Shown here: positions 1-64,000 of the stretch, in pieces
How positions within the stretch are numbered: position 1 is the first letter of the stretch
Layout: each line of letters opens with the position of its first letter
NCBI RefSeq assembly: GCF_027497215.1
Contig: NZ_CP114904.1
Location: 3,928,001 to 3,992,000 of the forward strand
Direction of reading: 5' to 3'
DNA from: Micromonospora sp. WMMD812
GTDB lineage: Bacteria > Actinomycetota > Actinomycetes > Mycobacteriales > Micromonosporaceae
DNA: 64,000 nt
The notes under the pieces: model-generated
Databases searched by the model: none
What the model was told of the DNA's origin: nothing
Seen by the model: the letters and a program-made list of their open reading frames with translations, nothing else
Made by a program: the position numbers and the translations under genes

Positions 1-2
1 AC

Positions 3-611
3 CTGTTCGAGTACCACAAGGCGGCGTACGGCTTCCACACCGGCCTGGACGACCCGCACAAGTACCAGTCCTGGCCGTGGCAGTGGTTGCTGCTCGGCCG
101 GCCGGTCGCGTTCCACTGGTCCGGCGACGGCGGCTGCGGGGCGGCCAGCTGCGCGGAGGAGATCCTGCTGCTCGGCACGCCGCTGCTCTGGTGGTCGTTC
201 CTGCCGGCGCTGGTGGCGCTGGCCTGGCTCGGCCTGGCGCGGCGCGACTGGCGGGCCGGCGCGATCCTGCTCACCGTGGCCGCCGGCTTCCTGCCGTGGT
301 TCTGGTTCGCCCTCGACGGTCGGACGATGTTCTCGTTCTACACCGCGCCGGCTGTGCCGTTCCTGGTGCTGGCCGTGGTCTACGTGCTCGGTGCGATCGC
401 CTCGCCGGCCGCGGCGAGCGCCGGCGCGCCCAGGGCCCTCGCACCGGGTGACGCGGGGTACGACCGCCGCCTGGTCGGCAGCCTCGTGGCAGGCGCGTAC
501 GTGCTGCTGGTCGCGCTCTGCTTCGCGTACTTCTACCCGATCTTCGTGGGCCGGCTGATGCCGTACGCGGACTGGGCGGCCCGGATGTGGCTGGACGGCC
601 GCTGGATCTGA
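3..611 (+). CDS. Protein O-mannosyltransferase, C-terminal part (partial)
   Basis: This is the C-terminal membrane part of a dolichyl-phosphate-mannose--protein mannosyltransferase (Pmt, GT39). The family transfers mannose from a polyprenyl phosphate carrier to Ser/Thr of exported proteins at the outer face of the membrane. The frame is open from the window edge and ends in TGA at 609-611. Visible features are a FHTGL...YQSWPWQW motif followed by LLLGRPV, typical of the extracytoplasmic loop before the last helices, and then four or five hydrophobic stretches including one with FYTAPAVPFL and a final FAYFYPIFVG segment. The N-terminal catalytic loop lies outside the window. A long hairpin about 100 bases downstream probably ends the transcript. 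Confidence 0.85.
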   Translation: MFEYHKAAYGFHTGLDDPHKYQSWPWQWLLLGRPVAFHWSGDGGCGAASCAEEILLLGTPLLWWSFLPALVALAWLGLARRDWRAGAILLTVAAGFLPWFWFALDGRTMFSFYTAPAVPFLVLAVVYVLGAIASPAAASAGAPRALAPGDAGYDRRLVGSLVAGAYVLLVALCFAYFYPIFVGRLMPYADWAARMWLDGRWI

Positions 612-1002
612 GCGGTCGGCGGCGATGCTCCACCGCCGCGTCGGCCGATCGAACCGGGGTGCCGGGTGTCCCGGCTGCGGCGATGCCGCGCGGTCGCCCG
701 CACCGACAAAGACGCGCGCCCCGATCGCCTGCCACGGGGGAAGCGGGCGATTGGGGCGCGCAAGAGAAGAATAACCACCGCGCACCACCGGCACAACGGG
801 TCGACTTGGGTCAGATTTCTGACGGATGCCCGCCCGACGATCCGGCAGAACCCGCAGCTGACCCAGGGTCACCGAGTGAGGACGCGCGGTCCCGGCTGGA
901 CGGTCGACCCGCCTCCGGCGGGCCGGCCGCGCGACGGGTTGGCGGCCGGCGGCGAGGGTCGAGCGGGGCCGGCTCGTGCACGCACCCCGATGATCATCCT
1001 AT
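612..1002. other. Gene-free stretch between pmt and the VWA gene
   Basis: No frame here has convincing codon use; the frames that cross it are shadows. It holds a long hairpin (714-761), a short palindrome TCAGATTTCTGA near 811, and an A/T-rich patch at about 990-1004 (CATCCTATAT) that could be a -10 element for the VWA gene. If transcription begins just after that patch, the ATG at 1003 would be too close to the start point and the in-frame GTG at 1027 would be the better start. Confidence 0.5.
714..761 (+). terminator. Long hairpin, probable terminator of the pmt transcript
   Basis: Bases 714-729 pair with 746-761 over 16 positions with one G-U pair (GCGCGCCCC against GGGGCGCGC at the base), leaving a loop of about 16 nt. 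No U-run follows on the plus strand, as is common for actinobacterial terminators. It is the only strong structure between pmt and the next gene. Confidence 0.6.
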
Positions 1003-2370
1003 ATGGACGGCTCCTACACTTCGCCGGTGATCAACTCAAGACGATCCACCACCGTCCTCGCTGGACTGGTGGTGGTCTCCGCGCTGTTCGGGCCGGTGCC
1101 CGCCGCGGCCGACGAGCCGACACCCGCCGAGCCGCCCCGGGTCGAGCTGGTGCTCGACGTCAGCGGTTCGATGGGCGCCCGGGACATCGACGGCCGAAGC
1201 CGGATCTCGGTGGCGCAGCAGGCGTTCAACGAGGTCGTCGACGCCCTGCCGGCGGAGACCCAACTGGGGATCCGGGTGCTCGGCGCGACGTATCGGGGCA
1301 AGGACAAGAAGGTCGGCTGCCAGGACACCCAGCAGATCGCGCCGGTGGGCCCGGTCGACCGGGCCCAGGCGAAGGCGGCGGTGGCCACCCTGCGGCCGAC
1401 CGGCTTCACCCCGGTCGGGCTCGCCCTGCGCGCGGCCGCCGAGGACCTCGGCACCGGCGCGACCACCCGCCGGATCGTGCTGATCACCGACGGCGAGGAC
1501 ACGTGCGCCCCGCCGGACCCGTGCGACGTGGCCCGGGAGCTGGCCGCCCAGGGCACCCGGTTGGTGGTCGACACGCTGGGCCTGGCGCCCGACGAGAAGG
1601 TACGCCGGCAGCTGCTCTGCATCGCCGGTGCGACCGGCGGCACGTACACCGCGGCGCAGAGCACCGCGGAGCTGACCGACCGGATCAAGCAGTTGGTCGA
1701 GCGGGCCGGCGAGACGTACACCCGGACCCCGACGGCGGTCGGCGGCGGCACCGCCTGCGCGGGCGCTCCGCTGCTCGGACCCGGCGTCTACACCGACCGG
1801 GAGGCGTTCTCCGAGCACCGCTGGTACCGGGTGCCGGTGCGGCCGGGCCAGGAGTTGCGCGCGTCGGTGAGTGTGGCGCTGGACCGACCGGTCAACCGGG
1901 ACTATGGCGTGCTGCTACGGGCCGTCGCCCCGGACGGCCGCGAACTGGTCCGCGGAGCGGACGCGGGCAGCGGCCGGGCCGACGTCATCTCCGCCGGCCT
2001 GCGCTGGTCGGACGACGACCCCGAGGACCGCGACGCCGAGGACCGCGACGCCGGGAACCGGGACGCCGGGAACCGGGACGCCGACGGGGGCGCGGGCGGC
2101 ACCGACCGGACCGCCGACGACCCGACCGTCCCGGCCACCGTCTGCCTGGTGGTCAGCAACTCGTTCGCACCCCGACCCGGCACCGGGGTGACCCCGGGAA
2201 TGCCCGTCGAGCTGACCGTCGACGTGGTGGCCGCGTCGCCCGACCCCCGCGGACCGGACCTCGGCCGGGGCTGGGTGCTGCTGGCCCTGCTGACCGTCGC
2301 CGGTCTGCTCGCCGGTCTGGTGACCGGTCTGCTCACCCGCTGGTGGGTGGCCACCTGGAGGGAGAAGTGA
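1003..2370 (+). CDS. Membrane-anchored VWA-domain protein
   Basis: This secreted, C-terminally anchored protein carries a von Willebrand factor A domain, a fold that binds protein ligands through a metal site. An N-terminal signal (roughly residues 13-36, ending VPAAADE) is followed by the VWA domain from about residue 46. The metal-site residues are present: DVSGS near residue 52, the Thr of GFTPVG near 133, and the Asp of ITDGED near 162. A beta-rich region follows, then a short repetitive acidic stretch (EDRDA/GNRDAG units, about residues 340-362) and one membrane helix near the C-terminus (about 424-446) with a basic tail. The ATG at 1003 or the GTG at 1027 could be the start; both keep the signal. 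The stop overlaps the GTG of the next gene, so the two are translationally coupled. Confidence 0.85.
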   Translation: MDGSYTSPVINSRRSTTVLAGLVVVSALFGPVPAAADEPTPAEPPRVELVLDVSGSMGARDIDGRSRISVAQQAFNEVVDALPAETQLGIRVLGATYRGKDKKVGCQDTQQIAPVGPVDRAQAKAAVATLRPTGFTPVGLALRAAAEDLGTGATTRRIVLITDGEDTCAPPDPCDVARELAAQGTRLVVDTLGLAPDEKVRRQLLCIAGATGGTYTAAQSTAELTDRIKQLVERAGETYTRTPTAVGGGTACAGAPLLGPGVYTDREAFSEHRWYRVPVRPGQELRASVSVALDRPVNRDYGVLLRAVAPDGRELVRGADAGSGRADVISAGLRWSDDDPEDRDAEDRDAGNRDAGNRDADGGAGGTDRTADDPTVPATVCLVVSNSFAPRPGTGVTPGMPVELTVDVVAASPDPRGPDLGRGWVLLALLTVAGLLAGLVTGLLTRWWVATWREK

Positions 2371-3164
2371 GCGTGCGTACCATCCCGAGGGCACTGGTGG
2401 CGCTGCTGGCCGCCGCCAGCCCCGCGCTGCTGCCCACCGCGGCCGCCGCGGACGCCACCCCCACGGCCACCCCCTCGCCCGGCGCCGCGACGGTGACCCG
2501 GGCGGGCACGTCGTTCCTCACCGCCACCGCCATCGCCGCCGGCCAGCCGGTCCGGGTCGGCGCGTCCACCGGTGACCACCTCTACTGGTCGTTCACGGCC
2601 GAGGCCGGCCAGGTGCACGACATCACCGCCGCCGTGGCGTTCCCCAGGGACCGCAGCGGCGCGGCCACCTGGACCATCGACGTCTTCGACGGGCTGCGCC
2701 GGCGACAGGCGTGCACGGCCGGGGCGCAGACGCCGACCGTCGAGAAGACAGCCGCCACCGTGTCGCTCGGCTGCACGCTGCGCGAGGTCCGGCCGTGGGC
2801 CGAGCCGTGGTCGGCCGACCCGCTGCCCGGCACGTACTTCGTCCGGCTCTCGGTCATCGACGTGCCGGAGCCGGACCTGGGCGCTCCGGTCGAGGTGGAG
2901 CTGCTGGTCTCCGCGGACGGCGACGGGGGCGCCCCGGCCGACGACGGCGAGTTGGCGGCGCCGCTGGTGCCGAACACCCGGGCCGGTGCCGTGCTGACCG
3001 ACGCGTCGGCCGCCGCGCCCCGGAACGACGCCGACGAGGAGGGCCTGGGCGACCTGCTGCCCGCCCTGGGCTCCCGGTGGATCTGGACCACCGCCGGTGG
3101 TGTCCTCGCCGCCGTGGCCGGGGTGGTCGGCTTCGCGCTGACCCGCCGACCCCGACGCCCCTGA
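2367..3164 (+). CDS. Secreted membrane-anchored protein coupled to the VWA protein
   Basis: I do not recognise a named family. The protein of about 265 residues starts at a GTG that overlaps the VWA gene stop (GTGA). It has a signal peptide (residues 5-26, ending AAAADA), an extracytoplasmic beta-rich region with two cysteines (RQACTAG and LGCTLRE) that could form a disulphide, an acidic linker, and a C-terminal membrane helix (WIWTTAGGVLAAVAGVVGF) with a basic tail. The domain from about residue 55 (DHLYWSFTAEAGQ) resembles the pre-peptidase C-terminal type of beta sandwich, but this is only an impression. Overlap and shared topology suggest it works with the VWA protein at the cell surface. 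Confidence 0.75.
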   Translation: MSVRTIPRALVALLAAASPALLPTAAAADATPTATPSPGAATVTRAGTSFLTATAIAAGQPVRVGASTGDHLYWSFTAEAGQVHDITAAVAFPRDRSGAATWTIDVFDGLRRRQACTAGAQTPTVEKTAATVSLGCTLREVRPWAEPWSADPLPGTYFVRLSVIDVPEPDLGAPVEVELLVSADGDGGAPADDGELAAPLVPNTRAGAVLTDASAAAPRNDADEEGLGDLLPALGSRWIWTTAGGVLAAVAGVVGFALTRRPRRP

Positions 3165-3214
3165 GAGACCGTCCCGCTGCCCGGCGCCCACGCGGGCGCC
3201 GGATGGCGTGGCGG

Positions 3215-3481
3215 TCAGCGGTGGCGGGGCCCGCGGGGCAGCCACCCGATGAACCGGTCCTGCAGGGACGTGACCGGCGCGGTGCGCAGATCCTCGGTGG
3301 CGGCGGCGAGACAGGAGCCCAGATAGACGCTGAGCATCGCCCGATCCCCGTACTCCTCCAGCAGCCGGGCGCGCTTCGTCGCGCACGGCCACTCCTCACC
3401 GCAGGAACCGCAGCTCCAGACCGGCGTCAGCGGAGCGTGTTCGTCGCTCCGCTGACCTGCCGGTTGCGCACCACCGGTCAT
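3215..3481 (-). CDS. Small conserved cysteine-containing protein
   Basis: The product is 88 residues with a central WSCGSCGEEWPC cluster (CxxC followed by a third cysteine seven residues later), then a helical LLEEYG...SVYLGSCLAAATEDL stretch and a C-terminal RFIGWLP. Proteins of this shape are common beside unrelated genes in Micromonosporaceae and are sometimes mis-named flavin reductase; no flavin domain is visible. The cysteines could bind zinc. The start at 3481 (ATG) begins with MTGGAQPAG; the frame extends upstream but with poor codon use. It converges with the secreted protein gene at 3164. Function unknown. Confidence 0.65.
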   Translation of the reverse strand: MTGGAQPAGQRSDEHAPLTPVWSCGSCGEEWPCATKRARLLEEYGDRAMLSVYLGSCLAAATEDLRTAPVTSLQDRFIGWLPRGPRHR

Positions 3482-3674
3482 CGCACTCCCTCTCCGGTTC
3501 CTGACGGGGTCCGGGCGACCGGACGATCGTCCTGACGGCGGCCACGGGGCCGACCGCCGCCGGAGCCGCGCTCCGACACCATCCGGTGATACATGGTTGC
3601 GGTACTTTCGCCATTCATGACAGTCAGAAACCCGACGGTCGACCGGCCGCGGGCGTACCGGTGCGGGGTGAGCG

Positions 3675-4331
3675 ATGCGTGACCTGCTGCCGCCGGAGGT
3701 CGCCGTGGCCGTGGCCGGCCCGGACGACTGGACCGCGCCGCTGCTCGCCGCGGAGCTGGCCTGCCTCAGCGACAGCGCGGTCGAGAGCCGGCGGCGGGAC
3801 TTCACCGCCGGGCGGGTCTGCGCGCGGCGGGCGATGGCGGCGCTCGGGCTCCTGCCGTCGGCTGTACTGTCGGCCGCCGACCGGGCGCCGGTGTGGCCGC
3901 CCGGCGTGGTCGGCACGATCACCCACACCCGCGGCTACTGCGCGGCGGCCGCGGCCAGCAGCAGCGTGGTGCGCTCCGTAGGCATGGACGCCGAGCAGCA
4001 CCGGGAGCTCAATCCAGGGGTACGCCGACTGATCAGCCTGCCGGAGGAGGACGAGCGGATGGCCGCGCTGCCGGCCGGCGTGTCCTGGCCGGCGGTGCTG
4101 TTCAGCGCCAAGGAGACCGTCTACAAGGTCTGGCATCCGGTGGTCGGCACCTGGCTGGACTTCGCCGACGCGCACGTCGAGCTGGATCCGGACGCCGGAA
4201 CGTTCACCGCCCGGATCTCCCCGGCCCGGATCGACGCCGCGCCCGTCGACAACCCGCCACGGACGGTGCGCGGCCGGTTCGTGGTGGCGGACGGGCTCGT
4301 CCGCACCGCCGCCGTGCTCCCGACGGACTGA
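3675..4331 (+). CDS. 4'-phosphopantetheinyl transferase (EntD/Npt type)
   Basis: This enzyme moves the phosphopantetheine arm of CoA onto a serine of carrier proteins of fatty acid, polyketide or peptide synthases. The length of 218 residues fits the EntD-like group. Motifs are in order: GVVGTITHT (about residue 75-83), the Mg-binding VGMDAE (about 102-107, where most members read IDAE or VDAE) and the LFSAKETVYK helix (about 142-151) with the catalytic Glu and Lys. It stands alone; no synthase genes are nearby, so it probably serves clusters elsewhere. It begins ATGCGTGACC after GTGAGCG, with no clear Shine-Dalgarno sequence. Confidence 0.9.
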   Translation: MRDLLPPEVAVAVAGPDDWTAPLLAAELACLSDSAVESRRRDFTAGRVCARRAMAALGLLPSAVLSAADRAPVWPPGVVGTITHTRGYCAAAAASSSVVRSVGMDAEQHRELNPGVRRLISLPEEDERMAALPAGVSWPAVLFSAKETVYKVWHPVVGTWLDFADAHVELDPDAGTFTARISPARIDAAPVDNPPRTVRGRFVVADGLVRTAAVLPTD

Positions 4332-4426
4332 TCCACCGGCGTCCCGCTGCCGCATGACCCTCCCCGGCGACGAGGCGTTCCGCTCAACGGGCAGCGGCCC
4401 GTCTCGGGCCCCGTCCGGCGACGGAG

Positions 4427-4879
4427 TCACACCACGCAGAACTCGTTGCCCTCCGGATCGGCCATCACGACGTGATCGAGCCGACCGTCCACCTCGTCCT
4501 CCCGCAGCATTGTCGCGCCGGCCGCGATCAGCCGCTCGACCGCGGCGCGTACCCTCGGCGCCCGGACCTCCCACGCGACGCCGCGCCCGCCCCCGGCCTG
4601 GATGTCCAGGTGGATCCGGTTCTTCGCCACCTTCGCCTCCGGCACCCGGAGAAACGAGATGCGCGGCCCCCGACCGGACGGGTCCGCCAGGTAGGCGACG
4701 TCGTCCCACTCCTCCTCGGGCACGTCGTAGTGCCGCCGGAACGACGCCCAGTCGGCGAAGCCCGCCGGCGGCGCCGCGTCGACGTAGCCCAGCGCGGTCT
4801 TCCAGAAGGCGGCCAGGGCCGGCGGGTTCGCGCTGTCGAAGGTCATGCTCCACGGGTCGCCCATCGGGCCAGCCTGCAT
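4427..4879 (-). CDS. VOC (glyoxalase-like) family protein
   Basis: The 150-residue product has the vicinal oxygen chelate fold of the glyoxalase/bleomycin-resistance superfamily, in the group with one long glyoxalase-like domain. Visible hallmarks are MTFDSANPPALAAFWKTALGY at the N-terminal beta-alpha unit, NRIHLDIQA in the second module and the closing DPEGNEFCVV. Histidine and glutamate positions compatible with a metal site are present (RIHLD, EFCVV), but the substrate cannot be told. Start candidates are ATG 4879 and ATG 4864; the frame upstream of 4879 lacks conservation to the family. It converges with the phosphopantetheinyl transferase gene. Confidence 0.8.
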   Translation of the reverse strand: MQAGPMGDPWSMTFDSANPPALAAFWKTALGYVDAAPPAGFADWASFRRHYDVPEEEWDDVAYLADPSGRGPRISFLRVPEAKVAKNRIHLDIQAGGGRGVAWEVRAPRVRAAVERLIAAGATMLREDEVDGRLDHVVMADPEGNEFCVV

Positions 4880-5031
4880 CGCGCACGGGCGACCGGCAAC
4901 CTCCGGTCGCGGGTCTCTCAGTGCGACCGCGCGGTCCACCGGAACGGCGGCTCGGCTGACCATTCACCGGTGGCCTTCGATGGCTACGGTCGTGGATGCC
5001 GAGGTTTCCCGACCACCCCAGGAGTGATCGC

Positions 5032-6465
5032 GTGCCCCCCTCCCCGTCCCGGCTCTTCTCGGAGATAGCAACGGCGGAACGACCGGCCGAGACCACAGTG
5101 ATCATGCGGCGGGCGGTGGTGCTCGGCGGCAGCATCGCCGGGCTGATGGCGGCCCGCGTTCTCAGTGACCACGCCGAGGAAGTGCTGATCATCGAGCGGG
5201 ATCCGTCCGAGGTCGATGACGGGCCACGGCCGGGCGTACCGCAGGGCAGCCAGGTGCACGCGCTGCTGCCGGCCGGCCAGATGCAGTTGGAGCGCTGGTT
5301 TCCCGGCATCGCCGACGAGGCCATCGCGCTCGGCGCACCGACGCCGCCCGCCGAGGAGGGCGCGGCGAAGATCTTCCTGAACGGCGTATTGGGGCTTCCG
5401 CCGGCGCCGACCGACGGTGGCCCGGCCCTGATCACCACGCGTCCGTTCCTGGAAGCCCTGGTCCGGCGACGGACCCTCGCCGTCGACAACATCCGGATGG
5501 TGTACGGCCGCGCGGAGAGCCTGGTCTTCGCCGACCAGCGCGTCACCGGCGCCCGGTACGTGCCCGAGGGCGGCGCCGAGCCGATCGTCGAACCGGCGGA
5601 CCTGGTGGTCGACGCGATGGGCCGGTCCAGCCGACTGAGCGACTGGCTGTCCGACAACGGATGGCCCCGTCCGCCGATGCAGCGGATGCCGATCAGGCTG
5701 AACTACGCGACCGCGCTCTACAAGCGGGACGAGAAGGTCAGCGACACCTGGGTGGTGGTCTACCACGCGATGGCCGGCAAGGGCCGCACCGCCCGGATCG
5801 GTGGGATCAACTCGGTCGAGGCGGACCGCTGGATCATGCTGGTCGCCGGCTACGACGACGACCGGCCCAGCCGCGACGTCGCCGACTACGCCGCCCGCTG
5901 CCGCGACCACTACCCGCCGATGTTCGGCGACATCGCCGAGCACGGCGAGATGCTCGGCGGGGTGGTCACGTACCACCAGGCCGACAGCCGGCGCCGGGAC
6001 TTCCACAAGCTCGACCGGCTGCCGGCCGGGCTGGTCGCCGCCGGCGACGCGGTCGCCTCGTTCAATCCGGTGTACGGCCAGGGCATGACCTCGGCGACGC
6101 TGCACGCCTCCTGCCTGTCGGCGTACCTCCGGTCCGGCCCGAGGCCGCACGAGGTGCCGGCGCGGGCGTACTTCGACCAGGTCAAGGTGATCGTCGACGC
6201 CGCCTGGCAGGTCTCCACCACCGCCGACATCGAGCTGCCGCACGTCGACGGGCCGTACCCGCGCGGATACCGGATCACCAAGTGGTTCGGAGACCTCATC
6301 TTCCGGACCTCGCAGACCGATCCGGTGCTCAGCTCCCGGCTGAACCGGGTCACCACCATGCTCGACCATCCGGCGACGCTGAGCCGGCCGGCCACCCTGC
6401 TCCGAGCGCTCCGGCTCGGCCTGTTCCGAGGCCGCCCCACCCCCTCGTCCGGCGGCCGGGCATAG
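5032..6465 (+). CDS. FAD-dependent monooxygenase/oxidoreductase
   Basis: This flavoprotein of the p-hydroxybenzoate hydroxylase-like superfamily has the N-terminal Rossmann fingerprint VVLGGSIAGLMAARVL (about residues 28-43) with IIERD closing the ADP site. A central substrate domain carries VVDAMGRSS (the usual DG/DA motif), and the second FAD motif LVAAGDAVASFNPVYGQGM lies near residues 335-353. At 477 residues it resembles actinobacterial epoxidase- or hydroxylase-like enzymes of unknown substrate. I chose the GTG at 5032 because AGGAG sits seven bases upstream; ATG 5104 (MRRAVVLGG) is the alternative. No biosynthetic partners adjoin it, so the substrate cannot be inferred. Confidence 0.85.
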   Translation: MPPSPSRLFSEIATAERPAETTVIMRRAVVLGGSIAGLMAARVLSDHAEEVLIIERDPSEVDDGPRPGVPQGSQVHALLPAGQMQLERWFPGIADEAIALGAPTPPAEEGAAKIFLNGVLGLPPAPTDGGPALITTRPFLEALVRRRTLAVDNIRMVYGRAESLVFADQRVTGARYVPEGGAEPIVEPADLVVDAMGRSSRLSDWLSDNGWPRPPMQRMPIRLNYATALYKRDEKVSDTWVVVYHAMAGKGRTARIGGINSVEADRWIMLVAGYDDDRPSRDVADYAARCRDHYPPMFGDIAEHGEMLGGVVTYHQADSRRRDFHKLDRLPAGLVAAGDAVASFNPVYGQGMTSATLHASCLSAYLRSGPRPHEVPARAYFDQVKVIVDAAWQVSTTADIELPHVDGPYPRGYRITKWFGDLIFRTSQTDPVLSSRLNRVTTMLDHPATLSRPATLLRALRLGLFRGRPTPSSGGRA

Positions 6466-6551
6466 CGAGTCGGTCGCCGCCGGAGCCTCGCCCACACGTC
6501 GTCCACGGAAGGAGATCGTCGGGCACCCTCGCCCGAGGAGACACGTCTAGC

Positions 6552-6980
6552 ATGCGCGTCATGACAGCCGCTGATGTCGATCTGACCGCCGCCCCGGGCT
6601 CTTCCGGCCGCGCCCTGGCCCGTACCCAATTCATCCTGACCGCTGTCTACGTCGCGGCCATCGGCGTCGCCCTCGGCCGCGCCGCCGCCTTCTCCGGTCA
6701 CCTGTACCTGCCTCAGCAGGGCGACGAGTACACCGCGAACGCCTACCTGTGGCCGGGCCTCTGGAGACCGGCATCGCTGGTCATGATCGTCGTGATCGGC
6801 ACGGCGCCGCTTTTCACCGCGGCGACGGCCTTCGTTGCCACCGTCCGGCTCACGAAGGCCCGGTCGCGGGCCGCCGGGCATCCGCGAAGCCTGATCGTCG
6901 GCACGATCCTCACGACCCTCGTCGCCGTCTCCGCGTTGACTCCACCAGTGCAGGAGTTGTTGGGCTGGCTCCTCGACTGA
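6552..6980 (+). CDS. Small integral membrane protein
   Basis: The 142-residue product has three or four hydrophobic segments: FILTAVYVAAIGVALG, ASLVMIVVIGTAPLF with a following helix, and SLIVGTILTTLVAVSAL. It also has a polar extracytoplasmic loop rich in Tyr and Gln (HLYLPQQGDEYTANAYLW). I do not recognise a family. GAGGAG lies 11 bases before ATG 6552; ATG 6561 is the alternative. It follows the flavoprotein gene by 86 bases and may share its transcript, though a link in function is not evident. Confidence 0.6.
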   Translation: MRVMTAADVDLTAAPGSSGRALARTQFILTAVYVAAIGVALGRAAAFSGHLYLPQQGDEYTANAYLWPGLWRPASLVMIVVIGTAPLFTAATAFVATVRLTKARSRAAGHPRSLIVGTILTTLVAVSALTPPVQELLGWLLD

Positions 6981-7050
6981 CTGGCCGCCCGAAGTGGAGC
7001 CCGCTCCTCCACGGGTTGGCACGTCCGGCTTCGGGTCACCCGCCATCGGG

Positions 7051-7695
7051 TTACGAGGTGACGTCGACCCGCATCACGGCTCGCCGGGGCGTGGGTCGGC
7101 TGACCTCGACGAACCCGGCGTCGGCGAAGATGCCGGTGCTGCCCACGTACAACTCGCCCCAGGCCACCTCCTGGCCGGGGCGGAGGACCAGCGGGTAGCC
7201 CTCGACGGCGCGGGCACCGCGCTCCCGCGCGAACGCGACGGCGGCCCCGGCCAGCGCACGGCTGACGCCACGGCGGCGGAAGCCCACCCGGGTGACGAAG
7301 CAGGTCACCGCCCACACGCCGTCGTCGTCCCGGTCCTCGTCCCGCCCGGCCCACGGGATCCGGGCGTGCCGCAGCCGCTCGTACGCGGTGCGCGGCTCGA
7401 CCGCGCACCAGCCGACCGGCTCGCCGTCCAGGTACGCGACGAGGCCGCTGGTGCGGTCGGCCTCCGGATCACCGCAGCCCGTCTCGTCCCGCAGCCGCTC
7501 GGCCCGCGCCTCGACGGGAAGCGACGCCCAGTCCCGGCCCCGCGCCTTGAACCACTGGCACTGGCAGCGCGCCGCCTCGCCACGCGTGCCGAACACCGCC
7601 CGGAGGTCATCCCAGCTCGCCTCGTTCGCCGGTACGACGGAGATCGGAACGTCCGCACGGCGGTCGTCGTGCCGCCGCTCGAAGGCATCAACCAC
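7051..7695 (-). CDS. GNAT family N-acetyltransferase
   Basis: The acetyl-CoA-dependent N-acetyltransferase fold is shown by the segment WAVTCFVTRVGFRRRGVSRAL, which holds motif A (V/I-x-x-x-x-R-x-x-G-x-S/A) near residues 140-160, and by the C-terminal VGSTGIFADAGFVEVSRP. The N-terminal region has a cysteine-rich CQCQW segment typical of an actinobacterial group that carries an extra N-terminal helix. I chose GTG 7695 because AGGA precedes it by seven bases; ATG 7731 would add 12 residues. The acceptor is unknown. It converges with the small membrane protein gene at 6980. Confidence 0.8.
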   Translation of the reverse strand: MVDAFERRHDDRRADVPISVVPANEASWDDLRAVFGTRGEAARCQCQWFKARGRDWASLPVEARAERLRDETGCGDPEADRTSGLVAYLDGEPVGWCAVEPRTAYERLRHARIPWAGRDEDRDDDGVWAVTCFVTRVGFRRRGVSRALAGAAVAFARERGARAVEGYPLVLRPGQEVAWGELYVGSTGIFADAGFVEVSRPTPRRAVMRVDVTS

Positions 7696-7877
7696 GGGTG
7701 AATCCTGGCCCAGCCAGCGGCGCCACGCCACCGGCTGGGGCTTTCGACATCGCGCGCCGGTTGCGGCCCGGTGACCGGTTCGGGATCCGCCCGTGGGGTT
7801 TTCACCACTGGTGGACGGGGACGCGAGCCAGGGAGGCGGCGAACGCCCCGGTCCGCCAGATCAGCAGGGAGGGCGAC

Positions 7878-8069
7878 ATGAGCTTCGAGCGGGCGAACGA
7901 CAAGATCGAGCAGTTGGCCGGCCCGGCCCGGGCCCGGATGGGCGACCTGACCCAGGAAGAACGGTCCCGGGCGGATCGGGTGGCACAGCGGGACGAGATC
8001 CGCGGCAAACAGCCCGGCGAGCACATCCAGGAGGACGCTCGGGACGCGAAGGACAACTTCACGAGCTGA
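7878..8069 (+). CDS. CsbD-like general stress protein
   Basis: This 63-residue, very hydrophilic protein matches the CsbD family of small general stress proteins. It opens MSFERANDKIEQLAGPARARMGDLT and continues with alternating charged helices (RADRVAQRDEI, KQPGEHIQEDARDAKD). The family contains B. subtilis CsbD (under SigB control) and E. coli YjbJ; their biochemical role is not settled. AGGGAGGGCGAC precedes the ATG as a strong ribosome binding site. It lies alone between a divergent GNAT gene and a convergent tetR gene, with a hairpin downstream. Confidence 0.8.
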   Translation: MSFERANDKIEQLAGPARARMGDLTQEERSRADRVAQRDEIRGKQPGEHIQEDARDAKDNFTS

Positions 8070-8155
8070 TCCGTCGTACGGCGACGCCCCTGGCCCGGAA
8101 GCCGCGGCGTCGCCGGCCGCGGGCCGGGGCTCGACCCGGTCTGAAGTCGACCTGC

Positions 8156-8183
8156 GGGCCCGGTCGGCCGTGCGGCCGGGCCC
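8156..8183. terminator. Hairpin between convergent csbD-like and tetR genes
   Basis: GGGCCCGG (8156-8163) pairs with CCGGGCCC (8176-8183) around a 12-nt loop. It lies between two converging genes and could end both transcripts. No U-run is visible. Confidence 0.4.
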
Positions 8184-8208
8184 GGCCGTCACCGGCAGCC
8201 GGCCCCGG

Positions 8209-8805
8209 TCAGTCCGTGCGCTGCCGCGGATCGGACTGCTCGGTGCCGCGCTCGGTGAGCGCCGTGCGCGCGGCCTGGAGCAGGTCTTCGGAGAGCGGGT
8301 TGCCCCGGGCGGCGCGGGCGAGGACGAGGGCACCGACCATGGTGCAGAGCTGGGCCAAGCCGTCGTCGTCGCCGGTGGCCAGCTGAGCGGCGAGATTCCG
8401 TACCCCGTTGAGGTAGGCCTGGTGGGCACGCGCGGCCTGGTCGGGCTCGCGCCCCAGGTCAGCGGCGAATCCGGAGACGGGGCAGCCCTCCCCGGCGTGA
8501 TCGCGGTGCCAGACCGAGAGGTACCGCTCGATGAGCGTCCGGCGGGCGGCCCCAGGCTCCCCGGCGTGCTCCTCGATCGCCACCGCCGAGTATGCCGCCG
8601 GCTTGTCGAAGGCGTAGGCGGCGGCCTCGTCGACCAGGTCCTCCTTGGAGGCGAACTGCTTGTAGAACCCACCGTGGGTGAGCCCGGCGGCCTTCATCAC
8701 ATCGGCGACGCTCACCGCGGTGCCCTTCTCACGGAACATCCGGGAAGCAACGGCTACGACGCGCTGGCGGTTCTCCTGCGCTTGTGCCTGGGACACGCGG
8801 CCCAC
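8209..8805 (-). CDS. TetR/AcrR family transcriptional repressor
   Basis: The 198-residue product has the N-terminal TetR helix-turn-helix (VVAVASRMFREKG, VSVADVMKAAGLTHGGFYKQF, about residues 15-52) with the GGFYKQF recognition helix of the YxaF/LmrA-like subgroup. The C-terminal ligand domain has the conserved GCPVSGFAADLG segment of that subgroup. It is transcribed away from a membrane protein gene across a 95-base region that carries two palindromes (8821-8842 and 8856-8877). It therefore very likely represses itself and the divergent membrane protein and NmrA genes, in response to a small electrophile or drug. The ligand is not known. Confidence 0.9.
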   Translation of the reverse strand: MGRVSQAQAQENRQRVVAVASRMFREKGTAVSVADVMKAAGLTHGGFYKQFASKEDLVDEAAAYAFDKPAAYSAVAIEEHAGEPGAARRTLIERYLSVWHRDHAGEGCPVSGFAADLGREPDQAARAHQAYLNGVRNLAAQLATGDDDGLAQLCTMVGALVLARAARGNPLSEDLLQAARTALTERGTEQSDPRQRTD

Positions 8806-8820
8806 GGGATCGCTCCCCTC

Positions 8821-8877
8821 AGATGGATGTCACTTGCCATCTATCGTAGCACTGTTTAGATTGTTGACGACATCTAA
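8821..8877. promoter_or_regulatory. Two 22-bp palindromes in the tetR/membrane protein divergent promoter
   Basis: AGATGG-N10-CCATCT occupies 8821-8842 and TTAGAT-N10-ATCTAA occupies 8856-8877. Both have six-base arms and ten-base spacers and share AGAT/ATCT half-sites; their centres are 35 bases apart. The stretch is the most A/T-rich of the neighbourhood. They are the expected operators of the adjacent TetR protein. The first lies close to the tetR start (8805), the second 24 bases before the ATG at 8901. Confidence 0.65.
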
Positions 8878-8900
8878 TTGCCGAGAGCAGTGGAGAACCT

Positions 8901-9947
8901 ATGACCTCGCCGCCCGAGCCCACCGAGCCCTCGACGCCGGCGGCGTCCGCGCCACCTGCGCCGTCCGGACCGTCCGCCCGACGGACGGTGCCGGTGCGGG
9001 CCTGGCTGCAACCAGCGATCATCGGACTGGTCGTGGTATCAGCCTTTATCGGCCTTTATGTGGGCCTTCAGCGCAATCCACAGCCGCAGGCCGTGCCAGT
9101 GGCCGTGGCCGGGCAGCAGCTCGCCACGAACGTCCAGCAGACGCTCGGCGACCGAGTCGACGTACACCAGGCAGCCGACACCGCGTCGGCGCGCCGGGCG
9201 GTCGTCCACCGTGACACCGTCGCGGCCCTCAGCCCCGACAGTGACGGCGGGCTACGGCTGGACGTGGCCGGAGCCAACGGCCTGTCCACCACCAACGCCG
9301 TCACCGGCCTCGCCGCCACCTATGCGAACCAGGCGGGTCAGCACCTGCGGACCGAGGACATCGTCCCGCTGGCCAAGTACGACAGTCGCGGACTATCCGG
9401 CTTCTATGTGGCGTTCGGTGTGACTCTCGCCGGGTTCGTTCTCGGCCAGGCCACCCTCGGCCTCGGCCACGTGCTGCCCCTGCGCCACCGGTTCCGGCTG
9501 ATCTGGGGCTTCGCGGCAGCCTGCGGCATCGTCGCGGCCGCCATCGCCGGCCCCGTCCTGGGAGCCCTACCGGCACCCTTCCTGCCCCTGGCGGGTGCTC
9601 TCGCGCTGCTGGCCGCCGCGACAGCGTTCGCCACCAAGCTGCTTGGCACCTGGCTGGGCCCGATCGGCATCCCGGTGGCCACCCTGCTGCTCCTCACCAT
9701 CGGCAACTCGACCAGCGGCGCCACCATCGGCGTCGTCCTGCTGCCCGCTCCGGCCCGCATTGTCTCGGGGCTGCTTCCGCCCGGCGCCGCCATTCGGGCC
9801 GTCACCGACCTCAGCTACTTCAGCGGCGCCCACGTCGCCGGCCCGCTGATCACCCTCGCGTTGTGGGCCGCGCTCGGTGCGCTGCTGGTGGGCCTGCTGG
9901 CCCGACGGGTCGCCAACCGGGCCCGCCAGGTCGCCACCCAGGGCTGA
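8901..9947 (+). CDS. ABC-2/YhgE-like integral membrane protein
   Basis: The 348-residue protein has a Pro/Ala-rich cytoplasmic N-terminus and a first membrane helix near residues 38-58. An extracytoplasmic domain of about 110 residues follows (VPVAVAGQQLATNVQQTL, RRAVVHRDTVAAL), then about six membrane helices. This is the topology of ABC-2 type permease-like and YhgE/Pip proteins, often drug-efflux or envelope proteins. No ATPase is adjacent. The gene is divergent from tetR and followed after 92 bases by an NmrA-type reductase gene, so the three probably form one regulon. A transported compound cannot be named. Confidence 0.75.
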   Translation: MTSPPEPTEPSTPAASAPPAPSGPSARRTVPVRAWLQPAIIGLVVVSAFIGLYVGLQRNPQPQAVPVAVAGQQLATNVQQTLGDRVDVHQAADTASARRAVVHRDTVAALSPDSDGGLRLDVAGANGLSTTNAVTGLAATYANQAGQHLRTEDIVPLAKYDSRGLSGFYVAFGVTLAGFVLGQATLGLGHVLPLRHRFRLIWGFAAACGIVAAAIAGPVLGALPAPFLPLAGALALLAAATAFATKLLGTWLGPIGIPVATLLLLTIGNSTSGATIGVVLLPAPARIVSGLLPPGAAIRAVTDLSYFSGAHVAGPLITLALWAALGALLVGLLARRVANRARQVATQG

Positions 9948-10039
9948 GCGCTCGCCGCCCACCGTCGCGAAAAGCGCCTTACTGACCGTTCTGACCACAC
10001 CGCCACTCAGATATCCCATCACTCCAAGGAGATCGACCG

Positions 10040-10942
10040 ATGGTTGCCAGCAACCTTGTTCTCATCCCCGGTGCCAGCGGTGTGGGCCGCACTGTCTTCG
10101 AAAATTTGCGTGCTCACGAGGTGCCCGTGCGTTTCATGGTCCGTCGCGAGGACGAGCGTGCGGCTGAGCTGCGGGCGCTCGGCGCGGAGGTCGTCATCGG
10201 TGACCTGACCCGGCCCGAGACCGTAGCGGCGGCGCTGCAGGGCGTCACGCGGATGTACTTCGCGATGGCCGTGTCGCCGGACCACCTGCTGGCGGCGACT
10301 GTGGCGGCCTCCGTCGCGAAGGAGTACGGGCAACTGGAGGCCCTGGTCGACCTGTCGCAGATGACGGTGTCGCAGATGACCGCCACCAGCACCGAGGAGT
10401 CGCACCAGCAGCGGCTGCACTGGCTGGCGGAGCAGGTGCTGAACTGGTCCGGCCTGCCCGTGGTGCACATCCGGCCGACCGCGTTCCTGGACACTCCCCT
10501 GTTCACCACGATGGCGGCGCGGTCGATTCGAGAGAACGGCACGATCGCGCTGCCGTTCGGCACCGGACGCACCTCGCCGGTCGCCGTGGACGATGTCGCA
10601 CGGGTCGTCGCCACCGTGCTCCGCGACCCGGCTCCGCACATCGGACAGGTCTACGAGCTGACCGGGCCGCGGTCGGTCGACATGACGGAGTTGGCCGCGG
10701 CCTTCTCCCGGGCGCTGGATCGTCCGGTGACCTATGTGGACCTAGCGCTGGACCGGTGGCAGGCCCAACTGCCGAAGCTGGGAATGCCGCCGCACCTCGA
10801 ACAGCACGTCGCCACCATGGCCCGGCTGCACCGGGAGAACCGTTACGACCGCACGACCGACGGCGTCGAGCGCGTGACGGGCACCCCGCCCCAGTCGATC
10901 GAGGCGTTCGTGGCCGCCCACAAGGACCTCTACCTGGGCTGA
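10040..10942 (+). CDS. NmrA/SDR-a family NAD(P)-binding oxidoreductase
   Basis: The atypical short-chain dehydrogenase of 300 residues starts with the nucleotide-binding turn LIPGASGVGRTVFENL (about residues 7-22), followed by FMVRREDERAAEL and a GDLTRPETVAAAL acidic turn. It lacks the classical YxxxK pair, as usual for NmrA-like and quinone-reductase-2-like members, which sense or reduce NAD(P)-linked substrates. The C-terminus (FVAAHKDLYLG) is typical of the group. CAAGGAG precedes the ATG. It probably lies in the transcript begun at the tetR-controlled promoter, suggesting a role in handling a reactive compound. Confidence 0.85.
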   Translation: MVASNLVLIPGASGVGRTVFENLRAHEVPVRFMVRREDERAAELRALGAEVVIGDLTRPETVAAALQGVTRMYFAMAVSPDHLLAATVAASVAKEYGQLEALVDLSQMTVSQMTATSTEESHQQRLHWLAEQVLNWSGLPVVHIRPTAFLDTPLFTTMAARSIRENGTIALPFGTGRTSPVAVDDVARVVATVLRDPAPHIGQVYELTGPRSVDMTELAAAFSRALDRPVTYVDLALDRWQAQLPKLGMPPHLEQHVATMARLHRENRYDRTTDGVERVTGTPPQSIEAFVAAHKDLYLG

Positions 10943-10960
10943 CCCGTCCCGGGCCAACGC

Positions 10961-10991
10961 CGGCCCCAGTGCGACCACTGTCGCGGGGCCG
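10961..10991 (+). terminator. Hairpin downstream of the NmrA-type gene
   Basis: CGGCCCC (10961-10967) pairs with GGGGCCG (10985-10991), and inside it AGTG pairs with CACT. It begins 19 bases after the stop codon of the NmrA-type gene. No U-run follows. Confidence 0.45.
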
Positions 10992-11023
10992 CTGCCGCTT
11001 CAGCGCTGGACTTCACTGCCGAA

Positions 11024-11114
11024 CAAGATCGAAAAAGGCCGTCTCCCACACGGGAAACGGCCTTTGAACTGGGTGGAGCTGAGGGATTTGAACCCCTGAC
11101 CCCTCGATGCGAAC
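11024..11114 (-). repeat. Distal att copy: truncated tRNA-Ala 3' part with terminator
   Basis: This repeats 12566-12659 in the same orientation. It contains the anticodon loop side (TTCGCAT), the T-arm, the acceptor 3' strand CAGCTCCA and the trailing terminator hairpin AAAGGCCG/CGGCCTTT (11034-11041 with 11058-11065). Single-base losses in the T-stem and variable region and one in the terminator loop separate it from the intact copy. With no 5' half it cannot make a tRNA. It marks the far attachment site of the element. Confidence 0.8.
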
Positions 11115-11221
11115 TGACGGCGGGTTGAATGAGGTTCGGTGCGAGGTCAGGCAGCCCGGTGGCTGTCCTCGCGGTCGGGCTCGGCCCAGTTGGCTGCTGT
11201 ACTTTGGTGCTGGCAGTCGAT

Positions 11222-11420
11222 CTGGACTCCCAGGTACGGTCCAGCATCCGCCGGGCCAGGGTGATCTTCCTGGCGAACCGGACCGTGGGCGGCGCGCCGG
11301 CGGCCGCACACCGGGCCGCATCGTTGGTCCAGCCGTGCGGCAGGTAGATCTCCCGATCGATCAGGGCGTACCCACGGACAGAGGCGTAGGCCAGAAACAC
11401 CGCCACCTGCACAGAGGGAG
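11222..11420 (-). pseudogene. IS701-type DDE transposase fragment
   Basis: Reading the minus strand gives about 65 residues matching the central part of IS701-family transposases: VFLAYASVRGYALIDREIYLP followed by HGWTNDAARCAAAG and RRMLDRTW. In intact members this segment precedes the final catalytic Glu region. Flanking sequence on both sides shows no further transposase homology, and no terminal inverted repeats are visible, so this is a decayed internal piece. It lies inside the tRNA-Ala element. Confidence 0.7.
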
Positions 11421-11513
11421 ATGCGTTCGCTGGTTCTCTACGGGGGTCAGCGTCCTTGCCGTGTCGCCCGCTGGTGCCAACGTGGGTGTTCGCCGAATCG
11501 GACTTCGGCAACC

Positions 11514-11810
11514 TCACGAGGGCTGTATTGAGCCAGCGACGATCTCTTGCAGCGCTTGGACGTGGGCGCGGTAGGCCTTCTTGCCTTCTTTCGTCAGTGT
11601 CAACCAGATGCGCCGGGAGTCGCGATGGGAGCGTTCTTGGTTGACATATCCCGCGTCGACAAGCGCTGCGACCTGCTTGCTGAGCGCGGAACGGCTCAAG
11701 CCGACGGTGTCCTTGATGACGGACATCTCCACGGGCGTACCGGTGTCGAGCATGGCGCAAATCTTCAGCCGGTGCGTTGGGTGGATGACCGGGTCCAGCT
11801 GTCCGGTCAT
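11514..11810 (-). CDS. Small winged-helix transcriptional regulator (MarR/HTH_34 type)
   Basis: The 98-residue product is a compact winged helix: HPTHRLKICAMLDTG as the first helix, SVIKDTVGLSRSALSKQVAALVDAGYV as the helix-turn-helix and RRIWLTLTKEGKKAYRAHV as wing plus C-terminal helix. This is the single-domain type that often controls a linked membrane protein. Its ATG overlaps the stop of the upstream membrane protein gene (ATGA, 11807-11810), so the pair is one operon. Repeats before the operon (12242-12278) are likely its operator. It is cargo of the decayed element but appears intact. Confidence 0.8.
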   Translation of the reverse strand: MTGQLDPVIHPTHRLKICAMLDTGTPVEMSVIKDTVGLSRSALSKQVAALVDAGYVNQERSHRDSRRIWLTLTKEGKKAYRAHVQALQEIVAGSIQPS

Positions 11811-12238
11811 CGGTGTGTGCTCCGGTAGTGCAGCACCGAACCGAGGCTGTAGCTGATCGCCGCCCCGGCGACGCACACGATGATGGCCCATTCCAGGTCC
11901 GCGGCGCGCGCGAACAACGACACGATCACGAACGCCCCGGATAGGGCGGCGAGGATGCGGAAGCCACGGCTGGTCGGAACCGCGAACGGCGTGCCCATCA
12001 GGTGACCGGCCCAGTAGTTGAGCGCAGCTAGGGCAACGCCAAGTACGAGCACGACGAACGCAGCGAGCATCGAGGACTCCACGAGCCCCGTCAGCGCCAG
12101 TCCACCCAGGACCAGAGCGTTGGCCGGGTACAGCCAGAGGGGCCATGGACGATCTCGAACTGCGCGCTGCGCATCGGCGACGGCTTTGAGTCCGGCGGAT
12201 GCCTCGTGTGGATCGGAATTCGGATCGATAGTTTCCAT
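11807..12238 (-). CDS. Membrane protein partner of the winged-helix regulator
   Basis: The 143-residue protein has a charged cytoplasmic N-terminus (DPHEASAGLKAVADAQRAVRD) and four hydrophobic helices: LYPANALVLGGLALTGL, MLAAFVVLVLGVALAAL, FRILAALSGAFVIVSLF and WAIIVCVAGAAISYSLG. Small membrane proteins of this type paired with a single-domain winged-helix gene are frequent in actinobacteria, but their role is unknown to me. The start is ATG 12238 (METIDPNSD); the frame runs further upstream into the A/T-rich promoter repeats. It is the first gene of a two-gene operon. Confidence 0.7.
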   Translation of the reverse strand: METIDPNSDPHEASAGLKAVADAQRAVRDRPWPLWLYPANALVLGGLALTGLVESSMLAAFVVLVLGVALAALNYWAGHLMGTPFAVPTSRGFRILAALSGAFVIVSLFARAADLEWAIIVCVAGAAISYSLGSVLHYRSTHR

Positions 12239-12241
12239 GCC

Positions 12242-12278
12242 GGCAACTATATGAGACAGTTTCCGGCCTGGCAACTAT
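12242..12278 (-). promoter_or_regulatory. Direct repeat in the cargo operon promoter
   Basis: GGCAACTAT occurs at 12242-12250 and again at 12270-12278, 28 bases apart, in an A/T-rich stretch immediately upstream of the membrane protein ATG (12238). On the minus strand the units read ATAGTTGCC. They may bind the winged-helix regulator encoded second in the operon and overlap the -10 region. Confidence 0.5.
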
Positions 12279-12306
12279 TTGCAGGATGAGGCGCCGTAAC
12301 CGCGGC

Positions 12307-12556
12307 CCCGGTCGGCGCCCCAGCTTTCACCGGGAGTTCGAGACCCGCTGCCGCAAGGCCGGCGTCCGGGAAGATCTCTGTGCACACCACCCGGCGCACC
12401 TGCGCCACCCTTCCGGTGGCGCTCGACGCCCACCGCCGGGTCATGATGCGGATTCTGCGGCACAGCCAGATCGCCGTGACCATGAACATCTACGCCCAGG
12501 TCACCTCGGAGGCGACCGAGACGGCCCTCACCCGGCTCGGCGAGCGGTTCCTGTGA
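12307..12556 (+). pseudogene. Tyrosine recombinase (integrase) C-terminal remnant, frameshifted
   Basis: Two frames together give the C-terminal catalytic end of a tyrosine site-specific recombinase. The first reads SFHREFETRCRKAGVR, and after about 12370 the second reads KISVHTTRRTCATLPVALD, then MMRILRHSQIAVTMNIYAQV and RLGERFL to the TGA at 12554-12556. The HxxR (HTTR), second His (RHSQ) and catalytic Tyr (NIY) are still visible. One extra G at about 12370 causes the shift, and the N-terminal two thirds are missing. It ends nine bases before the att copy that runs into the tRNA-Ala gene, the normal place for an integrase. Confidence 0.85.
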
Positions 12557-12565
12557 GCTGCCGTA

Positions 12566-12659
12566 CAAGATCGGAAAAGGCCGCCTCCCACCACGGGAAA
12601 CGGCCTTTGAACTGGGTGGAGCTGAGGGGATTTGAACCCCTGACCCCCTCGATGCGAAC
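12566..12659 (-). repeat. Proximal att copy overlapping the tRNA-Ala 3' part
   Basis: This is the intact counterpart of 11024-11114. It covers the tRNA from the anticodon loop to the 3' end plus the trailing terminator. Comparison shows at least three one-base gaps and a few substitutions between the copies. Confidence 0.8.
12576..12608 (-). terminator. Rho-independent terminator of tRNA-Ala
   Basis: On the minus strand AAAGGCCG pairs with CGGCCTTT (12601-12608 with 12576-12583) around a 17-nt loop and is followed by TTTTCC. It begins nine bases after the tRNA 3' end. This is one of the few hairpins in the window with a U-tract. Confidence 0.8.
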
Positions 12660-12690
12660 GAGGTGCGCTACCGGTCTGCGCCACAGCCCC
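12617..12690 (-). tRNA. tRNA-Ala (anticodon CGC)
   Basis: The minus strand gives a full 74-nt cloverleaf. The acceptor stem GGGGCTG pairs with CAGCTCC and contains the G3-U70 pair that identifies alanine tRNAs. The D-arm is GCGC...GCGC, the anticodon stem CCTCG/CGAGG carries loop TTCGCAT with anticodon CGC, and the T-arm holds GGTTCAAAT. The discriminator is A, and CCA is not encoded (CCC follows). It decodes GCG, a frequent codon in this genome. Its 3' half is the attachment site of the adjoining element. Confidence 0.95.
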
Positions 12691-12805
12691 TCCGCCGGCG
12701 AACCGGCTTCGGTCCCACCCGGCTGACACCGGGCGGGCCGGCGACAAGGCTAACAGGTTCGGCACCCGGGAGGCGAATCACCCCCGCCCGCCACGCCGCC
12801 CCTGC

Positions 12806-12876
12806 CGATCATGCAGTTGTGGTGCCTCACAAATCGCACAAACCTTCTAATAACCGGCACCACAACTGCATGATCG
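12806..12876. repeat. Long inverted repeat, REP/MITE-like
   Basis: Arms 12806-12826 and 12856-12876 are perfect 21-bp inverted copies (starting CGATCATGCAGTTG and ending CAACTGCATGATCG) around a 29-nt A/T-richer loop. The element sits in the gap between tRNA-Ala and glpR with no gene in it. The long perfect stem, short length and intergenic position suit a dispersed palindromic element. As a transcript it could also act as a bidirectional terminator. Confidence 0.65.
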
Positions 12877-12914
12877 ACGCTGTGGAGGGGCGCGCGAGTG
12901 GGGGGGCCGGGGGG

Positions 12915-13703
12915 TTAGGCCAGGTGGGAATTGCGGGCGGACTGGTAGGGGCGGCCGCGGAGGCCGCCCGCGCGCCGGTAGGAGACCGAGCCGCCATTCG
13001 CCGCCGCGGGCAGGTCGGCCGGCCGATCCAGACCCATCGCGGCCCGGCGTACCACCTCGCGCTGGGCCGCCAAGCGGCGCTGCGCCTCCCGGCGGGCCGC
13101 CGCCCGGCGGGCCTGCTCCCGACGCACCTCCGCCTGCCGGGCGGCCAGCCAGGCCGCCTCGCGGGCCCGCGCCCGCCGCCGCCGCTGGTCGGCGATCGCC
13201 CGCTGTCGCAGGTGTACGACGTACGCGACGAGCAGCGTGCCGGTGACGGAGACGCTGATCCAGAAGCCGGGGCTGACGACGATCACGCCGATCAGTTCGA
13301 CGACGTTGAGCAGCAGCAGTGCGGCGAGCACCCGACGGCGCCGGTAGACGGCCGGCGTGTGCGCCCGGCGGGGCGGCGGCCGGCGGCGGGCCCGGTGGGG
13401 CGCGGGCGGCACGGCGCTCAGCCGGCCCGAACGGCGAGCCGCGGCGGGTGGGCCGGACACCGGCGCACTCAGACCGCCCGTAACGGGATCCTCACTGAGC
13501 GTGACTACCAGGGAGCGGGGCGGGTGCACTGGCCGCCGTCCCGGCACAGTACGGCGGCGGCGCTGGCGCTGGAGCACCCGCGCCGTCGACTGCGCCCGCT
13601 CCGCCACCAGCCGCTCGGTGGCGTCGTACCGGCGAACCAGCGCCGGAGCGAGGGCGAGCAGGCCGGCGGCGGCGAGGACGGCGAGGAGCACCGAGGTCGG
13701 CAC
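12915..13703 (-). CDS. glpR: Glp receptor GlpR / divisome membrane protein SepX
   Basis: The 262-residue membrane protein has one N-terminal helix (SVLLAVLAAAGLLALAPAL), a long Arg/Pro-rich cytoplasmic stretch, two adjacent helices (LAALLLLNVVELIGVIVV and FWISVSVTGTLLVAYVVHL) and a basic coiled-coil tail rich in RRxARxREAA repeats. This matches the actinobacterial GlpR/SepX family. In Corynebacterium it is the membrane receptor of the gephyrin-like Glp, and in Streptomyces (SepX) it supports FtsZ assembly and division. The glp gene is two genes upstream, which supports the call. GGGAGGGG ahead of GTG 13703 decides the start; GTG 13721 is weaker. Confidence 0.85.
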   Translation of the reverse strand: MPTSVLLAVLAAAGLLALAPALVRRYDATERLVAERAQSTARVLQRQRRRRTVPGRRPVHPPRSLVVTLSEDPVTGGLSAPVSGPPAAARRSGRLSAVPPAPHRARRRPPPRRAHTPAVYRRRRVLAALLLLNVVELIGVIVVSPGFWISVSVTGTLLVAYVVHLRQRAIADQRRRRARAREAAWLAARQAEVRREQARRAAARREAQRRLAAQREVVRRAAMGLDRPADLPAAANGGSVSYRRAGGLRGRPYQSARNSHLA

Positions 13704-13886
13704 CCTCACCCCTCCCGTCACCGAATTCGGAGCAACCGCCGCCCGGCCGCAGGATCTTTCGCCGACCGGCGTCGGCCGCGTGGATCGTACGGCGATGCAG
13801 CGCTTGCCACAGCTTGCAGTTACTTGAGGTTACGGGCGACTGTCCGTGATGCCCGTACGGCGCGCCGATCCCGTGCGTGGGACGGT

Positions 13887-14537
13887 TCACCTCGCCGCGG
13901 CACGTACCCGGTGCCAGCGGGCCAACAGTCCGCCCTCGGCGGCGACCTCCTCGCTGGTCATCGCGTATCCGATGTGGTCCCGCCACGCACCGTCGATGTG
14001 CATGTAGCGCACGTGGTACGACTCCTCGCGGAACCCGAGCTTCTCCACCACCCGGCGGGACGGCCGGTTCTCCGGCCGGATGTTGACCTCCACCCGGTGC
14101 AGCCCGCCCGGGCCGAAGGCGTGGTCCACGGCGAGCGCCAGCGCGGTCGGGATCACGCCGCGCCCGGCCACCCGGTGGTCCACCCAGTAACCCACGTATC
14201 CGGAGCAGAACGCCCGCCGGACGATGCTGCCGACGTTGAGGTGCCCGACCACGCGCTCCTGCCCGTTCTCGCGCAGGCAGACCGCGAACGGCATCCCCTC
14301 GCCGGTACGCGCCGAGCGGCGCTGGTCCCGGTGCACCCAGCGGAACGCGGCCGGGGAGTTCAGCTCGTCCCAGTCGCCGGGCAGCGACGCCTCCCACGGG
14401 GCCAGCCAGCTCTGGTTCGCCCGCCGCACCTCCGACCAGGCGGCCGCGTCCGAACGCCGGTACGGCCGCAGCACCACCGGACCGTCCACGAGGACGGCGG
14501 GCCAGCCGGGCGGTCGTCCGGTTCCGAAGAGGCTCAC
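13887..14537 (-). CDS. RimJ/RimL-type GNAT N-acetyltransferase
   Basis: The 216-residue acetyltransferase belongs to the group that includes ribosomal-protein alanine acetyltransferases. It opens VLRPYRRSDAAAW. Motif A is seen in YWVDHRVAGRGVIPTALAL, and VEVNIRPENRPSRRVVEKLGF is the conserved C-terminal signature (Asn/Ser after the arginine, then the lysine-leucine-glycine-phenylalanine turn). It lies between glp and glpR, the usual position of a rimJ-like gene in actinobacterial galU-glp clusters. The start is a GTG at 14537 after a 129-base gap from glp. Confidence 0.88.
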   Translation of the reverse strand: MSLFGTGRPPGWPAVLVDGPVVLRPYRRSDAAAWSEVRRANQSWLAPWEASLPGDWDELNSPAAFRWVHRDQRRSARTGEGMPFAVCLRENGQERVVGHLNVGSIVRRAFCSGYVGYWVDHRVAGRGVIPTALALAVDHAFGPGGLHRVEVNIRPENRPSRRVVEKLGFREESYHVRYMHIDGAWRDHIGYAMTSEEVAAEGGLLARWHRVRAAAR

Positions 14538-14666
14538 GGGCGGGACCCTACGCCCGCGACCGCGGATCTCGCGAGCACGGACCGAGCGTCCCCGGTCGCT
14601 GCCCGCCGGGTTCGCGCACCCGACGGCCCGGCCCTCCGTGGACGGCGGCGGGGCTCGCGGGTCCGG

Positions 14667-15950
14667 TCATCGTCGGCGGTCCAGCAGCAGGACGTCCACC
14701 GTGGACCCGGCGGCGGCCGTGGTGACCCGCTCGCCGAGCACGAGCAGGCCGTTGGCCTCGGCCAGCCCGGAGAGGGTGAACGGCCCGCCACTCAGCGGCT
14801 GGACGGTGTAGCCGCCACCGCGTCGCTCGGCCACGTGGGCGGGGCGGAACTCGCGCAGTCCACCGGGCGACGACACGGTCTCCAACAGGTGTGCCCGGAC
14901 GCTGGGCCGGAACACCGGCTCGGCTCCGGCCAGCAGTTGGATCGCCGGCCGGGCCAGCACCTCGAAGCCGATGAGGGCCGCACCGGGGTCGCCGGGCAGG
15001 CAGACGACCGGCACCTCCTCGGCCCCGACGGTGCCGAACCCGAGCGCGGTGCCCGGGTAGAGCGCCACGTCGGTGAAGGCCACCGGCCCGGCCCGGCCGC
15101 CCTCCCGACGGGAGAGGATCCGCCGGACCATGTCGCCGGGGCCGGTACCGGTGCCACCGGTGGTGATGATGAGGTCGGCGCGCAGGGTCTGGTCCTCCAG
15201 CAGCCCGCGCAGCCCCTCCGGGTCGTCGTCGCAGATCCCGACCCGGTACGCCAGCGCGCCCGCCTCGACGGCGGCCGCGGTCAGCGCGTGCGAGTTCGCG
15301 TCCACCACCTGGCCGGGCTGGCTCCCCCGGCCCACGTCGACGAGCTCGTCGCCGGTGGCCACGATGACCACCCGCGGGCTGGGCCGCACCACCACGTGCC
15401 CGATACCGGTGGCGGCGAAGACCGCGACCAGCGCCGGGGAGACGTACGTGCCGGCGCGGGCCAGCACGGTGCCGGCGGGCACCTCCTCGCCGGCCCGGCG
15501 GAGGCCGTACCCCCGCTTGGGGGTGCGGTAGATCTCCACCGCGGCCATGCCCTGGTCGGTCCACTCCACCGGGACCACCACGTCCGCGGCGACCGGGAGC
15601 GGCGCCCCCGCGGCGACCGAGAAGCACGAGCCGGGGGTGAGCCGGACCGGTCGCCAGCTCGCCGCGCCGAGGTCACCGACCACATTGAGGCGTACGGCCC
15701 GCCCGCCGGCGGCCCGGCCCGCGCCGGAGATGTCCTCCCAGCGGGCCGCGTACCCGTCCACCGCCGCCTGGTCGAACGCCGGGAAGGCGTGCGGCGCGAC
15801 GACGTCCTCGGCGAGGACGTTGCCGTACGCCTGGGTGAGGTCGAGGTCGAGCGGAGGCAGCGCGCGTAACCTGCGCAGCACGCTGCCCAGGTAGTCGGCG
15901 AGCGGCGTCAACTCGTTCGCGGCCGCCTCGGCGTCGGCCGTCGCGGTCAT
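14667..15950 (-). CDS. glp: Gephyrin-like molybdotransferase Glp (MoeA family)
   Basis: The 427-residue protein has the MoeA domain order: domains I and II with ALPPLDLDLTQAYGNVLAEDV and AFPAFDQAAVDGYA, the MoCF-like domain III with IVATGDELVDVG, DANSHAL and TTGGTGTGPGDM, and a C-terminal beta domain IV. The usual SGGVSVGDYD loop is altered to GGTGTGPGD, and the Ser of the PxFDxSxxDGYA motif is Ala. In Corynebacterium the orthologous Glp binds the FtsZ tail and GlpR and guides division; that role fits the adjacent glpR better than pure cofactor synthesis. Its ATG overlaps the galU stop (ATGA, 15947-15950). Confidence 0.9.
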   Translation of the reverse strand: MTATADAEAAANELTPLADYLGSVLRRLRALPPLDLDLTQAYGNVLAEDVVAPHAFPAFDQAAVDGYAARWEDISGAGRAAGGRAVRLNVVGDLGAASWRPVRLTPGSCFSVAAGAPLPVAADVVVPVEWTDQGMAAVEIYRTPKRGYGLRRAGEEVPAGTVLARAGTYVSPALVAVFAATGIGHVVVRPSPRVVIVATGDELVDVGRGSQPGQVVDANSHALTAAAVEAGALAYRVGICDDDPEGLRGLLEDQTLRADLIITTGGTGTGPGDMVRRILSRREGGRAGPVAFTDVALYPGTALGFGTVGAEEVPVVCLPGDPGAALIGFEVLARPAIQLLAGAEPVFRPSVRAHLLETVSSPGGLREFRPAHVAERRGGGYTVQPLSGGPFTLSGLAEANGLLVLGERVTTAAAGSTVDVLLLDRRR

Positions 15951-16903
15951 GTACCAGATCCACCCGACGCGTCGGAGTTGACGAAGTCGACCAGCCACTT
16001 GCGGAACTCGGCGCCGAGGTCGTCGCGCTCGACGGCGATCTGCACCACCGTCTGGAGGTAGCCCAGCGGCATGCCGGTGTCGTAGCGGATGCCCCGGTAG
16101 ACGATCGCGTGCACCGGCGTGCCCTCGGTGCGCAGCAGCTCCATCGCGTCGGTCAGCTGGATCTCGCCGCCGCTGCCCGGCTCGGTACGCCGGATCGCGT
16201 CGAAGATCGTCCCGGGCAGCACGTACCGGCCGAGGACGGCGAGGTTGCTCGGCGCGTCCTCCGGCTTGGGCTTCTCCACCATGCCGGTGACCTTGACGAC
16301 TTCGCCGATGTCGGTCAGCTCCGCCTCGGCCGGCTCGACCGAGGCGATGCCGTACCGCTTGGTCTCGGCCGGGTCGACCTCGAAGAACGCCAGCACCACG
16401 CCCCCGGTGCGGGCCTGGAGCTCCAGCATGGCCGGCAGCAGGGGCTGGTCGAGCTTGACGAACTCGTCGCCGAGGAGCACCGCGAAGGGCTGATCGCCGA
16501 CGTGTGACTCGGCGTACCCGACGGCGTGGCCGAGGCCGAGCTGCTCGGGCTGCCGGACGGTGTAGATCTCGGCCAGCTCGCTGGGGCGCTGCACTGCGGC
16601 CAGGATCTCCGGCTTGTTCTCCAGCCGGGCCTCCAGGTCGGGACGGCGGTCGAAGTGGTCCACCATCGAGGTCTTACCCCGTCCGGTGATCAACAGCACG
16701 TCGTTGATGCCGGCCTGGGTGGCCTCCTCGACGATGTACTGCAACACCGGCCGGTCGACCACCGGCAGCAGCTCCTTGGGCACCGCCTTCGTCGCCGGCA
16801 GGAACCGGGTGGCCAGACCGGCGGCAGGGATGACGGCCTTGACCGCGTGAGTACGGCCGGTCGCGGCGGCCGTACCTGAGGAGTTCGCTGAGTGCACCGA
16901 CAT
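15947..16903 (-). CDS. galU: UTP--glucose-1-phosphate uridylyltransferase
   Basis: GalU makes UDP-glucose from UTP and glucose-1-phosphate for cell wall polymers, trehalose and glycolipids. The 318-residue length is normal. The nucleotide-binding loop AVIPAAGLATRFLPATKAVPKE lies at about residues 23-44. Further conserved parts are VLQYIVEEA, LGLGHAVGYAE, VLLGDEFV and YDTGMPLGYLQT. The gene is coupled to glp by a 4-base overlap and begins only nine bases after the diguanylate cyclase gene ends, so all three are probably co-transcribed. Confidence 0.96.
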   Translation of the reverse strand: MSVHSANSSGTAAATGRTHAVKAVIPAAGLATRFLPATKAVPKELLPVVDRPVLQYIVEEATQAGINDVLLITGRGKTSMVDHFDRRPDLEARLENKPEILAAVQRPSELAEIYTVRQPEQLGLGHAVGYAESHVGDQPFAVLLGDEFVKLDQPLLPAMLELQARTGGVVLAFFEVDPAETKRYGIASVEPAEAELTDIGEVVKVTGMVEKPKPEDAPSNLAVLGRYVLPGTIFDAIRRTEPGSGGEIQLTDAMELLRTEGTPVHAIVYRGIRYDTGMPLGYLQTVVQIAVERDDLGAEFRKWLVDFVNSDASGGSGT

Positions 16904-16912
16904 GCCGCGAGA

Positions 16913-19528
16913 CTATCGGCCACGGCTCTGCCGCGGCGGGTGTGGCCCGGAAGACGCGCCGCCGCCCGGGGTCGAACGCGGGGAACCGGGCCCGGCCCGG
17001 GCGACGTCCGGGCCGGTGAGCGCCGGGCCGAGCGAGTCGTCGGTGGTCTCGACCTCGGCGGGCGCCGGTTCGACACGCGCGGTGACCTCGGCGGCGCACG
17101 CCGCGGGAACCTCGGCGCGGAGCGGCACGGCCGGCTCGGGCCGGGTCGACGCGGCCGGTTCGGATCGGGTCGACGCGGCCGGTTGGGATCGGGTGGGCAC
17201 GGCGGGTTCGGGCCGGGTGGGCACGGCGGCACGGCCGGCGCGGGGCAGGCCGTCCGGCGGGCTCATCGCGCCCGCCGGCACCGGCAGCTCGCGCGCGAAC
17301 AGCGCCCGGCGCGGGCTGACCCGGTAGGTGTCCCGGCCGGCGGCCTTGGCGGCGTACAGCGCGTCGTCGGCGGCGTCCAGCACCTGCTGGCCGGTGCTGG
17401 CGTGGTCGGGGTAGACGGCGATGCCGATGGAGACGGTCACCCGGATCGGCACCGGGGAGCCGGAGTGCGCCTCGACCGGGACGGAGGTGTCCCGGATGGC
17501 CGCGCCGAGCCGCTCCGCGACGATCGCCGCTCCCCGGGCGTCCGTCTCCGGCAGCAGCAGGACGAACTCCTCCCCGCCCTGCCGGAAGGCCAGGTCCACC
17601 TCGCGGATCTCGCCACGGACCCGGCGGGCGAACTCGGCCAGGACGGTGTCCCCCGCCGCGTGCCCGTAGGTGTCGTTGACGTCCTTGAACCGGTCCAGGT
17701 CCAGTGCAAGCACGCTGAGCATCCGGCCGAAGCGGCTCGCCCGCTCCACCTCCCGCCGGATCGACTCGCGCAGGTAGCGGTAGTTCCACAGCCCGGTCAG
17801 CGGATCGGTGAGGGACAGGCGCTGCGCCTCCTCGTGCACCCGGACGTTGTCCACCGCCACCGCCGCATGACCGGCGAAGGTGCGCAGGGTGACCAGGTCG
17901 TCGTCGTCGAACTCGTCCGCGCCGAGCCGGTCGTAGAGGGCGAGGACGCCGAGGGTCGCCGGGACGCCCGCCTCCCCGCCAATCCCGAAGCCGACGCCGC
18001 CGGGCAGCTCGGCGGTCGGTGTGTCGTCCGCGCCGTACCCGGCGCCCGCCGTGGCCGCGCCGGCCGGACCGGGTACCGCGTCCACGGGCGGGCCGACCGG
18101 GCCGGGCACCGCCACCCCGTCGGCCGTGCCGCGTCCGCCCGTCGCGGCGGGCCCGTCCGCCGGACCGGCCCCGGCCGGGACGCCGGACGAGCCGAGCCCG
18201 GCCGAGCCGAGCCCGGCGGGGGCGGCGAACGGGACCGCGACGTACGTCCGGCAGCGCGGCTCCCCCGGCGGCACGTCGGCCGGTTCCATCCGGCCGCACC
18301 GCGGCTCGCCCGTGGCCGCGACCGCGCCGAGCACGCCGCTGCCGACCGGCACCCGTAGGGTCGTCGGGGCCTCCCCCTCGGGCCAGCGCCCGTCGAGACC
18401 CTCGGCGCACTGCGCCACGAGCAGCCCGCCGGAGTCGACCAGCAGCACCGCTCCGGCCCGGGCGCCGGTCGCCGCGATCGCGCTGTGCAGGATCACCCGC
18501 AGGATGCGTTGCAGGTCGTGGGTGCTGGCGAGGGTGTCCCCCAGCACCGCCAGGTGGCCGCGCAACTGGTCCCGGCTGCTGGTCAGTGCCGTCACGTACG
18601 AGCCGGTCTCCCGGGTCATGCGGTTGAAGGCGCCGGCGAGCCGTCCCACCTCGTCGCGGGTCCGGACCGGGACGCGGGCGCTCAGGTCGCCGTGCGCGAC
18701 CCGGTCGGCCGCGGCGGCCAGCTCGACCAGTGGCCGGGTGGTGACCCGGGCGAGCCGCCAGGCGGCCAGCACGGCGAGCAACGCGGCCAGCACCACGGCG
18801 GCGACCAGCGTGGTGTGCAGCCCGGGCGGCTGGTCGCTCGGCACGGAGAGCACCAGCGGCAGCGGCTGGGTGGACGAGGGCCCGATCCGGCGTACGTACC
18901 GACCGTCGTCGGTCTCGCTGACCTGCTCGCCGTCGAGCGTGCCGGCGGCGGCCAGCACCGCGTCGCGTACCTCCCTCGACTCGGTGGTGTGGGTGACCCG
19001 CGCGGGCCCGGTGCCGTCGTCGAGGAGGGTGACCGCGACGCCGGTCACCGCGGCCAGCCGGGCCACGAAAGCCGGGTCGACCGGTTGCGCCGCGGTGACC
19101 GTGCCGAGCGTCGTGCCGGCGCGGTCCCGCAGGTCGACCCGGGCGGTCAGCGCCCCGACCGGGCCGTCAGCGGGTGCCGGGCCGGCGCACTCCTGCCACG
19201 GCGTCGCGGGCGGGCCGGGCGTGGCGTAGGTGATCTCGCCGACCGTGTCCCGCACCACCACCGCGGCGGCCAGGCCCCGGCTGACCACCTGGCCCGCGGT
19301 GCCGGCCCGGTCACCGGCGGCGAGCGCGACCGCGTCGGCCGCGGCGCGCAACTGCTGGCAGAGGGCGTCCACCGAGGTACGCACGGTCGCCGCGGCCACG
19401 GCCAGCCGCTCGGTGGAACGGCCGCGGTCGACGGCGTCGACGGTCGAGGCGACGAAGAGGGCGCCGAGCAGGACCGGGCCGAGGACGACCGCGAGGAAGG
19501 CCGCCGTCAACCGCCCGCGTAGCGTCAC
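16913..19528 (-). CDS. Membrane diguanylate cyclase (HAMP-GAF-GGDEF)
   Basis: This protein makes c-di-GMP from two GTP. It has an N-terminal helix (LTAAFLAVVLGPVLLGALFVA), an extracytoplasmic sensor of about 210 residues, a second helix (TLVAAVVLAALLAVLAAWRLA, about 250-270), a HAMP domain (TTRPLVELAAAADRVAHGDLSARV), a GAF-like region split by a low-complexity Gly/Pro/Ala insert, and a GGDEF domain. The active site reads RQGGEEFVLL, and the inhibitory I-site REVD stands five residues before GGEEF, so feedback inhibition is expected. A Pro/Ala/Glu-rich tail with PTRPEPA-type repeats ends the protein. I chose GTG 19528 (VTLRGRL) after GGGGGGAAC; ATG 19585 is the alternative. It precedes galU by nine bases. 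Confidence 0.9.
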   Translation of the reverse strand: MTLRGRLTAAFLAVVLGPVLLGALFVASTVDAVDRGRSTERLAVAAATVRTSVDALCQQLRAAADAVALAAGDRAGTAGQVVSRGLAAAVVVRDTVGEITYATPGPPATPWQECAGPAPADGPVGALTARVDLRDRAGTTLGTVTAAQPVDPAFVARLAAVTGVAVTLLDDGTGPARVTHTTESREVRDAVLAAAGTLDGEQVSETDDGRYVRRIGPSSTQPLPLVLSVPSDQPPGLHTTLVAAVVLAALLAVLAAWRLARVTTRPLVELAAAADRVAHGDLSARVPVRTRDEVGRLAGAFNRMTRETGSYVTALTSSRDQLRGHLAVLGDTLASTHDLQRILRVILHSAIAATGARAGAVLLVDSGGLLVAQCAEGLDGRWPEGEAPTTLRVPVGSGVLGAVAATGEPRCGRMEPADVPPGEPRCRTYVAVPFAAPAGLGSAGLGSSGVPAGAGPADGPAATGGRGTADGVAVPGPVGPPVDAVPGPAGAATAGAGYGADDTPTAELPGGVGFGIGGEAGVPATLGVLALYDRLGADEFDDDDLVTLRTFAGHAAVAVDNVRVHEEAQRLSLTDPLTGLWNYRYLRESIRREVERASRFGRMLSVLALDLDRFKDVNDTYGHAAGDTVLAEFARRVRGEIREVDLAFRQGGEEFVLLLPETDARGAAIVAERLGAAIRDTSVPVEAHSGSPVPIRVTVSIGIAVYPDHASTGQQVLDAADDALYAAKAAGRDTYRVSPRRALFARELPVPAGAMSPPDGLPRAGRAAVPTRPEPAVPTRSQPAASTRSEPAASTRPEPAVPLRAEVPAACAAEVTARVEPAPAEVETTDDSLGPALTGPDVARAGPGSPRSTPGGGASSGPHPPRQSRGR

Positions 19529-19649
19529 TCGGTTCCCCCCGGAAGTTCCGCCTCCGATGCTGCGATGCTGACACAGAGCAACCATGGGAGAGGCGTTGCG
19601 TCAGGAGTGTTGCGTGCCGGAATTTTCTGATGAAGCGGAAGTGACCCAT

Positions 19650-20357
19650 GTGGCGAAACGCGACATGCGTACGGCTCTGCTCGCCCGCCGGCGGGAACTG
19701 AGCGCCCGGGCCCGGGCGGCGGCCGCGGCGCGCGTCCAGGCCGAGCTGGTCGCTCTGGTACACCGGCTGCGCCCGGTCCGGGTGACGGCGTACGTGCCGG
19801 TCGGCTCCGAGCCGGGCGGGCCGGAGCTGCCGGAGGCGCTGCGCGCCGCGCTGCCGCCGGGCGGCGAGTTGCTGCTGCCGGTGCTCCGCCCCGACCTGGA
19901 TCTCGACTGGGCCCGCTACGACGGGGCCGACTCCCTCGCCGCGGCCGGCCGGGGGATGCGTGAGCCGACCGGGCCGCGGCTCGGGGTGGGGGCGATCACC
20001 GACGCCGGGCTGGTGGTGGTTCCGGCGCTGGCGGTCGACCGGCGTGGGATTCGGCTGGGCCGGGGCGGCGGCTCGTACGACCGCGCGCTGGCCCGGGTGC
20101 CGGCACCGACCCTGACCGTGGTCCCGCTGCACGACGGGGAACTGGTCGCGGCGGTGCCGGCCGAGCCGCACGACCGTCCGGTACGCGCGGTGGTCACCCC
20201 CACCGCCGGGCTGCGTACGCTGGACGCCGCCCCGCCGTCCCTGCCACGTGTGGGGGGTGCGTCCGGCGGGTCCGGTGCGTCCGACGAGGCTGCCGCGCCG
20301 GGTGCGCCGCCGAGTGTCGCGCCCCACACGTCCGCTGGACGAACCCGGGGCGCATGA
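19650..20357 (+). CDS. 5-formyltetrahydrofolate cyclo-ligase
   Basis: The ATP-dependent enzyme turns 5-formyl-THF into 5,10-methenyl-THF, recycling the storage folate. The N-terminus KRDMRTALLARRREL and the closing signature GIRLGRGGGSYDRAL (a Gly-rich ATP site followed by YDR) identify the family. The C-terminus has an extra 35 or so low-complexity residues (GGASGGSGASDEAA...). The start is taken as GTG 19650 with GGAAG nearby; ATG 19584 would add a poorly conserved 22-residue leader. The gene is divergent from the diguanylate cyclase and is followed closely by fmdB. Confidence 0.92.
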   Translation: MAKRDMRTALLARRRELSARARAAAAARVQAELVALVHRLRPVRVTAYVPVGSEPGGPELPEALRAALPPGGELLLPVLRPDLDLDWARYDGADSLAAAGRGMREPTGPRLGVGAITDAGLVVVPALAVDRRGIRLGRGGGSYDRALARVPAPTLTVVPLHDGELVAAVPAEPHDRPVRAVVTPTAGLRTLDAAPPSLPRVGGASGGSGASDEAAAPGAPPSVAPHTSAGRTRGA

Positions 20358-20419
20358 CGCACCATTGGCACTCGAATGCGCTGAGTGCCAACCGGCCGAG
20401 TCCAGAACCGGAGGAGAAC

Positions 20420-20767
20420 GTGCCCACGTACCAGTACGCCTGCACCGCGTGCGGCCACCAGCTCGAGGCGGTGCAGTCCTTCTCCGACGCGCCGCTGACC
20501 GAGTGCCCGGCGTGTGAGGGGCGGCTGCGCAAGGTCTTCAACTCGGTCGGCATCGTGTTCAAGGGCTCCGGCTTCTACCGCACCGACTCCCGGTCCTCCG
20601 GCGGTGGCGACACCGCGTCGAACGGTGGCGCCGCCAAGCCCGCGAAGTCCGAGTCGTCGTCCGGCTCGACCACGTCGACCACCACGTCCACGTCGTCGTC
20701 GAGCGGTTCGTCCAGCGGCGGGACGACCAAGGCCCCGGCCGCCAGCGGCTCCAGCTCCGCGTCCTGA
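20420..20767 (+). CDS. FmdB family zinc-ribbon protein
   Basis: The 115-residue product starts VPTYQYACTACGHQLE, the classical FmdB N-terminus, with CxxC (CTAC) and a second CxxC (CPAC) forming a zinc ribbon. FRKVF-like LRKVFNSVGIVFKGSGFY follows, then a long Ser/Thr/Gly tail (SSSGSTTSTTT). FmdB-type proteins are putative regulators, but their target is not defined. GGAGGAGAAC directly before the GTG is a very strong ribosome binding site. It is 62 bases from the cyclo-ligase gene, the usual neighbour in actinobacteria. Confidence 0.92.
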   Translation: MPTYQYACTACGHQLEAVQSFSDAPLTECPACEGRLRKVFNSVGIVFKGSGFYRTDSRSSGGGDTASNGGAAKPAKSESSSGSTTSTTTSTSSSSGSSSGGTTKAPAASGSSSAS

Positions 20768-20812
20768 CCTCGGGGCTCCCGCCGTCTAGCACAGCGGGAC
20801 AGCGCACGGGAG

Positions 20813-20840
20813 TTGTCCACAGGGCGGGCCGTTGTCCACA
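20813..20840 (+). promoter_or_regulatory. Pair of DnaA boxes
   Basis: TTGTCCACA occurs at 20813-20821 and 20832-20840, both in the same orientation, 19 bases apart. This 9-mer is the preferred DnaA box of high-GC actinobacteria. The pair lies between fmdB and the SAF-domain gene, well away from any dnaA or dnaN gene in this window. Confidence 0.65.
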
Positions 20841-20937
20841 GCCCGTCGCTACCCGGCCGGGCCGCCGGCCCACCAGCCCGTAGCGTGCCGCCCATCGGGT
20901 GCCGCTTCGGCGCCCGGCCGAGGGCGGGAGGCGTGTG

Positions 20938-21482
20938 ATGGCCGGCGGAGGCACGGGCAGGGCAGGATCACTCCGCCCGGTACGCCGGCCGCACCTCCCG
21001 CGCGGCAGCGCACTGCTCCGCGCCAGCCTGGTCGCCGTGCTGCTCGGTCTCGCCGCAGTCTTGCTGCACACCCCGCCCGGCTGCCCGCCGACCCCGGTGG
21101 CCGCGCCGACGGCGTCCCCGGCCGCACCGGGCGCGGCCAGTGGCACGGACAAGGTCGCCGGGCCGGAGCCGGTCGACCGGACCGGCGCGGCGGACCGCTG
21201 CCGTTGCCCGCCGGCGCGGTGGGCGTCCCGGTCCGCCTGGCCGAGCCGGCCGCGCTCGCGGTGGTCCGGCGGGGCGCCCGGGTCGACCTGCTCGCGGTGC
21301 CGGCCGGCGGTCGCCCCGCCGAGGCGAGCCTGCTGGCAACCCGGGCGCTGGTGCTCGACGTGGTGGGCGCCGGCGCGACCGACGGCTCTTCCGCGCTCTA
21401 CCTCGCCCTCGCTCCCGACCAGGCGCAGCGCACCGTCGGCCAGCCGGAGGGCAGCCGGTTCGCCGTCGTCGTACGCGACTGA
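20938..21482 (+). pseudogene. SAF-domain (CpaB/RcpC/FlgA-like) gene with a frameshift
   Basis: An N-terminal part begins at ATG 20938 after GGGAGG and encodes a basic segment, one membrane helix (LVAVLLGLAAVLLHTPPG) and an Ala/Pro linker. At about 21197 the frame is broken. The remainder, PLPAGAVGVPVRLAEPAAL...RGARVDLLAVPA...RALVLDVVGAG to TGA 21480-21482, continues in a different frame with equally good codon use. Adding one base in the GACCGCTGCCG context would give Asp-Arg-Leu-Pro-Leu-Pro and restore one protein of about 180 residues. The fold resembles the SAF/CpaB end used in pilus or flagellar P-ring assembly proteins; here it is a lone membrane protein. It may be a true pseudogene or a sequence error. 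Confidence 0.7.
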
Positions 21483-21489
21483 GGGTCCG

Positions 21490-21663
21490 TCAGTCCCAGT
21501 GCGGGGGGCGCTCGGCGAGCAGCCAGTCGTCGTTGCCGCCGGTCCGCTCGCCCCAGCCGCGGTCGGTGTCGTCGGCCGTCTGCTCGGGCAGCACCTCGAA
21601 GTCGTCGCTCAGGTCGACCGTGCGGTTCTCGTCGCCGCCGAAACCCGGGTCCTTGGTGCTCAC
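21490..21663 (-). CDS. Small conserved acidic protein
   Basis: The 57-residue product begins VSTKDPGFGG and is rich in Asp and Glu, with a TDDTDRGWGERTG segment and the ending LLAERPPHWD. I recall similar short proteins at this place in related genomes, ending in the same Trp-Asp. It has no helix or signal, is probably disordered, and its function is unknown. GTG 21663 is the start. It converges with the broken SAF-domain gene and is divergent from the small membrane protein gene at 21781. Confidence 0.6.
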   Translation of the reverse strand: MSTKDPGFGGDENRTVDLSDDFEVLPEQTADDTDRGWGERTGGNDDWLLAERPPHWD

Positions 21664-21780
21664 GACCGGCAAGGGTAGCGCAGGCCCGTCCGCCGCCCCG
21701 GCCGCCGAGCCGGTGCGCCCGGTCCGGCGACGGCCGCGTCCCCCGGTGAGCGGGCCCTGGCGTTGGTAGCGTCGGACGGC

Positions 21781-22116
21781 GTGACGAACCCCACCGGCGG
21801 CAGTTCCCCGGACGACTACTGGCGGCGGCCACCGGCCGGCAGCGAGGGGCTGCCCGACCAGTCCGCGGCCCCCACCGGCGGCAGCGGGGCAGCTGGCGGC
21901 TACACCGGGCCGCCACCGAGCACGCCGCCACCGGCCGGTTGGCGGCCACCCGTACACCTGCGCCCGGCCCCGCCGCGGAGCCTGCCGCCGCAGGACATGG
22001 CCGCGCTGGACGCGGCGGAGCAGCGGGCGCAGCGGGTCACCTACGGCTTCGGCGCGCTGGCCGGGGTGGTGCTGGTGATCCTGGTCTGCGTGCTCTGTTC
22101 CCGGATCATCTTCTGA
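21781..22116 (+). CDS. Small tail-anchored membrane protein
   Basis: The 111-residue protein has a disordered Pro/Gly-rich N-terminus (TGPPPSTPPPAGW), a short helical DMAALDAAEQRAQR segment and one C-terminal membrane helix (FGALAGVVLVILVCVLC) ending SRIIF. The topology implies a cytoplasmic Pro-rich tail held at the membrane. I do not recognise a family. GTG 21781 is the start. It converges with the DUF2231 membrane protein gene. Confidence 0.65.
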   Translation: MTNPTGGSSPDDYWRRPPAGSEGLPDQSAAPTGGSGAAGGYTGPPPSTPPPAGWRPPVHLRPAPPRSLPPQDMAALDAAEQRAQRVTYGFGALAGVVLVILVCVLCSRIIF

Positions 22117-22164
22117 GCGCCGGCCGGCCGCCGCTCGAGGAGGCCGGTCCGGCCGGCAGGGCGG

Positions 22165-22647
22165 TCAGAGCGTGGTGCCCCAGACGGTCTCGGCGCCGGA
22201 GTGCCCGGTCAGGAAGACGTAGACCAGCGAGGCGATCGCGAGCGCGACCACGGCGACCGACAGGACCGGGGTGACCAGCGGCGGCAGCTTCGGCACCCGC
22301 CGGTGCCCGCTCGTCGCGACCAGCAGCAGGAGGACCACGATGCCGAGCGGGAGGACGAGCCGGAACAGGATGTCCCCGTACCGGGAGTGCTCGAAGATCT
22401 GATCGAGAATCGGCCCCTGGAAGCCCCGCGCCACCAGCGCGTCGGTGAGGGCCTCACCGGACTGGATGGCGACGAACGCGGTCAGCGGCGCGAGCACGGC
22501 GAGGATCCCCACCGCCCAGTCCAGCCGGGGCCGCCAGCGGGGCAGCCCGACGTACGCCACGGCGAGCACCGCGAGCAGCGGCACGAACACCACGACCGCG
22601 TGCACCACCAGGACGTGGACCGGCAGGCCCTGGATCTGCTCGAACAT
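22165..22647 (-). CDS. DUF2231 family membrane protein
   Basis: The 160-residue protein has four helices with the DUF2231 opening (QIQGLPVHVLVVHAVVVFVPL). It contains the conserved pair of histidines near the first helix and a GHRR loop. The family is widespread in bacteria; heme or iron binding has been suggested from its histidines but is not settled. GGAGG five bases before ATG 22647 fixes the start. The neighbouring divergent gene encodes a Fur-type regulator, so metal- or peroxide-linked control is possible. Confidence 0.8.
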   Translation of the reverse strand: MFEQIQGLPVHVLVVHAVVVFVPLLAVLAVAYVGLPRWRPRLDWAVGILAVLAPLTAFVAIQSGEALTDALVARGFQGPILDQIFEHSRYGDILFRLVLPLGIVVLLLLVATSGHRRVPKLPPLVTPVLSVAVVALAIASLVYVFLTGHSGAETVWGTTL

Positions 22648-22843
22648 CGGCACCTCCGGAAGGATCTCGGTTCGCGGTCAGCCAGCCTACGGTTCGCCGG
22701 TCCGCCCGCCCAGGCTCTCGTCCGGCTACACGCAGGCCGTCCCGGTCCGGTTCAGGGGCCGGAGCCGGTGTCGGGCTGTGGTCGGGGCCACGCCTCACCG
22801 TCGGAAGGTTGTCGACGCAGGTCGCGCGTGCTGTCATTGGCGC

Positions 22844-23272
22844 ATGTCGAACGGCGAGGAACTGCTCCGGTCGAGGGGCCTGCGGGTCACCCGGCCGCGC
22901 CTCGCCGTGCTGGACGTGCTGGCCGCGGGCGGCCACCTGGAGGTCGACGAGATCACCCGCCGGGTGCGGGAGCGGCTCGACTCCGTCTCCACCCAGGCGG
23001 TGTACGACGTCCTCGGCGCACTGTCCCGGGCCGGCCTGTCCCGTCGGATCGAGCCGGCCGGCAGCCCTGCCCGTTATGAGGCCCGCGTCGGCGACAACCA
23101 TCACCACGTCGTCTGCCGGGGCTGTGGCGAGATCGCCGACGTCGACTGCGCCGTCGGCAGCGCCCCCTGCCTCGACCCGAACGTCTCGCACGGCTTCGAG
23201 GTCGACGAGGCGGAAGTGACCTTCTGGGGGCTCTGCCCGACCTGCCAGGCCCGCCGCACCGCCGACGAGTGA
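22844..23272 (+). CDS. Fur-family transcriptional repressor
   Basis: The 142-residue product has the Fur winged helix (LRSRGLRVTRPRLAVLDVL, STQAVYDVLGALSRAGL), the regulatory metal segment NHHHVVCRGCGEIADVDC and a C-terminal CPTC. The two CxxC pairs form the structural zinc site. This size and the short C-terminus are typical of FurA/CatR-type peroxide regulators of actinobacteria. No katG or katA gene adjoins it. The ATG at 22844 (MSNGEELLRSRG) is taken as start. The following oxygenase-like gene begins just downstream, so the two may be co-expressed. Confidence 0.88.
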   Translation: MSNGEELLRSRGLRVTRPRLAVLDVLAAGGHLEVDEITRRVRERLDSVSTQAVYDVLGALSRAGLSRRIEPAGSPARYEARVGDNHHHVVCRGCGEIADVDCAVGSAPCLDPNVSHGFEVDEAEVTFWGLCPTCQARRTADE

Positions 23273-23304
23273 CCCGCGCCGCCGGCGCATGGCACTCTTG
23301 GTCG

Positions 23305-24204
23305 GTGGACTCCGATGACCTAGGCCTCTTCGGTCCGGGTTCGGTCACGTGGAAGCTGCACGAGGAGCCGATCCTGATCGTCGCCGGCCTCCGCTCGCTC
23401 TACCTGCAGGCGCTGCATCCCCGCGCGATGGCCGGCGTGGCGCAGAACAGCAACTACCGCACCGACGCCTGGGGTCGCCTGGTCCGCACCGCCAACTACG
23501 TCGGCACCACCGTCTACGGCACCACGGCCGAGGCGGAGGAGGCCGGTCGCCGGCTGCGCCGCCTGCACGCCCGGCTCCGGGCGACCGACCCCGTCACCGG
23601 CGAGCAGTTCCGCATCGACGACCCGGACCTGCTCCGCTGGGTGCACGTCACCGAGGTCGAGTCGTTCCTGGACACCGCCCGGCGCGCCGGCCTGCCCCTG
23701 ACGCCCGCCGAGGCGGACGGCTACTACACCGAGCAGCGCCGCGCCGCCGCCCTGGTCGGCCTGGACCCGGCCACGGTCCCGGGCACCGCCGCCGAGGTGG
23801 CGGACTACTACCGGACGGTCCGCCCACAGCTGCGGATGACCCGGGAGGCCGCCGAGACCGCGCTCTTCCTCACCGCGCCGCCGCTGCCGTGGAAGCTCAG
23901 CCTGCCGGCCCGGCTCGGGCTCACCCTAGGCCCGCCACGGTGGGCGTACCTCGGCATCGCCGGCACCGCGCTCGCGCTGCTGCCGGCCTGGGCCCGCCGG
24001 ATGTACGGCGGACTCGGGTTGCCCAGCACCGCCCTGTCGGCTGATCTGACCGTGCGGACGCTGCGGCTGGCCCTCGCCGCGCTGCCCCGCAACTGGCGGG
24101 AGGGGCCGTTGCAGCAGGCCGCGAAGGCGCGCGCCGCCCGCCGCACCGCCGCACCGGCCGAGCCGGATGCCGAAAGGCACGCCGGAAGCCTGGCCCAGCC
24201 GTAG
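23305..24204 (+). CDS. MpaB/DUF2236 family oxygenase-like protein
   Basis: The roughly 300-residue product belongs to the family of MpaB and latex-clearing protein, which contains b-type heme oxygenases. Recognisable parts are DLGLFGPGSVTWKLHEEP at the start, LYLQALHPRAMAGV with the conserved His, YVGTTVYG, WVHVTEVESFL and RRMYGGLGLP. Substrates of actinobacterial members are mostly unknown. GTG 23305 matches the usual N-terminus; a GTG at 23269 overlaps the Fur gene stop and could also be used. The position directly after a Fur gene suggests metal or redox control. Confidence 0.82.
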   Translation: MDSDDLGLFGPGSVTWKLHEEPILIVAGLRSLYLQALHPRAMAGVAQNSNYRTDAWGRLVRTANYVGTTVYGTTAEAEEAGRRLRRLHARLRATDPVTGEQFRIDDPDLLRWVHVTEVESFLDTARRAGLPLTPAEADGYYTEQRRAAALVGLDPATVPGTAAEVADYYRTVRPQLRMTREAAETALFLTAPPLPWKLSLPARLGLTLGPPRWAYLGIAGTALALLPAWARRMYGGLGLPSTALSADLTVRTLRLALAALPRNWREGPLQQAAKARAARRTAAPAEPDAERHAGSLAQP

Positions 24205-24388
24205 ACCGACTCGCGAGCAACAGCGCGGGCCGAGACGCGAGCCGGAACGCGGGCCAATGCGCCGGCGACGCCATCCCCAGCCGGCGGCTGAGCCGGCCGG
24301 CGGCGAAACCGGATCTGAGCCGGTTCTGGCTCGGCCTCACGTCGACCGGGCGAGGTCGGGCCGCGCCGGGCCTAAGTCGACCCGGCGC

Positions 24389-25345
24389 TCAGGCCGCGCC
24401 GGGCCCCGCGTCGGCGGGGCGCTCGACCGCGGCCCACGGCTCCTTGCCCGGCGTCTGCGCCCCCGCCGGGCAGGTGCGCCGGTAGTCGCACCAGCCGCAC
24501 CGAGGGCTCGGCGTGGTCGGGAAGGCCTCGTCGGGATCTCGGCCGTCGGCGACCGCCCGCTCGGCGGCCATGATGTCGCGGGCCGTCTCCTCCGCGCGGT
24601 CGACCTGCCGGGCGAGCGACTCGACGGTGTGGTCGTGCCCGGCCACCGTGCCGGTCGGCAGGTGGTGCAGCTCGACCCGGCGGCACGGCCGGCGGAAGAC
24701 CCGCTCGGCCGCGTACGCGTAGAGGGCCAGGGCCTGCGAGCCGCGCGCGTCGTCGGCGTCCAGCCCGGTGCGGCCGGTCTTGTAGTCGACGATGACCAGC
24801 TCGGGACCGTCGGGCCCGGGGCGGGAGTCGATCCGGTCGGCCCGGCCGTTGAAGGCCAGCACCGCGGTCTTGACCGCCACCACCCGCTCGACGCCGAGCG
24901 GGTCGACCCCGGGCTCCAGCGTGTCGACGTAGGCCTCCAGCCAGCCGAGCGCCCGCCGATAGGCGGCCCGCTCCTGCTCGTCGTCGCGGTAGCCCTCGCG
25001 CACCCAGGTGCCCCGGAGCAGCCCGGCCAGCGCCTCCGGCCGGCGTCGCTCGGGGGACAGCGCATACCAGTTGCGCAGGGCGGTGTGCACGCTGGCGCCG
25101 AGCGAGTTGTGCGCCCAGGGCGGCCCCTTCTGCGGCGCCGGACGGTCGACGTAGGAGTAGCGGTAGCGGCGGGGGCAGTCGGCGTAGGCGCCGAGCTTGC
25201 TCGGCGTGCACACGAAGAGCCGCTCCGGCATGCCCTCGAAGCCGAGCTGCTCGGCCTGCCCGTCGCGGGGGCGCGGCGCCCGGCCCGCGGGGGACGGTCG
25301 GCCGGCTGGAGTGGGTCGTCGCACGCCTGCGATCCTGCCATCCAC
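24389..25345 (-). CDS. RecB-family (PD-(D/E)XK) exonuclease with Fe-S cluster motif
   Basis: The product (about 318 residues) is a lone nuclease of the Cas4/AddB-C-terminal type. It has SKLGAYADCPRRYRYSY near residue 50, FNGRADRID with the metal-binding Asp, ELVIVDYKTGR with the DxK motif near 190, and a C-terminal CGWCDYRRTC. The early Cys and the three late Cys give the C...CxxCxxxxxC pattern of a 4Fe-4S cluster. There is no helicase domain and no cas genes nearby, so it is a stand-alone repair-type nuclease as in other actinobacteria. GTG 25345 is chosen; ATG 25231 is the alternative. Confidence 0.85.
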   Translation of the reverse strand: MDGRIAGVRRPTPAGRPSPAGRAPRPRDGQAEQLGFEGMPERLFVCTPSKLGAYADCPRRYRYSYVDRPAPQKGPPWAHNSLGASVHTALRNWYALSPERRRPEALAGLLRGTWVREGYRDDEQERAAYRRALGWLEAYVDTLEPGVDPLGVERVVAVKTAVLAFNGRADRIDSRPGPDGPELVIVDYKTGRTGLDADDARGSQALALYAYAAERVFRRPCRRVELHHLPTGTVAGHDHTVESLARQVDRAEETARDIMAAERAVADGRDPDEAFPTTPSPRCGWCDYRRTCPAGAQTPGKEPWAAVERPADAGPGAA

Positions 25346-25368
25346 GTACGACAGCCGGCCCGGCGCGC

Positions 25369-25983
25369 TCAGTTCATGTTCACGTACTGCGTGACGAACG
25401 CGGCCACCGCGTCGGCGATGAGCTGCACGGCGATCGCCGCCAGCAGCAGGCCGGCGATGCGGGTCAGCACCTCGATCCCGCCCGGCCGCAGGATCTTGAC
25501 GATCCCGCCGGAGAAGCGCAACGCGATCCAGACCGCGATCATCACCGCGACGATCCCGGCGGCGATCGCGACGTAGTCGGTGGCGCCCTCGGCCTGCTGG
25601 ACGAAGAGCATCGTGGCCACGATCGCACCGGGGCCGGCGAGCAGGGGCGTGCCCAGCGGCACCAGCGCGACGTTCGACGTGGACGGCCCGCTCGGCTCGT
25701 CGCCCTTGCCGGTCAGCAGCTCCAGGGCGACCAGCACCAGCAGGAGACCACCGGCGGCCTGGAGCGCCGGCAGGTCCACGTGCAGGTACTCGAGCAGGGT
25801 CTGACCGGCGACCGCGAAGATCACGATCACACCGAGGGCCAGCGCGACCGCCTGCCACGCTGCCCGGTTGCGGTCACGCGCGGGCAGCGGGCCGGTCAGC
25901 GCGACGAAGATCGGCAGCATTCCCGGCGGGTCGGTGATCACCAGCAGGGTCACGAACACCTCGCCGAAGAGCTTCAGATCCAC
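25369..25983 (-). CDS. MarC family integral membrane protein
   Basis: The 204-residue protein has six helices and the MarC signatures VTLLVITDPPGMLPIFVAL near the N-terminus and PLGTPLLAGPGAIVATML in the middle. The E. coli member was once linked to multiple antibiotic resistance, but that link was withdrawn; the family role remains unclear. The start is GTG 25983. It is followed after 23 bases by the RecB-like nuclease gene on the same strand and may share its transcript. Confidence 0.92.
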   Translation of the reverse strand: MDLKLFGEVFVTLLVITDPPGMLPIFVALTGPLPARDRNRAAWQAVALALGVIVIFAVAGQTLLEYLHVDLPALQAAGGLLLVLVALELLTGKGDEPSGPSTSNVALVPLGTPLLAGPGAIVATMLFVQQAEGATDYVAIAAGIVAVMIAVWIALRFSGGIVKILRPGGIEVLTRIAGLLLAAIAVQLIADAVAAFVTQYVNMN

Positions 25984-26023
25984 CTGATCAACCTAACGGC
26001 GGCTCTGAGCGGCGATCCGGGGA

Positions 26024-26902
26024 TCAGCCGGAAGCGACGCCGGTCACCCCACTGGCCTCGGCGACGATCCGCTCGTACGCCTCGGTGGCGGTGGTGAACG
26101 CGCCGAGCCGGACGGTCTTGTGCGTGCCGTGGAAGTCGGACGAGCCGGTGACCAGCAGCCCCAGCTCGGCGGCGAGCGCGCGGACGTGCGCCCGCTCGTC
26201 CGGGGAGTGGTCCTCGTGGTCGGCCTCCAGCCCGGCGAGCCCGGCGGCGGCCAGCTCGGCGATCAACCCGCCCGGCACCACCCGGCCCCGGCGGGTGGCG
26301 CGCGGGTGGGCGAAGACCGGTACGCCGCCCGCCGCGCGGACCAGCCGGACCGCGTGGAACACGTCCAGGTCCTCCTTGGGCAGCCGGTAGCGTTCGCCCA
26401 GCCAATCCGGCCCGAAGGCCTCGCTGGTGCTGGTGACCAGGCCGACCCGGATCAGCGCCTGCGCGATGTGCGGCCGTCCCACCGTGCCGCCGGCCGCGCC
26501 CGCCAGGATCTCCGGCCAGCTGATGTCGACGCCGTCGGCCCGCAGCAGGTCCACGATCCGCTCGCCGCGCGCCTCCCGCGCGGCCCGCACCCGGGCCAGC
26601 TCGGCGACCAGCTCCGGGTGGTCCGGGTCGAAGAGGTACGCCAACAGGTGCAGTGGGACCGCCGGCTCCGCGCCGAACCACCGGCAGGAGAGTTCCGCGC
26701 CCCGGACCAGGCGGAGCCCCGGAGGCAGCGCGGTCAGCGCGGGCGCCCACCCGGCGGTGGTGTCGTGGTCGGTGATCGCCACCACGTCGAGCCCGGCGTC
26801 GGCGGCGGCGCGTACCAGCTCGGCCGGGCTCAGCGTGCCGTCGCTGGCCGTGGAGTGGGTGTGCAGGTCGATCCGGTCGGCCGGTCCGGTGGGCGGAATC
26901 AC
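26024..26902 (-). CDS. PHP-domain phosphoesterase
   Basis: The 292-residue polymerase-and-histidinol-phosphatase fold is seen in order: IDLHTHSTASDGT (motif I, HxH), VVAITDHDTT (motif II), RPHIAQAL (motif III region), VFAHPRA and GSSDFHGTHK (motif IV). The set matches RNase AM/YciV-like 3',5'-nucleoside bisphosphate phosphatases, which cut pAp to AMP; this specific reaction is inferred from domain type. It lies 40 bases upstream of marC on the same strand. Confidence 0.9.
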   Translation of the reverse strand: MIPPTGPADRIDLHTHSTASDGTLSPAELVRAAADAGLDVVAITDHDTTAGWAPALTALPPGLRLVRGAELSCRWFGAEPAVPLHLLAYLFDPDHPELVAELARVRAAREARGERIVDLLRADGVDISWPEILAGAAGGTVGRPHIAQALIRVGLVTSTSEAFGPDWLGERYRLPKEDLDVFHAVRLVRAAGGVPVFAHPRATRRGRVVPGGLIAELAAAGLAGLEADHEDHSPDERAHVRALAAELGLLVTGSSDFHGTHKTVRLGAFTTATEAYERIVAEASGVTGVASG

Positions 26903-26923
26903 CGCTCGGACGCTACCGGGCGC

Positions 26924-28189
26924 TCAGGAGCCGGTCACGACCACGGGAGGGTTCTTCGGGCCGGCGCCGGGCATCGGGGTCGCCGCCGCTCGCTTGCCGG
27001 CCATCACGTCGTCGACCCGTAGCCGCACCAGCTGGCCCGAGCCGTCCACGTACGCCGCCTCCTCCCCGGACGACCAGGTCACCGCACCGGTCACCGGCGG
27101 GCCGGCGGGTCGGGCCTGCGGGTCTTTGCCGATCCGGGAGAGGTCGACCAGCAGGGCGCTCGCCGTGCGCCCCTCCGTGCCGTTCACGAGCAGCCACCGC
27201 CCGTCCACGGAGACCGCGCCGAGCCCGTCGCGACTCAGCGTGGGCCCGCACCCGGTGCTCACCGGGGCCAGTTCGCGGCTCGGATCGAGCAGGCCCAGGC
27301 AGGGGCGGTCGGCGCTGCCGCCGGGGACCTGCGCGACCACCCGGCCGTCGGGCAGCACCCCGTACAGGTTCAGGCTGTCCCGGTCGCGGCCCTCGGCCAG
27401 CGGGCCCACGGCCGGACGCCACAGGGTGTGACCGGGCCGGGCCGGATCCGGCCGAACCAGTACGGCGTCCCCGAGGAAGCCGACCGGCACCGCCGTCGCC
27501 GGCGCGGGAGTCTTCACCGGCGAGATGAGCTGCGTGCCGACGATTCCGGCCGCGAACAGCTCGGCGCCGTCCCGCCAGGCCACCTGCCGCCCACCGGCCG
27601 CCACGGTGATCGCGTCCGCGCCGGCCAGCAACACCTGGGCGGCGCCGTCCGGAGACACGGCCCAGAGCGTGCGGCCCGCGGCCGTGGGCGCGCCGACCAC
27701 CATCCAGCCGGCGTTCTCGGGCAGCCGCTGGGCCCGGTCGGCGGGGCCGATCCCGGCCAGCGGCACCTGCTGCCCGTCGGTGGCGGCGAGGGCGTTTCCG
27801 ACGATCACGTCGACCCCGGACGGCGGCCGGTCGAGCTTCGGCGACTCCGACGACGGAAGCGGATCGGGTCGGCCGGAGGCATTCGGGTCGCCCAGCACCA
27901 CCGTCGGCTGGGTGGGCCGGCGCGGTTCGGCGCCGAGCTGGGCCATCCCGGTACTGACCGCCACCACCGCGACGGCGGCCATGGCCAGCCCGGTCAGGGT
28001 GCGCTGGCGCTGGATGCGCCGAGCCCGGCGGATGGCCAGACCCGCGGGGTCGGCGGCGAGCGGCCGGGGCATGGCGACCTGCCGGGAGAACGTCTCCCGC
28101 ACCGCCCGTTCCAGCTCGTCTTGCGTCACCTGGAATGGACGCGTCGGGGCGTCCGTCGGGTTGTCACTTCGACGCGGGTTCGCGCTCAC
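26924..28189 (-). CDS. Membrane-bound partner of the SigE-type sigma factor (beta-propeller-like)
   Basis: The 421-residue protein has a short cytoplasmic N-terminus (VTQDELERAVRETFSRQ), one membrane helix (LTGLAMAAVAVVAVSTGMAQL, about residues 62-82) and a large extracytoplasmic region of beta repeats (AGWMVVGAPTAAGRTLWAVSPDG, VPVGFLGDAVLV, AVSVDGRWLLVNG) that looks like a WD40/TolB-type propeller. It is co-translated with the ECF sigma gene (GTGA overlap, 28186-28189), the classic layout of a sigma factor with its membrane regulator. No zinc-type anti-sigma motif is present, so its action as anti-sigma factor is inferred from context alone. Confidence 0.75.
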   Translation of the reverse strand: MSANPRRSDNPTDAPTRPFQVTQDELERAVRETFSRQVAMPRPLAADPAGLAIRRARRIQRQRTLTGLAMAAVAVVAVSTGMAQLGAEPRRPTQPTVVLGDPNASGRPDPLPSSESPKLDRPPSGVDVIVGNALAATDGQQVPLAGIGPADRAQRLPENAGWMVVGAPTAAGRTLWAVSPDGAAQVLLAGADAITVAAGGRQVAWRDGAELFAAGIVGTQLISPVKTPAPATAVPVGFLGDAVLVRPDPARPGHTLWRPAVGPLAEGRDRDSLNLYGVLPDGRVVAQVPGGSADRPCLGLLDPSRELAPVSTGCGPTLSRDGLGAVSVDGRWLLVNGTEGRTASALLVDLSRIGKDPQARPAGPPVTGAVTWSSGEEAAYVDGSGQLVRLRVDDVMAGKRAAATPMPGAGPKNPPVVVTGS

Positions 28190-29028
28190 CGCTGCTCCCC
28201 GTGCGGGATGCCGGCCGGTACGACGGGCATCGGCGCGCCGCGGAGGGCGACGGCCGGGACCGGGACGTCCTCGGCGGGCGCGCCCGCCGGGTCCTTGGCC
28301 GGACGGATCACCGCCGGGGCGTCGGCGGGCTGGTCGCCACGCCCGGCCGTCGGCGCGGTGGCCTCCAGGCCGACGGTCGGGTCGAACGGGGGTGCGGCCG
28401 GCAGTACGGACGGCTCGGACGACCGCGCCACGGGGGCAGCGGACGGCGATCCCGAGGGCACGGCCGGCCGTAGCCGCCCCGGTCGCGGTGCCCGCACCGG
28501 CGCGGGCGTCGACTCGGCGGGCAGGTCGAGCGCGGCCTCGGCACCCATCCGCCGCCGCAGCGTGCCGAGCGCCCGGGAGGTCTGGCTCTTCACCGTGCCC
28601 GTCGAGATGCCGAGCAGCGCGGCGGTCTGCGCCTCCGACATGTCCTCGTAGAAGCGGAGCACCAGGACCGCCCGCTGCCGGGTGGGCAGGGCGCTCAGGT
28701 GCCGCCAGAGCACGTCGCGGTCGAGCTGCCGCTCGATCTCGTCGGCCGCAGGCAACTCCGGCAGCACCTCGGTGGGACGCTCGCCGTGCCAGCGACGTCG
28801 CCACCAACTGGTCGACGTGTTCACCATCACACGCCGGGCGTACGGCTCGATCGCCTCGATCCCACCGAGCCGCTTCCAGGCGAGGTAGGTCTTGGTGAGC
28901 GCGGTCTGGAGCAGGTCCTCAGCGGTGGGCCAGTCGCCGGTCAGCAGGTAGGCGGTGCGCAGCAGGGCTCCGGAGCGGGCCGCGACGAACTCGCGGAACT
29001 CCTCCTCCAGCGGATCCCTGCTCGCCAC
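28186..29028 (-). CDS. SigE-family ECF sigma factor with long C-terminal extension
   Basis: Region 2 (FREFVAARSGALLRTAYLLTGDWPTAEDLLQTALTKTYLAW) and region 4 (LPTRQRAVLVLRFYEDMSEAQTAALLGISTGTVKSQTSRAL) mark an ECF sigma factor of the SigE family common in actinobacteria. After region 4 there is an unusual tail of about 110 Ala/Pro-rich residues (PSGSPSAAPVARSS...). The usual length of the family is near 170, so the 280 residues here reflect that tail. GGAGG precedes GTG 29028 by six bases. It overlaps the gene for its membrane partner by four bases. Confidence 0.9.
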   Translation of the reverse strand: MASRDPLEEEFREFVAARSGALLRTAYLLTGDWPTAEDLLQTALTKTYLAWKRLGGIEAIEPYARRVMVNTSTSWWRRRWHGERPTEVLPELPAADEIERQLDRDVLWRHLSALPTRQRAVLVLRFYEDMSEAQTAALLGISTGTVKSQTSRALGTLRRRMGAEAALDLPAESTPAPVRAPRPGRLRPAVPSGSPSAAPVARSSEPSVLPAAPPFDPTVGLEATAPTAGRGDQPADAPAVIRPAKDPAGAPAEDVPVPAVALRGAPMPVVPAGIPHGEQR

Positions 29029-29131
29029 CGCTCACCTCCATGACCTGGCCGTCCTGGCAGGCTGCCATGACCGAGGTGCCCAGGTCGACGGCAAAAGGTG
29101 CTCATTTCATCGGTTGTTCGGACCGAAACGG

Positions 29132-30007
29132 TCAAGCGCCGTCATCCGCCTTGGCCTCGTCCTGCTCCTTGCCCAACCGGGCCTCGACCGCCTGCGGCTC
29201 GTACATCTCTTCCACCACACGCAGGTAGAGCTCGTTCGGGTTGGGTAGGTTCTTGATCTCGCGGAGCGCCTGCTCCTGGCCGGCCGACTCGAGCACGAAC
29301 GTGCCGTAGTTGAGGGCCCGGCCGCTCGGGGTCTGCTCGTACTTCATGTCGGTGACCCGGACCAGCGGCATCATGGCCACCCGGCGGGTGATGATTCCGT
29401 TGACCACCATCACCCGCTTGTTGGTGAGGATGAAGCGGTCGTACCACCAGTCGGCGACCTTCCACGCCACCCAGCCCATCACGGCGAACCACAGCAGCAC
29501 CGCGACCGTGGTGAGCGCGCCCACGTCCTGGCCGGCGAGGAAGCCGGAGAGGTAGCCGAGCACGAAGGTCGCCGCGATCCCGATGAGGATCGGGGTGGCG
29601 AGGTGGATCCAGTGCCGCTTCCACTCCCCGCGGTAGCGCTCGGTGGGGAAGAGGTAGCGGGCCACCAGTGAGCTGGGCTCGTCCTCCAGCGGCAGCACCC
29701 GCCGGGGCGTGTTTCCCGCGGCGTCGGCGCGCAGACCGGCCAACTCGTCCTCGGAGATCGCCGGCGGCTGGTAGCCGGCCTCCGGGTCGCGGATCCAGGA
29801 CCGCCCGGAGCGGCCCTCGCCGGCGTAGCCGGGCCCGTCGCCGTAGCCGACGTCGTCCGAAAGGGAGGGACCGTCGGAGAGACCCGGGCCGGAGCCGTAG
29901 CCGGGACCCTCCTCCGGGGGAACCCGGGGGATGGGCTCGGTGTCACGTTCCCGGCGTTCCCGATCGGGGTCGTCGGGGTCGAACGGTGGACCGGCGGGGC
30001 TGCCCAT
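29132..30007 (-). CDS. Bacterial PH-domain membrane protein
   Basis: The 291-residue protein has a disordered acidic and Gly/Pro-rich N-terminal 100 residues (PGYGSGPGLSDGPSLSDD...), then RYLFPTERYRGEWKRHW and two membrane helices (LATPILIGIAATFVLGYLSGF and LTTVAVLLWFAVMGWVAW). A bacterial pleckstrin-homology-like domain (DRFILTNKRVMVVNGIITRRVAMMPLVRVTDMKYEQ) follows and ends in a charged tail. The order 2 TM-PH is typical of YdbT/YdbS-like proteins whose role is unknown. It lies 100 bases upstream of the sigma gene on the same strand. Confidence 0.85.
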   Translation of the reverse strand: MGSPAGPPFDPDDPDRERRERDTEPIPRVPPEEGPGYGSGPGLSDGPSLSDDVGYGDGPGYAGEGRSGRSWIRDPEAGYQPPAISEDELAGLRADAAGNTPRRVLPLEDEPSSLVARYLFPTERYRGEWKRHWIHLATPILIGIAATFVLGYLSGFLAGQDVGALTTVAVLLWFAVMGWVAWKVADWWYDRFILTNKRVMVVNGIITRRVAMMPLVRVTDMKYEQTPSGRALNYGTFVLESAGQEQALREIKNLPNPNELYLRVVEEMYEPQAVEARLGKEQDEAKADDGA

Positions 30008-30013
30008 GGGCGG

Positions 30014-30172
30014 TCAGGCGACGAGGCTGGTGAAGAAGTCGCCGAAGCCCTGGGCGATGTCCATGATCCCGCCGCCGAGCGACTTGAACACGTCCGCGGC
30101 GGAGTTCGGCCGGTAGGCGACGAAGAAGATCAAGAATGCGATACCGGCCCAGGTGAGGACCTTCTTGACCAT
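30014..30172 (-). CDS. 52-residue membrane miniprotein
   Basis: A short gene not tied to any family I know. The product starts MVKKVLTWAGIAFLIFFVAY, a single membrane helix, followed by RPNSAADVFKSLGG and an amphipathic IMDIAQGFGDFFTSLVA end. GAGAGGA lies nine bases before the ATG, and third positions are almost all G or C. It stops six bases before the PH-domain protein gene begins, so the two are probably co-translated and could form a complex. Confidence 0.75.
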   Translation of the reverse strand: MVKKVLTWAGIAFLIFFVAYRPNSAADVFKSLGGGIMDIAQGFGDFFTSLVA

Positions 30173-30288
30173 GGCGGGCCATCCTCTCGCGCGGCGCCGG
30201 GTCCCATTACCGCAGCGGCACCCAGAGTATCAGTGTGGTGTCGTACAGTGAATATCTGCGTCCGTTCTCCGCCATTCCGGGACGGTTG

Positions 30289-30987
30289 TCAAGCCTTCCC
30301 GTGCAGGTACGGAGACGGTGCGCCGTACACGAGTTCGGGCGGTGTCCACTCGGTCAGGTCGTGCAGCACGACGTCCTCCGCGAGCAGATGCCCCGCACTC
30401 GCCGGCCAGGCTATCGCATGCAGCCACATTCCCCGAGCCTCGCCGGCGTACGCGCTTCGATCCATCGGCGAATGCACCAGCCACAGTGGAGTAGGGTGTC
30501 CGGCCACCCGGATCCGGGCCTGGCCGACGTGCTCGGGGTGGCCCGGGCCGGGGTCGGTCAACGCCTCCGCGAGCTGCGGTCCGGGGTCCGGCCCCGCCAT
30601 CCCGGCGAGCCGGGTGCCCAGGCCGACGCCCGGCTCCTCGGCGACGAAGACCAGGTCGGCCGGGCCGCCGCCGAGCGGCGCCGGGCCCGCGCAGGCGACC
30701 GCGGTGGCCCGTACGCCGGTGCGGTCGTCACCGGCGTACGCCACGCCGGTCATCGTCCAGCCCGGCGGCAGCGGCCACGGGCACCAGAGCGGCGCGGCCG
30801 CCCGCCGTGGCGGGTCCGCGGCCGCCACGACGCGCTCCACCACGCTGGCCACGATCTCGGCTCCGATGTGCTCCGGCACGTGCAATGGCGCCACCGGCCC
30901 GCACCGCACGCACCGCGATTCGCTGTGCATGAGGTCCGGTGACCGGACCGGGCCCCCGCATCTGGGACAACTCACCGCGACACTCAC
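30289..30987 (-). CDS. Conserved zinc-ribbon protein of unknown function
   Basis: The 232-residue product opens with SCPRCGGPV and then SRCVRCGPVAPLH, giving two CxxC pairs of a zinc ribbon at residues 7-35. The rest is an alpha/beta domain with WPLPPGWTMTGVAYAGDD, DLVFVAEEPGVGLG and LVHSPMDRSAYAGEARGMWLHAIAWP. I know this arrangement only as an actinobacterial uncharacterised family. GTG 30987 (VSVAVSCPRC) follows GGTGGGGAT. It lies alone on the minus strand, 130 bases below the RNA methyltransferase gene. Confidence 0.75.
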   Translation of the reverse strand: MSVAVSCPRCGGPVRSPDLMHSESRCVRCGPVAPLHVPEHIGAEIVASVVERVVAAADPPRRAAAPLWCPWPLPPGWTMTGVAYAGDDRTGVRATAVACAGPAPLGGGPADLVFVAEEPGVGLGTRLAGMAGPDPGPQLAEALTDPGPGHPEHVGQARIRVAGHPTPLWLVHSPMDRSAYAGEARGMWLHAIAWPASAGHLLAEDVVLHDLTEWTPPELVYGAPSPYLHGKA

Positions 30988-31117
30988 ATCCCCACCGTCA
31001 CCCCGCGGGGCGGGGCCGTCAAGCGGAGCGGAGGTTTCCGTGCCGGGTCCGCCACGATCCGGTGGCGGTCGATCGTGGCGCCCGGGGCGGAGCGCCGGGC
31101 CACTGATCCGCTGAGGG

Positions 31118-31747
31118 TCAGTCCGGCGGCGGGCCGGCGTGCGCCCGGATCCACGCGTGCATGGCGATGCCGCTGGCCACGCCGGCGTTGATCGAACGGG
31201 TGGAGCCGTACTGGGCGATGGAGAAGAGTTGGTCGCAGGCGGCACGCGCCGGAGCCGACAGGCCGGGCCCCTCCTGGCCGAAGAGCAGCACGCAGCGCCG
31301 CGGCAGGGTCGTGGTCTCCATCGGACGCGAGCCGGGCAGGTTGTCGATGCCGACGATCGGCACATCGTGTCCGACCGCCCAGGCCACGAACTCCTCGATC
31401 GTCTCGTGGTGCCGGACGTGCTGGTAGCGGTCGGTCACCATGGCGCCGCGCCGGTTCCACCGCCGCCGCCCCACGATGTGCACCTCGGCGGCGAGGAACG
31501 CGTTCGCGTTGCGGACCACCGTGCCGATGTTGAAGTCGTGCTGCCAGTTCTCGATCGCCACGTGGAAGTCGTGCCGACGCCGGTCCAGGTCGGCGACGAC
31601 CGCCTCCCGCCGCCAGTAGCGGTAGCGGTCGACCACGTTGCGCCGGTCCCCCTCGGCGAGCAGCTCGGGGTCGTATCGCGGGTCGTCCGGCGGGTCGCCC
31701 GGCCAGGGGCCCACGCCGACGTCGAGCTGGTCACCGGTCACGGTCAC
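31118..31747 (-). CDS. SpoU/TrmH-family RNA 2'-O-methyltransferase
   Basis: The SPOUT methyltransferase uses S-adenosylmethionine to methylate a ribose 2'-OH in tRNA or rRNA. All three motifs are visible in the 209 residues: NIGTVVRNANAFLA with Asn and Arg (motif 1), VLLFGQEGPGLS (motif 2) and QYGSTRSINAGVASGIAMH (motif 3). There is no N-terminal L30e-like substrate-binding domain; the first 60 residues are short and charged. The substrate is not evident. The start is a GTG at 31747. Confidence 0.92.
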   Translation of the reverse strand: MTVTGDQLDVGVGPWPGDPPDDPRYDPELLAEGDRRNVVDRYRYWRREAVVADLDRRRHDFHVAIENWQHDFNIGTVVRNANAFLAAEVHIVGRRRWNRRGAMVTDRYQHVRHHETIEEFVAWAVGHDVPIVGIDNLPGSRPMETTTLPRRCVLLFGQEGPGLSAPARAACDQLFSIAQYGSTRSINAGVASGIAMHAWIRAHAGPPPD

Positions 31748-31816
31748 CAGAGGGTACGGACCGCGCGGCCACCGGACGAGGCCGCCCCGCCCGTCGACGG
31801 CCGCGGCGGACGCCGG

Positions 31817-32332
31817 TCAGCGCAGGCCCAGCGCGTCGCCGAGCCGGTCGAGGAAGCGCCGGTCGGCCGGGGCGGGCCCGTCGCCCACGACGCGCACCCG
31901 GCCGGTGGGCACCGCCCGGCAGACGCGGGCCGCGACCGACTGCACCCACTGGCGGTACGCCGCCGAGTCGGCGGGGTCGGCCCGACGGTCGAGGACCCGG
32001 ACCGCCGCCCGGCAGGCCGCGAGCAGGTCCACCAGGTCGGTGTTGCCGTCGTCGCCCGCCGGCCCGCCGTCGTGCCGCGCGTAGATCGCGGAGACCACGG
32101 CGCGGACCAGGTCGCTGTCGAAGGACCGGCCGGCGGCGACCGCGTCCAGGCCGGCGAGCCCCTCGGCGACGCCCCGGCGGGGCCGGCCGGGGCCGGGCGC
32201 GGCGGAGACCACGATGACCCGGCCGGGCAGGCTGGTGAGCAGGTCCCACTCGGCGGCGGAGTAGACGGCGGTGGTCAGCGGTGCGGCGCGGCGGCCGGCA
32301 GAGGGCGGCTCTCCGGCGACGGAGTGGCTCAT
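31817..32332 (-). CDS. Uncharacterised actinobacterial protein
   Basis: The 171-residue product has no signal or membrane helix. It contains VYSAAEWDLLTSLPGRVIVVSAAP near the N-terminus, an alpha-helical centre (LDAVAAGRSFDSDLVRAVVSAIYARHD, LVDLLAACRAAVRVL) and the end RVRVVGDGPAPADRRFLDRLGDALGL. This suggests a helical bundle, but I do not recognise the family. The start is ATG 32332 (MSHSVAGEPP); upstream of it the frame overlaps a terminator-like hairpin. It lies 69 bases upstream of the methyltransferase gene. Confidence 0.7.
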   Translation of the reverse strand: MSHSVAGEPPSAGRRAAPLTTAVYSAAEWDLLTSLPGRVIVVSAAPGPGRPRRGVAEGLAGLDAVAAGRSFDSDLVRAVVSAIYARHDGGPAGDDGNTDLVDLLAACRAAVRVLDRRADPADSAAYRQWVQSVAARVCRAVPTGRVRVVGDGPAPADRRFLDRLGDALGLR

Positions 32333-32382
32333 GGGGACCTCCGGCGCCAGCATATGCACCCGGATCGCGAAAAGGGCCCCAT

Positions 32383-32401
32383 CCCGCCGCAACACGGCGG
32401 G
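32383..32401 (-). terminator. Hairpin downstream of the MaoC gene
   Basis: CCCGCCG (32383-32389) pairs with CGGCGGG (32395-32401) around a 5-nt loop. On the minus strand it is followed by ATGGGGCCCTTTTC. It begins about 80 bases after the MaoC gene stop and precedes the next minus-strand gene. Confidence 0.5.
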
Positions 32402-32480
32402 GCGGAGCCCGACACTCGCCGACGGCTGCCCCGGCGGTCCGGCGCCACCGACCCGGCGGCCCCGAGGGGCCGCTCCTCGG

Positions 32481-32996
32481 TCAGCGCGGCTCGGGGAAGC
32501 TGGGCCGCTCCGGATCCACGCCCTCGGGGACGCCCGCGGCCGCGTACTCCCGCTTGGGAACCATGACCCGGCGGCGGAAGACGCAGACCATCGTGCCGTC
32601 CTGGTTGTAGCCGCGGGTCTCCACCGACACCACGCCCCGGTCCGGCTTGGAGGCCGACTCCCGCTTGTCCAGCACCGTGGTCTCGCCGTAGATCGTGTCG
32701 CCGTGGAAGGTGGGGGCGACGTGCCGGAGGGACTCGACCTCCAGGTTGGCGATCGCCTTGCCGCTCACGTCGGGGACGGACATGCCGAGCACCAACGAGT
32801 AGATGTAGTTGCCGACCACGACGTTGCGCTTGAACTGGCTCGCCGACTCGGCGTAGTGGGCGTCCATGTGCAGCGGGTGGTGGTTCATGGTGAGCAGGCA
32901 GAAGAGGTGGTCGTCGTACTCGGTGACGGTCTTGCCCGGCCAGTGGCGGTAGACCGCGCCGACCTCGAACTCCTCGTAGTAGCGGCCGAACTGCAT
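32481..32996 (-). CDS. MaoC-like enoyl/mesaconyl-CoA hydratase
   Basis: The 171-residue single hot-dog hydratase has the MaoC/R-hydratase active-site motif TMNHHPLHMDAHYA, where Asn and His of N-x-x-P-x-H-x-D are catalytic, near residues 36-49. It also has GNYIYSLVLGMSVPDVSGKAIANLE and LRHVAPTFHGDTIYGETTVLDK. From memory it is very close to the hydratase in the Streptomyces ethylmalonyl-CoA pathway cluster, where it would hydrate mesaconyl-CoA. In this window the acyl-CoA dehydrogenase (51.5 kb) and CitE-like lyase (55 kb) genes of that set are also present but far away. A 20-bp palindrome upstream (33040-33059) may control it. Confidence 0.82.
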   Translation of the reverse strand: MQFGRYYEEFEVGAVYRHWPGKTVTEYDDHLFCLLTMNHHPLHMDAHYAESASQFKRNVVVGNYIYSLVLGMSVPDVSGKAIANLEVESLRHVAPTFHGDTIYGETTVLDKRESASKPDRGVVSVETRGYNQDGTMVCVFRRRVMVPKREYAAAGVPEGVDPERPSFPEPR

Positions 32997-33039
32997 CCTT
33001 GTCCCCTTCGACGGGCGGCGATGGAGTTCGGCACAGCAT

Positions 33040-33059
33040 GCCTTATCGAGGGTTAAGGC
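33040..33059. promoter_or_regulatory. Palindrome upstream of the MaoC gene
   Basis: GCCTTA-N8-TAAGGC lies 44 bases upstream of the hydratase start (32996), in the likely promoter position. It could be a repressor operator; no regulator gene is adjacent. Confidence 0.45.
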
Positions 33060-33546
33060 GACCGGCGGGGCGTGGGCCGCGCGGAAAAGTCACACCGGCC
33101 ACAACCGAGGGGAGACGCAATGAGCGGCGGGGCCCTCCCCGGCACCCGCCGCCCACGCTCTGATGTGAAAGATTCTGCCGTACGCGCGTCCTGTCCCAAC
33201 AGAGACCGCGGTCACATTTATGATTTCGTAACAATACGCTGCGTTATCAGCGGCGCGCCTGGGAGCGATCTCCGCAGGCCGGATAGCTCCTTGTCAAGCG
33301 TCGCGTCGTCGATTTGCGCCGGCCAATGCCATGGATCCCCTTGGAAGCGCTCCCATCACGATTGGTCACGCAAGTGCGACCTGCATGTGCGTTCCGCAGC
33401 ACCGGACCGTAGGGACGGGGGTCGATGACCGGGCCGCGCCGAACGTCGCCCCGGGTGACACGTTTCACCCCCGCCGAGGTGGGAATGCGATGTGGTCAGC
33501 CCTGGTTCTACGGAACGTAGGTAATCTGCGGTGATCGGAGAGTGCA
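33060..33546. other. Gene-poor stretch between maoC and thioredoxin
   Basis: Nearly 500 bases with lower G/C at the third position of every frame. A frame from ATG 33120 to 33428 has a good ribosome binding site (GGGGAGACGC), but after about 13 codons the codon use becomes unlike the genome, so I do not call it as a gene. The stretch holds two LacI-type palindromes (33260-33273, 33342-33355) and one hairpin GGGTGA-N6-TCACCC (33453-33470). It may be the remains of a deleted gene with its promoter, or a long regulatory leader for thioredoxin. Confidence 0.5.
33260..33355. promoter_or_regulatory. Two LacI-type operator-like palindromes (CebR-like)
   Basis: TGGAAGCGCTCCCA at 33342-33355 differs at one base from the perfect palindrome TGGGAGCGCTCCCA, the known box of the cellobiose repressor CebR in Streptomyces. 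A weaker match TGGGAGCGATCTCC lies at 33260-33273, 82 bases away centre to centre, close to a whole number of helical turns. No sugar transport or cellulase gene is adjacent. Confidence 0.5.
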
Positions 33547-33909
33547 ATGGCAACCGTTGAGCTGACCACGGCGAACTTTGACGAGGTGACCAGCAACGAC
33601 GGCATCGTGCTGGTCGACTTCTGGGCCGACTGGTGTGGCCCGTGTAAGCGGTTCGCCCCGGTCTACGAGCGCTCCTCGGAGAAGCACCCGGACATCGTCT
33701 TCGGCAAGGTCGACACCGAGGCGCAGCAGGCGCTGGGCGCCAAGTTCGACATCCGGTCGATCCCGACGATCATGGCCATCCGGGACGGCGTGATCGTCTT
33801 CGCGCAGCCGGGCGCCCTGCCCGAGTCCGCGCTGGAGAACCTGATCGAGCAGGTCGAGGCGCTCGACATGGATGACGTCCGCAAGCAGCTGGCCGAGCAC
33901 AAGCACTGA
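33547..33909 (+). CDS. Thioredoxin
   Basis: The 120-residue protein has the thioredoxin fold with the active site FWADWCGPCKRF near residues 25-36 and the cis-Pro segment RSIPTIMAIRDG near 76-87. It reduces protein disulphides with electrons from thioredoxin reductase. It is slightly longer than the classical 105-110 residues owing to a charged C-terminal helix (VEALDMDDVRKQLAEHKH). It stands alone, away from trxB; GGAG precedes the ATG, and a strong hairpin closes the transcript. Confidence 0.95.
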   Translation: MATVELTTANFDEVTSNDGIVLVDFWADWCGPCKRFAPVYERSSEKHPDIVFGKVDTEAQQALGAKFDIRSIPTIMAIRDGVIVFAQPGALPESALENLIEQVEALDMDDVRKQLAEHKH

Positions 33910-33933
33910 GCCGGCGCACCACGCACGGCACCC

Positions 33934-33963
33934 ACGGCCGGGCCCCACCAGGGGCCCGGCCGT
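33934..33963 (+). terminator. Strong terminator hairpin after thioredoxin
   Basis: Bases 33934-33946 pair perfectly with 33951-33963 (13 bp, ACGGCCGGG... against ...CCCGGCCGT) around the tetraloop ACCA. It begins 25 bases after the thioredoxin stop. No U-run follows. Confidence 0.75.
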
Positions 33964-34039
33964 CGTCGTACGCGGCAGGCAGGTTTGACCGTCGGACGGA
34001 CCCGGTCAAGGCGGCGTTTCCCGTATCGTCACGATCCTG

Positions 34040-34480
34040 ATGGAGACCTTGACCACTCGCGGGCGGGCCGCCCGGCTCGGCGTCACCGCGCTCGGCTTCG
34101 CCGTGCTCCTCGCCGGCACCCTCTGGGGCACCGACGACGACTTCCCGTTCGGCCCCTTCCGGATGTACTCGACGTCGAACCCTCCGAACGCACCGGCGCC
34201 GGACACCCGGGTGGAGGGTGTGGACGCCACCGGCGCGGTGGTCGGTCTCGGCCAGGAGGCGACCGGCATCCGCCGGGCGGAGATCGAAGGCCAGCAGGAC
34301 CGCTACGCCGGCGACCCGGCGCTGCTCGCCGAGGTTGCCGACGCGTACGCCGAGCGGCACCCCGACGCCCCCGACCTGGTCGAGGTCCGCATCGTGATCC
34401 GCTGGTACGGCATCCGGGAGGGGCGCCCGACCGGCCGCTACACCGACGAGACGGTGGTCCGCTGGCAGGCGGAGCGATGA
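34040..34480 (+). CDS. Small exported/membrane protein paired with an HTTM-like protein
   Basis: The 146-residue protein has one N-terminal hydrophobic helix (LGVTALGFAVLLAGTLWG) and then an extracytoplasmic domain with the conserved FPFGPFRMYSTSN motif. A mixed alpha/beta region follows (VEVRIVIRWYGIREGRPTGRYTDETVV). I do not know a named family, but this motif is typical of proteins encoded just before HTTM or gamma-carboxylase-like membrane proteins in actinobacteria. Its stop overlaps the next start (ATGA, 34477-34480), so the two are made together. Confidence 0.75.
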   Translation: METLTTRGRAARLGVTALGFAVLLAGTLWGTDDDFPFGPFRMYSTSNPPNAPAPDTRVEGVDATGAVVGLGQEATGIRRAEIEGQQDRYAGDPALLAEVADAYAERHPDAPDLVEVRIVIRWYGIREGRPTGRYTDETVVRWQAER

Positions 34481-35607
34481 CCCGCTGGTTGACCGAGCCG
34501 GTGCCCCGCGGCCGGGTGGCCGCCTTCCGCACCCTGATCTACCTGTTCGTCGCGGCCGACCTGGTGGTCTTCACCCCCTGGGTACGCACCCGGGTGAGCG
34601 TGCCCGGCGAGCTCTACCAGCCGCTGCTGGTCGGGCGGCTGCTGCCGCTGCCGACGCCGACCCCGGCGCTGGTGGCGGTGATCTTCTGGGCGCTGCTGGT
34701 GCTCTCCCTGCTCGCGGCCACCGGGCGGGCGCCCCGACTGCTCGGCTGGGCGGTCTGCGCGCTGTACCTCGAGTGGATGATCATCGCGATGAGCTACGGC
34801 AAGGTGGACCACGACCGGGTCGGCCTGCTCGTCGCGCTGGCCGTACTGCCCACCGCCGGGCGGGCGCGGCACGGCGACCCGACCCGTACGGAGGCGGGCG
34901 GCTGGGCGCTGCGGGTCACCCAGATCGCGGTGATCTGCACATACTTCCTGGCCGCCTGGGCGAAGTTGCGGTTCGGCGGCCTCGACTGGCTGACCGGGTC
35001 GGTGCTGGCCCGGGCAATCATCCGGCGCGGCACCGAGCTGGCCGACCTGATCGCCCAGGTGCCGTACCTGTTGATCGTCGCCCAGTTCGGCATCGTCGCC
35101 TTCGAGCTGGCCAGCCCGCTGGTGTTCCTGCTGCCCGAGCGGTGGCGGCTGGCCATGGTGGGCTTCTTCTACTCCTTCCACGTGGTCACCGTCGCGACCA
35201 TCACCATCTCGTTCGCCCCGCACCTGGCGGCGATGGCGAGCTTCCTGCCCCTGGAACGGATCCGCCCGGTCGAGTGGCTGCGCCGGCGCCGTGGCGCCCT
35301 CCCCGGCGGGCCGGCTCAGCGACCGGCTCGCTCCGCGTCAGCGGCCGCCCTCGGCCAACTCGGCGAGCATCCCCTCGCAGCTGCGGACGACCACCTGCGC
35401 GCCGCGCCGCTGGGCCAACCGGAGCAGGGGGTCCTCGGCGCGGTCCCGCCAGCGCCACTGCGCCTCGGCGGCGACCTCCCAGAGCCGCTGCACGCCGGCG
35501 TCGTGCTCGATCCCGAGCCGGGTGGCCAGGCCGACCCCGTCGCCGCCGACCAGGCGCCGCGCCTCCGCCGCGAGTTCGGCGTCGAACCCGAGCCGGGTGT
35601 CCCGTAG
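34477..35607 (+). CDS. HTTM/VKGC-like integral membrane protein
   Basis: The protein has about seven helices in its first 270 residues, including FRTLIYLFVAADLVVF, LLVLSLLAATG and the hallmark VICTYFLAAWAKLRFGG (HTTM/gamma-carboxylase-like YFLAxxAKL). The family contains vitamin-K-dependent gamma-glutamyl carboxylase and bacterial relatives of unknown activity. The frame has no stop where the homology ends (about 35320), but continues to 35607, so the last 90-odd residues lie antisense over the end of the iniC-like gene. That tail (LGQLGEHPLAAADD...) has the composition of a shadow frame. Either the gene truly overlaps by 270 bases or its stop was lost. Confidence 0.7.
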   Translation: MTRWLTEPVPRGRVAAFRTLIYLFVAADLVVFTPWVRTRVSVPGELYQPLLVGRLLPLPTPTPALVAVIFWALLVLSLLAATGRAPRLLGWAVCALYLEWMIIAMSYGKVDHDRVGLLVALAVLPTAGRARHGDPTRTEAGGWALRVTQIAVICTYFLAAWAKLRFGGLDWLTGSVLARAIIRRGTELADLIAQVPYLLIVAQFGIVAFELASPLVFLLPERWRLAMVGFFYSFHVVTVATITISFAPHLAAMASFLPLERIRPVEWLRRRRGALPGGPAQRPARSASAAALGQLGEHPLAAADDHLRAAPLGQPEQGVLGAVPPAPLRLGGDLPEPLHAGVVLDPEPGGQADPVAADQAPRLRREFGVEPEPGVP

Positions 35608-36807
35608 CGCCGCCAGCAGGCGAAGCTCCTGGAACTCGTGGGCGCCGGCGAGGATCTGCTCGACCGTGCCGAGCAGCTCCGCGGTGCCCGGCGCGGGCTC
35701 GGCGCGCAGTAGTTCCTCCACCGCGGCGAGGGCCGAGCGCGACTTGAGCGTGTCCCGCCGGTCGACGAAGAAGCGGCTCACCGACTCGCGCAGCTCGGCC
35801 AGGCCGCTGCGGCGGATCAACTCGGCCGAGAGGGTCGCCCGGCTGTCGCTGCCGGTGCGGACCAGCGTGGTGGCGAGCCGCACCCCGAAAAGGCTGAGCC
35901 GGTCCAGCAGGCCGGCGCGTACCTCGGCGTCCACCGGCACCGGCAGCTCGCCGCGGAGGAACCGGTCGGCGGAGAGCAGGTACGCGTCCAGCTCCGGGCG
36001 GGGGACCGCGGCCAGTTGCGCGACGGCGGCGAAGTCGGACTCGCTGAGCACCCGGCCGGCCAGGCCGATCAGCCCGCTGCACGCCACCACGCCGACGCAG
36101 AGCGCGTTCGCCCGCGGATCGCGGAACTGCCGGCGGGCGAGCTGGCGGGCGGTGAGCAGCGCGTCGATCTTCCCGCCGCCGATCTCGTCCGCGCGGGACC
36201 GCACCATGATCACATTGACCGGGGCGGCCTGCCCGACCGCGCTCTCCCGGCCGGCCTCCAGCATCCGTAGGTCGGTGCCGCGCCCGTCCCGGGTGAGGTA
36301 GAGCACCGCGTCGGCCTCCCGCAGCACCCGGTCCATCACCGGCGACCGGTCCTGCTCGCCGGGACCGCCGACCGCCGGCGTGTCGACCAGGGTCACCTGG
36401 CGCAGGGCCCGGGTGGGCCAGCGCACCACGATGTCGCGCAGCTCGCCGGCCCGCCAGCCGACCAGGTCCACCCGCATCCCGGTCGCCGACCGGACCATCG
36501 CCAGCTCCTGCGGCGGGTGGCTGGACGAGTAACCGGTCGCCCGCGGCTGCGGGCCGTCCTCGTACCAGGTGAAGGCGCCGCTGCCGTCCGCACCGGCGAC
36601 CGGGGCGACCTCCTCACCCATCAGCGCGTTCAGCAGGGTCGACTTGCCGGCGCGCCACGGGCCGGCGATCGCCACCCGGAGCGGCTGTTCCAGTCGCGCC
36701 AGCTGGCCCCGCAGGTGCCCGGTGGCCCGCGGGTCGTCCCGGTAGAGCTGGAGTGCCTGGTGCAGCAGCCCCCACACCGCCTCGTCGAGGCGCAGGCCGA
36801 CGGTCAC
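35338..36807 (-). CDS. iniC: IniC-like dynamin-family GTPase
   Basis: The 489-residue protein starts at GTG 36807, overlapping the stop of the gene before it (GTGA). The GTPase domain shows the P-loop IAGPWRAGKSTLLNAL (about residues 47-62) and the G3 segment VTLVDTPAVGG. Long helices follow that would form the dynamin stalk (ELIRRSGLAELRESVSRFFVDRRD, VEELLRAEPAPGTAELLGTVEQI). It lacks a membrane helix. In mycobacteria IniC is one of two dynamin-like proteins of the cell-wall-stress operon iniBAC; gene order and type are the same here. It would act with the IniA-like protein in membrane remodelling or repair. Confidence 0.78.
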   Translation of the reverse strand: MTVGLRLDEAVWGLLHQALQLYRDDPRATGHLRGQLARLEQPLRVAIAGPWRAGKSTLLNALMGEEVAPVAGADGSGAFTWYEDGPQPRATGYSSSHPPQELAMVRSATGMRVDLVGWRAGELRDIVVRWPTRALRQVTLVDTPAVGGPGEQDRSPVMDRVLREADAVLYLTRDGRGTDLRMLEAGRESAVGQAAPVNVIMVRSRADEIGGGKIDALLTARQLARRQFRDPRANALCVGVVACSGLIGLAGRVLSESDFAAVAQLAAVPRPELDAYLLSADRFLRGELPVPVDAEVRAGLLDRLSLFGVRLATTLVRTGSDSRATLSAELIRRSGLAELRESVSRFFVDRRDTLKSRSALAAVEELLRAEPAPGTAELLGTVEQILAGAHEFQELRLLAALRDTRLGFDAELAAEARRLVGGDGVGLATRLGIEHDAGVQRLWEVAAEAQWRWRDRAEDPLLRLAQRRGAQVVVRSCEGMLAELAEGGR

Positions 36808-38660
36808 GCGCGGGGCTCCAGCGGTGTCGGCGCGGGCCGGGCGCCGGTCAACTGCTGGGCCTGCTCGTAGAGCGCGGCCAACCGCGTCATCTTCACCTTG
36901 ATCTCCCGCTGCCGCTGGTCGCGGACCGCCGCGTCGGTGTCGGCCGCCTGCTTGGCCGTCCGCAGCGACTGGACGATGGCCTCCTGCAACTCGTCGGTCA
37001 GCGCGGTGAAGTGGTCCCGCAGCATCCGCTGCACCTGGCGGGCCGCGTCCCGGCAGTCCTTCGTCATCCGGACGAAGAAGTCGTCCACGTGCCGCTGGAT
37101 GGCCGTCTTCACGGTCGCCTGCCGCCGGCGGAGCAGCTGCTTGCTCTCGTCCCGGATGCTCTTGCCGCCGAACAGCGCGCCCGCGCCGATCGACACCGGG
37201 TTGATCATCGGCATGCCGGCCAGCGTCATCGCCAGGCCGAACATCAGGAGGCCACCGTAGGAGCCCTTCATCCCCGTGATCACCTTCTGGGTGGCGGTGA
37301 ACCGGTCGATGCTCGGCCGCTCGAGCTCCGGCAGCCGGTAAGCGAGATCGTCGGGAACGGTCATGGACCAGGGCGGCAGCACGTCGTAGCCGTACCGGGC
37401 GAAGTTGCCGGCGACCCGGCGTGCGGCGTGATCGCAGCGCTGCGCCAGCCACTCGTGGTTGGCCTCCGCCGCCTCGATCAGGCTGCGGGTCAACCAGTCC
37501 TGGAAGGTGTCCCAGGCGACCAGCGGATCGGCCGTCTCGAACGCGTCGTCGACCGCCCGCAGGATCTGCCGGGTCCGGTCGCGCAGGTCGTACTCGATGT
37601 CGGACAGCAGGTCGGCCATCTCGTCGTTGAGGGTGTTCTGCCAGCGTGTGGAGCACCGTCGCAGCTCGTCCACCTCGCGCTGGGCCGCGTGCAGCCGGGA
37701 CATCGGGCCGGACTGCTCCTCGGCCCGCTGGCTCTCCAGCTCGGCGCGCAGCGGCGCGGCCAACTGCTCCACCACCGTCCGGGCGGTCAGCCCCACCGAG
37801 GCCCGGGCCAGCACGTCGGCCTTGCCGGCGAGGTCGCGCTGGAGCCGGGCGATCAGCGCCGGGAAGCCCGACTCGGCGTTGAGCCCACGGTCGTCGGCGG
37901 CGGCCGCGCGCAGCCGCAGCGACGCCGAGACCGGGATCAGCGCCGCCGGCACACCGGCCTCGGCCAGGTGCCGGCGATTGCGCTCGGCGACCACGCGCCA
38001 GTCCGGCACCAGGTCGATCTTGGTCTGCACCACGACGACGTTCGGGTGTGACCGGGTGACGTGCAGCAGCATGTTCAGCTCGGCCACCGACAGTTCCCGG
38101 GTCGAGTCGGAGACCAGCAGCACGGCGTCCGCGCGGTTCAGCCCGGCGACCGGGACACCGCCGCCCAGCGTGCGCACCTCGTCACTGCCCGGCGTGTCCA
38201 CGAACACCAGTCCGGCGGCGAGCAGCGCGCGCGGGAGTCCGATCTCGACGTACGCCGGGCCACCACCCGGCCGGCGGCCGAGCGTGCCGGCGACGCCGGC
38301 CGCGATCCGGTCCAGCGGCACCGGGGTCCGTTCGGCCGTCACCGGGAGGGCCGTGCCCGCGGACCGGCCGGGGGCGGCCGGCGGCGTCTGGACCACCGCC
38401 ACGGCCGCCGCCTCGGCGTGCCGCACGACGGTCGGCAGCACGGTGGTGCGGCCGTCCCCGACCGGGCAGACCGGCGCGTTGACGATCCCGTTCACCAACT
38501 GGCTCTTGCCCTGGTGCGGCTCGCCGATCACGAGGACGCGCAGCGTCGGATCGAGCAGTTGGGCACGTCGCTGCCGGACGGCCTGGAGCAGGTCGCCGCG
38601 CCCGTGTTCACGGCACGTACGGGCGATCTCGTCGAGAACGTCCAGCCAGATCCCCGCCAT
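36804..38660 (-). CDS. iniA: IniA-like dynamin-family GTPase
   Basis: The 618-residue dynamin-like protein has the P-loop VIGEPHQGKSQLVNGI (about residues 44-59), G2 GRTTVLPT, G3 FVDTPGSDE and G4 VVQTKIDLVPD. A long helical region follows (AQREVDELRRCSTRWQNTLNDEMADLLSDIEYDLRDRT). A hydrophobic paddle, GGLLMFGLAMTLAGMPMINP plus VSIGAGALFGG, could insert into the membrane. This is the layout of mycobacterial IniA, a bacterial dynamin linked to isoniazid tolerance and membrane fission. It overlaps the iniC-like gene by four bases. The start is ATG 38660, or GTG 38663. A strong hairpin separates it from iniB. Confidence 0.82.
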   Translation of the reverse strand: MAGIWLDVLDEIARTCREHGRGDLLQAVRQRRAQLLDPTLRVLVIGEPHQGKSQLVNGIVNAPVCPVGDGRTTVLPTVVRHAEAAAVAVVQTPPAAPGRSAGTALPVTAERTPVPLDRIAAGVAGTLGRRPGGGPAYVEIGLPRALLAAGLVFVDTPGSDEVRTLGGGVPVAGLNRADAVLLVSDSTRELSVAELNMLLHVTRSHPNVVVVQTKIDLVPDWRVVAERNRRHLAEAGVPAALIPVSASLRLRAAAADDRGLNAESGFPALIARLQRDLAGKADVLARASVGLTARTVVEQLAAPLRAELESQRAEEQSGPMSRLHAAQREVDELRRCSTRWQNTLNDEMADLLSDIEYDLRDRTRQILRAVDDAFETADPLVAWDTFQDWLTRSLIEAAEANHEWLAQRCDHAARRVAGNFARYGYDVLPPWSMTVPDDLAYRLPELERPSIDRFTATQKVITGMKGSYGGLLMFGLAMTLAGMPMINPVSIGAGALFGGKSIRDESKQLLRRRQATVKTAIQRHVDDFFVRMTKDCRDAARQVQRMLRDHFTALTDELQEAIVQSLRTAKQAADTDAAVRDQRQREIKVKMTRLAALYEQAQQLTGARPAPTPLEPRA

Positions 38661-38725
38661 CACCGCACCAAGTGTGCTGATTTCAGCGCAATTATCAAGA
38701 GGCAGGAATCCCGGAGACGGGGAAG

Positions 38726-38755
38726 GGCCGGGTCACCGCTATCGGTGACCCGGCC
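38726..38755 (-). terminator. Perfect hairpin between iniB- and iniA-like genes
   Basis: GGCCGGGTCACCG pairs with CGGTGACCCGGCC over 13 bp around a CTAT loop (minus strand ATAG). It begins 24 bases after the iniB-like stop and ends 66 bases before the iniA-like start. It probably ends part of the transcripts, so that IniB is made in excess over the two GTPases. Confidence 0.7.
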
Positions 38756-38778
38756 TCCCCGCTCCGACCGGGCGTCGG

Positions 38779-39672
38779 TCAGAGCAGACCGTCGGTGATG
38801 CCCAGCAGGCCGCCGCCGTGAGACGCGGACGCGTCCCCGTGGACCCCGGCGTCGCCGGTCACCCCGCCGGTGACGCCACCGGTCACGCTGCCCACCGTGC
38901 CGGTGACGCCGGAGAGGACGCCATCCACCTGGTGCGTCACGCCGCCCACCGTGGACGGCACGTCGACCGGGCCGACCGAGCCCGCGTCGCCGCCGTTCAG
39001 GCCGAGCCCGCCCAGGGTGTCGTTCACACCGAGCGAGTCGACGAGGCCGCCGACCTGGCCGGTGGTGCCGGAGAGGGTGCCGCCGAGCAGCCCGTCCGGC
39101 GTGCCGAGCAGGCCGTGGTCGGTGGCGTCGAGAACGGTGTCCGGGGCGCCGACGGCACCGGTCACGTCTCCGACCACCGGGTCGGCGACCGTGTCGACCA
39201 CGCCCACCACGTCGGCGTCGAGGGTGTGCGCGACGTCGTTCACCCCGGTCAGGTCGGTGGCGATCCCGCCCGGCCCGACGCCCACGCCGATCCCCGGCAG
39301 CACCGTCGCGCCGACGGCGACCGCCGTGGGGTCGACGGCGATGGCGCCGAGCACGCCGGCCTTGACGTCCACACCGGAGTAGGTGCTGCTGACCGTGATC
39401 TGCTGCGCCACGCTCTGCAACTGGCCGACCACGTCGGTCGCGTCGTTCACCAGCGGGTCGGCGCCGAGCTGACCCGTCAGCGGGGCGACCGGCGCCAGGC
39501 CGCCGACCGGGGCGTAGTCGACCACCAGCGGCACCACGTCCTGCACGTCGGCGGCGGTGATGTCGGTGAGCCCCGCGGCCTGCAGCGCGCCCTCCGGGTC
39601 GAGGTCGAAGGCCGACCGGGCGTCGGCGTCGGTGAGCAGGTTGAGCACGAAGTCGTGCAGGGTCTGGTCCAT
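38779..39672 (-). CDS. iniB: IniB N-terminal domain protein
   Basis: The first 50 residues (TLHDFVLNLLTDADARSAFDLDPEGALQAAGL then DITAADVQDVVPLV) match the IniB N-terminal domain. The remaining 240 residues are a low-complexity Gly/Val/Asp/Thr region with GGVTGGVTGD-like repeats and no aromatic residues apart from one or two Tyr. There is no signal peptide or helix anchor. In mycobacteria IniB is the first product of the iniBAC operon induced by cell wall inhibitors; its function is not known. It is divergent from the Hsp70-like gene across a 302-base region, and followed by the two dynamin genes. Confidence 0.85.
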   Translation of the reverse strand: MDQTLHDFVLNLLTDADARSAFDLDPEGALQAAGLTDITAADVQDVVPLVVDYAPVGGLAPVAPLTGQLGADPLVNDATDVVGQLQSVAQQITVSSTYSGVDVKAGVLGAIAVDPTAVAVGATVLPGIGVGVGPGGIATDLTGVNDVAHTLDADVVGVVDTVADPVVGDVTGAVGAPDTVLDATDHGLLGTPDGLLGGTLSGTTGQVGGLVDSLGVNDTLGGLGLNGGDAGSVGPVDVPSTVGGVTHQVDGVLSGVTGTVGSVTGGVTGGVTGDAGVHGDASASHGGGLLGITDGLL

Positions 39673-39974
39673 GTGCCGGATCTCCTCGAATGTGGGCGTC
39701 GTCGACCGCCGCTCGTCGACATCGACGCTATGACCCCCGAGCGGCGCCGGTCATCGGGGAACTGCCCGCAACCCACTCCGCTCGGTTAGGGCGTCAACCC
39801 CCTCCGCCGTTAGGGGGACTGGGGGAACCGGGCCGGCCAGATTTAGGGTCTCGATGCCGGAGAGTTCTCTGGTACGAACGTAGGAGCCCACGGGGATTCA
39901 CCGGGGGTGGGCCGTCCGCACGATGGGATACCCGTGGCCCGCGGCCGGCCGACTCGCGGTCGAGGAAGAAGCGA
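39673..39974. promoter_or_regulatory. Divergent promoter region iniB / hsp70-like with TTAGGG repeats
   Basis: This gene-free stretch must hold both divergent promoters. It contains three direct copies of TTAGGG at 39786-39791, 39810-39815 and 39843-39848 (steps of 24 and 33 bases); the first two extend to GTTAGGG, and the second lies in a small hairpin CCCCCT/AGGGGG. Direct rather than inverted repeats would suit the LuxR-type regulator encoded nearby. A strong ribosome binding site (GAGGAAGAAG) precedes the Hsp70-like ATG, and AGGAGAT lies before the iniB start. Confidence 0.5.
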
Positions 39975-41246
39975 ATGCCGTACGTCCTGGGGATAGACAT
40001 CGGAAACACCACCACCGCCGCCACCATGGCCCGGCGGCGGGGGGCGAGCTGGGCACGACCCGAGGTCGTCGCGCTCGACGCCGGTTCGGCGACCCTGCCG
40101 TCGGTGCTGCACCTGGGCACGGACGGCACCCTCGTCGTCGGCGAGTCCGGCGGCGACGACGGCAACCGGACCGCCCGCGGCTTCGTCCGCCGGGTCGGTG
40201 ACGACGTGCCGCTGCTGCTCGCCGGCGAGGCGTGCCCGCCGCAGATGCTCACCGCCGTCCTGGCCACCTGGGTGGTCGAGCGGGTTCACGACCGGGAGGG
40301 CGAGCCGGCCGACGCGGTCGTGGTCAGCCACCCCGCGGGCTGGGGACGGCACCGGCGTGACCTGCTGCACGCCGCCCTGTGGGAGCAGGGGCTGGCTCAC
40401 GTGACGCTGCTGCCGCGTACCGTGACCGTCGCCGAGAGTCACGCGGCCCGGGGCTTCGCCGGCGGCACCGCCGCCGTCTACGCCCTGGGCGGCAACAGCT
40501 TCGAGGCCGCGCTCGTCCGGTGCAACGAACGCGGCCGCTACGAGACCGTCGGTTTCCCGCAGGGGCTGGACTGGATCGGCGGCGCCGACTTCGACGAGGC
40601 GCTGGCCGAACACGTCCGCACCGTGCTCGCCCGGGAGATCGCCGCCGCCGGCCGGCGGGAGACGTACGCCACCCTGCGCGCCCTCCGGCCCGAATGCGAC
40701 CGGGCCAAGCGCGAACTGACCGTCAGCACCGACACCGACGTGCTGCTGACCCTGCCCACCGGGCCGACCCGGGTGCCGGTGAGCCGCGTGCAGTTCGAGG
40801 AGATGATCCGGCCGGCCGTGCAGGCCACCGTGGAGCTGCTGGACCGCACCGTCCGCTCCGCCGGGCTGCGGCCCGCGGAACTCGACGCCGTCCTGCTGAC
40901 CGGCGGGTCCACCCGGATCCCGCTGGTCGGCGAACTCCTCACCGCCGCATTCCCGGTGCCGATCGAGGTGGAGCCCGACCCGCAGCTGACCGCCGCCACG
41001 GGCGCGGCGCTGGCCGCCTGCCAGGTGATGTCACCGCGCCCGCGACCGGCCGCACCGGAGCGCGCGCAGCAACCCGCCGCCGGCCCACGACGCGGCGGCG
41101 CGGCGGTACCCGCGCCACGACGACCCGACCACGACCGACCGGTCCACAGTGAACCCCCACCACGCCCACCGGTCCGCATCACCCCGCTGGACCTGCCGAG
41201 GCCGTCCCGCCTGGCGCTGGCCCGAGGGCGGGGACGCGAAGGATGA
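39975..41246 (+). CDS. Hsp70-like ATPase without substrate-binding domain
   Basis: The 423-residue protein has the actin-like ATPase fold of Hsp70. It shows phosphate motif 1 VLGIDIGNTTTAATM (residues 4-18), phosphate motif 2 region AVYALGGNSFEAAL (about 166-179) and adenosine motif LLTGGSTRIPLVGE (about 309-322). In motif 2 the usual DLGGGTFD is ALGGNSFE, so the first Asp is missing. Only a Pro/Arg-rich tail follows; there is no peptide-binding domain. It therefore is not a normal chaperone and may be a sensor or adaptor. It is the first gene of a run with the regulator and kinase genes; its stop overlaps the next ATG (41243-41246). Confidence 0.82.
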   Translation: MPYVLGIDIGNTTTAATMARRRGASWARPEVVALDAGSATLPSVLHLGTDGTLVVGESGGDDGNRTARGFVRRVGDDVPLLLAGEACPPQMLTAVLATWVVERVHDREGEPADAVVVSHPAGWGRHRRDLLHAALWEQGLAHVTLLPRTVTVAESHAARGFAGGTAAVYALGGNSFEAALVRCNERGRYETVGFPQGLDWIGGADFDEALAEHVRTVLAREIAAAGRRETYATLRALRPECDRAKRELTVSTDTDVLLTLPTGPTRVPVSRVQFEEMIRPAVQATVELLDRTVRSAGLRPAELDAVLLTGGSTRIPLVGELLTAAFPVPIEVEPDPQLTAATGAALAACQVMSPRPRPAAPERAQQPAAGPRRGGAAVPAPRRPDHDRPVHSEPPPRPPVRITPLDLPRPSRLALARGRGREG

Positions 41247-43822
41247 CCACCATGATCATGAGCACTGTCGCCGGAAGCCGACTGGTGCTGGACCGCGCGC
41301 CACAGGCCCTGCTCGACGCGGTCGCCACGGACCCCGGGGCACCGCTCGCGCTCGCCGTGACCGGCCCGGGCGGCCACGGGCGCACCGCGTACCTCCAGGA
41401 ACTGGCCCGGATCTACCGGCGGGCCGGCGTCGCCGTGCGGGAGAACCCGCCGGAGTCGCCCGACCAGGTCGACCCGGAGACGGTCCTGCTGGTCGACGAC
41501 GCCCATCTGCTCGACGACGCCCGACTCGAAACCCTGCGCCGCCTCGTCGCCGGGCGGCGGCACCGCGTGGCCGTCGGCTACCGGCCGTGGCCGCGACCCG
41601 CCGGGCTGGTCGAGCTGGCCGACACCCTCCGGCGGGACGGGCAACTGGTCCTGCTCACCCCGTTCGCCCGGGAGCAGACGGCCGCCCACCTCGCCGCCGT
41701 ACCGGAGCTGGGCCGCCGCGCGGAGCTGCTCGACTTCGTGCACGGGCAGACCGCGGGCGTACCTCGCGACGTCGAACGCCTCGCCCGCGGGCTCCGCGGT
41801 GCGGAGCCCCGTCCCGGCGTACCGGCCGAACCGCCCCGGCAGGTCGTCCTCGAGTTCGGGCCGGACCTGGAGGACCTCACCCCCGACGTCCGGCGGCTGC
41901 TGCTCGCCGTCGCCGCCGGCGTACCGCTGCCGATGGAGCTGCTCGGCACGCTGCTCGGCCGCGACCCGGCCGACGTGGACGCGCTCGTCGCGGCGACCCG
42001 GGCGGCCGGCCTGCTCGGCGCGGACGGACGCCTCGCGCCACTGGTCCGCCGGGCCGTGGTCGCGCTCAGCCCGGCCACCGAACGGACCGCCGTGTGGCGC
42101 CGCCTCAGCGAGGTACAACTGGCCCGCGGCGGCCCGGTGCTGCCGCTGGTCCGCGCGCTGCTCACCGCCGGGGTAGCCGGCGACTGCCCGGCGGGGACGC
42201 TCGAGGCCGCCGCCGAGGAGGCGCTCGGCGCCGACCCGGCCCTCGCGGCGGAGCTCTTCGCTGCGGCCGCGGCCGCGGGCCGGCCGGTGGCCGCCCGCCA
42301 GGCGGTCGCCGCGGCACTCGCCGGCGATCTCGACGCCGCCCTCCGGCTCGCCGACCGATTGCTCGCCTCGGCGACGCCGACCGAGCGGGCGGAGGCGGCC
42401 CTGGTCGCCGCGACGGCACTCGCGCACCGCGGCCAGGTCGGCCGCAGCGTGGAGCTGTACCGGTGGTCGGGCGCCGCCCCGGCCACCGCGTTCGCCACCG
42501 TCGGCGCGCTCGCCGGCGGTGACCGGGCCGGCGCGACGGGTGGGCCCCGAGGCGACCGGGGCGGCCCGCCCACCCTGCACGCCAGCGCCGCCCAACTGAT
42601 GGCCGACGGCGTCGCGGAGAGCGTCGACGGGTCACCCACCGCCGCACTGTCCACCCTGGTGCAGGCCACGGCGCTGCTGGAACCGGACGGACGGGCGGTG
42701 CTCCTGCCGGACAGCCCGGCCGCGCTCGCCGCGCTCACCGCCGTGCACTGCGGTGAACTCGACATCGCCGACCGGGTGCTCGACCGCGCCCTCGCCAGCG
42801 GCATCGGCGGCCCGCTGATGGCCCGCCGGCATCGGCTGCTCCAGGCCTGGATCCTGCTGGTCCGGGGCCACACGGCCGTCGCCGCCGACCGGCTCGCCGC
42901 GGTCACCGCCGTCGGCCGGCCGCTCGAATCGCGGGACCTGCTCTTCGCCACCGCGCTGGAACTGGGAATCGCCCGGCGGAACAGCGACCTCGGCGCGCTC
43001 CAGCGCGGCTGGGGCCACGCGCTGGAAGCCGTGGTCCGCCACCCGGTGGACCTGTTCACCCTGCTGCCCCTCGGCGAGCTGGCCATCGCGGGCGCCCGCC
43101 TCGGCGACCTGGACCGGCTGGCGCCCTACCTGCGCGAGGCCCGGGCCCTGCTGGCCCGTCTCGGCGACCCACCACTGTGGAGCACACCCCTGCACTGGAG
43201 CGGGCTGCACGCGGCGATCCTCACCGAAGCACCCGCCGCCGCCGACGACCACGTAGCCGCGCTGCTCACCGCGGCGCCGCACAGCCGGTACGCCACCGTT
43301 GTCGCCGCGGCCGCCACCAGCTGGGTCGACGTCCTGCGCGGGGTGGTCGACCCGATCCGCGTCGAAGCGGCCGCCCGCGGCCTGCACGACGCCGGGCTCT
43401 GCTGGGACGGCGCCCGGCTCGCCGGGCAGGCCGCGATCCGCACCGCCGACCGGCGGGCCATGACCACCCTGCTGGACTGCGCCCGGATGCTCCAGGGCCG
43501 CCCCGCCGGGGCGAAGGGCGGTCAGCGTCCCACCGCCGGCGCCGACGGTCAGGTCGCGGACGCCCTCACCGCACCGGCCGCGCACCGGCTCAGCGACCGG
43601 GAACGTGAGGTCGCCGAACTGGTGCTGGCCGGGCTGACCTACCGGGAGATCGGCGACCGGCTCTTCATCTCGGCCAAGACCGTGGAGCACCACGTGGCAC
43701 GCATGCGCTCCCGCCTCAACTGCGCCAACCGCGCCGAACTGCTGGCCCTGCTGCGCACCATCGTGGCCGACCGGTCCGACACCGGGGCCGGCCAGCCGTG
43801 GCCCGAACGGCCGACCCGGTGA
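41243..43822 (+). CDS. ATPase-LuxR transcriptional regulator (IniR-like)
   Basis: The 859-residue protein is a large LuxR-type regulator: an N-terminal STAND-type ATPase, a helical repeat middle (TPR-like, LASATPTERAEAALVAATALAHRGQVG), and a C-terminal LuxR helix-turn-helix (LSDREREVAELVLAGLTYREIGDRLFISAKTVEHHVARM, about 783-821). The Walker A segment reads VTGPGGHGRTAYL with Arg in place of the usual Lys; Walker B is VLLVDDAHLLDD. In M. tuberculosis the regulator IniR, of the same general build, sits beside iniBAC and activates it in response to free trehalose. The divergent position here suggests the same role, but the signal is unknown. Its stop overlaps the kinase gene start (GTGA). Confidence 0.8.
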   Translation: MTTMIMSTVAGSRLVLDRAPQALLDAVATDPGAPLALAVTGPGGHGRTAYLQELARIYRRAGVAVRENPPESPDQVDPETVLLVDDAHLLDDARLETLRRLVAGRRHRVAVGYRPWPRPAGLVELADTLRRDGQLVLLTPFAREQTAAHLAAVPELGRRAELLDFVHGQTAGVPRDVERLARGLRGAEPRPGVPAEPPRQVVLEFGPDLEDLTPDVRRLLLAVAAGVPLPMELLGTLLGRDPADVDALVAATRAAGLLGADGRLAPLVRRAVVALSPATERTAVWRRLSEVQLARGGPVLPLVRALLTAGVAGDCPAGTLEAAAEEALGADPALAAELFAAAAAAGRPVAARQAVAAALAGDLDAALRLADRLLASATPTERAEAALVAATALAHRGQVGRSVELYRWSGAAPATAFATVGALAGGDRAGATGGPRGDRGGPPTLHASAAQLMADGVAESVDGSPTAALSTLVQATALLEPDGRAVLLPDSPAALAALTAVHCGELDIADRVLDRALASGIGGPLMARRHRLLQAWILLVRGHTAVAADRLAAVTAVGRPLESRDLLFATALELGIARRNSDLGALQRGWGHALEAVVRHPVDLFTLLPLGELAIAGARLGDLDRLAPYLREARALLARLGDPPLWSTPLHWSGLHAAILTEAPAAADDHVAALLTAAPHSRYATVVAAAATSWVDVLRGVVDPIRVEAAARGLHDAGLCWDGARLAGQAAIRTADRRAMTTLLDCARMLQGRPAGAKGGQRPTAGADGQVADALTAPAAHRLSDREREVAELVLAGLTYREIGDRLFISAKTVEHHVARMRSRLNCANRAELLALLRTIVADRSDTGAGQPWPERPTR

Positions 43823-45840
43823 GCGGGCACGGGGCGGCGTCGACCGGTCAGCACCTCCGGCGACAGTTCGTCGCCACGGCGGTCGTCCTGGTCGCGCTCT
43901 GGTCGTACGCCGCCTACCTGACCGGCCGCGACGCGGCCGACCTGCTCCGCATCCGGGCCCTGGCGGAGACCCTCGGCCAACCCACCGACCGGCTGATCCT
44001 CGACCTCCAGACCGAGCGGCGCCTCACCGCCGGCACCATCGCCAACACCCCCCGGGCGCGGGCCGCGCTCGCCGGCGCCCGCGACGGCACCGACCGGACC
44101 GTGACCACCCTGCGCGACACCGCCGCCGGCACCGACCTGCGGCTGCTCACCGCCGGCGCCGTCCGTGACCGCGCCGACCAGCTGCTCCGCCACCTCGACG
44201 GGCTCCCCGGGCTACGAGCCGAGGCGGACGCCGGCCGCGCCGAGGCCGTCGCCGGCTACGACCGTCTGATCGACACCGCCTTCGCGGTGTACGGACCCGA
44301 GTGGGGCGCCCGGGAGACCAACCTGGCGGCCGAGACCCGGGCCGTCGTCGCGCTCGCCCGCTCCCGGGAACTGCTCGCCCGGGAGGACACCCTGCTCACC
44401 ACCGCGCTGACCAACGGCCGAATCACCGCCGACGACCGGCGCCGGCTCACCGAACTGATCAGCAACCAGCGGTACGCCGGCGCCGAGGCGGTCACCGGGC
44501 TGCCCGCCGCCGACCAGGCGGCCTACCGGACCCTGCTGGAGGGACCCCGGTTCGCCGAGCTGCTGTCCCTCGAGGATCAGCTGCTGCGCCCCGGCGACGA
44601 CCGGCCGGCGTTCGGCGTGGACAGCTGGCGCCCGGCGGCCGACTCCGCCCTGGCCGGCCTGCACGAGCTGGTCCGATCCACGGCCCGCCGCAGCGTCGAA
44701 CGCGCCACACCCGGCGCCGCCCTCGTGGTCACCCGCACCGGCGCGGTCCTGGGGCTCGGCCTCATCGCGGTGCTCGCCCTGCTGGTCGCCGGCACCGGCA
44801 CCGTCCGCCGGCTCTCCGCCGGAACGCGCGCGCCGAGCCAGAATCCACCGATCGCCGACGGCACGACCGCCTCGGGTCCCCTCCCGGCGGCCACCGCTGC
44901 TCCACCACAGCTGCCGGTCCACACCGAGCCAGCCGCCCCACCGGCGGGCACGGGCCACGTACCGGCCGGGAACCAGCCCGGCCCCGGACCGGCCACCCGA
45001 GATCTCTTCCTCCGCGTCACGCAACGCAACCAGGCGCTGCTACGCGAGCAGTTCACGCTGCTCGACGCGATGGAGCGACGGGAGCACAACGCGGAGGACA
45101 CGGCCGACCTGTTCCAGCTCGATCATCTCGCCACCCGCCTGCGACGTAACGTCGAGAAGCTGGTCACGCTCGCCGGCGCCCGGCCCGCCCGGCGCTGGCG
45201 CCGGCCCGTACCCCTGCTCGACGTGGTGCGGGGCGCCGTCGCCGAGGTCGCCGACTACCAGCGGGTGCTGGTCGCACCGCAGTGGCCCTGGTCACTCGCC
45301 GGCCCCGCGGTCACCGACGTCACCCACCTGCTCGCCGAACTCGTCGAGAACGCGCTGGCGTACTCGCCGGCCAGCACCACCGTGCGGCTGGGCGGCGAGG
45401 AGAGGCCCACCGGCTGCGCCGTCGAGGTCACCGACGACGGGCCCGGCCTCGACCCCGCCACCCTCGCCGAAGCGAACCGCCTCCTGGCCGATCCGCCACC
45501 GACGGGTCCACCGAACGGCCGCACCGGGCTGTACGCTGCTGCCCTGCTCGCCGCTCGCTGCGGCGCCCGGGTCTCGTTGCACCCCGGGCCGCGCGGCGGA
45601 ACGGCGGCGGTCGTGCTGCTCCCTCCCACCCTGGTCACCCAGACCGGGCCCGACGGCGCAGCGACCGGGCCGGGTGGCCCCCGGCCCGGCCCGGCGGTGG
45701 GAACGACGTCCGGATCCGGCGTCGCCGGCGACCTGCCGGTGCGGACCCGGCAACCCGGGTCGGTGCGGCCCGGGCCAGGCACGGCGGGGTCCGACACGGT
45801 CGAGATACCGGTCTCGAGAGCAGCGAGAGGACACAGATGA
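43819..45840 (+). CDS. cvnA: Nitrate/nitrite-sensing-type histidine kinase (conservon CvnA)
   Basis: The 673-residue membrane kinase has a first helix (FVATAVVLVALWSYAAYLTG), an extracytoplasmic NIT-type domain (LILDLQTERRLTAGTIAN), a second helix (VLGLGLIAVLALLVAGTG, about 310-328) and a Pro-rich linker. The kinase core follows: LDHLATRLRRNVEKL (H-like box, about 432-446), HLLAELVENALAYSP (N box), VTDDGPGLD (G1) and GRTGLYAAALLAARCG (G2). It matches CvnA of actinobacterial conservons, whose sister genes cvnB and cvnC follow. Start GTG 43819 overlaps the regulator gene stop. A second start at 43798 is possible. Confidence 0.88.
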   Translation: MSGHGAASTGQHLRRQFVATAVVLVALWSYAAYLTGRDAADLLRIRALAETLGQPTDRLILDLQTERRLTAGTIANTPRARAALAGARDGTDRTVTTLRDTAAGTDLRLLTAGAVRDRADQLLRHLDGLPGLRAEADAGRAEAVAGYDRLIDTAFAVYGPEWGARETNLAAETRAVVALARSRELLAREDTLLTTALTNGRITADDRRRLTELISNQRYAGAEAVTGLPAADQAAYRTLLEGPRFAELLSLEDQLLRPGDDRPAFGVDSWRPAADSALAGLHELVRSTARRSVERATPGAALVVTRTGAVLGLGLIAVLALLVAGTGTVRRLSAGTRAPSQNPPIADGTTASGPLPAATAAPPQLPVHTEPAAPPAGTGHVPAGNQPGPGPATRDLFLRVTQRNQALLREQFTLLDAMERREHNAEDTADLFQLDHLATRLRRNVEKLVTLAGARPARRWRRPVPLLDVVRGAVAEVADYQRVLVAPQWPWSLAGPAVTDVTHLLAELVENALAYSPASTTVRLGGEERPTGCAVEVTDDGPGLDPATLAEANRLLADPPPTGPPNGRTGLYAAALLAARCGARVSLHPGPRGGTAAVVLLPPTLVTQTGPDGAATGPGGPRPGPAVGTTSGSGVAGDLPVRTRQPGSVRPGPGTAGSDTVEIPVSRAARGHR

Positions 45841-46295
45841 CGCATTCAGTGGTCACCGCCGACGGCCTGACCGACGGCCTGACCGATGCCCTGAACGACC
45901 TGGTCGACCGGGTGCACGGGGCCGAGTTCGCGGTGGTGCTGTCCCCCGACGGGCTGCTGCTCGGCGCAAGCCGCAACGTCGACGACGACCTGGCCGAACA
46001 GCTTTCCAGCCTGGTCGCCGGCCTGGAGGCGCTCGGCATGGCCGCCACCCGGGTGTGCGTCGGCGGAGGGCTGCGCCAGGTCGTCGTGCAGATGGCGCGC
46101 GCCTTCCTCTTCGTCGCCACGACCCGCAACGGGGCGATCCTCACCGTGCGGATCGGCGGCGACGCCGAGGTCGGCGACATGGCGTACGAGGTGGCGCTCT
46201 TCGTCGGCCAGGCCGAGCGGCACCTGCCGGTGTACCTCGAACCGGCCCCGACTGCGACGGGCGGGGAGATCGGTGCAGCCCACCGGCGGAGCTGA
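45837..46295 (+). CDS. cvnB: Roadblock/LC7 domain protein (conservon CvnB)
   Basis: The 152-residue protein has a single roadblock/LC7 fold: ALNDLVDRVHGAEFAVVLSPDGLLLGASRNVDDD, AEQLSSLVAGLEALGMAAT and VRIGGDAEVGDMAYEVALFVGQ. In conservons CvnB acts as a regulator of the small GTPase CvnD. Here it is translated with the kinase gene (ATGA overlap, 45837-45840) and overlaps the DUF742 gene by 23 bases. No cvnD gene follows, so its GTPase partner is either encoded elsewhere or replaced by another nucleotide-binding protein of this operon. Confidence 0.88.
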   Translation: MTHSVVTADGLTDGLTDALNDLVDRVHGAEFAVVLSPDGLLLGASRNVDDDLAEQLSSLVAGLEALGMAATRVCVGGGLRQVVVQMARAFLFVATTRNGAILTVRIGGDAEVGDMAYEVALFVGQAERHLPVYLEPAPTATGGEIGAAHRRS

Positions 46296-46653
46296 CGAAG
46301 CGTGGTACGACGACGACGCCGGGCCGGTGGTCCGGCCGTACGCCGTGACCGGTGGGCGCAGCGCCCCCGACCGTGGCCGGTTCGACCTGATCACTCTGGT
46401 CGTGACCCGAGGCACGGTGGCATCGACCGCGCAGCTCTTCCCGGAGCAGGCCGCGATCGTCGAGATGTGCCGGCAGCCGCTCTCGGTGGCCGAGGTCGGC
46501 GCCGAACTGGACCTGCCGGTGGGCACCGTCCGGGTGCTCCTCGGCGACCTGCTCGACGCCGGGCTGATCGAGACGCACGAACCGCCGACACTCTCCGAGC
46601 TGCCGTCCGAGGAACTGCTCAGGGAACTGCTCGCCGGACTGCGCGCGCTGTGA
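46273..46653 (+). CDS. cvnC: DUF742 protein (conservon CvnC)
   Basis: The 126-residue protein is a DUF742 winged-helix-like domain. It has VVRPYAVTGGRSAP near the N-terminus, FDLITLVVTRG, and CRQPLSVAEVGAELDLPVGTVRVLLGDLLDAGLI as the helix-turn-helix part. This family is the third member of conservons and accompanies CvnB. GGGGAGATCG precedes the GTG at 46273. The gene is followed 57 bases later by an exported protein gene, in the place where a cvnD GTPase gene would be expected. Confidence 0.88.
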   Translation: MQPTGGADEAWYDDDAGPVVRPYAVTGGRSAPDRGRFDLITLVVTRGTVASTAQLFPEQAAIVEMCRQPLSVAEVGAELDLPVGTVRVLLGDLLDAGLIETHEPPTLSELPSEELLRELLAGLRAL

Positions 46654-46709
46654 GCGGGCGACCGACCGCGGTGGCGCGTCGGTGGAAGATCTGAGAGGGG
46701 AACCAGGTA

Positions 46710-47438
46710 GTGCCGGCATCACCGCCGCAACCACGTAGGACCGTGGCGATCATCCTGCTCGACCGATTCGTGGCCCTCGTCGGGGCCGCCCGGCGTGCGC
46801 TCACCGGACAGGGTGGCGGGTCGGCGGTCGTCCGGGTCGCCGCCCTCGCGTCGCTCGCGGTGCTGGTCGCCACGGCGGTCCCCGTCGTCCTGGTGCTGCG
46901 GACGCCGGAGCGCCTGGCCCCGGTGGCGCTGGACCCGCCGCCCGAGCCCGCGATGCCGGAGACCACCGAGCACGGGACACCCGGCGCGGAAGCCAGACCG
47001 GCCACGTCCACCCGGCCGACGCCCAGCCAGTCCACCAGTGCCGCCGCCCCGACCACCGCACCGCCGCCCACCACCGACGGGCCGGCGCGCACCACCGCCG
47101 CCGCCCCGGTGCCGCTGCGCGCCGACTTCGCCATCGCGGACAGCGCACTGCTCAGCTACGGCGCGGCCGTCACCATCGGCAACCCCGGCCCCGCCGGGGC
47201 GCCGGACTGGAAACTGGTGATCACGCTGCCCCGGGAGTCACTCGACGTCACCGGGGTGACCGGGGCCCGCGCCAGCCGCGACGGCGCGACCTGGACCTTC
47301 GTGCCGGACGGGCCGGCCGGCCAGGTCCCCGGCCGGGGCTCGGTCCGGGTCACCTTCCGGGTGGCGGGCGCGCCCATCAGCGCCACCCCGACCGCGTGCA
47401 CGATCGACGGCGCCGCCTGCGCCGGCCTGCCCGACTGA
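46710..47438 (+). CDS. Membrane-anchored protein with CBM2-like domain
   Basis: The 242-residue protein has a short cytoplasmic part with an N-terminal hydrophobic IILLDRFVALVGAARR, a membrane helix (VAALASLAVLVATAVPVVLVL, about 42-62) and a Thr/Pro/Ala linker. The C-terminal beta sandwich resembles family 2 carbohydrate-binding modules (YGAAVTIGNPG, DWKLVITLPRE, GSVRVTFRVAGAP) with two cysteines near the end. The start is GTG 46710 after GAGAGGGGAACC. As last gene of the conservon-type run it could be the surface sensor or target of the system, perhaps contacting the cell wall. Binding to cellulose is not implied. Confidence 0.75.
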   Translation: MPASPPQPRRTVAIILLDRFVALVGAARRALTGQGGGSAVVRVAALASLAVLVATAVPVVLVLRTPERLAPVALDPPPEPAMPETTEHGTPGAEARPATSTRPTPSQSTSAAAPTTAPPPTTDGPARTTAAAPVPLRADFAIADSALLSYGAAVTIGNPGPAGAPDWKLVITLPRESLDVTGVTGARASRDGATWTFVPDGPAGQVPGRGSVRVTFRVAGAPISATPTACTIDGAACAGLPD

Positions 47439-47469
47439 CCATCGGCGCGGCCGGCCTCCCTCCAGAGGA

Positions 47470-47850
47470 TCAGTCGCGCCTGGCCGAGGGCACCGCGCAG
47501 GCCGCGGTGCCGCCGGGCAGGCGGTGCCGGTTGCGGGCCACCCAGCGGTACGCCGGCCAGGCCGCCGCGCGCACCGGCGGGAACCGCAGCCCGGCGCCCG
47601 CTACCCGCCAGACCGGCCCGCTGGCGGCCAGCAGCCGGGCGATGGCGTCCGGCCCGGCGGCCCGTACGCCGTCGGCGCCCACCCACTGCACGGCCTGCTC
47701 GCACTCGGCCTCGGTCAGCCCCAGGGCGGCGAGGTCGGCGAACTGCCACGGCACCACCCGCGCGGCGGTGGGGATGTGCCGCTCGATGAACTCCGCGCAG
47801 CGGGTGCAGAACGCGCAGTCCCCGTCGTAGACGAACGTCGACCTGTCCAT
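47470..47850 (-). CDS. DCC-family (DUF393) thiol oxidoreductase-like protein
   Basis: The 126-residue product has the family signature TFVYDGDCAFCTRCAEFIE at the N-terminus, with the CxxC-type cysteines after DGDC (DCxxCxxC here), then PWQFADLAALGLT and LRFPPVRAAAWPAYRWVARNRH. The family is thought to have a thioredoxin-like fold. GGAGGATGGGG precedes ATG 47850. It is divergent from the intein-bearing radical SAM gene, with only 91 bases between the starts. Confidence 0.88.
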   Translation of the reverse strand: MDRSTFVYDGDCAFCTRCAEFIERHIPTAARVVPWQFADLAALGLTEAECEQAVQWVGADGVRAAGPDAIARLLAASGPVWRVAGAGLRFPPVRAAAWPAYRWVARNRHRLPGGTAACAVPSARRD

Positions 47851-47941
47851 GCCCCCATCCTCCACCCACCGAGCTGCGACCGGGTGTCGAGGTGGCGCGC
47901 GTCGCTTGCATCCGGCTCGTACGTGTGTTCGAATGATGGCC

Positions 47942-50008
47942 ATGCGCTGGGACAACCTCACCGCTCCCCCGGTCGAGGGAGTTCCCGAGCGGGCAGCGCC
48001 AGCGACGCCACCCCTGCCGCTGGCGCTGCCCGGCGCGACCGTCCGCACCTTCGACACCCCGGGCTTCGCCGGCATGACGTTCTACGAGGTGCAGGCCAAG
48101 TCGATCATCAACCGGGTGCCGGGCGCCTCCCGCGTCCCCTTCGAGTGGACGATCAACCCCTACCGGGGATGCAGCCATGCGTGTGTGTACTGCGTGGGCG
48201 GCGACACCCCCGTTCTCATGGCCGACGGTCGGACCAAGCAGATCCGAGACCTGGAGATCGGCGACCGGATCTACGGCACCGAGCGCCGGGGCGCCTATCG
48301 CCGCTACGTGGTCACGACCGTGCTGGCCAAGTGGTCGACGGTCAAGCCCGCCTACCGTGTCACGCTCGCCGACGGGACCACGCTGGTGGCGAGCGGCGAC
48401 CACCGCTTCCTCTCCGACCGCGGCTGGAAGTACGTGACGGGTGCCATGCAGGGTCCAGGACAGCGTCCCTACCTGACCACCAACAACCGGTTGATCGGCA
48501 CCGGCCGCTTCGCCGACGGGCCGAAGGACTCGCCCGACTACCGCCGGGGTTACCTGTGCGGCATGGTCCGGGGCGACGCCAACCTGGCGAGCTACCACTA
48601 CGCCACCGGCTCGGTGCACCGTTTTCGCCTCGCCCTCGCCGACGACGAGGCGCTCTTCCGCAGCGAGCGTTACCTGGCCGACGCCGGCATCGAGACGACG
48701 CGCTTCGCCTTCGCGCCAGCCACGACCCGCCGCCGCGCCATCTCGGCGATTCGCACCTCTCGACTGGCGCACATCGAGGCGATCACCGACCTGATCCGGT
48801 GGCCGTCCGAGCCCAGTGATGACTGGCGGCGTGGCTTCCTCGCGGGCATCTTCGACGCGGAGGGCAGTTGCAGCCGGGGTGTCTTTCGCATCAGTAACGG
48901 CGACGAGGAGATCCTCGACCAGGTGCGGCGGTGCCTGGCCCACTTCGGCTTCCGGTCCGTCCTCGAGGATCCACGGCCGTCGAACGGGGTGCGGAACGTC
49001 CGGCTGACCGGCGGTCTCGCCGAGCGCCTGCGCTTCTTCCACCTGACCGACCCGGCCATCACCCGCAAGCGCTCCATCGAAGGCGCGGCTCTGAAGTGCC
49101 AGGCGCAGCTGCGGGTGACCGCGATCGAGCCGTCGGGCCTGGAGCTGCCGCTCTGGGACATCACCACCGGCACCGGCGACTTCATCGCCGACGGCGTGGT
49201 CAGCCACAACTGCTTTGCCCGCAACACGCACACCTACCTCGATCTCGACGCGGGGGCGGACTTCGACCGGAAGGTGATCGTCAAGGTCAACGCGGGCGAT
49301 TTGGTCCGCCGGGAGCTGGCCGCGCCGCGCTGGCGCGGAGCGCACATCGCGATGGGCACGAACGTCGACTGCTACCAGCGGGCCGAGGGGCGCTACCAGC
49401 TCATGCCGCAGATCATCGGAGCGCTGCGCGACTTCGCCAACCCGTTCTCCATCCTCACCAAGGGCACGCTGATCCTGCGCGACCTGCCGCTGCTGCGTCA
49501 GGCCGCCGAAGTCACCCGGGTCGGTGTCTCCTACTCGGTGGGTTTCGTCGACGAGCGGCTCTGGCGCGCCGTCGAGCCGGGCACCCCGAGCCCGCGGCGG
49601 CGGCTCGACGCGGTCCGGGCGCTCACCGACGCCGGCTTCCCGGTCGGTGTGTTGATGGCGCCGATCCTGCCGGGCCTCAGCGACAGCGACGAGTCGATCG
49701 ACGCCACCGTCGCGGCGATCGCGGCCGCCGGAGCGACCAGTGTGACGCCGATCCCCCTGCACCTGCGCCCCGGCGCCCGCGAGTGGTACGCGCACTGGCT
49801 GGCCCGGGAGTTTCCGCACCTCGTGCCCCGCTACCGCGAGCTCTACCGCGCGGGCTCCTACGCACCGCAGGCCTACCAGCGGGAACTGACCGCGCGGGTG
49901 CGGATCGCGGCCCGACGGCACGGCCTGCACCGCGCCGAGTCCGGCGAGAACCGGAGCCTGCCGGAGCCGCCGCCACCCCCGGCCGCCGAACAGCTGACCC
50001 TGCTCTGA
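47942..50008 (+). CDS. Rv2578c-type radical SAM protein containing an intein
   Basis: The precursor of 688 residues splices to a radical SAM protein of about 348. The host part matches Rv2578c/SplB-like actinobacterial enzymes: MRWDNLT at the start, INPYRGCSHACVY at residues 71-83, then after the intein CFARNTHTYLDLD, VKVNAGDLVRREL, IAMGTNVDCYQRAEG and VLMAPILPGLSD. The iron-sulphur motif CxxxCxxC (CSHACVY-C) is split by the intein so that the third Cys comes from residue 1 of the C-terminal part. No activity is known for the Rv2578c group; a DNA photoproduct-lyase-like role is only an analogy. ATG 47942 is chosen, with ATG 47933 and 47936 just upstream. Confidence 0.9.
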   Translation: MRWDNLTAPPVEGVPERAAPATPPLPLALPGATVRTFDTPGFAGMTFYEVQAKSIINRVPGASRVPFEWTINPYRGCSHACVYCVGGDTPVLMADGRTKQIRDLEIGDRIYGTERRGAYRRYVVTTVLAKWSTVKPAYRVTLADGTTLVASGDHRFLSDRGWKYVTGAMQGPGQRPYLTTNNRLIGTGRFADGPKDSPDYRRGYLCGMVRGDANLASYHYATGSVHRFRLALADDEALFRSERYLADAGIETTRFAFAPATTRRRAISAIRTSRLAHIEAITDLIRWPSEPSDDWRRGFLAGIFDAEGSCSRGVFRISNGDEEILDQVRRCLAHFGFRSVLEDPRPSNGVRNVRLTGGLAERLRFFHLTDPAITRKRSIEGAALKCQAQLRVTAIEPSGLELPLWDITTGTGDFIADGVVSHNCFARNTHTYLDLDAGADFDRKVIVKVNAGDLVRRELAAPRWRGAHIAMGTNVDCYQRAEGRYQLMPQIIGALRDFANPFSILTKGTLILRDLPLLRQAAEVTRVGVSYSVGFVDERLWRAVEPGTPSPRRRLDAVRALTDAGFPVGVLMAPILPGLSDSDESIDATVAAIAAAGATSVTPIPLHLRPGAREWYAHWLAREFPHLVPRYRELYRAGSYAPQAYQRELTARVRIAARRHGLHRAESGENRSLPEPPPPPAAEQLTLL
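48191..49210 (+). other. Intein (340 residues) with LAGLIDADG homing endonuclease
   Basis: The protein intron runs from Cys-84 (CVGGDTPVLMADG, block A) to Asn-423 (GVVSHN, block G) of the precursor and is followed by the +1 Cys. Block B has ASGDHRFL with the conserved His (Ser replaces the usual Thr), and block F reads LWDITTGTGDFIADG. The endonuclease domain has two dodecapeptide motifs, YLCGMVRGDA (about residue 202) and FLAGIFDAEG (about 297). The first keeps Asp and the second ends DAEG, so cleavage ability is plausible. All splice residues (Cys1, His-Asn, Cys+1) are present. Codon use is like that of the host gene. Confidence 0.92.
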
Positions 50009-50069
50009 CGGGGCTGCCTGATCGACCAGCCAGCGGCCGGGCGCGCCGCGCCGGAGTTACAGTCGCCGG

Positions 50070-50477
50070 GTGCGTACCGCTCAGCAGATCCTCGCCGACT
50101 CCGCCGTGATCGCCGTCGTGGGCGCGTCCCGCGACCCGCTCAAGGCCGCGCACAGCGTGCCGTTGCAGATGCAGCGGTACGGCTGGCGGATCATCCCGGT
50201 CAACCCGACCGCCGACGAACTCTTCGGTGAGCCCGTCTACCGGTCACTGGCCGACATCCCGCACCCGGTCGACCTGGTCGACGTGTTCCGGCCGGCGGAG
50301 GACGCGGTCGAGGTGGTCCGCCAGGCGGTGGCGATCGGCGCCCCGGCGGTGTGGCTGCAACTCGGCATCGTCTCGCCGGAGGCGCGGCGGATCGCGGAGG
50401 AGGCGGGCATCGACTACGTGGAGAACCGCTGCCTGATCGTGGAGCGGGCCGCCGCCGGCCTCACCCGGCTGGGCTGA
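50070..50477 (+). CDS. CoA-binding domain protein
   Basis: The 135-residue stand-alone Rossmann-type CoA-binding protein (CoA_binding_2, YccU-like) has VIAVVGASRDPLKAAHSVPLQMQRYGWRIIPVNPT at the nucleotide end, VDLVDVFRPAEDAVEVVRQAV, and AVWLQLGIVSPEARRIAEEAGIDYVENRCLIVE at the C-terminus. It likely binds CoA or a related nucleotide; the role is unknown. The start is a GTG at 50070. It follows the radical SAM gene by 61 bases and may be expressed with it. Confidence 0.9.
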   Translation: MRTAQQILADSAVIAVVGASRDPLKAAHSVPLQMQRYGWRIIPVNPTADELFGEPVYRSLADIPHPVDLVDVFRPAEDAVEVVRQAVAIGAPAVWLQLGIVSPEARRIAEEAGIDYVENRCLIVERAAAGLTRLG

Positions 50478-50670
50478 CCGCTCGGGCGCCAGAGCGTCCC
50501 GGCGGTCACCGGCCGATCCCGCGTGGTGGCCGGCGTTTTCCGCGCGGACGCTTCGGAGCTGATGTCGTAGACGACTCAGCTCCACAGGCTCTGCCGAACG
50601 CACCGGCACTCCACTTACCGAGCACGGCTCGCCCTGCCGCAGAGATGCGTGCCGGTCGTACCCTTCGGCC

Positions 50671-51429
50671 ATGTCGCTGGGTGGGTCGGGCGTTGCCGCT
50701 TCCGGAGTCGATCGGCATGGGCTCTGGGTGCGCCGTTCGGCGGCGCTCGCGGCCGCGGCGGTGGCCGCCGCTGGTGCGGGCATCGCGGCCGTCCGGATGC
50801 CGCTGGACGCGATGGACTCCGGTGCGGTGGACCTCGCCGGTTGGCTGCTCACCGGTGCGCTGCTGCTGTCGTCGCGGACCTGGTACCCACGTCGCCGGGC
50901 CCGGCTGGTGTGGCAGGTACGGGTGGCCGGGTTGCACGGCTTCGAGCCGGGTCTGGTGGCGCGGCGCTCGGCGGCCGGATGGGCCGGTCCGTTGACGGAG
51001 GTGGCCGGCGCCGCCCTGTTGTCCCTGGCGCTGCTGGCGTCGCTGCCGGACCAGGGCTGGAGCCGCGTCGTGCGCATCGTGATCGCGGTCGGCATCGCCG
51101 CGTTCGCCGGCCGGGTCGTCTACGATATGGCGCGATTCTCGGGCGCGCTCGCGTTGACGGCCAGCGGCATCCGGCAGGAACGCCGCTGGCACGACTGGTC
51201 CAACATCGACCAGGCACGCCTGCACAGGACGAAGGGCCGGGTCGACGGGGTGTACCTGCGCCCGAAGGTGTGGCTGCCGACGAAGCACGAACGGAGGGTG
51301 GGGGGCCGGACGACGGCCGTGCCGGACGAGCGGCTGCTCGCCGCGATCGACCATTTCCGGTCCCGGCCCGAGGTGCTGGCCGTCGGCCTACCGGTCACCG
51401 CACCCGGGCCGGCGCCGGCCCGGCATTGA
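50671..51429 (+). CDS. Integral membrane protein of unknown function
   Basis: The 252-residue protein has two helices in the first 65 residues (LAAAAVAAAGAGIAAV and VDLAGWLLTGALLLS), two more near 110-150 (VAGAALLSLALLASL, VRIVIAVGIAAFAGRVVYD), and a cytoplasmic PH-like end (LALTASGIRQERRWHDWSNIDQARLH, RVDGVYLRPKVW). The last part resembles proteins that sense or bind lipids through a PH fold, but the match is weak. I do not know a family. ATG 50671 is the start; no strong ribosome binding site is visible. Confidence 0.65.
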   Translation: MSLGGSGVAASGVDRHGLWVRRSAALAAAAVAAAGAGIAAVRMPLDAMDSGAVDLAGWLLTGALLLSSRTWYPRRRARLVWQVRVAGLHGFEPGLVARRSAAGWAGPLTEVAGAALLSLALLASLPDQGWSRVVRIVIAVGIAAFAGRVVYDMARFSGALALTASGIRQERRWHDWSNIDQARLHRTKGRVDGVYLRPKVWLPTKHERRVGGRTTAVPDERLLAAIDHFRSRPEVLAVGLPVTAPGPAPARH

Positions 51430-51471
51430 CGGCCGGTCTCCGCCGTGGCCGAAACGTCGACCGGTGACGAA

Positions 51472-52668
51472 TCAGAGCTTGTACTCCTTGAGCAGGCCGC
51501 GGGAGATGATCGTCTTCTGGATCTCCGAGGTGCCCTCGCCGATCAGCAGGAACGGCGCCTCGCGCATCAGCCGCTCGATCTCGTACTCCTTGGAGTAGCC
51601 GTAGCCGCCGTGGATGCGGAACGCCTCCTGCACCACCTCGGCGCAGTACTCGGAGGCGAGCAGCTTGGCCATCCCGGCCTCGACGTCGTTGCGCTGGCCG
51701 GCGTCCTTGAGCCGGGCGGCGTTGACCATCAGGGCGTGGGCGGCCTCGATCTTCGTACCCATCTCGGCGAGCTTGAACGCGATGGCCTGGTGCTTCGCGA
51801 GGGGCTGGCCGAAGGTGCGGCGTTGCTGGGCGTACGCGACGGCGAGTTCGAAGGCGCGGATCGAGATGCCGCAGGCGCGGGCGGCGACGTTGACCCGGCC
51901 GACCTCGATGCCGTCCATCATCTGGTAAAAGCCCCGGCCGACCTTCTCCGCGCCGCCGAGCACGGCCGAGGCGGGCACGGTGACGCCGTCGAGCACCATC
52001 TCGGTGGTCTCGACGCCCTTGTAGCCCATCTTGTCGATCTTGCCGGGGATGGTGAGGCCGGGGGCGGTCTCGCCGAAACCGGGCTCCTTCTCCAGCAGGA
52101 AGGTGCTCATGTTGCCGTAGACCGAGTCGGCGCCGGTCTCGGTCTTGACCAGGGTGGCGACGACCGACGAGTACGCGCCGTTGGTCAGCCACATCTTCTG
52201 GCCGTTGAGCACGTAGCTGTCGCCCTCGCGGACGGCCTTCGACTTGATGGCCGAGACGTCGGAGCCGCACTCGGGCTCGGACATCGAGAACGCGCCGCGC
52301 ACCTCCCCGGTGGCCATCTTCGGGAGCAGCCGGCTCTTCTGCTCGGCCGACCCGTGCTGCGAGATCAGGTACGCGACGATGAAGTGGGTGTTGACGATGC
52401 CGGAGATCGACATCCAGCCCCGGGAGAGTTGCTCGACCACCAGGGCGTAGGTGAGCAGGGACTCGCCGAGCCCGCCGTACTCCTCGTCGATGGTGAGGCC
52501 GAACAGCCCCATCTCGCGCATCCCGTCGAGGATGTCGGTCGGGTACTCGTCGGCGTGCTCCAGCCGCTGCGCGTGCGGGATGATCTCCTTGTCGGCGAAC
52601 TCCCGGACGGTCTCCAGGATCGACTGCTGCACGTCGGTCAGGCCGGGCGTCTGGGCGAGTCGGGCCAT
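51472..52668 (-). CDS. Acyl-CoA dehydrogenase (methylsuccinyl-CoA dehydrogenase-like)
   Basis: The 398-residue FAD enzyme has the family signatures GAFSMSEPECGSDVSAIKS (residues about 125-143) and QAIAFKLAEMGTKIEAAHALM, and the end EAFRIHGGYGYSKEYEIERLMREA followed by IGEGTSEIQ, whose Glu is the likely base. From memory the sequence is close to the acyl-CoA dehydrogenase in the Streptomyces ethylmalonyl-CoA cluster, which oxidises methylsuccinyl-CoA to mesaconyl-CoA. The hydratase (32.5 kb) and CitE-like lyase (55.0 kb) genes of that path are in the same window. A TetR-type palindrome lies 38 bases upstream of its start. Confidence 0.88.
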   Translation of the reverse strand: MARLAQTPGLTDVQQSILETVREFADKEIIPHAQRLEHADEYPTDILDGMREMGLFGLTIDEEYGGLGESLLTYALVVEQLSRGWMSISGIVNTHFIVAYLISQHGSAEQKSRLLPKMATGEVRGAFSMSEPECGSDVSAIKSKAVREGDSYVLNGQKMWLTNGAYSSVVATLVKTETGADSVYGNMSTFLLEKEPGFGETAPGLTIPGKIDKMGYKGVETTEMVLDGVTVPASAVLGGAEKVGRGFYQMMDGIEVGRVNVAARACGISIRAFELAVAYAQQRRTFGQPLAKHQAIAFKLAEMGTKIEAAHALMVNAARLKDAGQRNDVEAGMAKLLASEYCAEVVQEAFRIHGGYGYSKEYEIERLMREAPFLLIGEGTSEIQKTIISRGLLKEYKL

Positions 52669-52705
52669 CTCAGCCTCCGGGGGATCGGCGCATTACTCAT
52701 GGGTA

Positions 52706-52723
52706 ACTGAACGCTCGGTCAGT
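52706..52723. promoter_or_regulatory. TetR-type operator-like palindrome before the acyl-CoA dehydrogenase gene
   Basis: ACTGAACGCTCGGTCAGT is an 18-bp imperfect palindrome (ACTGA arms with CG in mirrored positions). It is like sites bound by TetR-family regulators of acyl-CoA metabolism. It lies 38 bases upstream of the start at 52668, in promoter position. No tetR gene adjoins it. Confidence 0.55.
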
Positions 52724-52845
52724 ATCGGTCTCCGGGGCGGCGAGGCCAAGGTGACCAGTCCACACAACCGCTGTGAAAAGGTTCACCGCTGCGGGTAGCG
52801 TCCGGCAAGAGGGCCCATGACCGGCGCCGGCACGAGGAGGAGACC

Positions 52846-53430
52846 GTGACCCATCCGCCGCCGTCCGGACCGCCCGAGCCGTCCGGTTCCGAGCAGCCGC
52901 CGTCGCCCTACGAGCCGCCCCGCCCCGAGCAGCCCCCGTCGCCGTACGAGCCGCCGACGGAGCGCTCGCCCTACGCCCCGCCGCCGGACCAGTCGCCGTT
53001 CGGCCCGCCGCCGCAGGGGTCGCCGTACGGCCCGCCCGCCGACCAGTCGCCCGCCGCGCCGGCCCCCGACCAGCCGCCGTTCGGCCAACCGGGCGGCTAC
53101 CCGCCCGGCCCGCAGTGGGGGCAGCAGCCGTCGTACGCCCCGCAGGTGCCGTACGGGCAGTACGGCCCGCCACCCGGCGGGCCCGGGCGTCCCACCAACG
53201 TGTTGGCGATCCTGTCGCTGGTCTTCGCGTTCGTGTTCCCGCCGGCCGGCGCGGTGCTCGGCCACGTGGCCAAGCGGCAGATCCGCGCCAGCGGCGAGGA
53301 CGGCGAGCAACTCGCCACCTGGGGGCTCATCCTCGGCTACGTGTTCACCGGCCTGGGCCTGCTGGTCTGCTGCGGCTGGATCGCCCTGGTGGCCTTCGCC
53401 GGCAGCACCGGCAACGGCGGCGGCTACTGA
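52846..53430 (+). CDS. DUF4190 membrane protein (first paralogue)
   Basis: The 194-residue protein has a long cytoplasmic Pro/Ser/Tyr-rich region with repeats such as PPSPYEPPRPEQ, followed by two helices (VLAILSLVFAFVFPPAGAVLG and WGLILGYVFTGLGLLVCCGWIALVAF). Between them lies the signature HVAKRQIRASGEDGEQLA. This is the DUF4190 two-helix hairpin common in actinobacteria, function unknown. GAGGAGACC precedes the GTG at 52846. A paralogue with the same build is encoded at 54482. Confidence 0.85.
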   Translation: MTHPPPSGPPEPSGSEQPPSPYEPPRPEQPPSPYEPPTERSPYAPPPDQSPFGPPPQGSPYGPPADQSPAAPAPDQPPFGQPGGYPPGPQWGQQPSYAPQVPYGQYGPPPGGPGRPTNVLAILSLVFAFVFPPAGAVLGHVAKRQIRASGEDGEQLATWGLILGYVFTGLGLLVCCGWIALVAFAGSTGNGGGY

Positions 53431-53457
53431 GGCCGGGCTCAGGCTACTGGGACCGGC

Positions 53458-54363
53458 TCAGCGGAACTGCGCCTCGCGGACGCTGTTGCCGCCGTCGACC
53501 ACGAGCATCTGACCGGTGATGTACGACGCGGCCGGCGAGCAGAGGAAGGCGATCGCGGCGGCGACCTCGTCCGGTGTGCCCGGCCGCCCGACCGGGGTGC
53601 CGAGCCCCTGCTTGATCTCGGCCATCGTGGACGCCGCGGTGTAGATGGTGCCGGGCGCGACCGCGTTCACGGTCACCCCGTCGGCGATCATCTCCATCGC
53701 GAGGGCTCGGGTCAGCCCGACCACGCCCGCCTTCGCCGCGGCGTAGGCGGCCTCGGTGGGCAGGGCGTTGACCGGCCCGGCGGTGGCGGACAGGTTGACG
53801 ATCCGCCCCCAGCCGCGCTCGGCCATCCCGCCGATGAACGCCCGGCTGCACAGGAACGCGGTGGTGAGGTTGCGGTCGATCTCGCCGCGCCACTCGTCGT
53901 AGCTGAGCTGGGCGACCGGGCGGAGCACCTCCGGGCTCGCCCGGCTGGCCAGCCCGGCGTTGTTGACCAGCACCTCGACGTCGCCGAGCTGGTCGGCGAC
54001 CGCGTCGGCGAGCGCGCCCACCTCGGACTCGTCGGTCAGGTCGGCGACGAAGCCGGTGACCCCCAGCTCGCTCGCCCGCTCGTGGATCCGCCGGGTGGTG
54101 GAGACGATCGCGACCCGGGCACCCAGGTCGGCGAGCCGCCGCGCGGTCGCGTAGCCGATCCCGTCGGCGCTGCCGGCCCCCGTCACCAACGCGACCCGGC
54201 CGTCGAGTCGCATGGTCACCGGCTCGGGCTGCGGGGCGGGCGCGTCCTGACCGCCCGGGGCGGCCGGCGTGGCGGCGCGGCTGCGCCGCGCGAGGCCGGG
54301 ACGGCTCGCGTCCCGCCTCGGTCGGCTGCCGGAACGGTCCGCGGCGCGCGCGTCGATTGCCAT
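53458..54363 (-). CDS. SDR family oxidoreductase with disordered N-terminus
   Basis: The classical short-chain dehydrogenase core has [18 protein letters not shown] (cofactor site), [16 protein letters not shown] with the catalytic Ser, [12 protein letters not shown] with YxxxK, and [15 protein letters not shown] at the end. Upstream of the core start (MRLDGR, ATG 54213) the frame continues with strongly G/C-ending codons to ATG 54363, which has AGGA eight bases before it. I therefore give the longer form, with about 50 Ala/Arg/Pro-rich residues. Its substrate is unknown. It converges with one DUF4190 gene and is divergent from the other. Confidence 0.8.
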
Positions 54364-54481
54364 GCCTGGATCCTGCCCGTTCCGGCCGGTCCGGGCAACG
54401 CGGCACCCGGAAGCAGGGGCATCGGGTTTGCCCACCGCTGGCTACCCTGACGGCGCACCCGTACCCAACGGAGAGAAGCGC

Positions 54482-54991
54482 ATGACCAATCCCCCACCGT
54501 CCGGCGGCTGGAACGATCCGGCGTGGTCGGGCCAGCAGTCCAGCCCGCCGGTCGACCCTACGCTGCCGATCGGCGGTCAGCCGGTGCCCACGCAGCCCGG
54601 CCCGGTCGACCCGTACGCCCCGGCCGATCCGTACGCGGCCGGGCAGCAGTCGCCGGCCACCGCCCCGTACGCGCTGCCGGGCTATCCGGCGCCGGCCCCG
54701 GGCTACCCCGGTTACGGCTACGCGCCGCCGCAGAAGACCAACGGGCTGGCCATCGCGGCCCTGGTGCTCTCGCTGATCGGTCTGACGTCCTGCATCACCG
54801 CGCCGATCGGCGCGATCCTCGGGCACGTGGCGCAGAAGCAGATCCGGCTCAGCGGCGAGGGCGGCGAGGGAATGGCCAAGGCCGCCATCATCGTCGGCTG
54901 GATCCTGACCGCGCTGTTGGTGCTGTTGATCGTCTTCTACGTCGTGGCGATCGTCTTCGCCATCACCCAGAGCGGCGACACCACGTACTGA
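54482..54991 (+). CDS. DUF4190 membrane protein (second paralogue)
   Basis: The 169-residue protein repeats the build of the product at 52846: a Pro/Gly/Tyr-rich cytoplasmic part (PYAPADPYAAG, PGYPGYGYAPPQ), the first helix LAIAALVLSLIGLTSCITAPIGAILG, the loop HVAQKQIRLSGEGGEGMAKA and the second helix IIVGWILTALLVLLIVFYVVAIVF. Tyr-rich PGYPGYGY repeats could drive self-association. GGAGAGAAGCGC precedes the ATG. Together with the first copy it flanks the SDR gene, suggesting a local duplication. Confidence 0.85.
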   Translation: MTNPPPSGGWNDPAWSGQQSSPPVDPTLPIGGQPVPTQPGPVDPYAPADPYAAGQQSPATAPYALPGYPAPAPGYPGYGYAPPQKTNGLAIAALVLSLIGLTSCITAPIGAILGHVAQKQIRLSGEGGEGMAKAAIIVGWILTALLVLLIVFYVVAIVFAITQSGDTTY

Positions 54992-55016
54992 TCCCGGCCG
55001 TCGACCCGCCGGCGGG

Positions 55017-55973
55017 TCACTCCGCCGGCGGGGTGAAGGAGGTCGTCCGGCTCATCCCGGCGGCCCGGCCCTTGGCCGAGATCACCAGGGCCATCTTGCG
55101 GGACGCTTCGTCGATCATCTCGTCGCCGAGCATCACCGCGCCGAGCCGGCCGCCCGCCTCCGAGGTGTAGTGCTCGTACGCGTCGAGGATCAGCTCGGCG
55201 TGGTCGTAGTCGGCCTGGGCCGGCGAGTAGACCTCGTTCGCCGCGTCGATCTGGCCGGGGTGCAGCACCCACTTGCCGTCGAAACCGAGCGCGGCCGAGC
55301 GCTTGGCCACCTCACGGAACGCGTCGACGTCCCGGATCTGCAGGAACGGGCCGTCGATGGCCTGCTTGTCGTGCATGCGGGCGGCCATCAGGATGCGCAT
55401 CAGGATGTAGTGGTAGGGGTCGCCCGGGTAGTCCGGGATGAGCGCGCCCACGACCAGGGACTTCATGTTGATGGACGCCATGAAGTCGGCCGGGCCGAAG
55501 ATGATGGTCTCCACCCGGGGTGAGGCGGCGGCGATCTCGTCCACGTTGACCAGCCCGGCGGCGTTCTCGATCTGCGCCTCGATGCCGATCCGGCCGACCT
55601 CCAGGCCGAGCGTCCGCTCCAGCTGGGTCAGGGTCAGGTCCAGCCACTGCACCTGGGCGGCGTTCTGCACCTTGGGCAGCATGACGCAGTCGAGGTTGGC
55701 GCCGGCGCCCTCGACCACGTCGATGACGTCCCGGTACGTCCACGGGGTGGTCAGGTCGTTGACCCGGACCACCCGGGTCTTGCCGGTCCAGTCGCCCTCG
55801 TTGAGCGCCGCCACGATGTTCTTGCGGGCGTCCGGCTTGGCCAGCGGTGCGACCGCGTCCTCCAGGTCGAGGAAGACCTGGTCGGCGGGGAGGCCCTGGG
55901 CCTTGCCGAGCATCTTGACGCTGGAACCGGGTACCGCGAGGCAGGACCGGCGGGGGCGACCGACTGCGGCCAT
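55017..55973 (-). CDS. CitE-like CoA ester lyase (malyl-/methylmalyl-CoA lyase type)
   Basis: The 318-residue HpcH/HpaI aldolase/citrate-lyase beta-like protein has RRSCLAVPGSSVKML at the start, VFLDLEDAVAP with the Mg-binding acids, VMLPKVQNA, IEAQIENAAGLVN, FGPADFMASINM and WVLHPGQIDAAN. The size and sequence, from memory, match the L-malyl-CoA/beta-methylmalyl-CoA lyase group of the ethylmalonyl-CoA pathway, which yields glyoxylate plus an acyl-CoA. AAGGAG lies eight bases before ATG 55973. Partners of that path in this window are the hydratase and acyl-CoA dehydrogenase genes. Confidence 0.88.
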   Translation of the reverse strand: MAAVGRPRRSCLAVPGSSVKMLGKAQGLPADQVFLDLEDAVAPLAKPDARKNIVAALNEGDWTGKTRVVRVNDLTTPWTYRDVIDVVEGAGANLDCVMLPKVQNAAQVQWLDLTLTQLERTLGLEVGRIGIEAQIENAAGLVNVDEIAAASPRVETIIFGPADFMASINMKSLVVGALIPDYPGDPYHYILMRILMAARMHDKQAIDGPFLQIRDVDAFREVAKRSAALGFDGKWVLHPGQIDAANEVYSPAQADYDHAELILDAYEHYTSEAGGRLGAVMLGDEMIDEASRKMALVISAKGRAAGMSRTTSFTPPAE

Positions 55974-56052
55974 GGATGCGCTCCTTCCAGCGTGCGGCGG
56001 ACACGCCGACGCCAGCTGACGAAGACCGAGGAACTTAACGATCCCAAAGGGT

Positions 56053-56068
56053 GTTACGCCACGGTAAC
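56053..56068. promoter_or_regulatory. Palindrome between the citE-like and SDR genes
   Basis: GTTAC-N6-GTAAC lies nine bases before the ATG at 56077, inside the 103-base divergent region of the CoA lyase and SDR genes. It is a possible operator controlling one or both of them. Confidence 0.45.
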
Positions 56069-56076
56069 CTCGCGCC

Positions 56077-56922
56077 ATGACCGGGGTGAATGGACCTGTG
56101 GAAGATCTCACTGGCCGCCGCCTGGTGGTGGTGACCGGAGCCAGCTCGGGGATCGGGCTGGCGGCGGCGGTGGACCTGGCGCGCCGCGGTGACCAGGTGG
56201 TACTGGTCGGGCGAGACCCGGCCCGGTTGCAGGCGGCCGGTGACCGGGTCCGCGAGGCGGCCGGGGAGCGCCCGGAGCTGTTCCGGGCCGACTTCGCGGT
56301 GCTGGACGACGTCCGGCGGCTGGCCGACCGGCTGCGGGCCACGTACGACCGGATCGACGTGCTGGTCAACAACGCGGGCGCCATCGTGCTGCAACCGGTC
56401 ACCACCGTGGACGGGTTCGAACTCTCCATCCAGGCCAACCACCTGGCTCCGTTCCTGCTCAGCAACCTGCTGAAGGACCGGATCGGCCGGACGGTGGTGA
56501 CCGCGTCCGGCGCCCACCGCAGCGGTGTGCTGGACCCGGACGACCTGAACGCCCCGCTGCGCCGGTTCCGGGCGATGACCGCGTACGGCACCAGCAAGCA
56601 GGCCAACATCCTCTTCGCCGCCGAGGTGGCCCGGCGCTGGCCGGGAATCCACGCGCACAGCTTCCATCCCGGCGTCGTCCGCACCCGGTTCGGCAACGAC
56701 AGCCGGCTGGTCGCTCTCGGCATGCGGGTGCTGCCGTTCCGCAGCCCGGAGAAGGGCGCGGAGACGCTGTTGTGGCTCGTCAACTCCGACCCGGCCCGGC
56801 TGGTGAACGGGGCCTACTACTACAACCGCCGGCTGCGCCGGCCGCTCCGCAAGGCGGCCGACCCGCAGCTCGCCGCGCGGCTCTGGTCGGCCAGCGCCAA
56901 GGCCGTCGGCATCGACGACTGA
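56077..56922 (+). CDS. SDR family oxidoreductase (retinol dehydrogenase-like)
   Basis: The 281-residue short-chain dehydrogenase has the cofactor site VVVTGASSGIGLAAA (about residues 17-31), VLVNNAGAIV, the catalytic VVTASGAHRSG, and AYGTSKQANILFAAEVARR with YxxxK. HAHSFHPGVVRTRFG is typical of the retinol dehydrogenase/WWOX-like actinobacterial group. The substrate is likely a lipid aldehyde or ketone, but cannot be named. It is divergent from the CoA lyase gene and followed after 49 bases by a GNAT gene. Confidence 0.9.
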   Translation: MTGVNGPVEDLTGRRLVVVTGASSGIGLAAAVDLARRGDQVVLVGRDPARLQAAGDRVREAAGERPELFRADFAVLDDVRRLADRLRATYDRIDVLVNNAGAIVLQPVTTVDGFELSIQANHLAPFLLSNLLKDRIGRTVVTASGAHRSGVLDPDDLNAPLRRFRAMTAYGTSKQANILFAAEVARRWPGIHAHSFHPGVVRTRFGNDSRLVALGMRVLPFRSPEKGAETLLWLVNSDPARLVNGAYYYNRRLRRPLRKAADPQLAARLWSASAKAVGIDD

Positions 56923-56971
56923 ACCCGGCTCGGGGTGTCCGGCGGCCCCGGCCGCTGCCATACTCCGCCTC

Positions 56972-57697
56972 GTGACGACGACGGGACACGATCCGAACAC
57001 GCCGGCCCTGCACCTGGGCGGCGAGGACGCCGACCTGGCCGCAAGGATCGACCGGGAGCTGACCGCCTTCAACAACGCCGCCACGGGCGCGGACGACGAG
57101 GCCGGGCTCTCCGTCCGGGTCACCGACGCCGACGGGGAGCTGGTCGCCGGCCTGACCGGCTGGACCTGGGGCGGGCGGGCCGGGATCAACACGATGTGGG
57201 TGCGGGCGGACCGCCGGCGCGAGGGCTGGGGCGGCCGGTTGCTGCGCGCCGCCGAGGAGGAGGCCCGCCGGCGGGGCTGCACCGAGATCTCGGTGGCGTC
57301 GTTCTCCTTCCAGGCGCCGCACTTCTACCGGCGGCACGGCTACAGCGACACCGGCATCCGGGACGGCATCCCCGGCGGTCACGTCGACCACCACTTCTGG
57401 AAGTCGCTGGCGGCGGACCCGGCCGACACCCTGCGGCTGGTCGCGCTGGTCGAGATGACCGACCCGGCGGCCGGGCAGCGGTACGAGGACGCGGTGCTCG
57501 CCCTGCTCGGCCGGCACGGCGGGCGGCTGGAGCGGCGGCTGCGCACCGACGACGGCGGCACCGAGGTGCACGTGATCCGTTTCGTCAGCCGGACCGGTCT
57601 CGAGACCTTCCTCGCCGACCCGGAACGGGTGGCGTTGCGGGCCGCGCTCGGCGACGCCGCACCGGTCACCCGCGTGCTCCCGGTGCGGGACGTCTGA
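56972..57697 (+). CDS. GNAT acetyltransferase fused to a small C-terminal alpha/beta domain
   Basis: The first 145 residues are a GNAT domain: GLTGWTWGGRAGINTMWVRADRRREGWGGRLLRAAEEEARRRG carries motif A, and APHFYRRHGYS is motif B. The remaining 95 residues (RLVALVEMTDPAAGQRYEDAVLALLGRHGG, VHVIRFVSRTGLETFLADPER) look like a ferredoxin-like alpha/beta domain of the DUF1330/EthD kind, an uncommon partner for GNAT. The linker is short, so a dimer of the second domain could join two acetyltransferases. The start is a GTG at 56972. The substrate is unknown. Confidence 0.8.
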   Translation: MTTTGHDPNTPALHLGGEDADLAARIDRELTAFNNAATGADDEAGLSVRVTDADGELVAGLTGWTWGGRAGINTMWVRADRRREGWGGRLLRAAEEEARRRGCTEISVASFSFQAPHFYRRHGYSDTGIRDGIPGGHVDHHFWKSLAADPADTLRLVALVEMTDPAAGQRYEDAVLALLGRHGGRLERRLRTDDGGTEVHVIRFVSRTGLETFLADPERVALRAALGDAAPVTRVLPVRDV

Positions 57698-57754
57698 CCG
57701 GCCGCCCCCGGGCCGGCTGCCCCGGGGCGTCGCGCACGTCCCGAGGCGGCGGGC

Positions 57755-59131
57755 TCAGCGGCTGGCCAGGCGTCGGCTGCGCCAGCGGCGGACCAGGAGG
57801 AACAGCGGGACGACCACCGCCGCCGCACCGACCAGCCCGAGGGCGACCAGCCAGAACGGCAGCGGGCCGTACTCGGGGCGGCCGGACTCGCGTACCGCGC
57901 CGTCGACCGCGAGGTCGGCGGCGACGGACAGCTCCGTGATGCCGGCCGGCGTGCGGAAGAGCACCTCCGGCGCCGAGGCGCCCCGCCGCAGCAGCACCAG
58001 CTCGACCGCGTCGGTGCCCGGCTCGTGGTAGGGACCCCAGGCGATGTCGTGGTCCTCCGGCTGGTCCACCGCGTCCGGGCCGGGCACCCCCACCAACGCC
58101 ACCGCCTCGTCCGCCGAACGCCAGCCGAGCACCTGGACGTACGAGCGGGAGCGCAGCTCCGGGAAGGCCGGCGCGGTCCGCGGGGCGGTGTCGGTGACGG
58201 ACCGGGTCACCAGCCGCCAGGTGCGCGGGTACGACGGCACCGGGCAGTCGGTGCAGCGGGAGCGCTCCACCACGGCCACCGACCCGCCGTCCGGGGACCA
58301 GGACCCGGCGCCGGCGAGCCGTCCGCCGGCCAGCGGCAGCCGCCGGTACGGCTCGGCGGTGCGGTCGGCGCCCGCGTCGGCGATGCGGGTCAGCCACACC
58401 TCGTCACGGACCTGGAGGGCCAGCACCTCGCCGTCGGGCGAAAGCGCCGCGGTGCGTCCCGGCGGGATCCAGGCGTTGCCGACCGGTACCCGCAGCACGT
58501 CGGTCCGGCGCTCCCGGTCGTACACGCCGACATACGGGGTGGCGTACGTGTTCGGCGGGGTGAACGTGGCGTCCTCGTCGGCGTAGGCCAGTCGGACACC
58601 GTCCGGCGCGAACGCGAGCGGGTAGCCGTCCACGGCGTCCGGAGTGGGCCGTCCGGACGTCAGGTCGAGCAGTCCGGTGCCGGTCCAGGCGTACCGGCCG
58701 TCCGGGGAGAGCAACGTGTCGAAGCCGGCGGTCGTGTAGGCGCCGTCCAGCACCCGGTACCGGTCGGCGTCGGCGGCCACCACGCCCTGCCGGGTCTCGT
58801 TCCAGCCGGTGCGGACGGCCGGGCCGCCGAAGAGCATCGCCGCGGCGCCCGGGGCCGAGTCGTGCACCGTGGCGGTGCGCAGCGGCGGGGCGACGAGCCG
58901 GGTGGGCAGCCCGGGGGCGTCGAGACGCGGCACCGCGGGCGCCGGCAGCGGGGGCGGTCGCAGCGCGTACCCGGTGGCGATCAGCAGGACCAGGACGGCG
59001 AGCGCCCCGGCCGCGGCGGCCCGGCGACGTCGGTGCCGGCGGCGGGCGGCGTCGAAGAGCGCGTCCGGTACGGCGGCGGGCGGCACCCCGTCCGCCAGGT
59101 GGCGCAACGCCTCGGTCAGTCTCGTCGTCAC
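57755..59131 (-). CDS. Membrane beta-propeller-like partner of the second SigE-type sigma factor
   Basis: The 458-residue protein has a short cytoplasmic N-terminus (TRLTEALRHLADGVPPAAVPDALFDAARRRHRRRR), one helix (AAAGALAVLVLLIATGYAL), a large extracytoplasmic region of TolB/WD40-like repeats (TLLSPDGRYAWTGTG, AFAPDGVRLAYADED, AALSPDGEVLALQV, SWSPDGGSVAVVE) and a second helix near the C-terminus (PFWLVALGLVGAAAVVVPLFLLV) with an Arg-rich tail. Its GTG overlaps the sigma gene stop (GTGA, 59128-59131). It is the probable regulator of that sigma factor, by context. Confidence 0.8.
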   Translation of the reverse strand: MTTRLTEALRHLADGVPPAAVPDALFDAARRRHRRRRAAAAGALAVLVLLIATGYALRPPPLPAPAVPRLDAPGLPTRLVAPPLRTATVHDSAPGAAAMLFGGPAVRTGWNETRQGVVAADADRYRVLDGAYTTAGFDTLLSPDGRYAWTGTGLLDLTSGRPTPDAVDGYPLAFAPDGVRLAYADEDATFTPPNTYATPYVGVYDRERRTDVLRVPVGNAWIPPGRTAALSPDGEVLALQVRDEVWLTRIADAGADRTAEPYRRLPLAGGRLAGAGSWSPDGGSVAVVERSRCTDCPVPSYPRTWRLVTRSVTDTAPRTAPAFPELRSRSYVQVLGWRSADEAVALVGVPGPDAVDQPEDHDIAWGPYHEPGTDAVELVLLRRGASAPEVLFRTPAGITELSVAADLAVDGAVRESGRPEYGPLPFWLVALGLVGAAAVVVPLFLLVRRWRSRRLASR

Positions 59132-59655
59132 CGCTTCACCTCCGCCGGGGTTCCGCCGACCAACTCGGCCAGCTCGGGGGCGAGGACGCGCAGCCGGGCG
59201 AGGGCGTGCCGGGTCTGGCTCTTGACGGTGCCGACCTGGCAGCCGAGCAGCGCCGCGGTTTCCGACTCGGAGCGGTCCTCGTAGTACCGCAGCACCAGCA
59301 CCGCGCGCTGCCGTGCGGTCAGCCGGGCGAGCGCCCCGCGCAGCACCAGCCGCAGGTCGGCGTCCTCGCCGGTGCGGGCCGTCCGGTCCGGCACGACCGG
59401 CGCGAGCTGTTCCGGCGGACGCGCGCGGCGCCACCGCCACCAGCTCGCCGCCTGGGTGCAGAGCACCCGGCGCAGGTACGCGCCCGGATCGTCGATCCGC
59501 TCCCAGCGCACCGCGACGCGGGCCAGTGACGTCTGCACCAGGTCCTCGGCGTGGTGCCGGTCGCCGGTCAGCAGGTACGCGAACCTGGTCAGCCCGGCGA
59601 TCTCGGCCCGCACGAACTCGGCGAAGCCGATCCGGGCCCGGTCCTCAGTCGTCAC
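59128..59655 (-). CDS. SigE-family ECF sigma factor
   Basis: The 175-residue sigma factor shows region 2 (FAEFVRAEIAGLTRFAYLLTGDRHHAEDLVQTSLARVAVRW) and region 4 (LTARQRAVLVLRYYEDRSESETAALLGCQVGTVKSQTRHALARL), the build of the actinobacterial SigE family. GAGGAGG before GTG 59655 decides the start. Unlike the sigma factor at 28.2 kb it has no long C-terminal tail. It overlaps the gene for its membrane partner by four bases, the same layout as the first pair. Confidence 0.92.
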   Translation of the reverse strand: MTTEDRARIGFAEFVRAEIAGLTRFAYLLTGDRHHAEDLVQTSLARVAVRWERIDDPGAYLRRVLCTQAASWWRWRRARPPEQLAPVVPDRTARTGEDADLRLVLRGALARLTARQRAVLVLRYYEDRSESETAALLGCQVGTVKSQTRHALARLRVLAPELAELVGGTPAEVKR

Positions 59656-59721
59656 GTCGCCCCTCCTCACCCGCACAGACGCCGAGCGGACCCGCTGTGG
59701 AGGGAACCGTACCGGTGCCGG

Positions 59722-61926
59722 CTAGTGGTCGAGGTGCACCGGCAGGTTGGTCACCACCACGCCAGGCAGCGGACGCAGGGCGCGGCGCAGCCGCTGCTCG
59801 GTCCGGCTGTGCAGCGGCCGGTGCCACCGGCTGCGGACCACCACCTCGGGCACGACCACGGTGAGCAGCACCTCGGGCCGGGTGGTGTGCAGAGCCTCCA
59901 GGTAGTGGGCGAGCGGCCCGATCACGGCCCGGTACGGCGACACGATCGTCTCCAGCCGCACGTGGTCGCCCCAGGCCCGCCACTGTTCACGGAACCGGTC
60001 CGCCTCGGGGTCCTCGGGCGCGATGTGGACGGCGAGGGTCGGCTGGCCGAGCGAGACCGCGTACGCGAGGGCCCGCAGCGCGGCGCGGTTCAGGCGGGCG
60101 ACCGGCACGACCACCAGGTGTCGTACCTGCTGCGGGAGTTCCTGGGCCTCGCCCGGCGCACCCGGTTCGGCCGCGCCGGGCAGCGGCGCCGGGGCGGTGG
60201 CCGGCCCGGGGCCGTCCGGCGACGGGTGCAGCGCCAGCGACCGGTTCAGCATCCGGTAGTGCCGGTGGATGGCCAGCGACAGCAGGACGAGCAGCGGCAC
60301 GGCGAGCACCACCACCCAGGCGCCCTCGGTGAACTTGCTGAACGCGGCGGTCACCAGGACCAATCCGGACAGGGTGCCGCCGACGGCGTTCACGACCGCC
60401 CGGCGGCGCCACCCCCGCCCGCGCCGCCGGTGCCAGTGCACCACCATGCCGGCCTGGGAGAGGGTGAAGGCGAGGAAGACCCCGACCGCGTAGAGCGGAA
60501 TCAGCGACTCGGTGTAGCCGCGGAACGCCACGAAGACCACGCCGGCCGCGAGCGCTAGCGCGACCAGGCCGTCGCTGAAGGCCAGCCGGTCGCCCATGTG
60601 CAGGAACCGCCGCGGGGCGTGACCGGCCCGGGCCATGAAGAACAGCAGCCGGGGAAAGCCGGCGAACGCGGTGTTCGCGGCCAGCAGCAGGATCAGCGCT
60701 GTGGTCGCCTGCACGATGCCGTACCAGGGTCCGGCCGGGAAGGTGGCTCGGGCCAGCTGGGACAACAGCGTCGCCTCCGGGGTGGGCACCAGCCCGTTGA
60801 GGTGGATCAGCACGGTGAGCCCCACGAAGAGCAGCACCAGCATCCCGACCATCCAGCCGAGGGTCGTGCGGGCGTTGCGCCACTCCGGCGGACGGAACGC
60901 CGGCACCGCGTTCGAGACGGCCTCGATGCCGGTCATCGACACCGCGCCCGAGGCGAAGGCCCGCAACACCAGCAGCAGGCCCACCCCCTCGACGACCGGC
61001 ACCGGCGGCGGCGCGACCGGGGCGAAATCCCGTGCGCCCGCGCGGGCATAGCCGACCACGAGCACCGCCAGCAGCGCGAAGACGAAGGCGTACGTGGGCC
61101 AGACGAAGAGGTTGCCCGCGGCCCGTACGCCGCGCAGGTTGCCGGCGAGCAGGACGGCGATGGTCAGCACCCCGAGCGGCACGGCGAACTCGGCCAGCCG
61201 GGGCATCGCCGAGGTCACCGCGTGCACCCCGGCCGCCACCGAGACCGCCACGGTGAGCACGTAGTCCACCATCAGGCCGGCCGCCGCGGCGAGCCCCGGC
61301 CGGGCACCGAGGTTGTCGGTGGCCACCACGTACGAACCGGCGCCGTGCGGGTAGGCGACCACGGTCTGCCGGTAGGAGAGGCCGACGGCGACCATGAGCA
61401 CGGCCAGCACGGCGGCGAGCGGCAGCGACAGTCCGAGCGCGCCGCTGCCGGCCAGCACCAGCACGGCCAGCATCGCCTCCGGCCCGTAGGCCACCGAGCT
61501 GAGCAGGTCGGAGGAGAGCACCGGGAGGGCCACCAGCTTCCGCATCCGCTCGTAAAGCACCGCCGTACTCCGCAACGGCGGCCCGAAGAGCGCTCGCCGG
61601 AGCCGGCCCAGCTCCCGGCCGAGCCGGGTCCCCGGCACGTTCGCCGGCTCGGTCGCGACCAGCTCGCCGGGCTCGCCCACCTGGAACATCGCGATCGGAG
61701 CGAGGCGGCCGAACCGGCCGGGAGCGGGCTCGCCGGGGTGCCGACGCAGGGTGGGATCGATCGGCAGGTCGCCGGAGGGCCGGGACGGTCCGGCCGCCCG
61801 CCACTGCTCGCCGATCCGGCGCAGCGCCCCCAGTTCCTGCTCGTCGAGCGGCGGGAACTCGGCCGAGGGTGTGACGACCGTCCCCGGCTCGCCCTTCTCG
61901 TCAGCTCCGCCGTCGCGCCGCCCCAT
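59722..61926 (-). CDS. APC superfamily permease with soluble C-terminal domain
   Basis: The 734-residue protein has a cytoplasmic N-terminus of about 145 residues, then twelve or so helices beginning SDLLSSVAYGPEAMLAVLVLAG and AVGLSYRQTVVAYPHGAGSYVVA. SGAVSMTGIEAVSNAVPAFRPPEW and ANTAFAGFPRLLFFMARAGHAPR are typical of the APC/KUP-like amino acid permease group. The last 200 residues are soluble, with VVVPVARLNRAALRALAYAVSLGQPTLAVHI as a USP-like alpha/beta unit. Members related to KimA carry potassium; others carry amino acids, so the substrate is open. AGGAAGG precedes ATG 61926. Confidence 0.85.
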   Translation of the reverse strand: MGRRDGGADEKGEPGTVVTPSAEFPPLDEQELGALRRIGEQWRAAGPSRPSGDLPIDPTLRRHPGEPAPGRFGRLAPIAMFQVGEPGELVATEPANVPGTRLGRELGRLRRALFGPPLRSTAVLYERMRKLVALPVLSSDLLSSVAYGPEAMLAVLVLAGSGALGLSLPLAAVLAVLMVAVGLSYRQTVVAYPHGAGSYVVATDNLGARPGLAAAAGLMVDYVLTVAVSVAAGVHAVTSAMPRLAEFAVPLGVLTIAVLLAGNLRGVRAAGNLFVWPTYAFVFALLAVLVVGYARAGARDFAPVAPPPVPVVEGVGLLLVLRAFASGAVSMTGIEAVSNAVPAFRPPEWRNARTTLGWMVGMLVLLFVGLTVLIHLNGLVPTPEATLLSQLARATFPAGPWYGIVQATTALILLLAANTAFAGFPRLLFFMARAGHAPRRFLHMGDRLAFSDGLVALALAAGVVFVAFRGYTESLIPLYAVGVFLAFTLSQAGMVVHWHRRRGRGWRRRAVVNAVGGTLSGLVLVTAAFSKFTEGAWVVVLAVPLLVLLSLAIHRHYRMLNRSLALHPSPDGPGPATAPAPLPGAAEPGAPGEAQELPQQVRHLVVVPVARLNRAALRALAYAVSLGQPTLAVHIAPEDPEADRFREQWRAWGDHVRLETIVSPYRAVIGPLAHYLEALHTTRPEVLLTVVVPEVVVRSRWHRPLHSRTEQRLRRALRPLPGVVVTNLPVHLDH

Positions 61927-62085
61927 CCCCGCCTTCCTCGCGCCTGCCTCCCCCCGCACTGTCACCGAAAGCGCACCGTCCGGTGGCGGAATGACGACTC
62001 TTCGGCGGGAAAGTGCTCCTCCCGAGGCCGAGCCGAGTCGGTCGGGGGTGCGTGGCGGGTCAGCGGGGGCGACCACGCCGGTGGG

Positions 62086-63036
62086 TCAGTCCGAGGCCGC
62101 GGCGGCGTCCGCGGGGACCGGCCCGGTGCGACGGCCGGCGCGGGCGCCGCCGAGCACCACCACGGCCACCCCGGCAAGCAGCAGCGCCAGGCCGGGCAGG
62201 GCGAGCGGACGCGGCAACTGGCGGAGCCAGACCCAGCCGATCAGGGCAGCCCCCGGCGCCTCCAGCAGGACCAGCACGCTGACCGTGGTCGCGGAGACCC
62301 GACGCAGCGCGTAGTTGAACATCGAGTGTCCGAGCAGCTGGGCGCCCGCCACCAGGGCGAGGATGGCCAGCCAGGTCCGGCCGTCGAAGCCGGTGAGCCG
62401 CACCCCTCCGACCAGGCAGACGCCCAGCAGGATCAGCGCGCAGACGCCGTAGCAGATGGTCGTGTACGTGGTGGTACTGATGCTGGCCCGGGCCCGCTCC
62501 CCGAACGCGGTGTAGACGGCGGCGAACATCCCGCCGGCCACCGCCAGCAGGTCGCCGGCGAACGCGCGCCCGGACGCGGCGAAGTCGGCGCCGGTGGCGA
62601 CGACGGCGCCGGCCACCGCCACCCCGATGCCGGCCCAGACCACCACCGGGAGCCGGCGCCCCTGGGCGCGGGCGATCAGCCCCTGCCAGACCGGCTGGGT
62701 CGCGCCCAGGGCCGTGGCGGCCGCGACCGAGGTGAGCTGGGCGCTCGGCATCCACGTCGCGAAGTGGGCGGCCAACGCGACGCCGGACAGCACGCAGTAC
62801 CAGCCCTCGCGCCGCCCCGCGCCCACGGTCAGCGCCCGGAACTCGGCGCGACGCCGGGCGGCCGAGAACGGGCCGAGCACGGCGACCGACAGCATGTTGC
62901 GCCAGAACGCGATCGCCAGCGCCGGGGCGGCCGCGAAGGCGACCAGCGGCGCGGACGACGAGACGGCGACGACGGCGAGGGCCACCGCGCCGGTGGTCAC
63001 CGGATCGAGCGGCGGGCGGTGCTGAGGGAGTGACAC
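62086..63036 (-). CDS. EamA-family (DMT) transporter
   Basis: The 316-residue protein has ten helices in two repeats of the EamA domain. The first repeat shows AFAAAPALAIAFWRNMLSVAVLGPF and LAAHFATWMPSAQLTSVAAATALGATQPVW; the second shows LGHSMFNYALRRVSATTVSVLVLLEAPGAALIGWVWL. Members export metabolites or amino acids. GTG 63036 with GAGGA upstream is preferred over the TTG at 63045. It stands 159 bases below the permease gene on the same strand and is divergent from the HAD hydrolase gene. Confidence 0.9.
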   Translation of the reverse strand: MSLPQHRPPLDPVTTGAVALAVVAVSSSAPLVAFAAAPALAIAFWRNMLSVAVLGPFSAARRRAEFRALTVGAGRREGWYCVLSGVALAAHFATWMPSAQLTSVAAATALGATQPVWQGLIARAQGRRLPVVVWAGIGVAVAGAVVATGADFAASGRAFAGDLLAVAGGMFAAVYTAFGERARASISTTTYTTICYGVCALILLGVCLVGGVRLTGFDGRTWLAILALVAGAQLLGHSMFNYALRRVSATTVSVLVLLEAPGAALIGWVWLRQLPRPLALPGLALLLAGVAVVVLGGARAGRRTGPVPADAAAASD

Positions 63037-63139
63037 GGAGAGCAATCCTCACATGCGCCGGGCCACCACGGACCGTCAACGCTCGGTTACGATCATGCGG
63101 TCCGCGCCGGCGACACCCCACGCCCGGAGGCGCTCCCCC

Positions 63140-64000
63140 ATGCCCAGGTACCAGGCCGTACTCTTCGACTTCTTCGGCACCCTGACGTCGTCCGTCCAAC
63201 GTGGCGAGGCCCACCACGGCACGGCCGAGCTGCTGGGCTGCTCCCTCGACACGCTCACCGACGTGCTCAACCGGACGTTCTACCAGCGGGCCACCGGGCA
63301 GCTCGGCAACGCCGAGGCGACCCTGCGTTGGGTCTGCGCGCAGGCGGGTGTGCACCCGTCGCCAGCCGCGGTACGGGCGGCGGTGGTGTCCCGCCACCGG
63401 GCGGTACGCGCGGACACCCGGCTGCGCCCCGACGCGGCGCCGACACTGGCCGCGCTGCGCGCGCGGGGTCTGCGCACCGGGCTGATCAGCGACTGCACCC
63501 ACGAGCTGCCGGCGTTCCTCCCGCAGCTGTCGATCGACCCGCTGCTCGACGCCCGGGTCTTCTCGGTGCAGGTGGGGCGGTGCAAGCCGGACCGGGCGCT
63601 CTACCTGGCGGCGTGCCGCCGGCTCGGCATCGCCCCGGAGAGCTGCCTCTACGTTGGCGACGGTGGCAGCCAGGAGCTGACGGGGGCGGAGCGGGTGGGG
63701 ATGAGCGCGGCCCGGCTGGCGGCTCCCGACCTCGCCGAACACATGGTCTTCAACGCCGACCTGGACTGGACCGGCCCGGTCCTGGGCTCACTTCTCGACG
63801 TGGTCGACCTGGTCGACGCCGCGGCGACCTCAGCGGTCAGCGAAGGCGAGCGGGCGGCGGGCGCGGCGGCGACGGTCAGCGGCGGCGCACCCGGTGCAGC
63901 CGGAACGGCCGACGAGTCGCCCGCACCGCCAGCGACTCCCGGGGCGGCTCGGCCAGCGATCCGGTGGGGAGCGCGTCGCCGGCGAGCGGCTCGCCAGCCG
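63140..64000 (+). CDS. HAD-superfamily hydrolase (3' end beyond the window)
   Basis: The product opens MPRYQAVLFDFFGTLTSS with the catalytic Asp of motif I. Other motifs are LRTGLISDCTHELPAF (motif II, Ser), VGRCKPDRALYLAAC (motif III, Lys) and CLYVGDGGSQELTGA (motif IV). The helical cap is between residues 15 and 90, as in haloacid dehalogenase-like phosphatases. GGAGG lies nine bases before ATG 63140. The domain ends near residue 235 (about 63840), yet the frame stays open to the window edge with weakening codon use over the end of an opposite gene, so the real stop is uncertain. Confidence 0.82.
   Translation, partial: MPRYQAVLFDFFGTLTSSVQRGEAHHGTAELLGCSLDTLTDVLNRTFYQRATGQLGNAEATLRWVCAQAGVHPSPAAVRAAVVSRHRAVRADTRLRPDAAPTLAALRARGLRTGLISDCTHELPAFLPQLSIDPLLDARVFSVQVGRCKPDRALYLAACRRLGIAPESCLYVGDGGSQELTGAERVGMSAARLAAPDLAEHMVFNADLDWTGPVLGSLLDVVDLVDAAATSAVSEGERAAGAAATVSGGAPGAAGTADESPAPPATPGAARPAIRWGARRRRAARQP
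63876..64000 (-). CDS. C-terminal end of an unidentified minus-strand gene (partial)
   Basis: The minus strand from the window edge to TGA at 63876-63878 encodes about 40 residues ending PFRLHRVRRR. Nearly all third positions are G or C, unlike the plus-strand frame over the same bases. The short Arg-rich end gives no family. It converges with, and overlaps the open tail of, the HAD hydrolase gene. Confidence 0.45.
   Translation of the reverse strand, partial: AGEPLAGDALPTGSLAEPPRESLAVRATRRPFRLHRVRRR

What the first reader, a model, noticed from the sequence alone, without database searches (positions are those of the whole stretch)
35338..47438. Divergent iniBAC-like dynamin locus facing an Hsp70-LuxR-conservon run
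iniB-, iniA- and iniC-like genes lie opposite a six-gene chain: Hsp70-like ATPase, ATPase-LuxR regulator, NIT-type kinase, roadblock, DUF742 and a CBM2-like surface protein. Four of the five junctions overlap or nearly so. Outside mycobacteria this points to a membrane-stress system in which surface sensing by kinase and CBM protein, an Hsp70-like switch and the LuxR regulator control bacterial dynamins.
Basis: partly seen in the sequence, partly recalled or inferred. Interest (0 to 1): 0.85.

Follow-up and report, generated by a model that had tools for sequence, protein, structure and literature searches.

The report
Hsp70-linked bacterial dynamin stress locus
A soil bacterium carries relatives of the cell-wall-stress genes known from mycobacteria, set beside an Hsp70-like gene, a likely regulator and a surface-sensing gene set that lacks its usual signalling enzyme; the core of this arrangement recurs in many other actinobacteria.

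Summary
Window 35338-47438 (genus Micromonospora) encodes iniC, iniA, iniB and, divergently, an Hsp70 nucleotide-binding domain, an IniR relative, a NIT kinase, a roadblock protein, DUF742 and a membrane CBM2 protein. The 'ATPase-LuxR' gene aligns end to end with IniR, the mycobacterial iniBAC activator (493 bits; cut-off 750 not met). The core is conserved: all 36 other genomes over the IniB cut-off in a 394-genome class sample carry an Hsp70-like gene in the locus. TTAGGG, often repeated, marks the divergent promoter in 92 of 96 regions, 170 copies in one orientation against 4: a candidate IniR box. Cvn-like genes lie at this locus only in Micromonosporaceae (35 of 109 IniR loci); none of the 35 shows the CvnD G-protein P-loop, which follows the five other strong DUF742 genes of the genome. 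The CBM2 gene tracks iniA in 61 Micromonospora genomes. Best reading: an IniR-run envelope-stress dynamin regulon with an Hsp70-like transducer and a lineage-specific sensor arm. Gene content, linkage and repeats are shown; DNA binding and signal flow are inferred. Wider lead: Hsp70-like genes lie near dynamins in 10 of 20 hand-picked loci without IniB.

The parts
35338..36807 (-). iniC-like dynamin GTPase; GTG start at 36807 overlaps the iniA stop (GTGA)
   Evidence: Dynamin_N 31.3 bits, cut-off 27; junction
36804..38663 (-). iniA-like dynamin GTPase
   Evidence: Dynamin_N 44.8 bits; 290 bits, E 2.2e-85, residues 4-608 against solved mycobacterial IniA 6j72
38779..39672 (-). iniB-like protein: conserved N-terminal 50 residues, then Gly/Val-rich sequence
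   Evidence: NF038175 IniB_NTERM 70.1 bits, cut-off 40
39673..39974 (.). divergent region between iniB and hsp
   Evidence: conserved blocks in Micromonospora; TTAGGG in 92 of 96 such regions
39752..39759 (+). CATCGGGG, possible variant box
   Evidence: CATCGGGG in 39 of 59 non-Micromonosporaceae regions, 1.1 expected from single-base shuffles; position
39786..39791 (+). candidate IniR box 1, TTAGGG
39810..39815 (+). candidate IniR box 2, TTAGGG
39843..39848 (+). candidate IniR box 3, TTAGGG
39868..39882 (+). TCTGGTACGAACGTA, conserved element, perhaps part of the hsp-side promoter (role inferred)
   Evidence: GGTACGAA in 35 of 37 Micromonosporaceae regions, 0.3 expected
39975..41246 (+). Hsp70-like protein: nucleotide-binding domain plus short tail (PPPRPPVRITPLDLPRPSR); no substrate-binding domain, no membrane helix by hydropathy, phosphate-2 Asp replaced (YALGGNSFEA)
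   Evidence: HSP70 106 bits; alignment A2; motif table
41243..43822 (+). IniR-like signal-transduction ATPase with helical-repeat middle and LuxR HTH
   Evidence: NF038181 493 bits, full length; model pLDDT 87, best Foldseek hit STAND-TPR 6mfv, MalT domain III 1hz4 rank 37
43798..45840 (+). CvnA-like kinase: NIT domain and HATPase
   Evidence: NIT 124 bits, HATPase_c 38 bits
45837..46295 (+). CvnB-like roadblock protein
   Evidence: Robl_LC7 55 bits
46273..46653 (+). CvnC-like DUF742 protein
   Evidence: PF05331 120 bits
46710..47438 (+). CBM2 protein: two N-terminal helices (12-32 and 39-63, the second hydrophobic), disordered linker, CBM2-like domain about 137-235
   Evidence: Pfam 23.2 bits, cut-off 24; model; Foldseek CBM2 6qfs TMt 0.80, E 4e-8

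Best explanation
This is an envelope-stress regulon of the IniR/iniBAC kind. IniR (a STAND ATPase with a helical-repeat arm and a LuxR DNA-binding end) binds TTAGGG repeats in the iniB-hsp promoter and switches on, to one side, IniB and the paired dynamins IniA and IniC, which remodel or repair the membrane, and to the other side its own operon (a positive loop). The Hsp70-like domain, encoded by a gene that overlaps IniR's, is the transducer that holds or releases IniR or the dynamins according to envelope state. In many relatives it carries a membrane helix and a Pro/Thr-rich tail; in the window's lineage it does not, and a membrane CBM2 protein plus a NIT kinase, roadblock and DUF742 protein may supply the sensing. 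Because the usual conservon G protein is absent here, the roadblock/DUF742 output would go to a GTPase at hand (IniA/IniC) or to the Hsp70-like/IniR pair. Shown: gene content, overlaps, conserved linkage, conserved promoter repeats, no CvnD-type gene at the locus, co-occurrence. Inferred: DNA binding, direction of signalling, the ligands sensed, membrane topology and the GTPase partner.
For: IniR match over full length and a STAND-type model with a LuxR end. IniR is the iniBAC activator in mycobacteria by mutants, overexpression and ChIP, and M. smegmatis has a dnaK-like gene beside iniR (PMC5760070: abstract, sections 10, 11, 17). IniA matches a solved membrane-fission dynamin over its length (PMC6715688 passages). 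Sample chosen by IniB alone: 36 of 36 other genomes over the cut-off have an Hsp70-like gene in the fetched stretch, 35 of 36 an IniR frame (some cut at the edge), 35 of 36 both dynamins; the misses L061 and L067 end at contig edges. Sample chosen by IniR: Hsp70-like in 104 of 109 distinct loci; four of the five without are cut by contig ends. The own genome holds only 4 matches to the Hsp70-like profile in 7.13 Mb. Candidate box: 170 TTAGGG in one orientation against 4 in the other in 96 divergent regions (3 of them duplicates of others), 5.5 per kb against 0.12 per kb in the loci at large, 92 of 96 with at least one. In the whole window genome the tandem TTAGGG pattern occurs twice, both in this promoter. 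The MalT box is a repeat of GGGGA(T/G)GAGG (PMC7567727 passage). In 61 Micromonospora genomes the CBM gene tracks iniA: 25 both, 7 iniA only, 1 CBM only, 28 neither, Fisher p 1.3e-9, score thresholds set after seeing the lists and no correction for kinship. Five other strong DUF742 genes of the genome are each followed by a CvnD-type P-loop gene; this one is not, nor was that P-loop found in any of the 35 Cvn-bearing IniR loci.
Against: No expression, binding or phenotype data. IniR scores below its curated cut-off. The Cvn/CBM arm was not found beside IniR outside Micromonosporaceae, and a Micromonospora clade keeps only the roadblock gene. Helix-less Hsp70-like proteins in Lentzea, Saccharothrix and Prauserella have no Cvn or CBM genes beside IniR, so 'lost arm replaced by Cvn/CBM' does not hold generally. 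Loss of the helix and of the phosphate-2 Asp go together in raw counts but not independently on the tree. G462 keeps a CBM gene without the rest. The reversed control pattern had 3 hits genome-wide, so the rarity of the tandem pattern is not remarkable by itself. Of 22 loci held before that are not in the divergent set, 13 show no TTAGGG in the 400 bases scanned upstream of each gene (several cut by contig ends), and L051/L052 have it in the other orientation before hsp. In mycobacteria iniBAC is also repressed by HpoR (PMC13413693 abstract), so IniR need not be the only regulator. Topology rests on hydropathy only.
Confidence: 0.55

Rival explanations
1. The core works as above, but the kinase-roadblock-DUF742-CBM genes are a separate, degenerating conservon that merely shares the operon's transcript. 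(Not exclusive of the best explanation's core.)
For: Found only in Micromonosporaceae among the sampled IniR loci and lost piecemeal; no CvnD-type gene; the core stands without these genes in the other families sampled.
Against: CBM gene tracks iniA in 61 genomes; overlapping genes; in the window the kinase, roadblock and DUF742 genes match their Pfam families and CBM core residues are conserved in 18 relatives; the roadblock-only clade keeps one piece beside IniR.
Confidence: 0.25
2. An anti-phage or membrane-damage defence system: a STAND-type sensor, Hsp70 and Leo-like dynamins that act on infected membranes.
For: Patchy within the genus (strong IniA in 32 of 61 genomes); dynamins give PADLOC LeoBC/LeoA matches (window IniA 34.7 bits, L227 88 bits); flanking genes differ between Micromonospora clades.
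Against: Mycobacterial iniBAC answers to cell-wall drugs and IniR was reported to regulate only iniBAC (PMC5760070 abstract); the PADLOC matches of the window proteins are weak and partial and may be general dynamin homology.
Confidence: 0.12
3. The Hsp70-like protein is a chaperone-type co-factor that folds or takes apart the large IniR or dynamin oligomers (an uncoating role), not a sensor switch. (Not exclusive of the rest of the best explanation.)
For: A dynamin gene next to cyanobacterial BDLP1 carries a DnaJ-like domain suggested to bind DnaK (PMC6104087 passage); Hsp70-like genes recur near dynamins without IniB (10 of 20 hand-picked loci).
Against: The window protein has no substrate-binding domain and an altered phosphate-2 motif; many relatives carry a membrane helix and long tail, and two near other dynamins carry WD40-type repeats (L192 by my reading, L237 by Pfam), which suits anchoring or sensing better than folding.
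Confidence: 0.3

Closest known systems
Mycobacterial IniR-iniBAC system (Rv0339c type)
   Same: Gene set B-A-C, IniR-family gene beside it, IniB N-terminal domain; mycobacterial-type loci here carry TTAGGG upstream as well
   Different: IniR 493 bits against a cut-off of 750; the Hsp70-like gene lies between iniB and IniR and is a nucleotide-binding domain with a short tail; Cvn/CBM genes added; only one IniB-domain match in the genome, so no iniB*
Conservons / actinobacterial G protein systems (CvnA-D)
   Same: NIT kinase, roadblock, DUF742 in the usual order
   Different: No CvnD G protein found; a CBM2 protein in its place. Known accessories CvnE (P450) and CvnF (GAF) go with kinases lacking a sensory domain (PMC13343842 abstract and passages); this kinase has NIT
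Hsp70 / DnaK
   Same: Nucleotide-binding domain and adenosine motif
   Different: No substrate-binding domain; phosphate-2 Asp replaced; short tail with a PPxRPPVxITPL end
MalT (STAND LuxR activators)
   Same: Predicted ATPase, helical-repeat arm and LuxR end; asymmetric repeats with a G-rich core
   Different: Different box sequence; ligand unknown; MalT domain III is only rank 37 among the fold hits
RsgI-like anti-sigma factors with outer carbohydrate-binding modules
   Same: Short inner end, membrane helix, linker, outer CBM (analogy recalled; a CBM3 from such a protein, 4b97, is a weak fold hit)
   Different: CBM2 not CBM3; Pfam found only the CBM match, no anti-sigma domain

Membership tests
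IniR (NF038181) | Full-length match to the family profile | tested here: met
   3-826 of 827 positions
IniR (NF038181) | Score over the curated cut-off (750 bits) | tested here: not met
   493 bits; 1 of 61 genomes exceeds it. Filed as a relative, not as a member of the equivalog
IniR (NF038181) | Lies beside iniBAC | tested here: met
IniR (NF038181) | Activates iniBAC on envelope stress | not testable with these tools
   needs expression data
iniBAC operon | IniB N-terminal domain over cut-off, order B-A-C | tested here: met
   70.1 bits against 40; order
iniBAC operon | IniA is a dynamin-like protein like the solved mycobacterial IniA | tested here: met
   290 bits over residues 4-608; by my reading of that alignment, of two lipid-loop residues named in PMC6715688 (passages) K489 is kept and R488 is Gly
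Conservon (CvnA-D) | NIT kinase, roadblock, DUF742 | tested here: met
Conservon (CvnA-D) | CvnD small G protein | tested here: not met
   P-loop GGFGxGKTT gene beside DUF742 in 5 of 5 other strong DUF742 loci of the genome, absent here (a seventh, weak DUF742 match was not looked at); 0 of 35 Cvn-bearing IniR loci. Motif search only
Hsp70 | Nucleotide-binding domain | tested here: met
   PF00012 106 bits
Hsp70 | Substrate-binding domain | tested here: not met
   protein of 423 residues; best stretch ends at profile position 377 of 599
CBM family 2 | Pfam CBM_2 over cut-off | tested here: not met
   23.2 bits, cut-off 24
CBM family 2 | CBM2 fold | tested here: met
   6qfs TMt 0.80, E 4e-8
CBM family 2 | Binds polysaccharide | not testable with these tools
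   needs a binding assay
Leo-type dynamin defence (PADLOC) | Match to LeoA/LeoBC models | tested here: inconclusive
   window IniA LeoBC 34.7 bits over 257-574; IniC LeoA 29.7 bits over 25 residues

The most novel reading that the evidence does not exclude
A truncated Hsp70 (nucleotide-binding domain with interchangeable ends: membrane helix plus outer tail, WD40, or short tail) is a standing partner and switch of paired bacterial dynamins across Actinomycetia, with or without IniR. In Micromonosporaceae a conservon has dropped its own G protein and signals through this Hsp70-dynamin module instead, so that the roadblock/DUF742 pair acts on dynamin GTPases.
Probability: 0.25. Interest if true: 0.88.

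Novelty: new variant of a known kind. Interest (0 to 1): 0.72.

Why it matters
iniBAC is the promoter most strongly induced by ethambutol and isoniazid in mycobacteria (PMC5760070 abstract), and the papers I saw treat it as a mycobacterial system with trehalose as cue. The same core, with a shared promoter repeat, in soil actinobacteria that (recalled) lack mycolic acids suggests that the system is older and more general, gives harmless laboratory hosts in which to study it, points to an overlooked Hsp70-like component, and offers a candidate IniR operator that can be tested directly. A conservon without its G protein beside dynamin GTPases gives a concrete way to ask what roadblock and DUF742 proteins act on.

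Tried and rejected
Idea that loss of the Hsp70-like membrane helix goes with loss of the phosphate-2 Asp: raw counts agree (helix: 28 Asp, 13 not; no helix: 6 Asp, 55 not; 2 helix-less rows unreadable), but on the IniR tree (a quick tree with the simple model) there are about 6 independent pairs and the sign test gives median p 1. Dropped as evidence of co-evolution. L055, L108, L129 and L146 were left out of that test as doubtful or cut genes.

Idea that helix-less Hsp70-like proteins always come with a separate membrane protein: rejected. In 11 loci looked at, Lentzea, Saccharothrix, Umezawaea and Prauserella among them, no consistent such gene follows IniR.

Sigma-70 and terminator scan: 0 promoter-like sites, 1 terminator-like site against 1.2 expected; uninformative at this G+C. 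Rfam at gathering threshold: one tRNA, nothing in the locus. PADLOC: weak Leo-type matches for the window proteins. Papers: 0 hold iniBAC, promoter and TTAGGG; 0 hold iniBAC and Micromonospora; the 15 listed for three of Hsp70, IniB, dynamin, actinobacteria show none on this by title; of the 15 listed (17 found) I followed only PMC6104087, which mentions a DnaJ-like domain on a dynamin neighbour; one search found 0. The library holds open-licence papers only.
Full report
WHAT IS THERE. Window 35338-47438 holds nine genes. Minus strand: iniB (38779-39672), iniA (36804-38663), iniC (35338-36807). Plus strand: an Hsp70-like gene (39975-41246), an IniR relative (41243-43822), a NIT kinase (43798-45840), a roadblock gene (45837-46295), DUF742 (46273-46653) and a CBM2 protein (46710-47438). 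Four of the five plus-strand junctions overlap; the fifth is a 56-base gap. The genome is one 7.13 Mb contig. In the IniR tree the window's smallest starred set of 5 rows holds Micromonospora musae.

IDENTITY OF THE REGULATOR. The 'ATPase-LuxR regulator' matches NCBIfam IniR over 3-826 of 827 positions at 493 bits, E 1.6e-147; the cut-off of 750 is not met. At the Walker A lysine 88 of 99 aligned sequences have Lys and 11 Arg; the window has Arg (10 of 109 rows with a gap in the motif were dropped). The predicted structure (pLDDT 87) shows an ATPase, a long helical-repeat arm and a LuxR end; the best Foldseek hit is a STAND-TPR protein, 6mfv (low TM-score over the whole chain); MalT domain III (1hz4) is rank 37 with TMt 0.59. 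In mycobacteria IniR activates iniBAC and binds upstream of it, and M. smegmatis has a dnaK-like gene beside iniR (PMC5760070: abstract and sections 10, 11, 17 read). A second mycobacterial regulator, HpoR, represses iniBAC (PMC13413693 abstract).

THE CORE IS CONSERVED. Sample 1 was chosen by the IniB domain alone. Of 394 genomes of the class, 40 matched and 37 were over the cut-off, the window's among them; 3 weaker ones were not fetched. I fetched all 36 others over the cut-off. An Hsp70-like gene lies in the fetched stretch (20 kb or less) in 36 of 36 (in L055 it was found only with the profile), an IniR frame in 35 (some cut at the edge; L061 ends at a contig edge), both dynamins in 35 (L067 ends at an edge; L174 has iniA in two pieces). 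The Hsp70-like profile was built from some of these loci and from the window's genus. With the unnamed loci this gave 118 loci; 6 had no IniR frame over 600 bits and 3 were duplicates, leaving 109; 104 have an Hsp70-like gene in the stretch. The five without are L006, L080, L090 and L091 (contig ends) and L049, where none of my queries but IniR matched. The profile finds only 4 places in the 7.13 Mb window genome. Within the genus, of 37 genomes 17 have both strong IniR and strong IniA, 1 (G014) has IniA and broken-up IniR at the same place, 0 have IniR alone, and 19 have neither in the strong form; two of those 19 (G013, G015) carry a diverged version of both.

CANDIDATE IniR BOX. In 96 divergent iniB-hsp regions (3 are duplicates of others) TTAGGG occurs 170 times reading towards hsp and 4 times the other way; 92 have at least one and 60 at least two; density is 5.5 per kb against 0.12 per kb over the fetched loci as a whole. 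Outside Micromonosporaceae 56 of 59 regions have it on either strand against 6.5 expected from single-base shuffles. It is present in the mycobacterial-type loci L050 and L068 and, within 400 bases upstream of iniB, hsp or iniR, in all 16 of L163-L178. Of 22 further loci outside the divergent set, 9 have it and 13 do not, several of these cut by contig ends. Where it lies upstream of a co-directional iniB, four of five loci keep the orientation relative to iniB (L056, L057, L065, L147; exception L053); L051 and L052 have it before hsp in the other orientation. In the window the repeats start at 39786, 39810 and 39843, with a CATCGGGG variant at 39752. TTAGGG-N10..30-TTAGGG occurs twice in the whole genome, both here; the reversed control pattern gave 3 hits. 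The MalT operator is a repeat of GGGGA(T/G)GAGG (PMC7567727 passage), so a MalT-like regulator on asymmetric repeats fits. The regions are not independent: close relatives share them by descent. Binding is not shown.

THE HSP70-LIKE PROTEIN. In the window it is a nucleotide-binding domain with a short tail and no substrate-binding domain. In 41 of 104 relatives (the window counted) the tail carries a hydrophobic helix by hydropathy, often followed by a Pro/Thr-rich stretch; in 63 it does not, and many of these end in a PPxRPPVxITPL-like motif. The phosphate-2 Asp is kept in 28 of 41 helix-bearing and 6 of 61 readable helix-less proteins; this association is not independent on the tree.

THE CVN/CBM ARM. 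One or more of kinase, roadblock, DUF742 and CBM lie beside IniR in 35 of 109 loci, all Micromonosporaceae by names or genus labels (family assignment recalled), with mosaic loss; some stretches are cut. One clade keeps only the roadblock gene (L034, L035, L044, L186, L187, L188). The window genome has five other DUF742 genes over the cut-off (plus one weak match not looked at); each of the five is followed by a gene with the P-loop GGFGxGKTT, read as CvnD by motif and position, and this one is not. That P-loop was not found in any of the 35 loci, in the stretch held. The CBM protein is predicted as two N-terminal helices, the second hydrophobic, a disordered linker and a CBM2-like domain with pLDDT about 90 or more. 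In 61 Micromonospora genomes CBM matches of 140 bits or more and IniA matches of 800 bits or more (thresholds set after seeing the lists) co-occur: 25 both, 7 IniA only (six of the roadblock-only clade, and G014, whose IniA and IniR are in pieces), 1 CBM only, 28 neither; Fisher p 1.3e-9, not corrected for kinship. The exception, G462, keeps the CBM gene among counterparts of 11 of the 12 flanking genes of the window locus, with none of the other eight locus genes found in the stretch: it looks like a deletion remnant.

A WIDER LEAD. Hsp70-like genes also lie near dynamins in genomes without an IniB match. I took 20 places by hand from the strongest Dynamin_N matches of a 197-genome sample, leaving out IniB-positive genomes and some weaker places. 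10 of 20 have an Hsp70-like gene in the stretch (L226, L227, L232, L233, L234, L237, L240, L241, L242, L244), in L240 and L241 several kb from the dynamin, and L227 also has an IniR frame; 10 do not (L225, L228, L229, L230, L231, L235, L236, L238, L239, L243; L229 and L230 are short contigs). By the own-genome count of 4 in 7.13 Mb about 0.01 per 20 kb would be expected, though other genomes may hold more Hsp70 genes. One is fused to WD40 repeats by Pfam (L237), and L192 in Micromonospora genome G012 looks so too; a close relative of the L192 protein was found in only 2 of 197 genomes, itself included. This is a hand-picked sample and a lead, not a census.

MECHANISM. Most likely IniR, released or activated under envelope stress, binds the repeats and raises IniB-IniA-IniC and its own operon. 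The Hsp70-like domain, made with IniR from overlapping genes, is the likeliest transducer. In this lineage the kinase and CBM protein may feed in surface state, and, with no CvnD at the locus, the roadblock/DUF742 pair may act on IniA/IniC or on the Hsp70-IniR pair. IniA of mycobacteria cuts membrane tubes in vitro (PMC6715688 passages). The steps from sensing to IniR are inference. Trehalose is the mycobacterial cue; whether it matters here is open.

COMPARISON. Against the mycobacterial system: same core, IniR below the equivalog cut-off, extra sensor arm. Against conservons: three of four core genes, G protein not found, and an accessory unlike CvnE/CvnF, which go with kinases lacking a sensory domain (PMC13343842 abstract and passages), whereas this kinase has NIT. 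Searches found no paper on iniBAC with Micromonospora or with TTAGGG. I call it a new variant of a known kind; the Hsp70-dynamin association may prove broader.

Noticed in passing
L181 (G000:C1:4522000-4541900), 6528-14213: In the same genome a canonical-looking dnaK-grpE-dnaJ set lies head to head with two further dynamin-like GTPases, a second Hsp70-dynamin adjacency.
   Followed up: partly
window 47849-50008 (+): Radical-SAM gene with an intein-like insert (LAGLIDADG match; Hint match below cut-off). Neighbouring frames in L037, L040 and L074 score 720-730 bits against 1218-1344 in L038, L045 and L075, so the insert may be present in some species and absent in others.
   Followed up: partly
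L192 4941-10861: Micromonospora genome G012 has a dynamin-dynamin-Hsp70 (WD40-like end) gene run; no IniR or IniB was found in the stretch.
   Followed up: partly
L166, L167, L169, L170: Mycobacterial-type loci have a second Hsp70-like gene beyond iniR, with TTAGGG on the other strand upstream of it too.
   Followed up: no
L185 9594-10628: G462 keeps a lone CBM2 gene among counterparts of the window's flanking genes, a likely deletion remnant.
   Followed up: yes
L033, L034, L039, L042 against L037, L038, L040, L045: The window's flanking genes are found around the locus in some Micromonospora and not in others, hinting at movement or rearrangement.
   Followed up: partly
L051, L052, L191: Three Micromonospora genomes carry a diverged version with Hsp70-like, IniR, IniC and IniA genes and no Cvn genes found (IniR 31% identical to the window's in L051 and L052; membrane helix scored in L051 and L052, not scored in L191).
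   Followed up: partly
window 20603-20680 (-): ARAGORN calls a second tRNA-Ala(CGC) that Rfam does not reach at its gathering score; possibly a false call.
   Followed up: no
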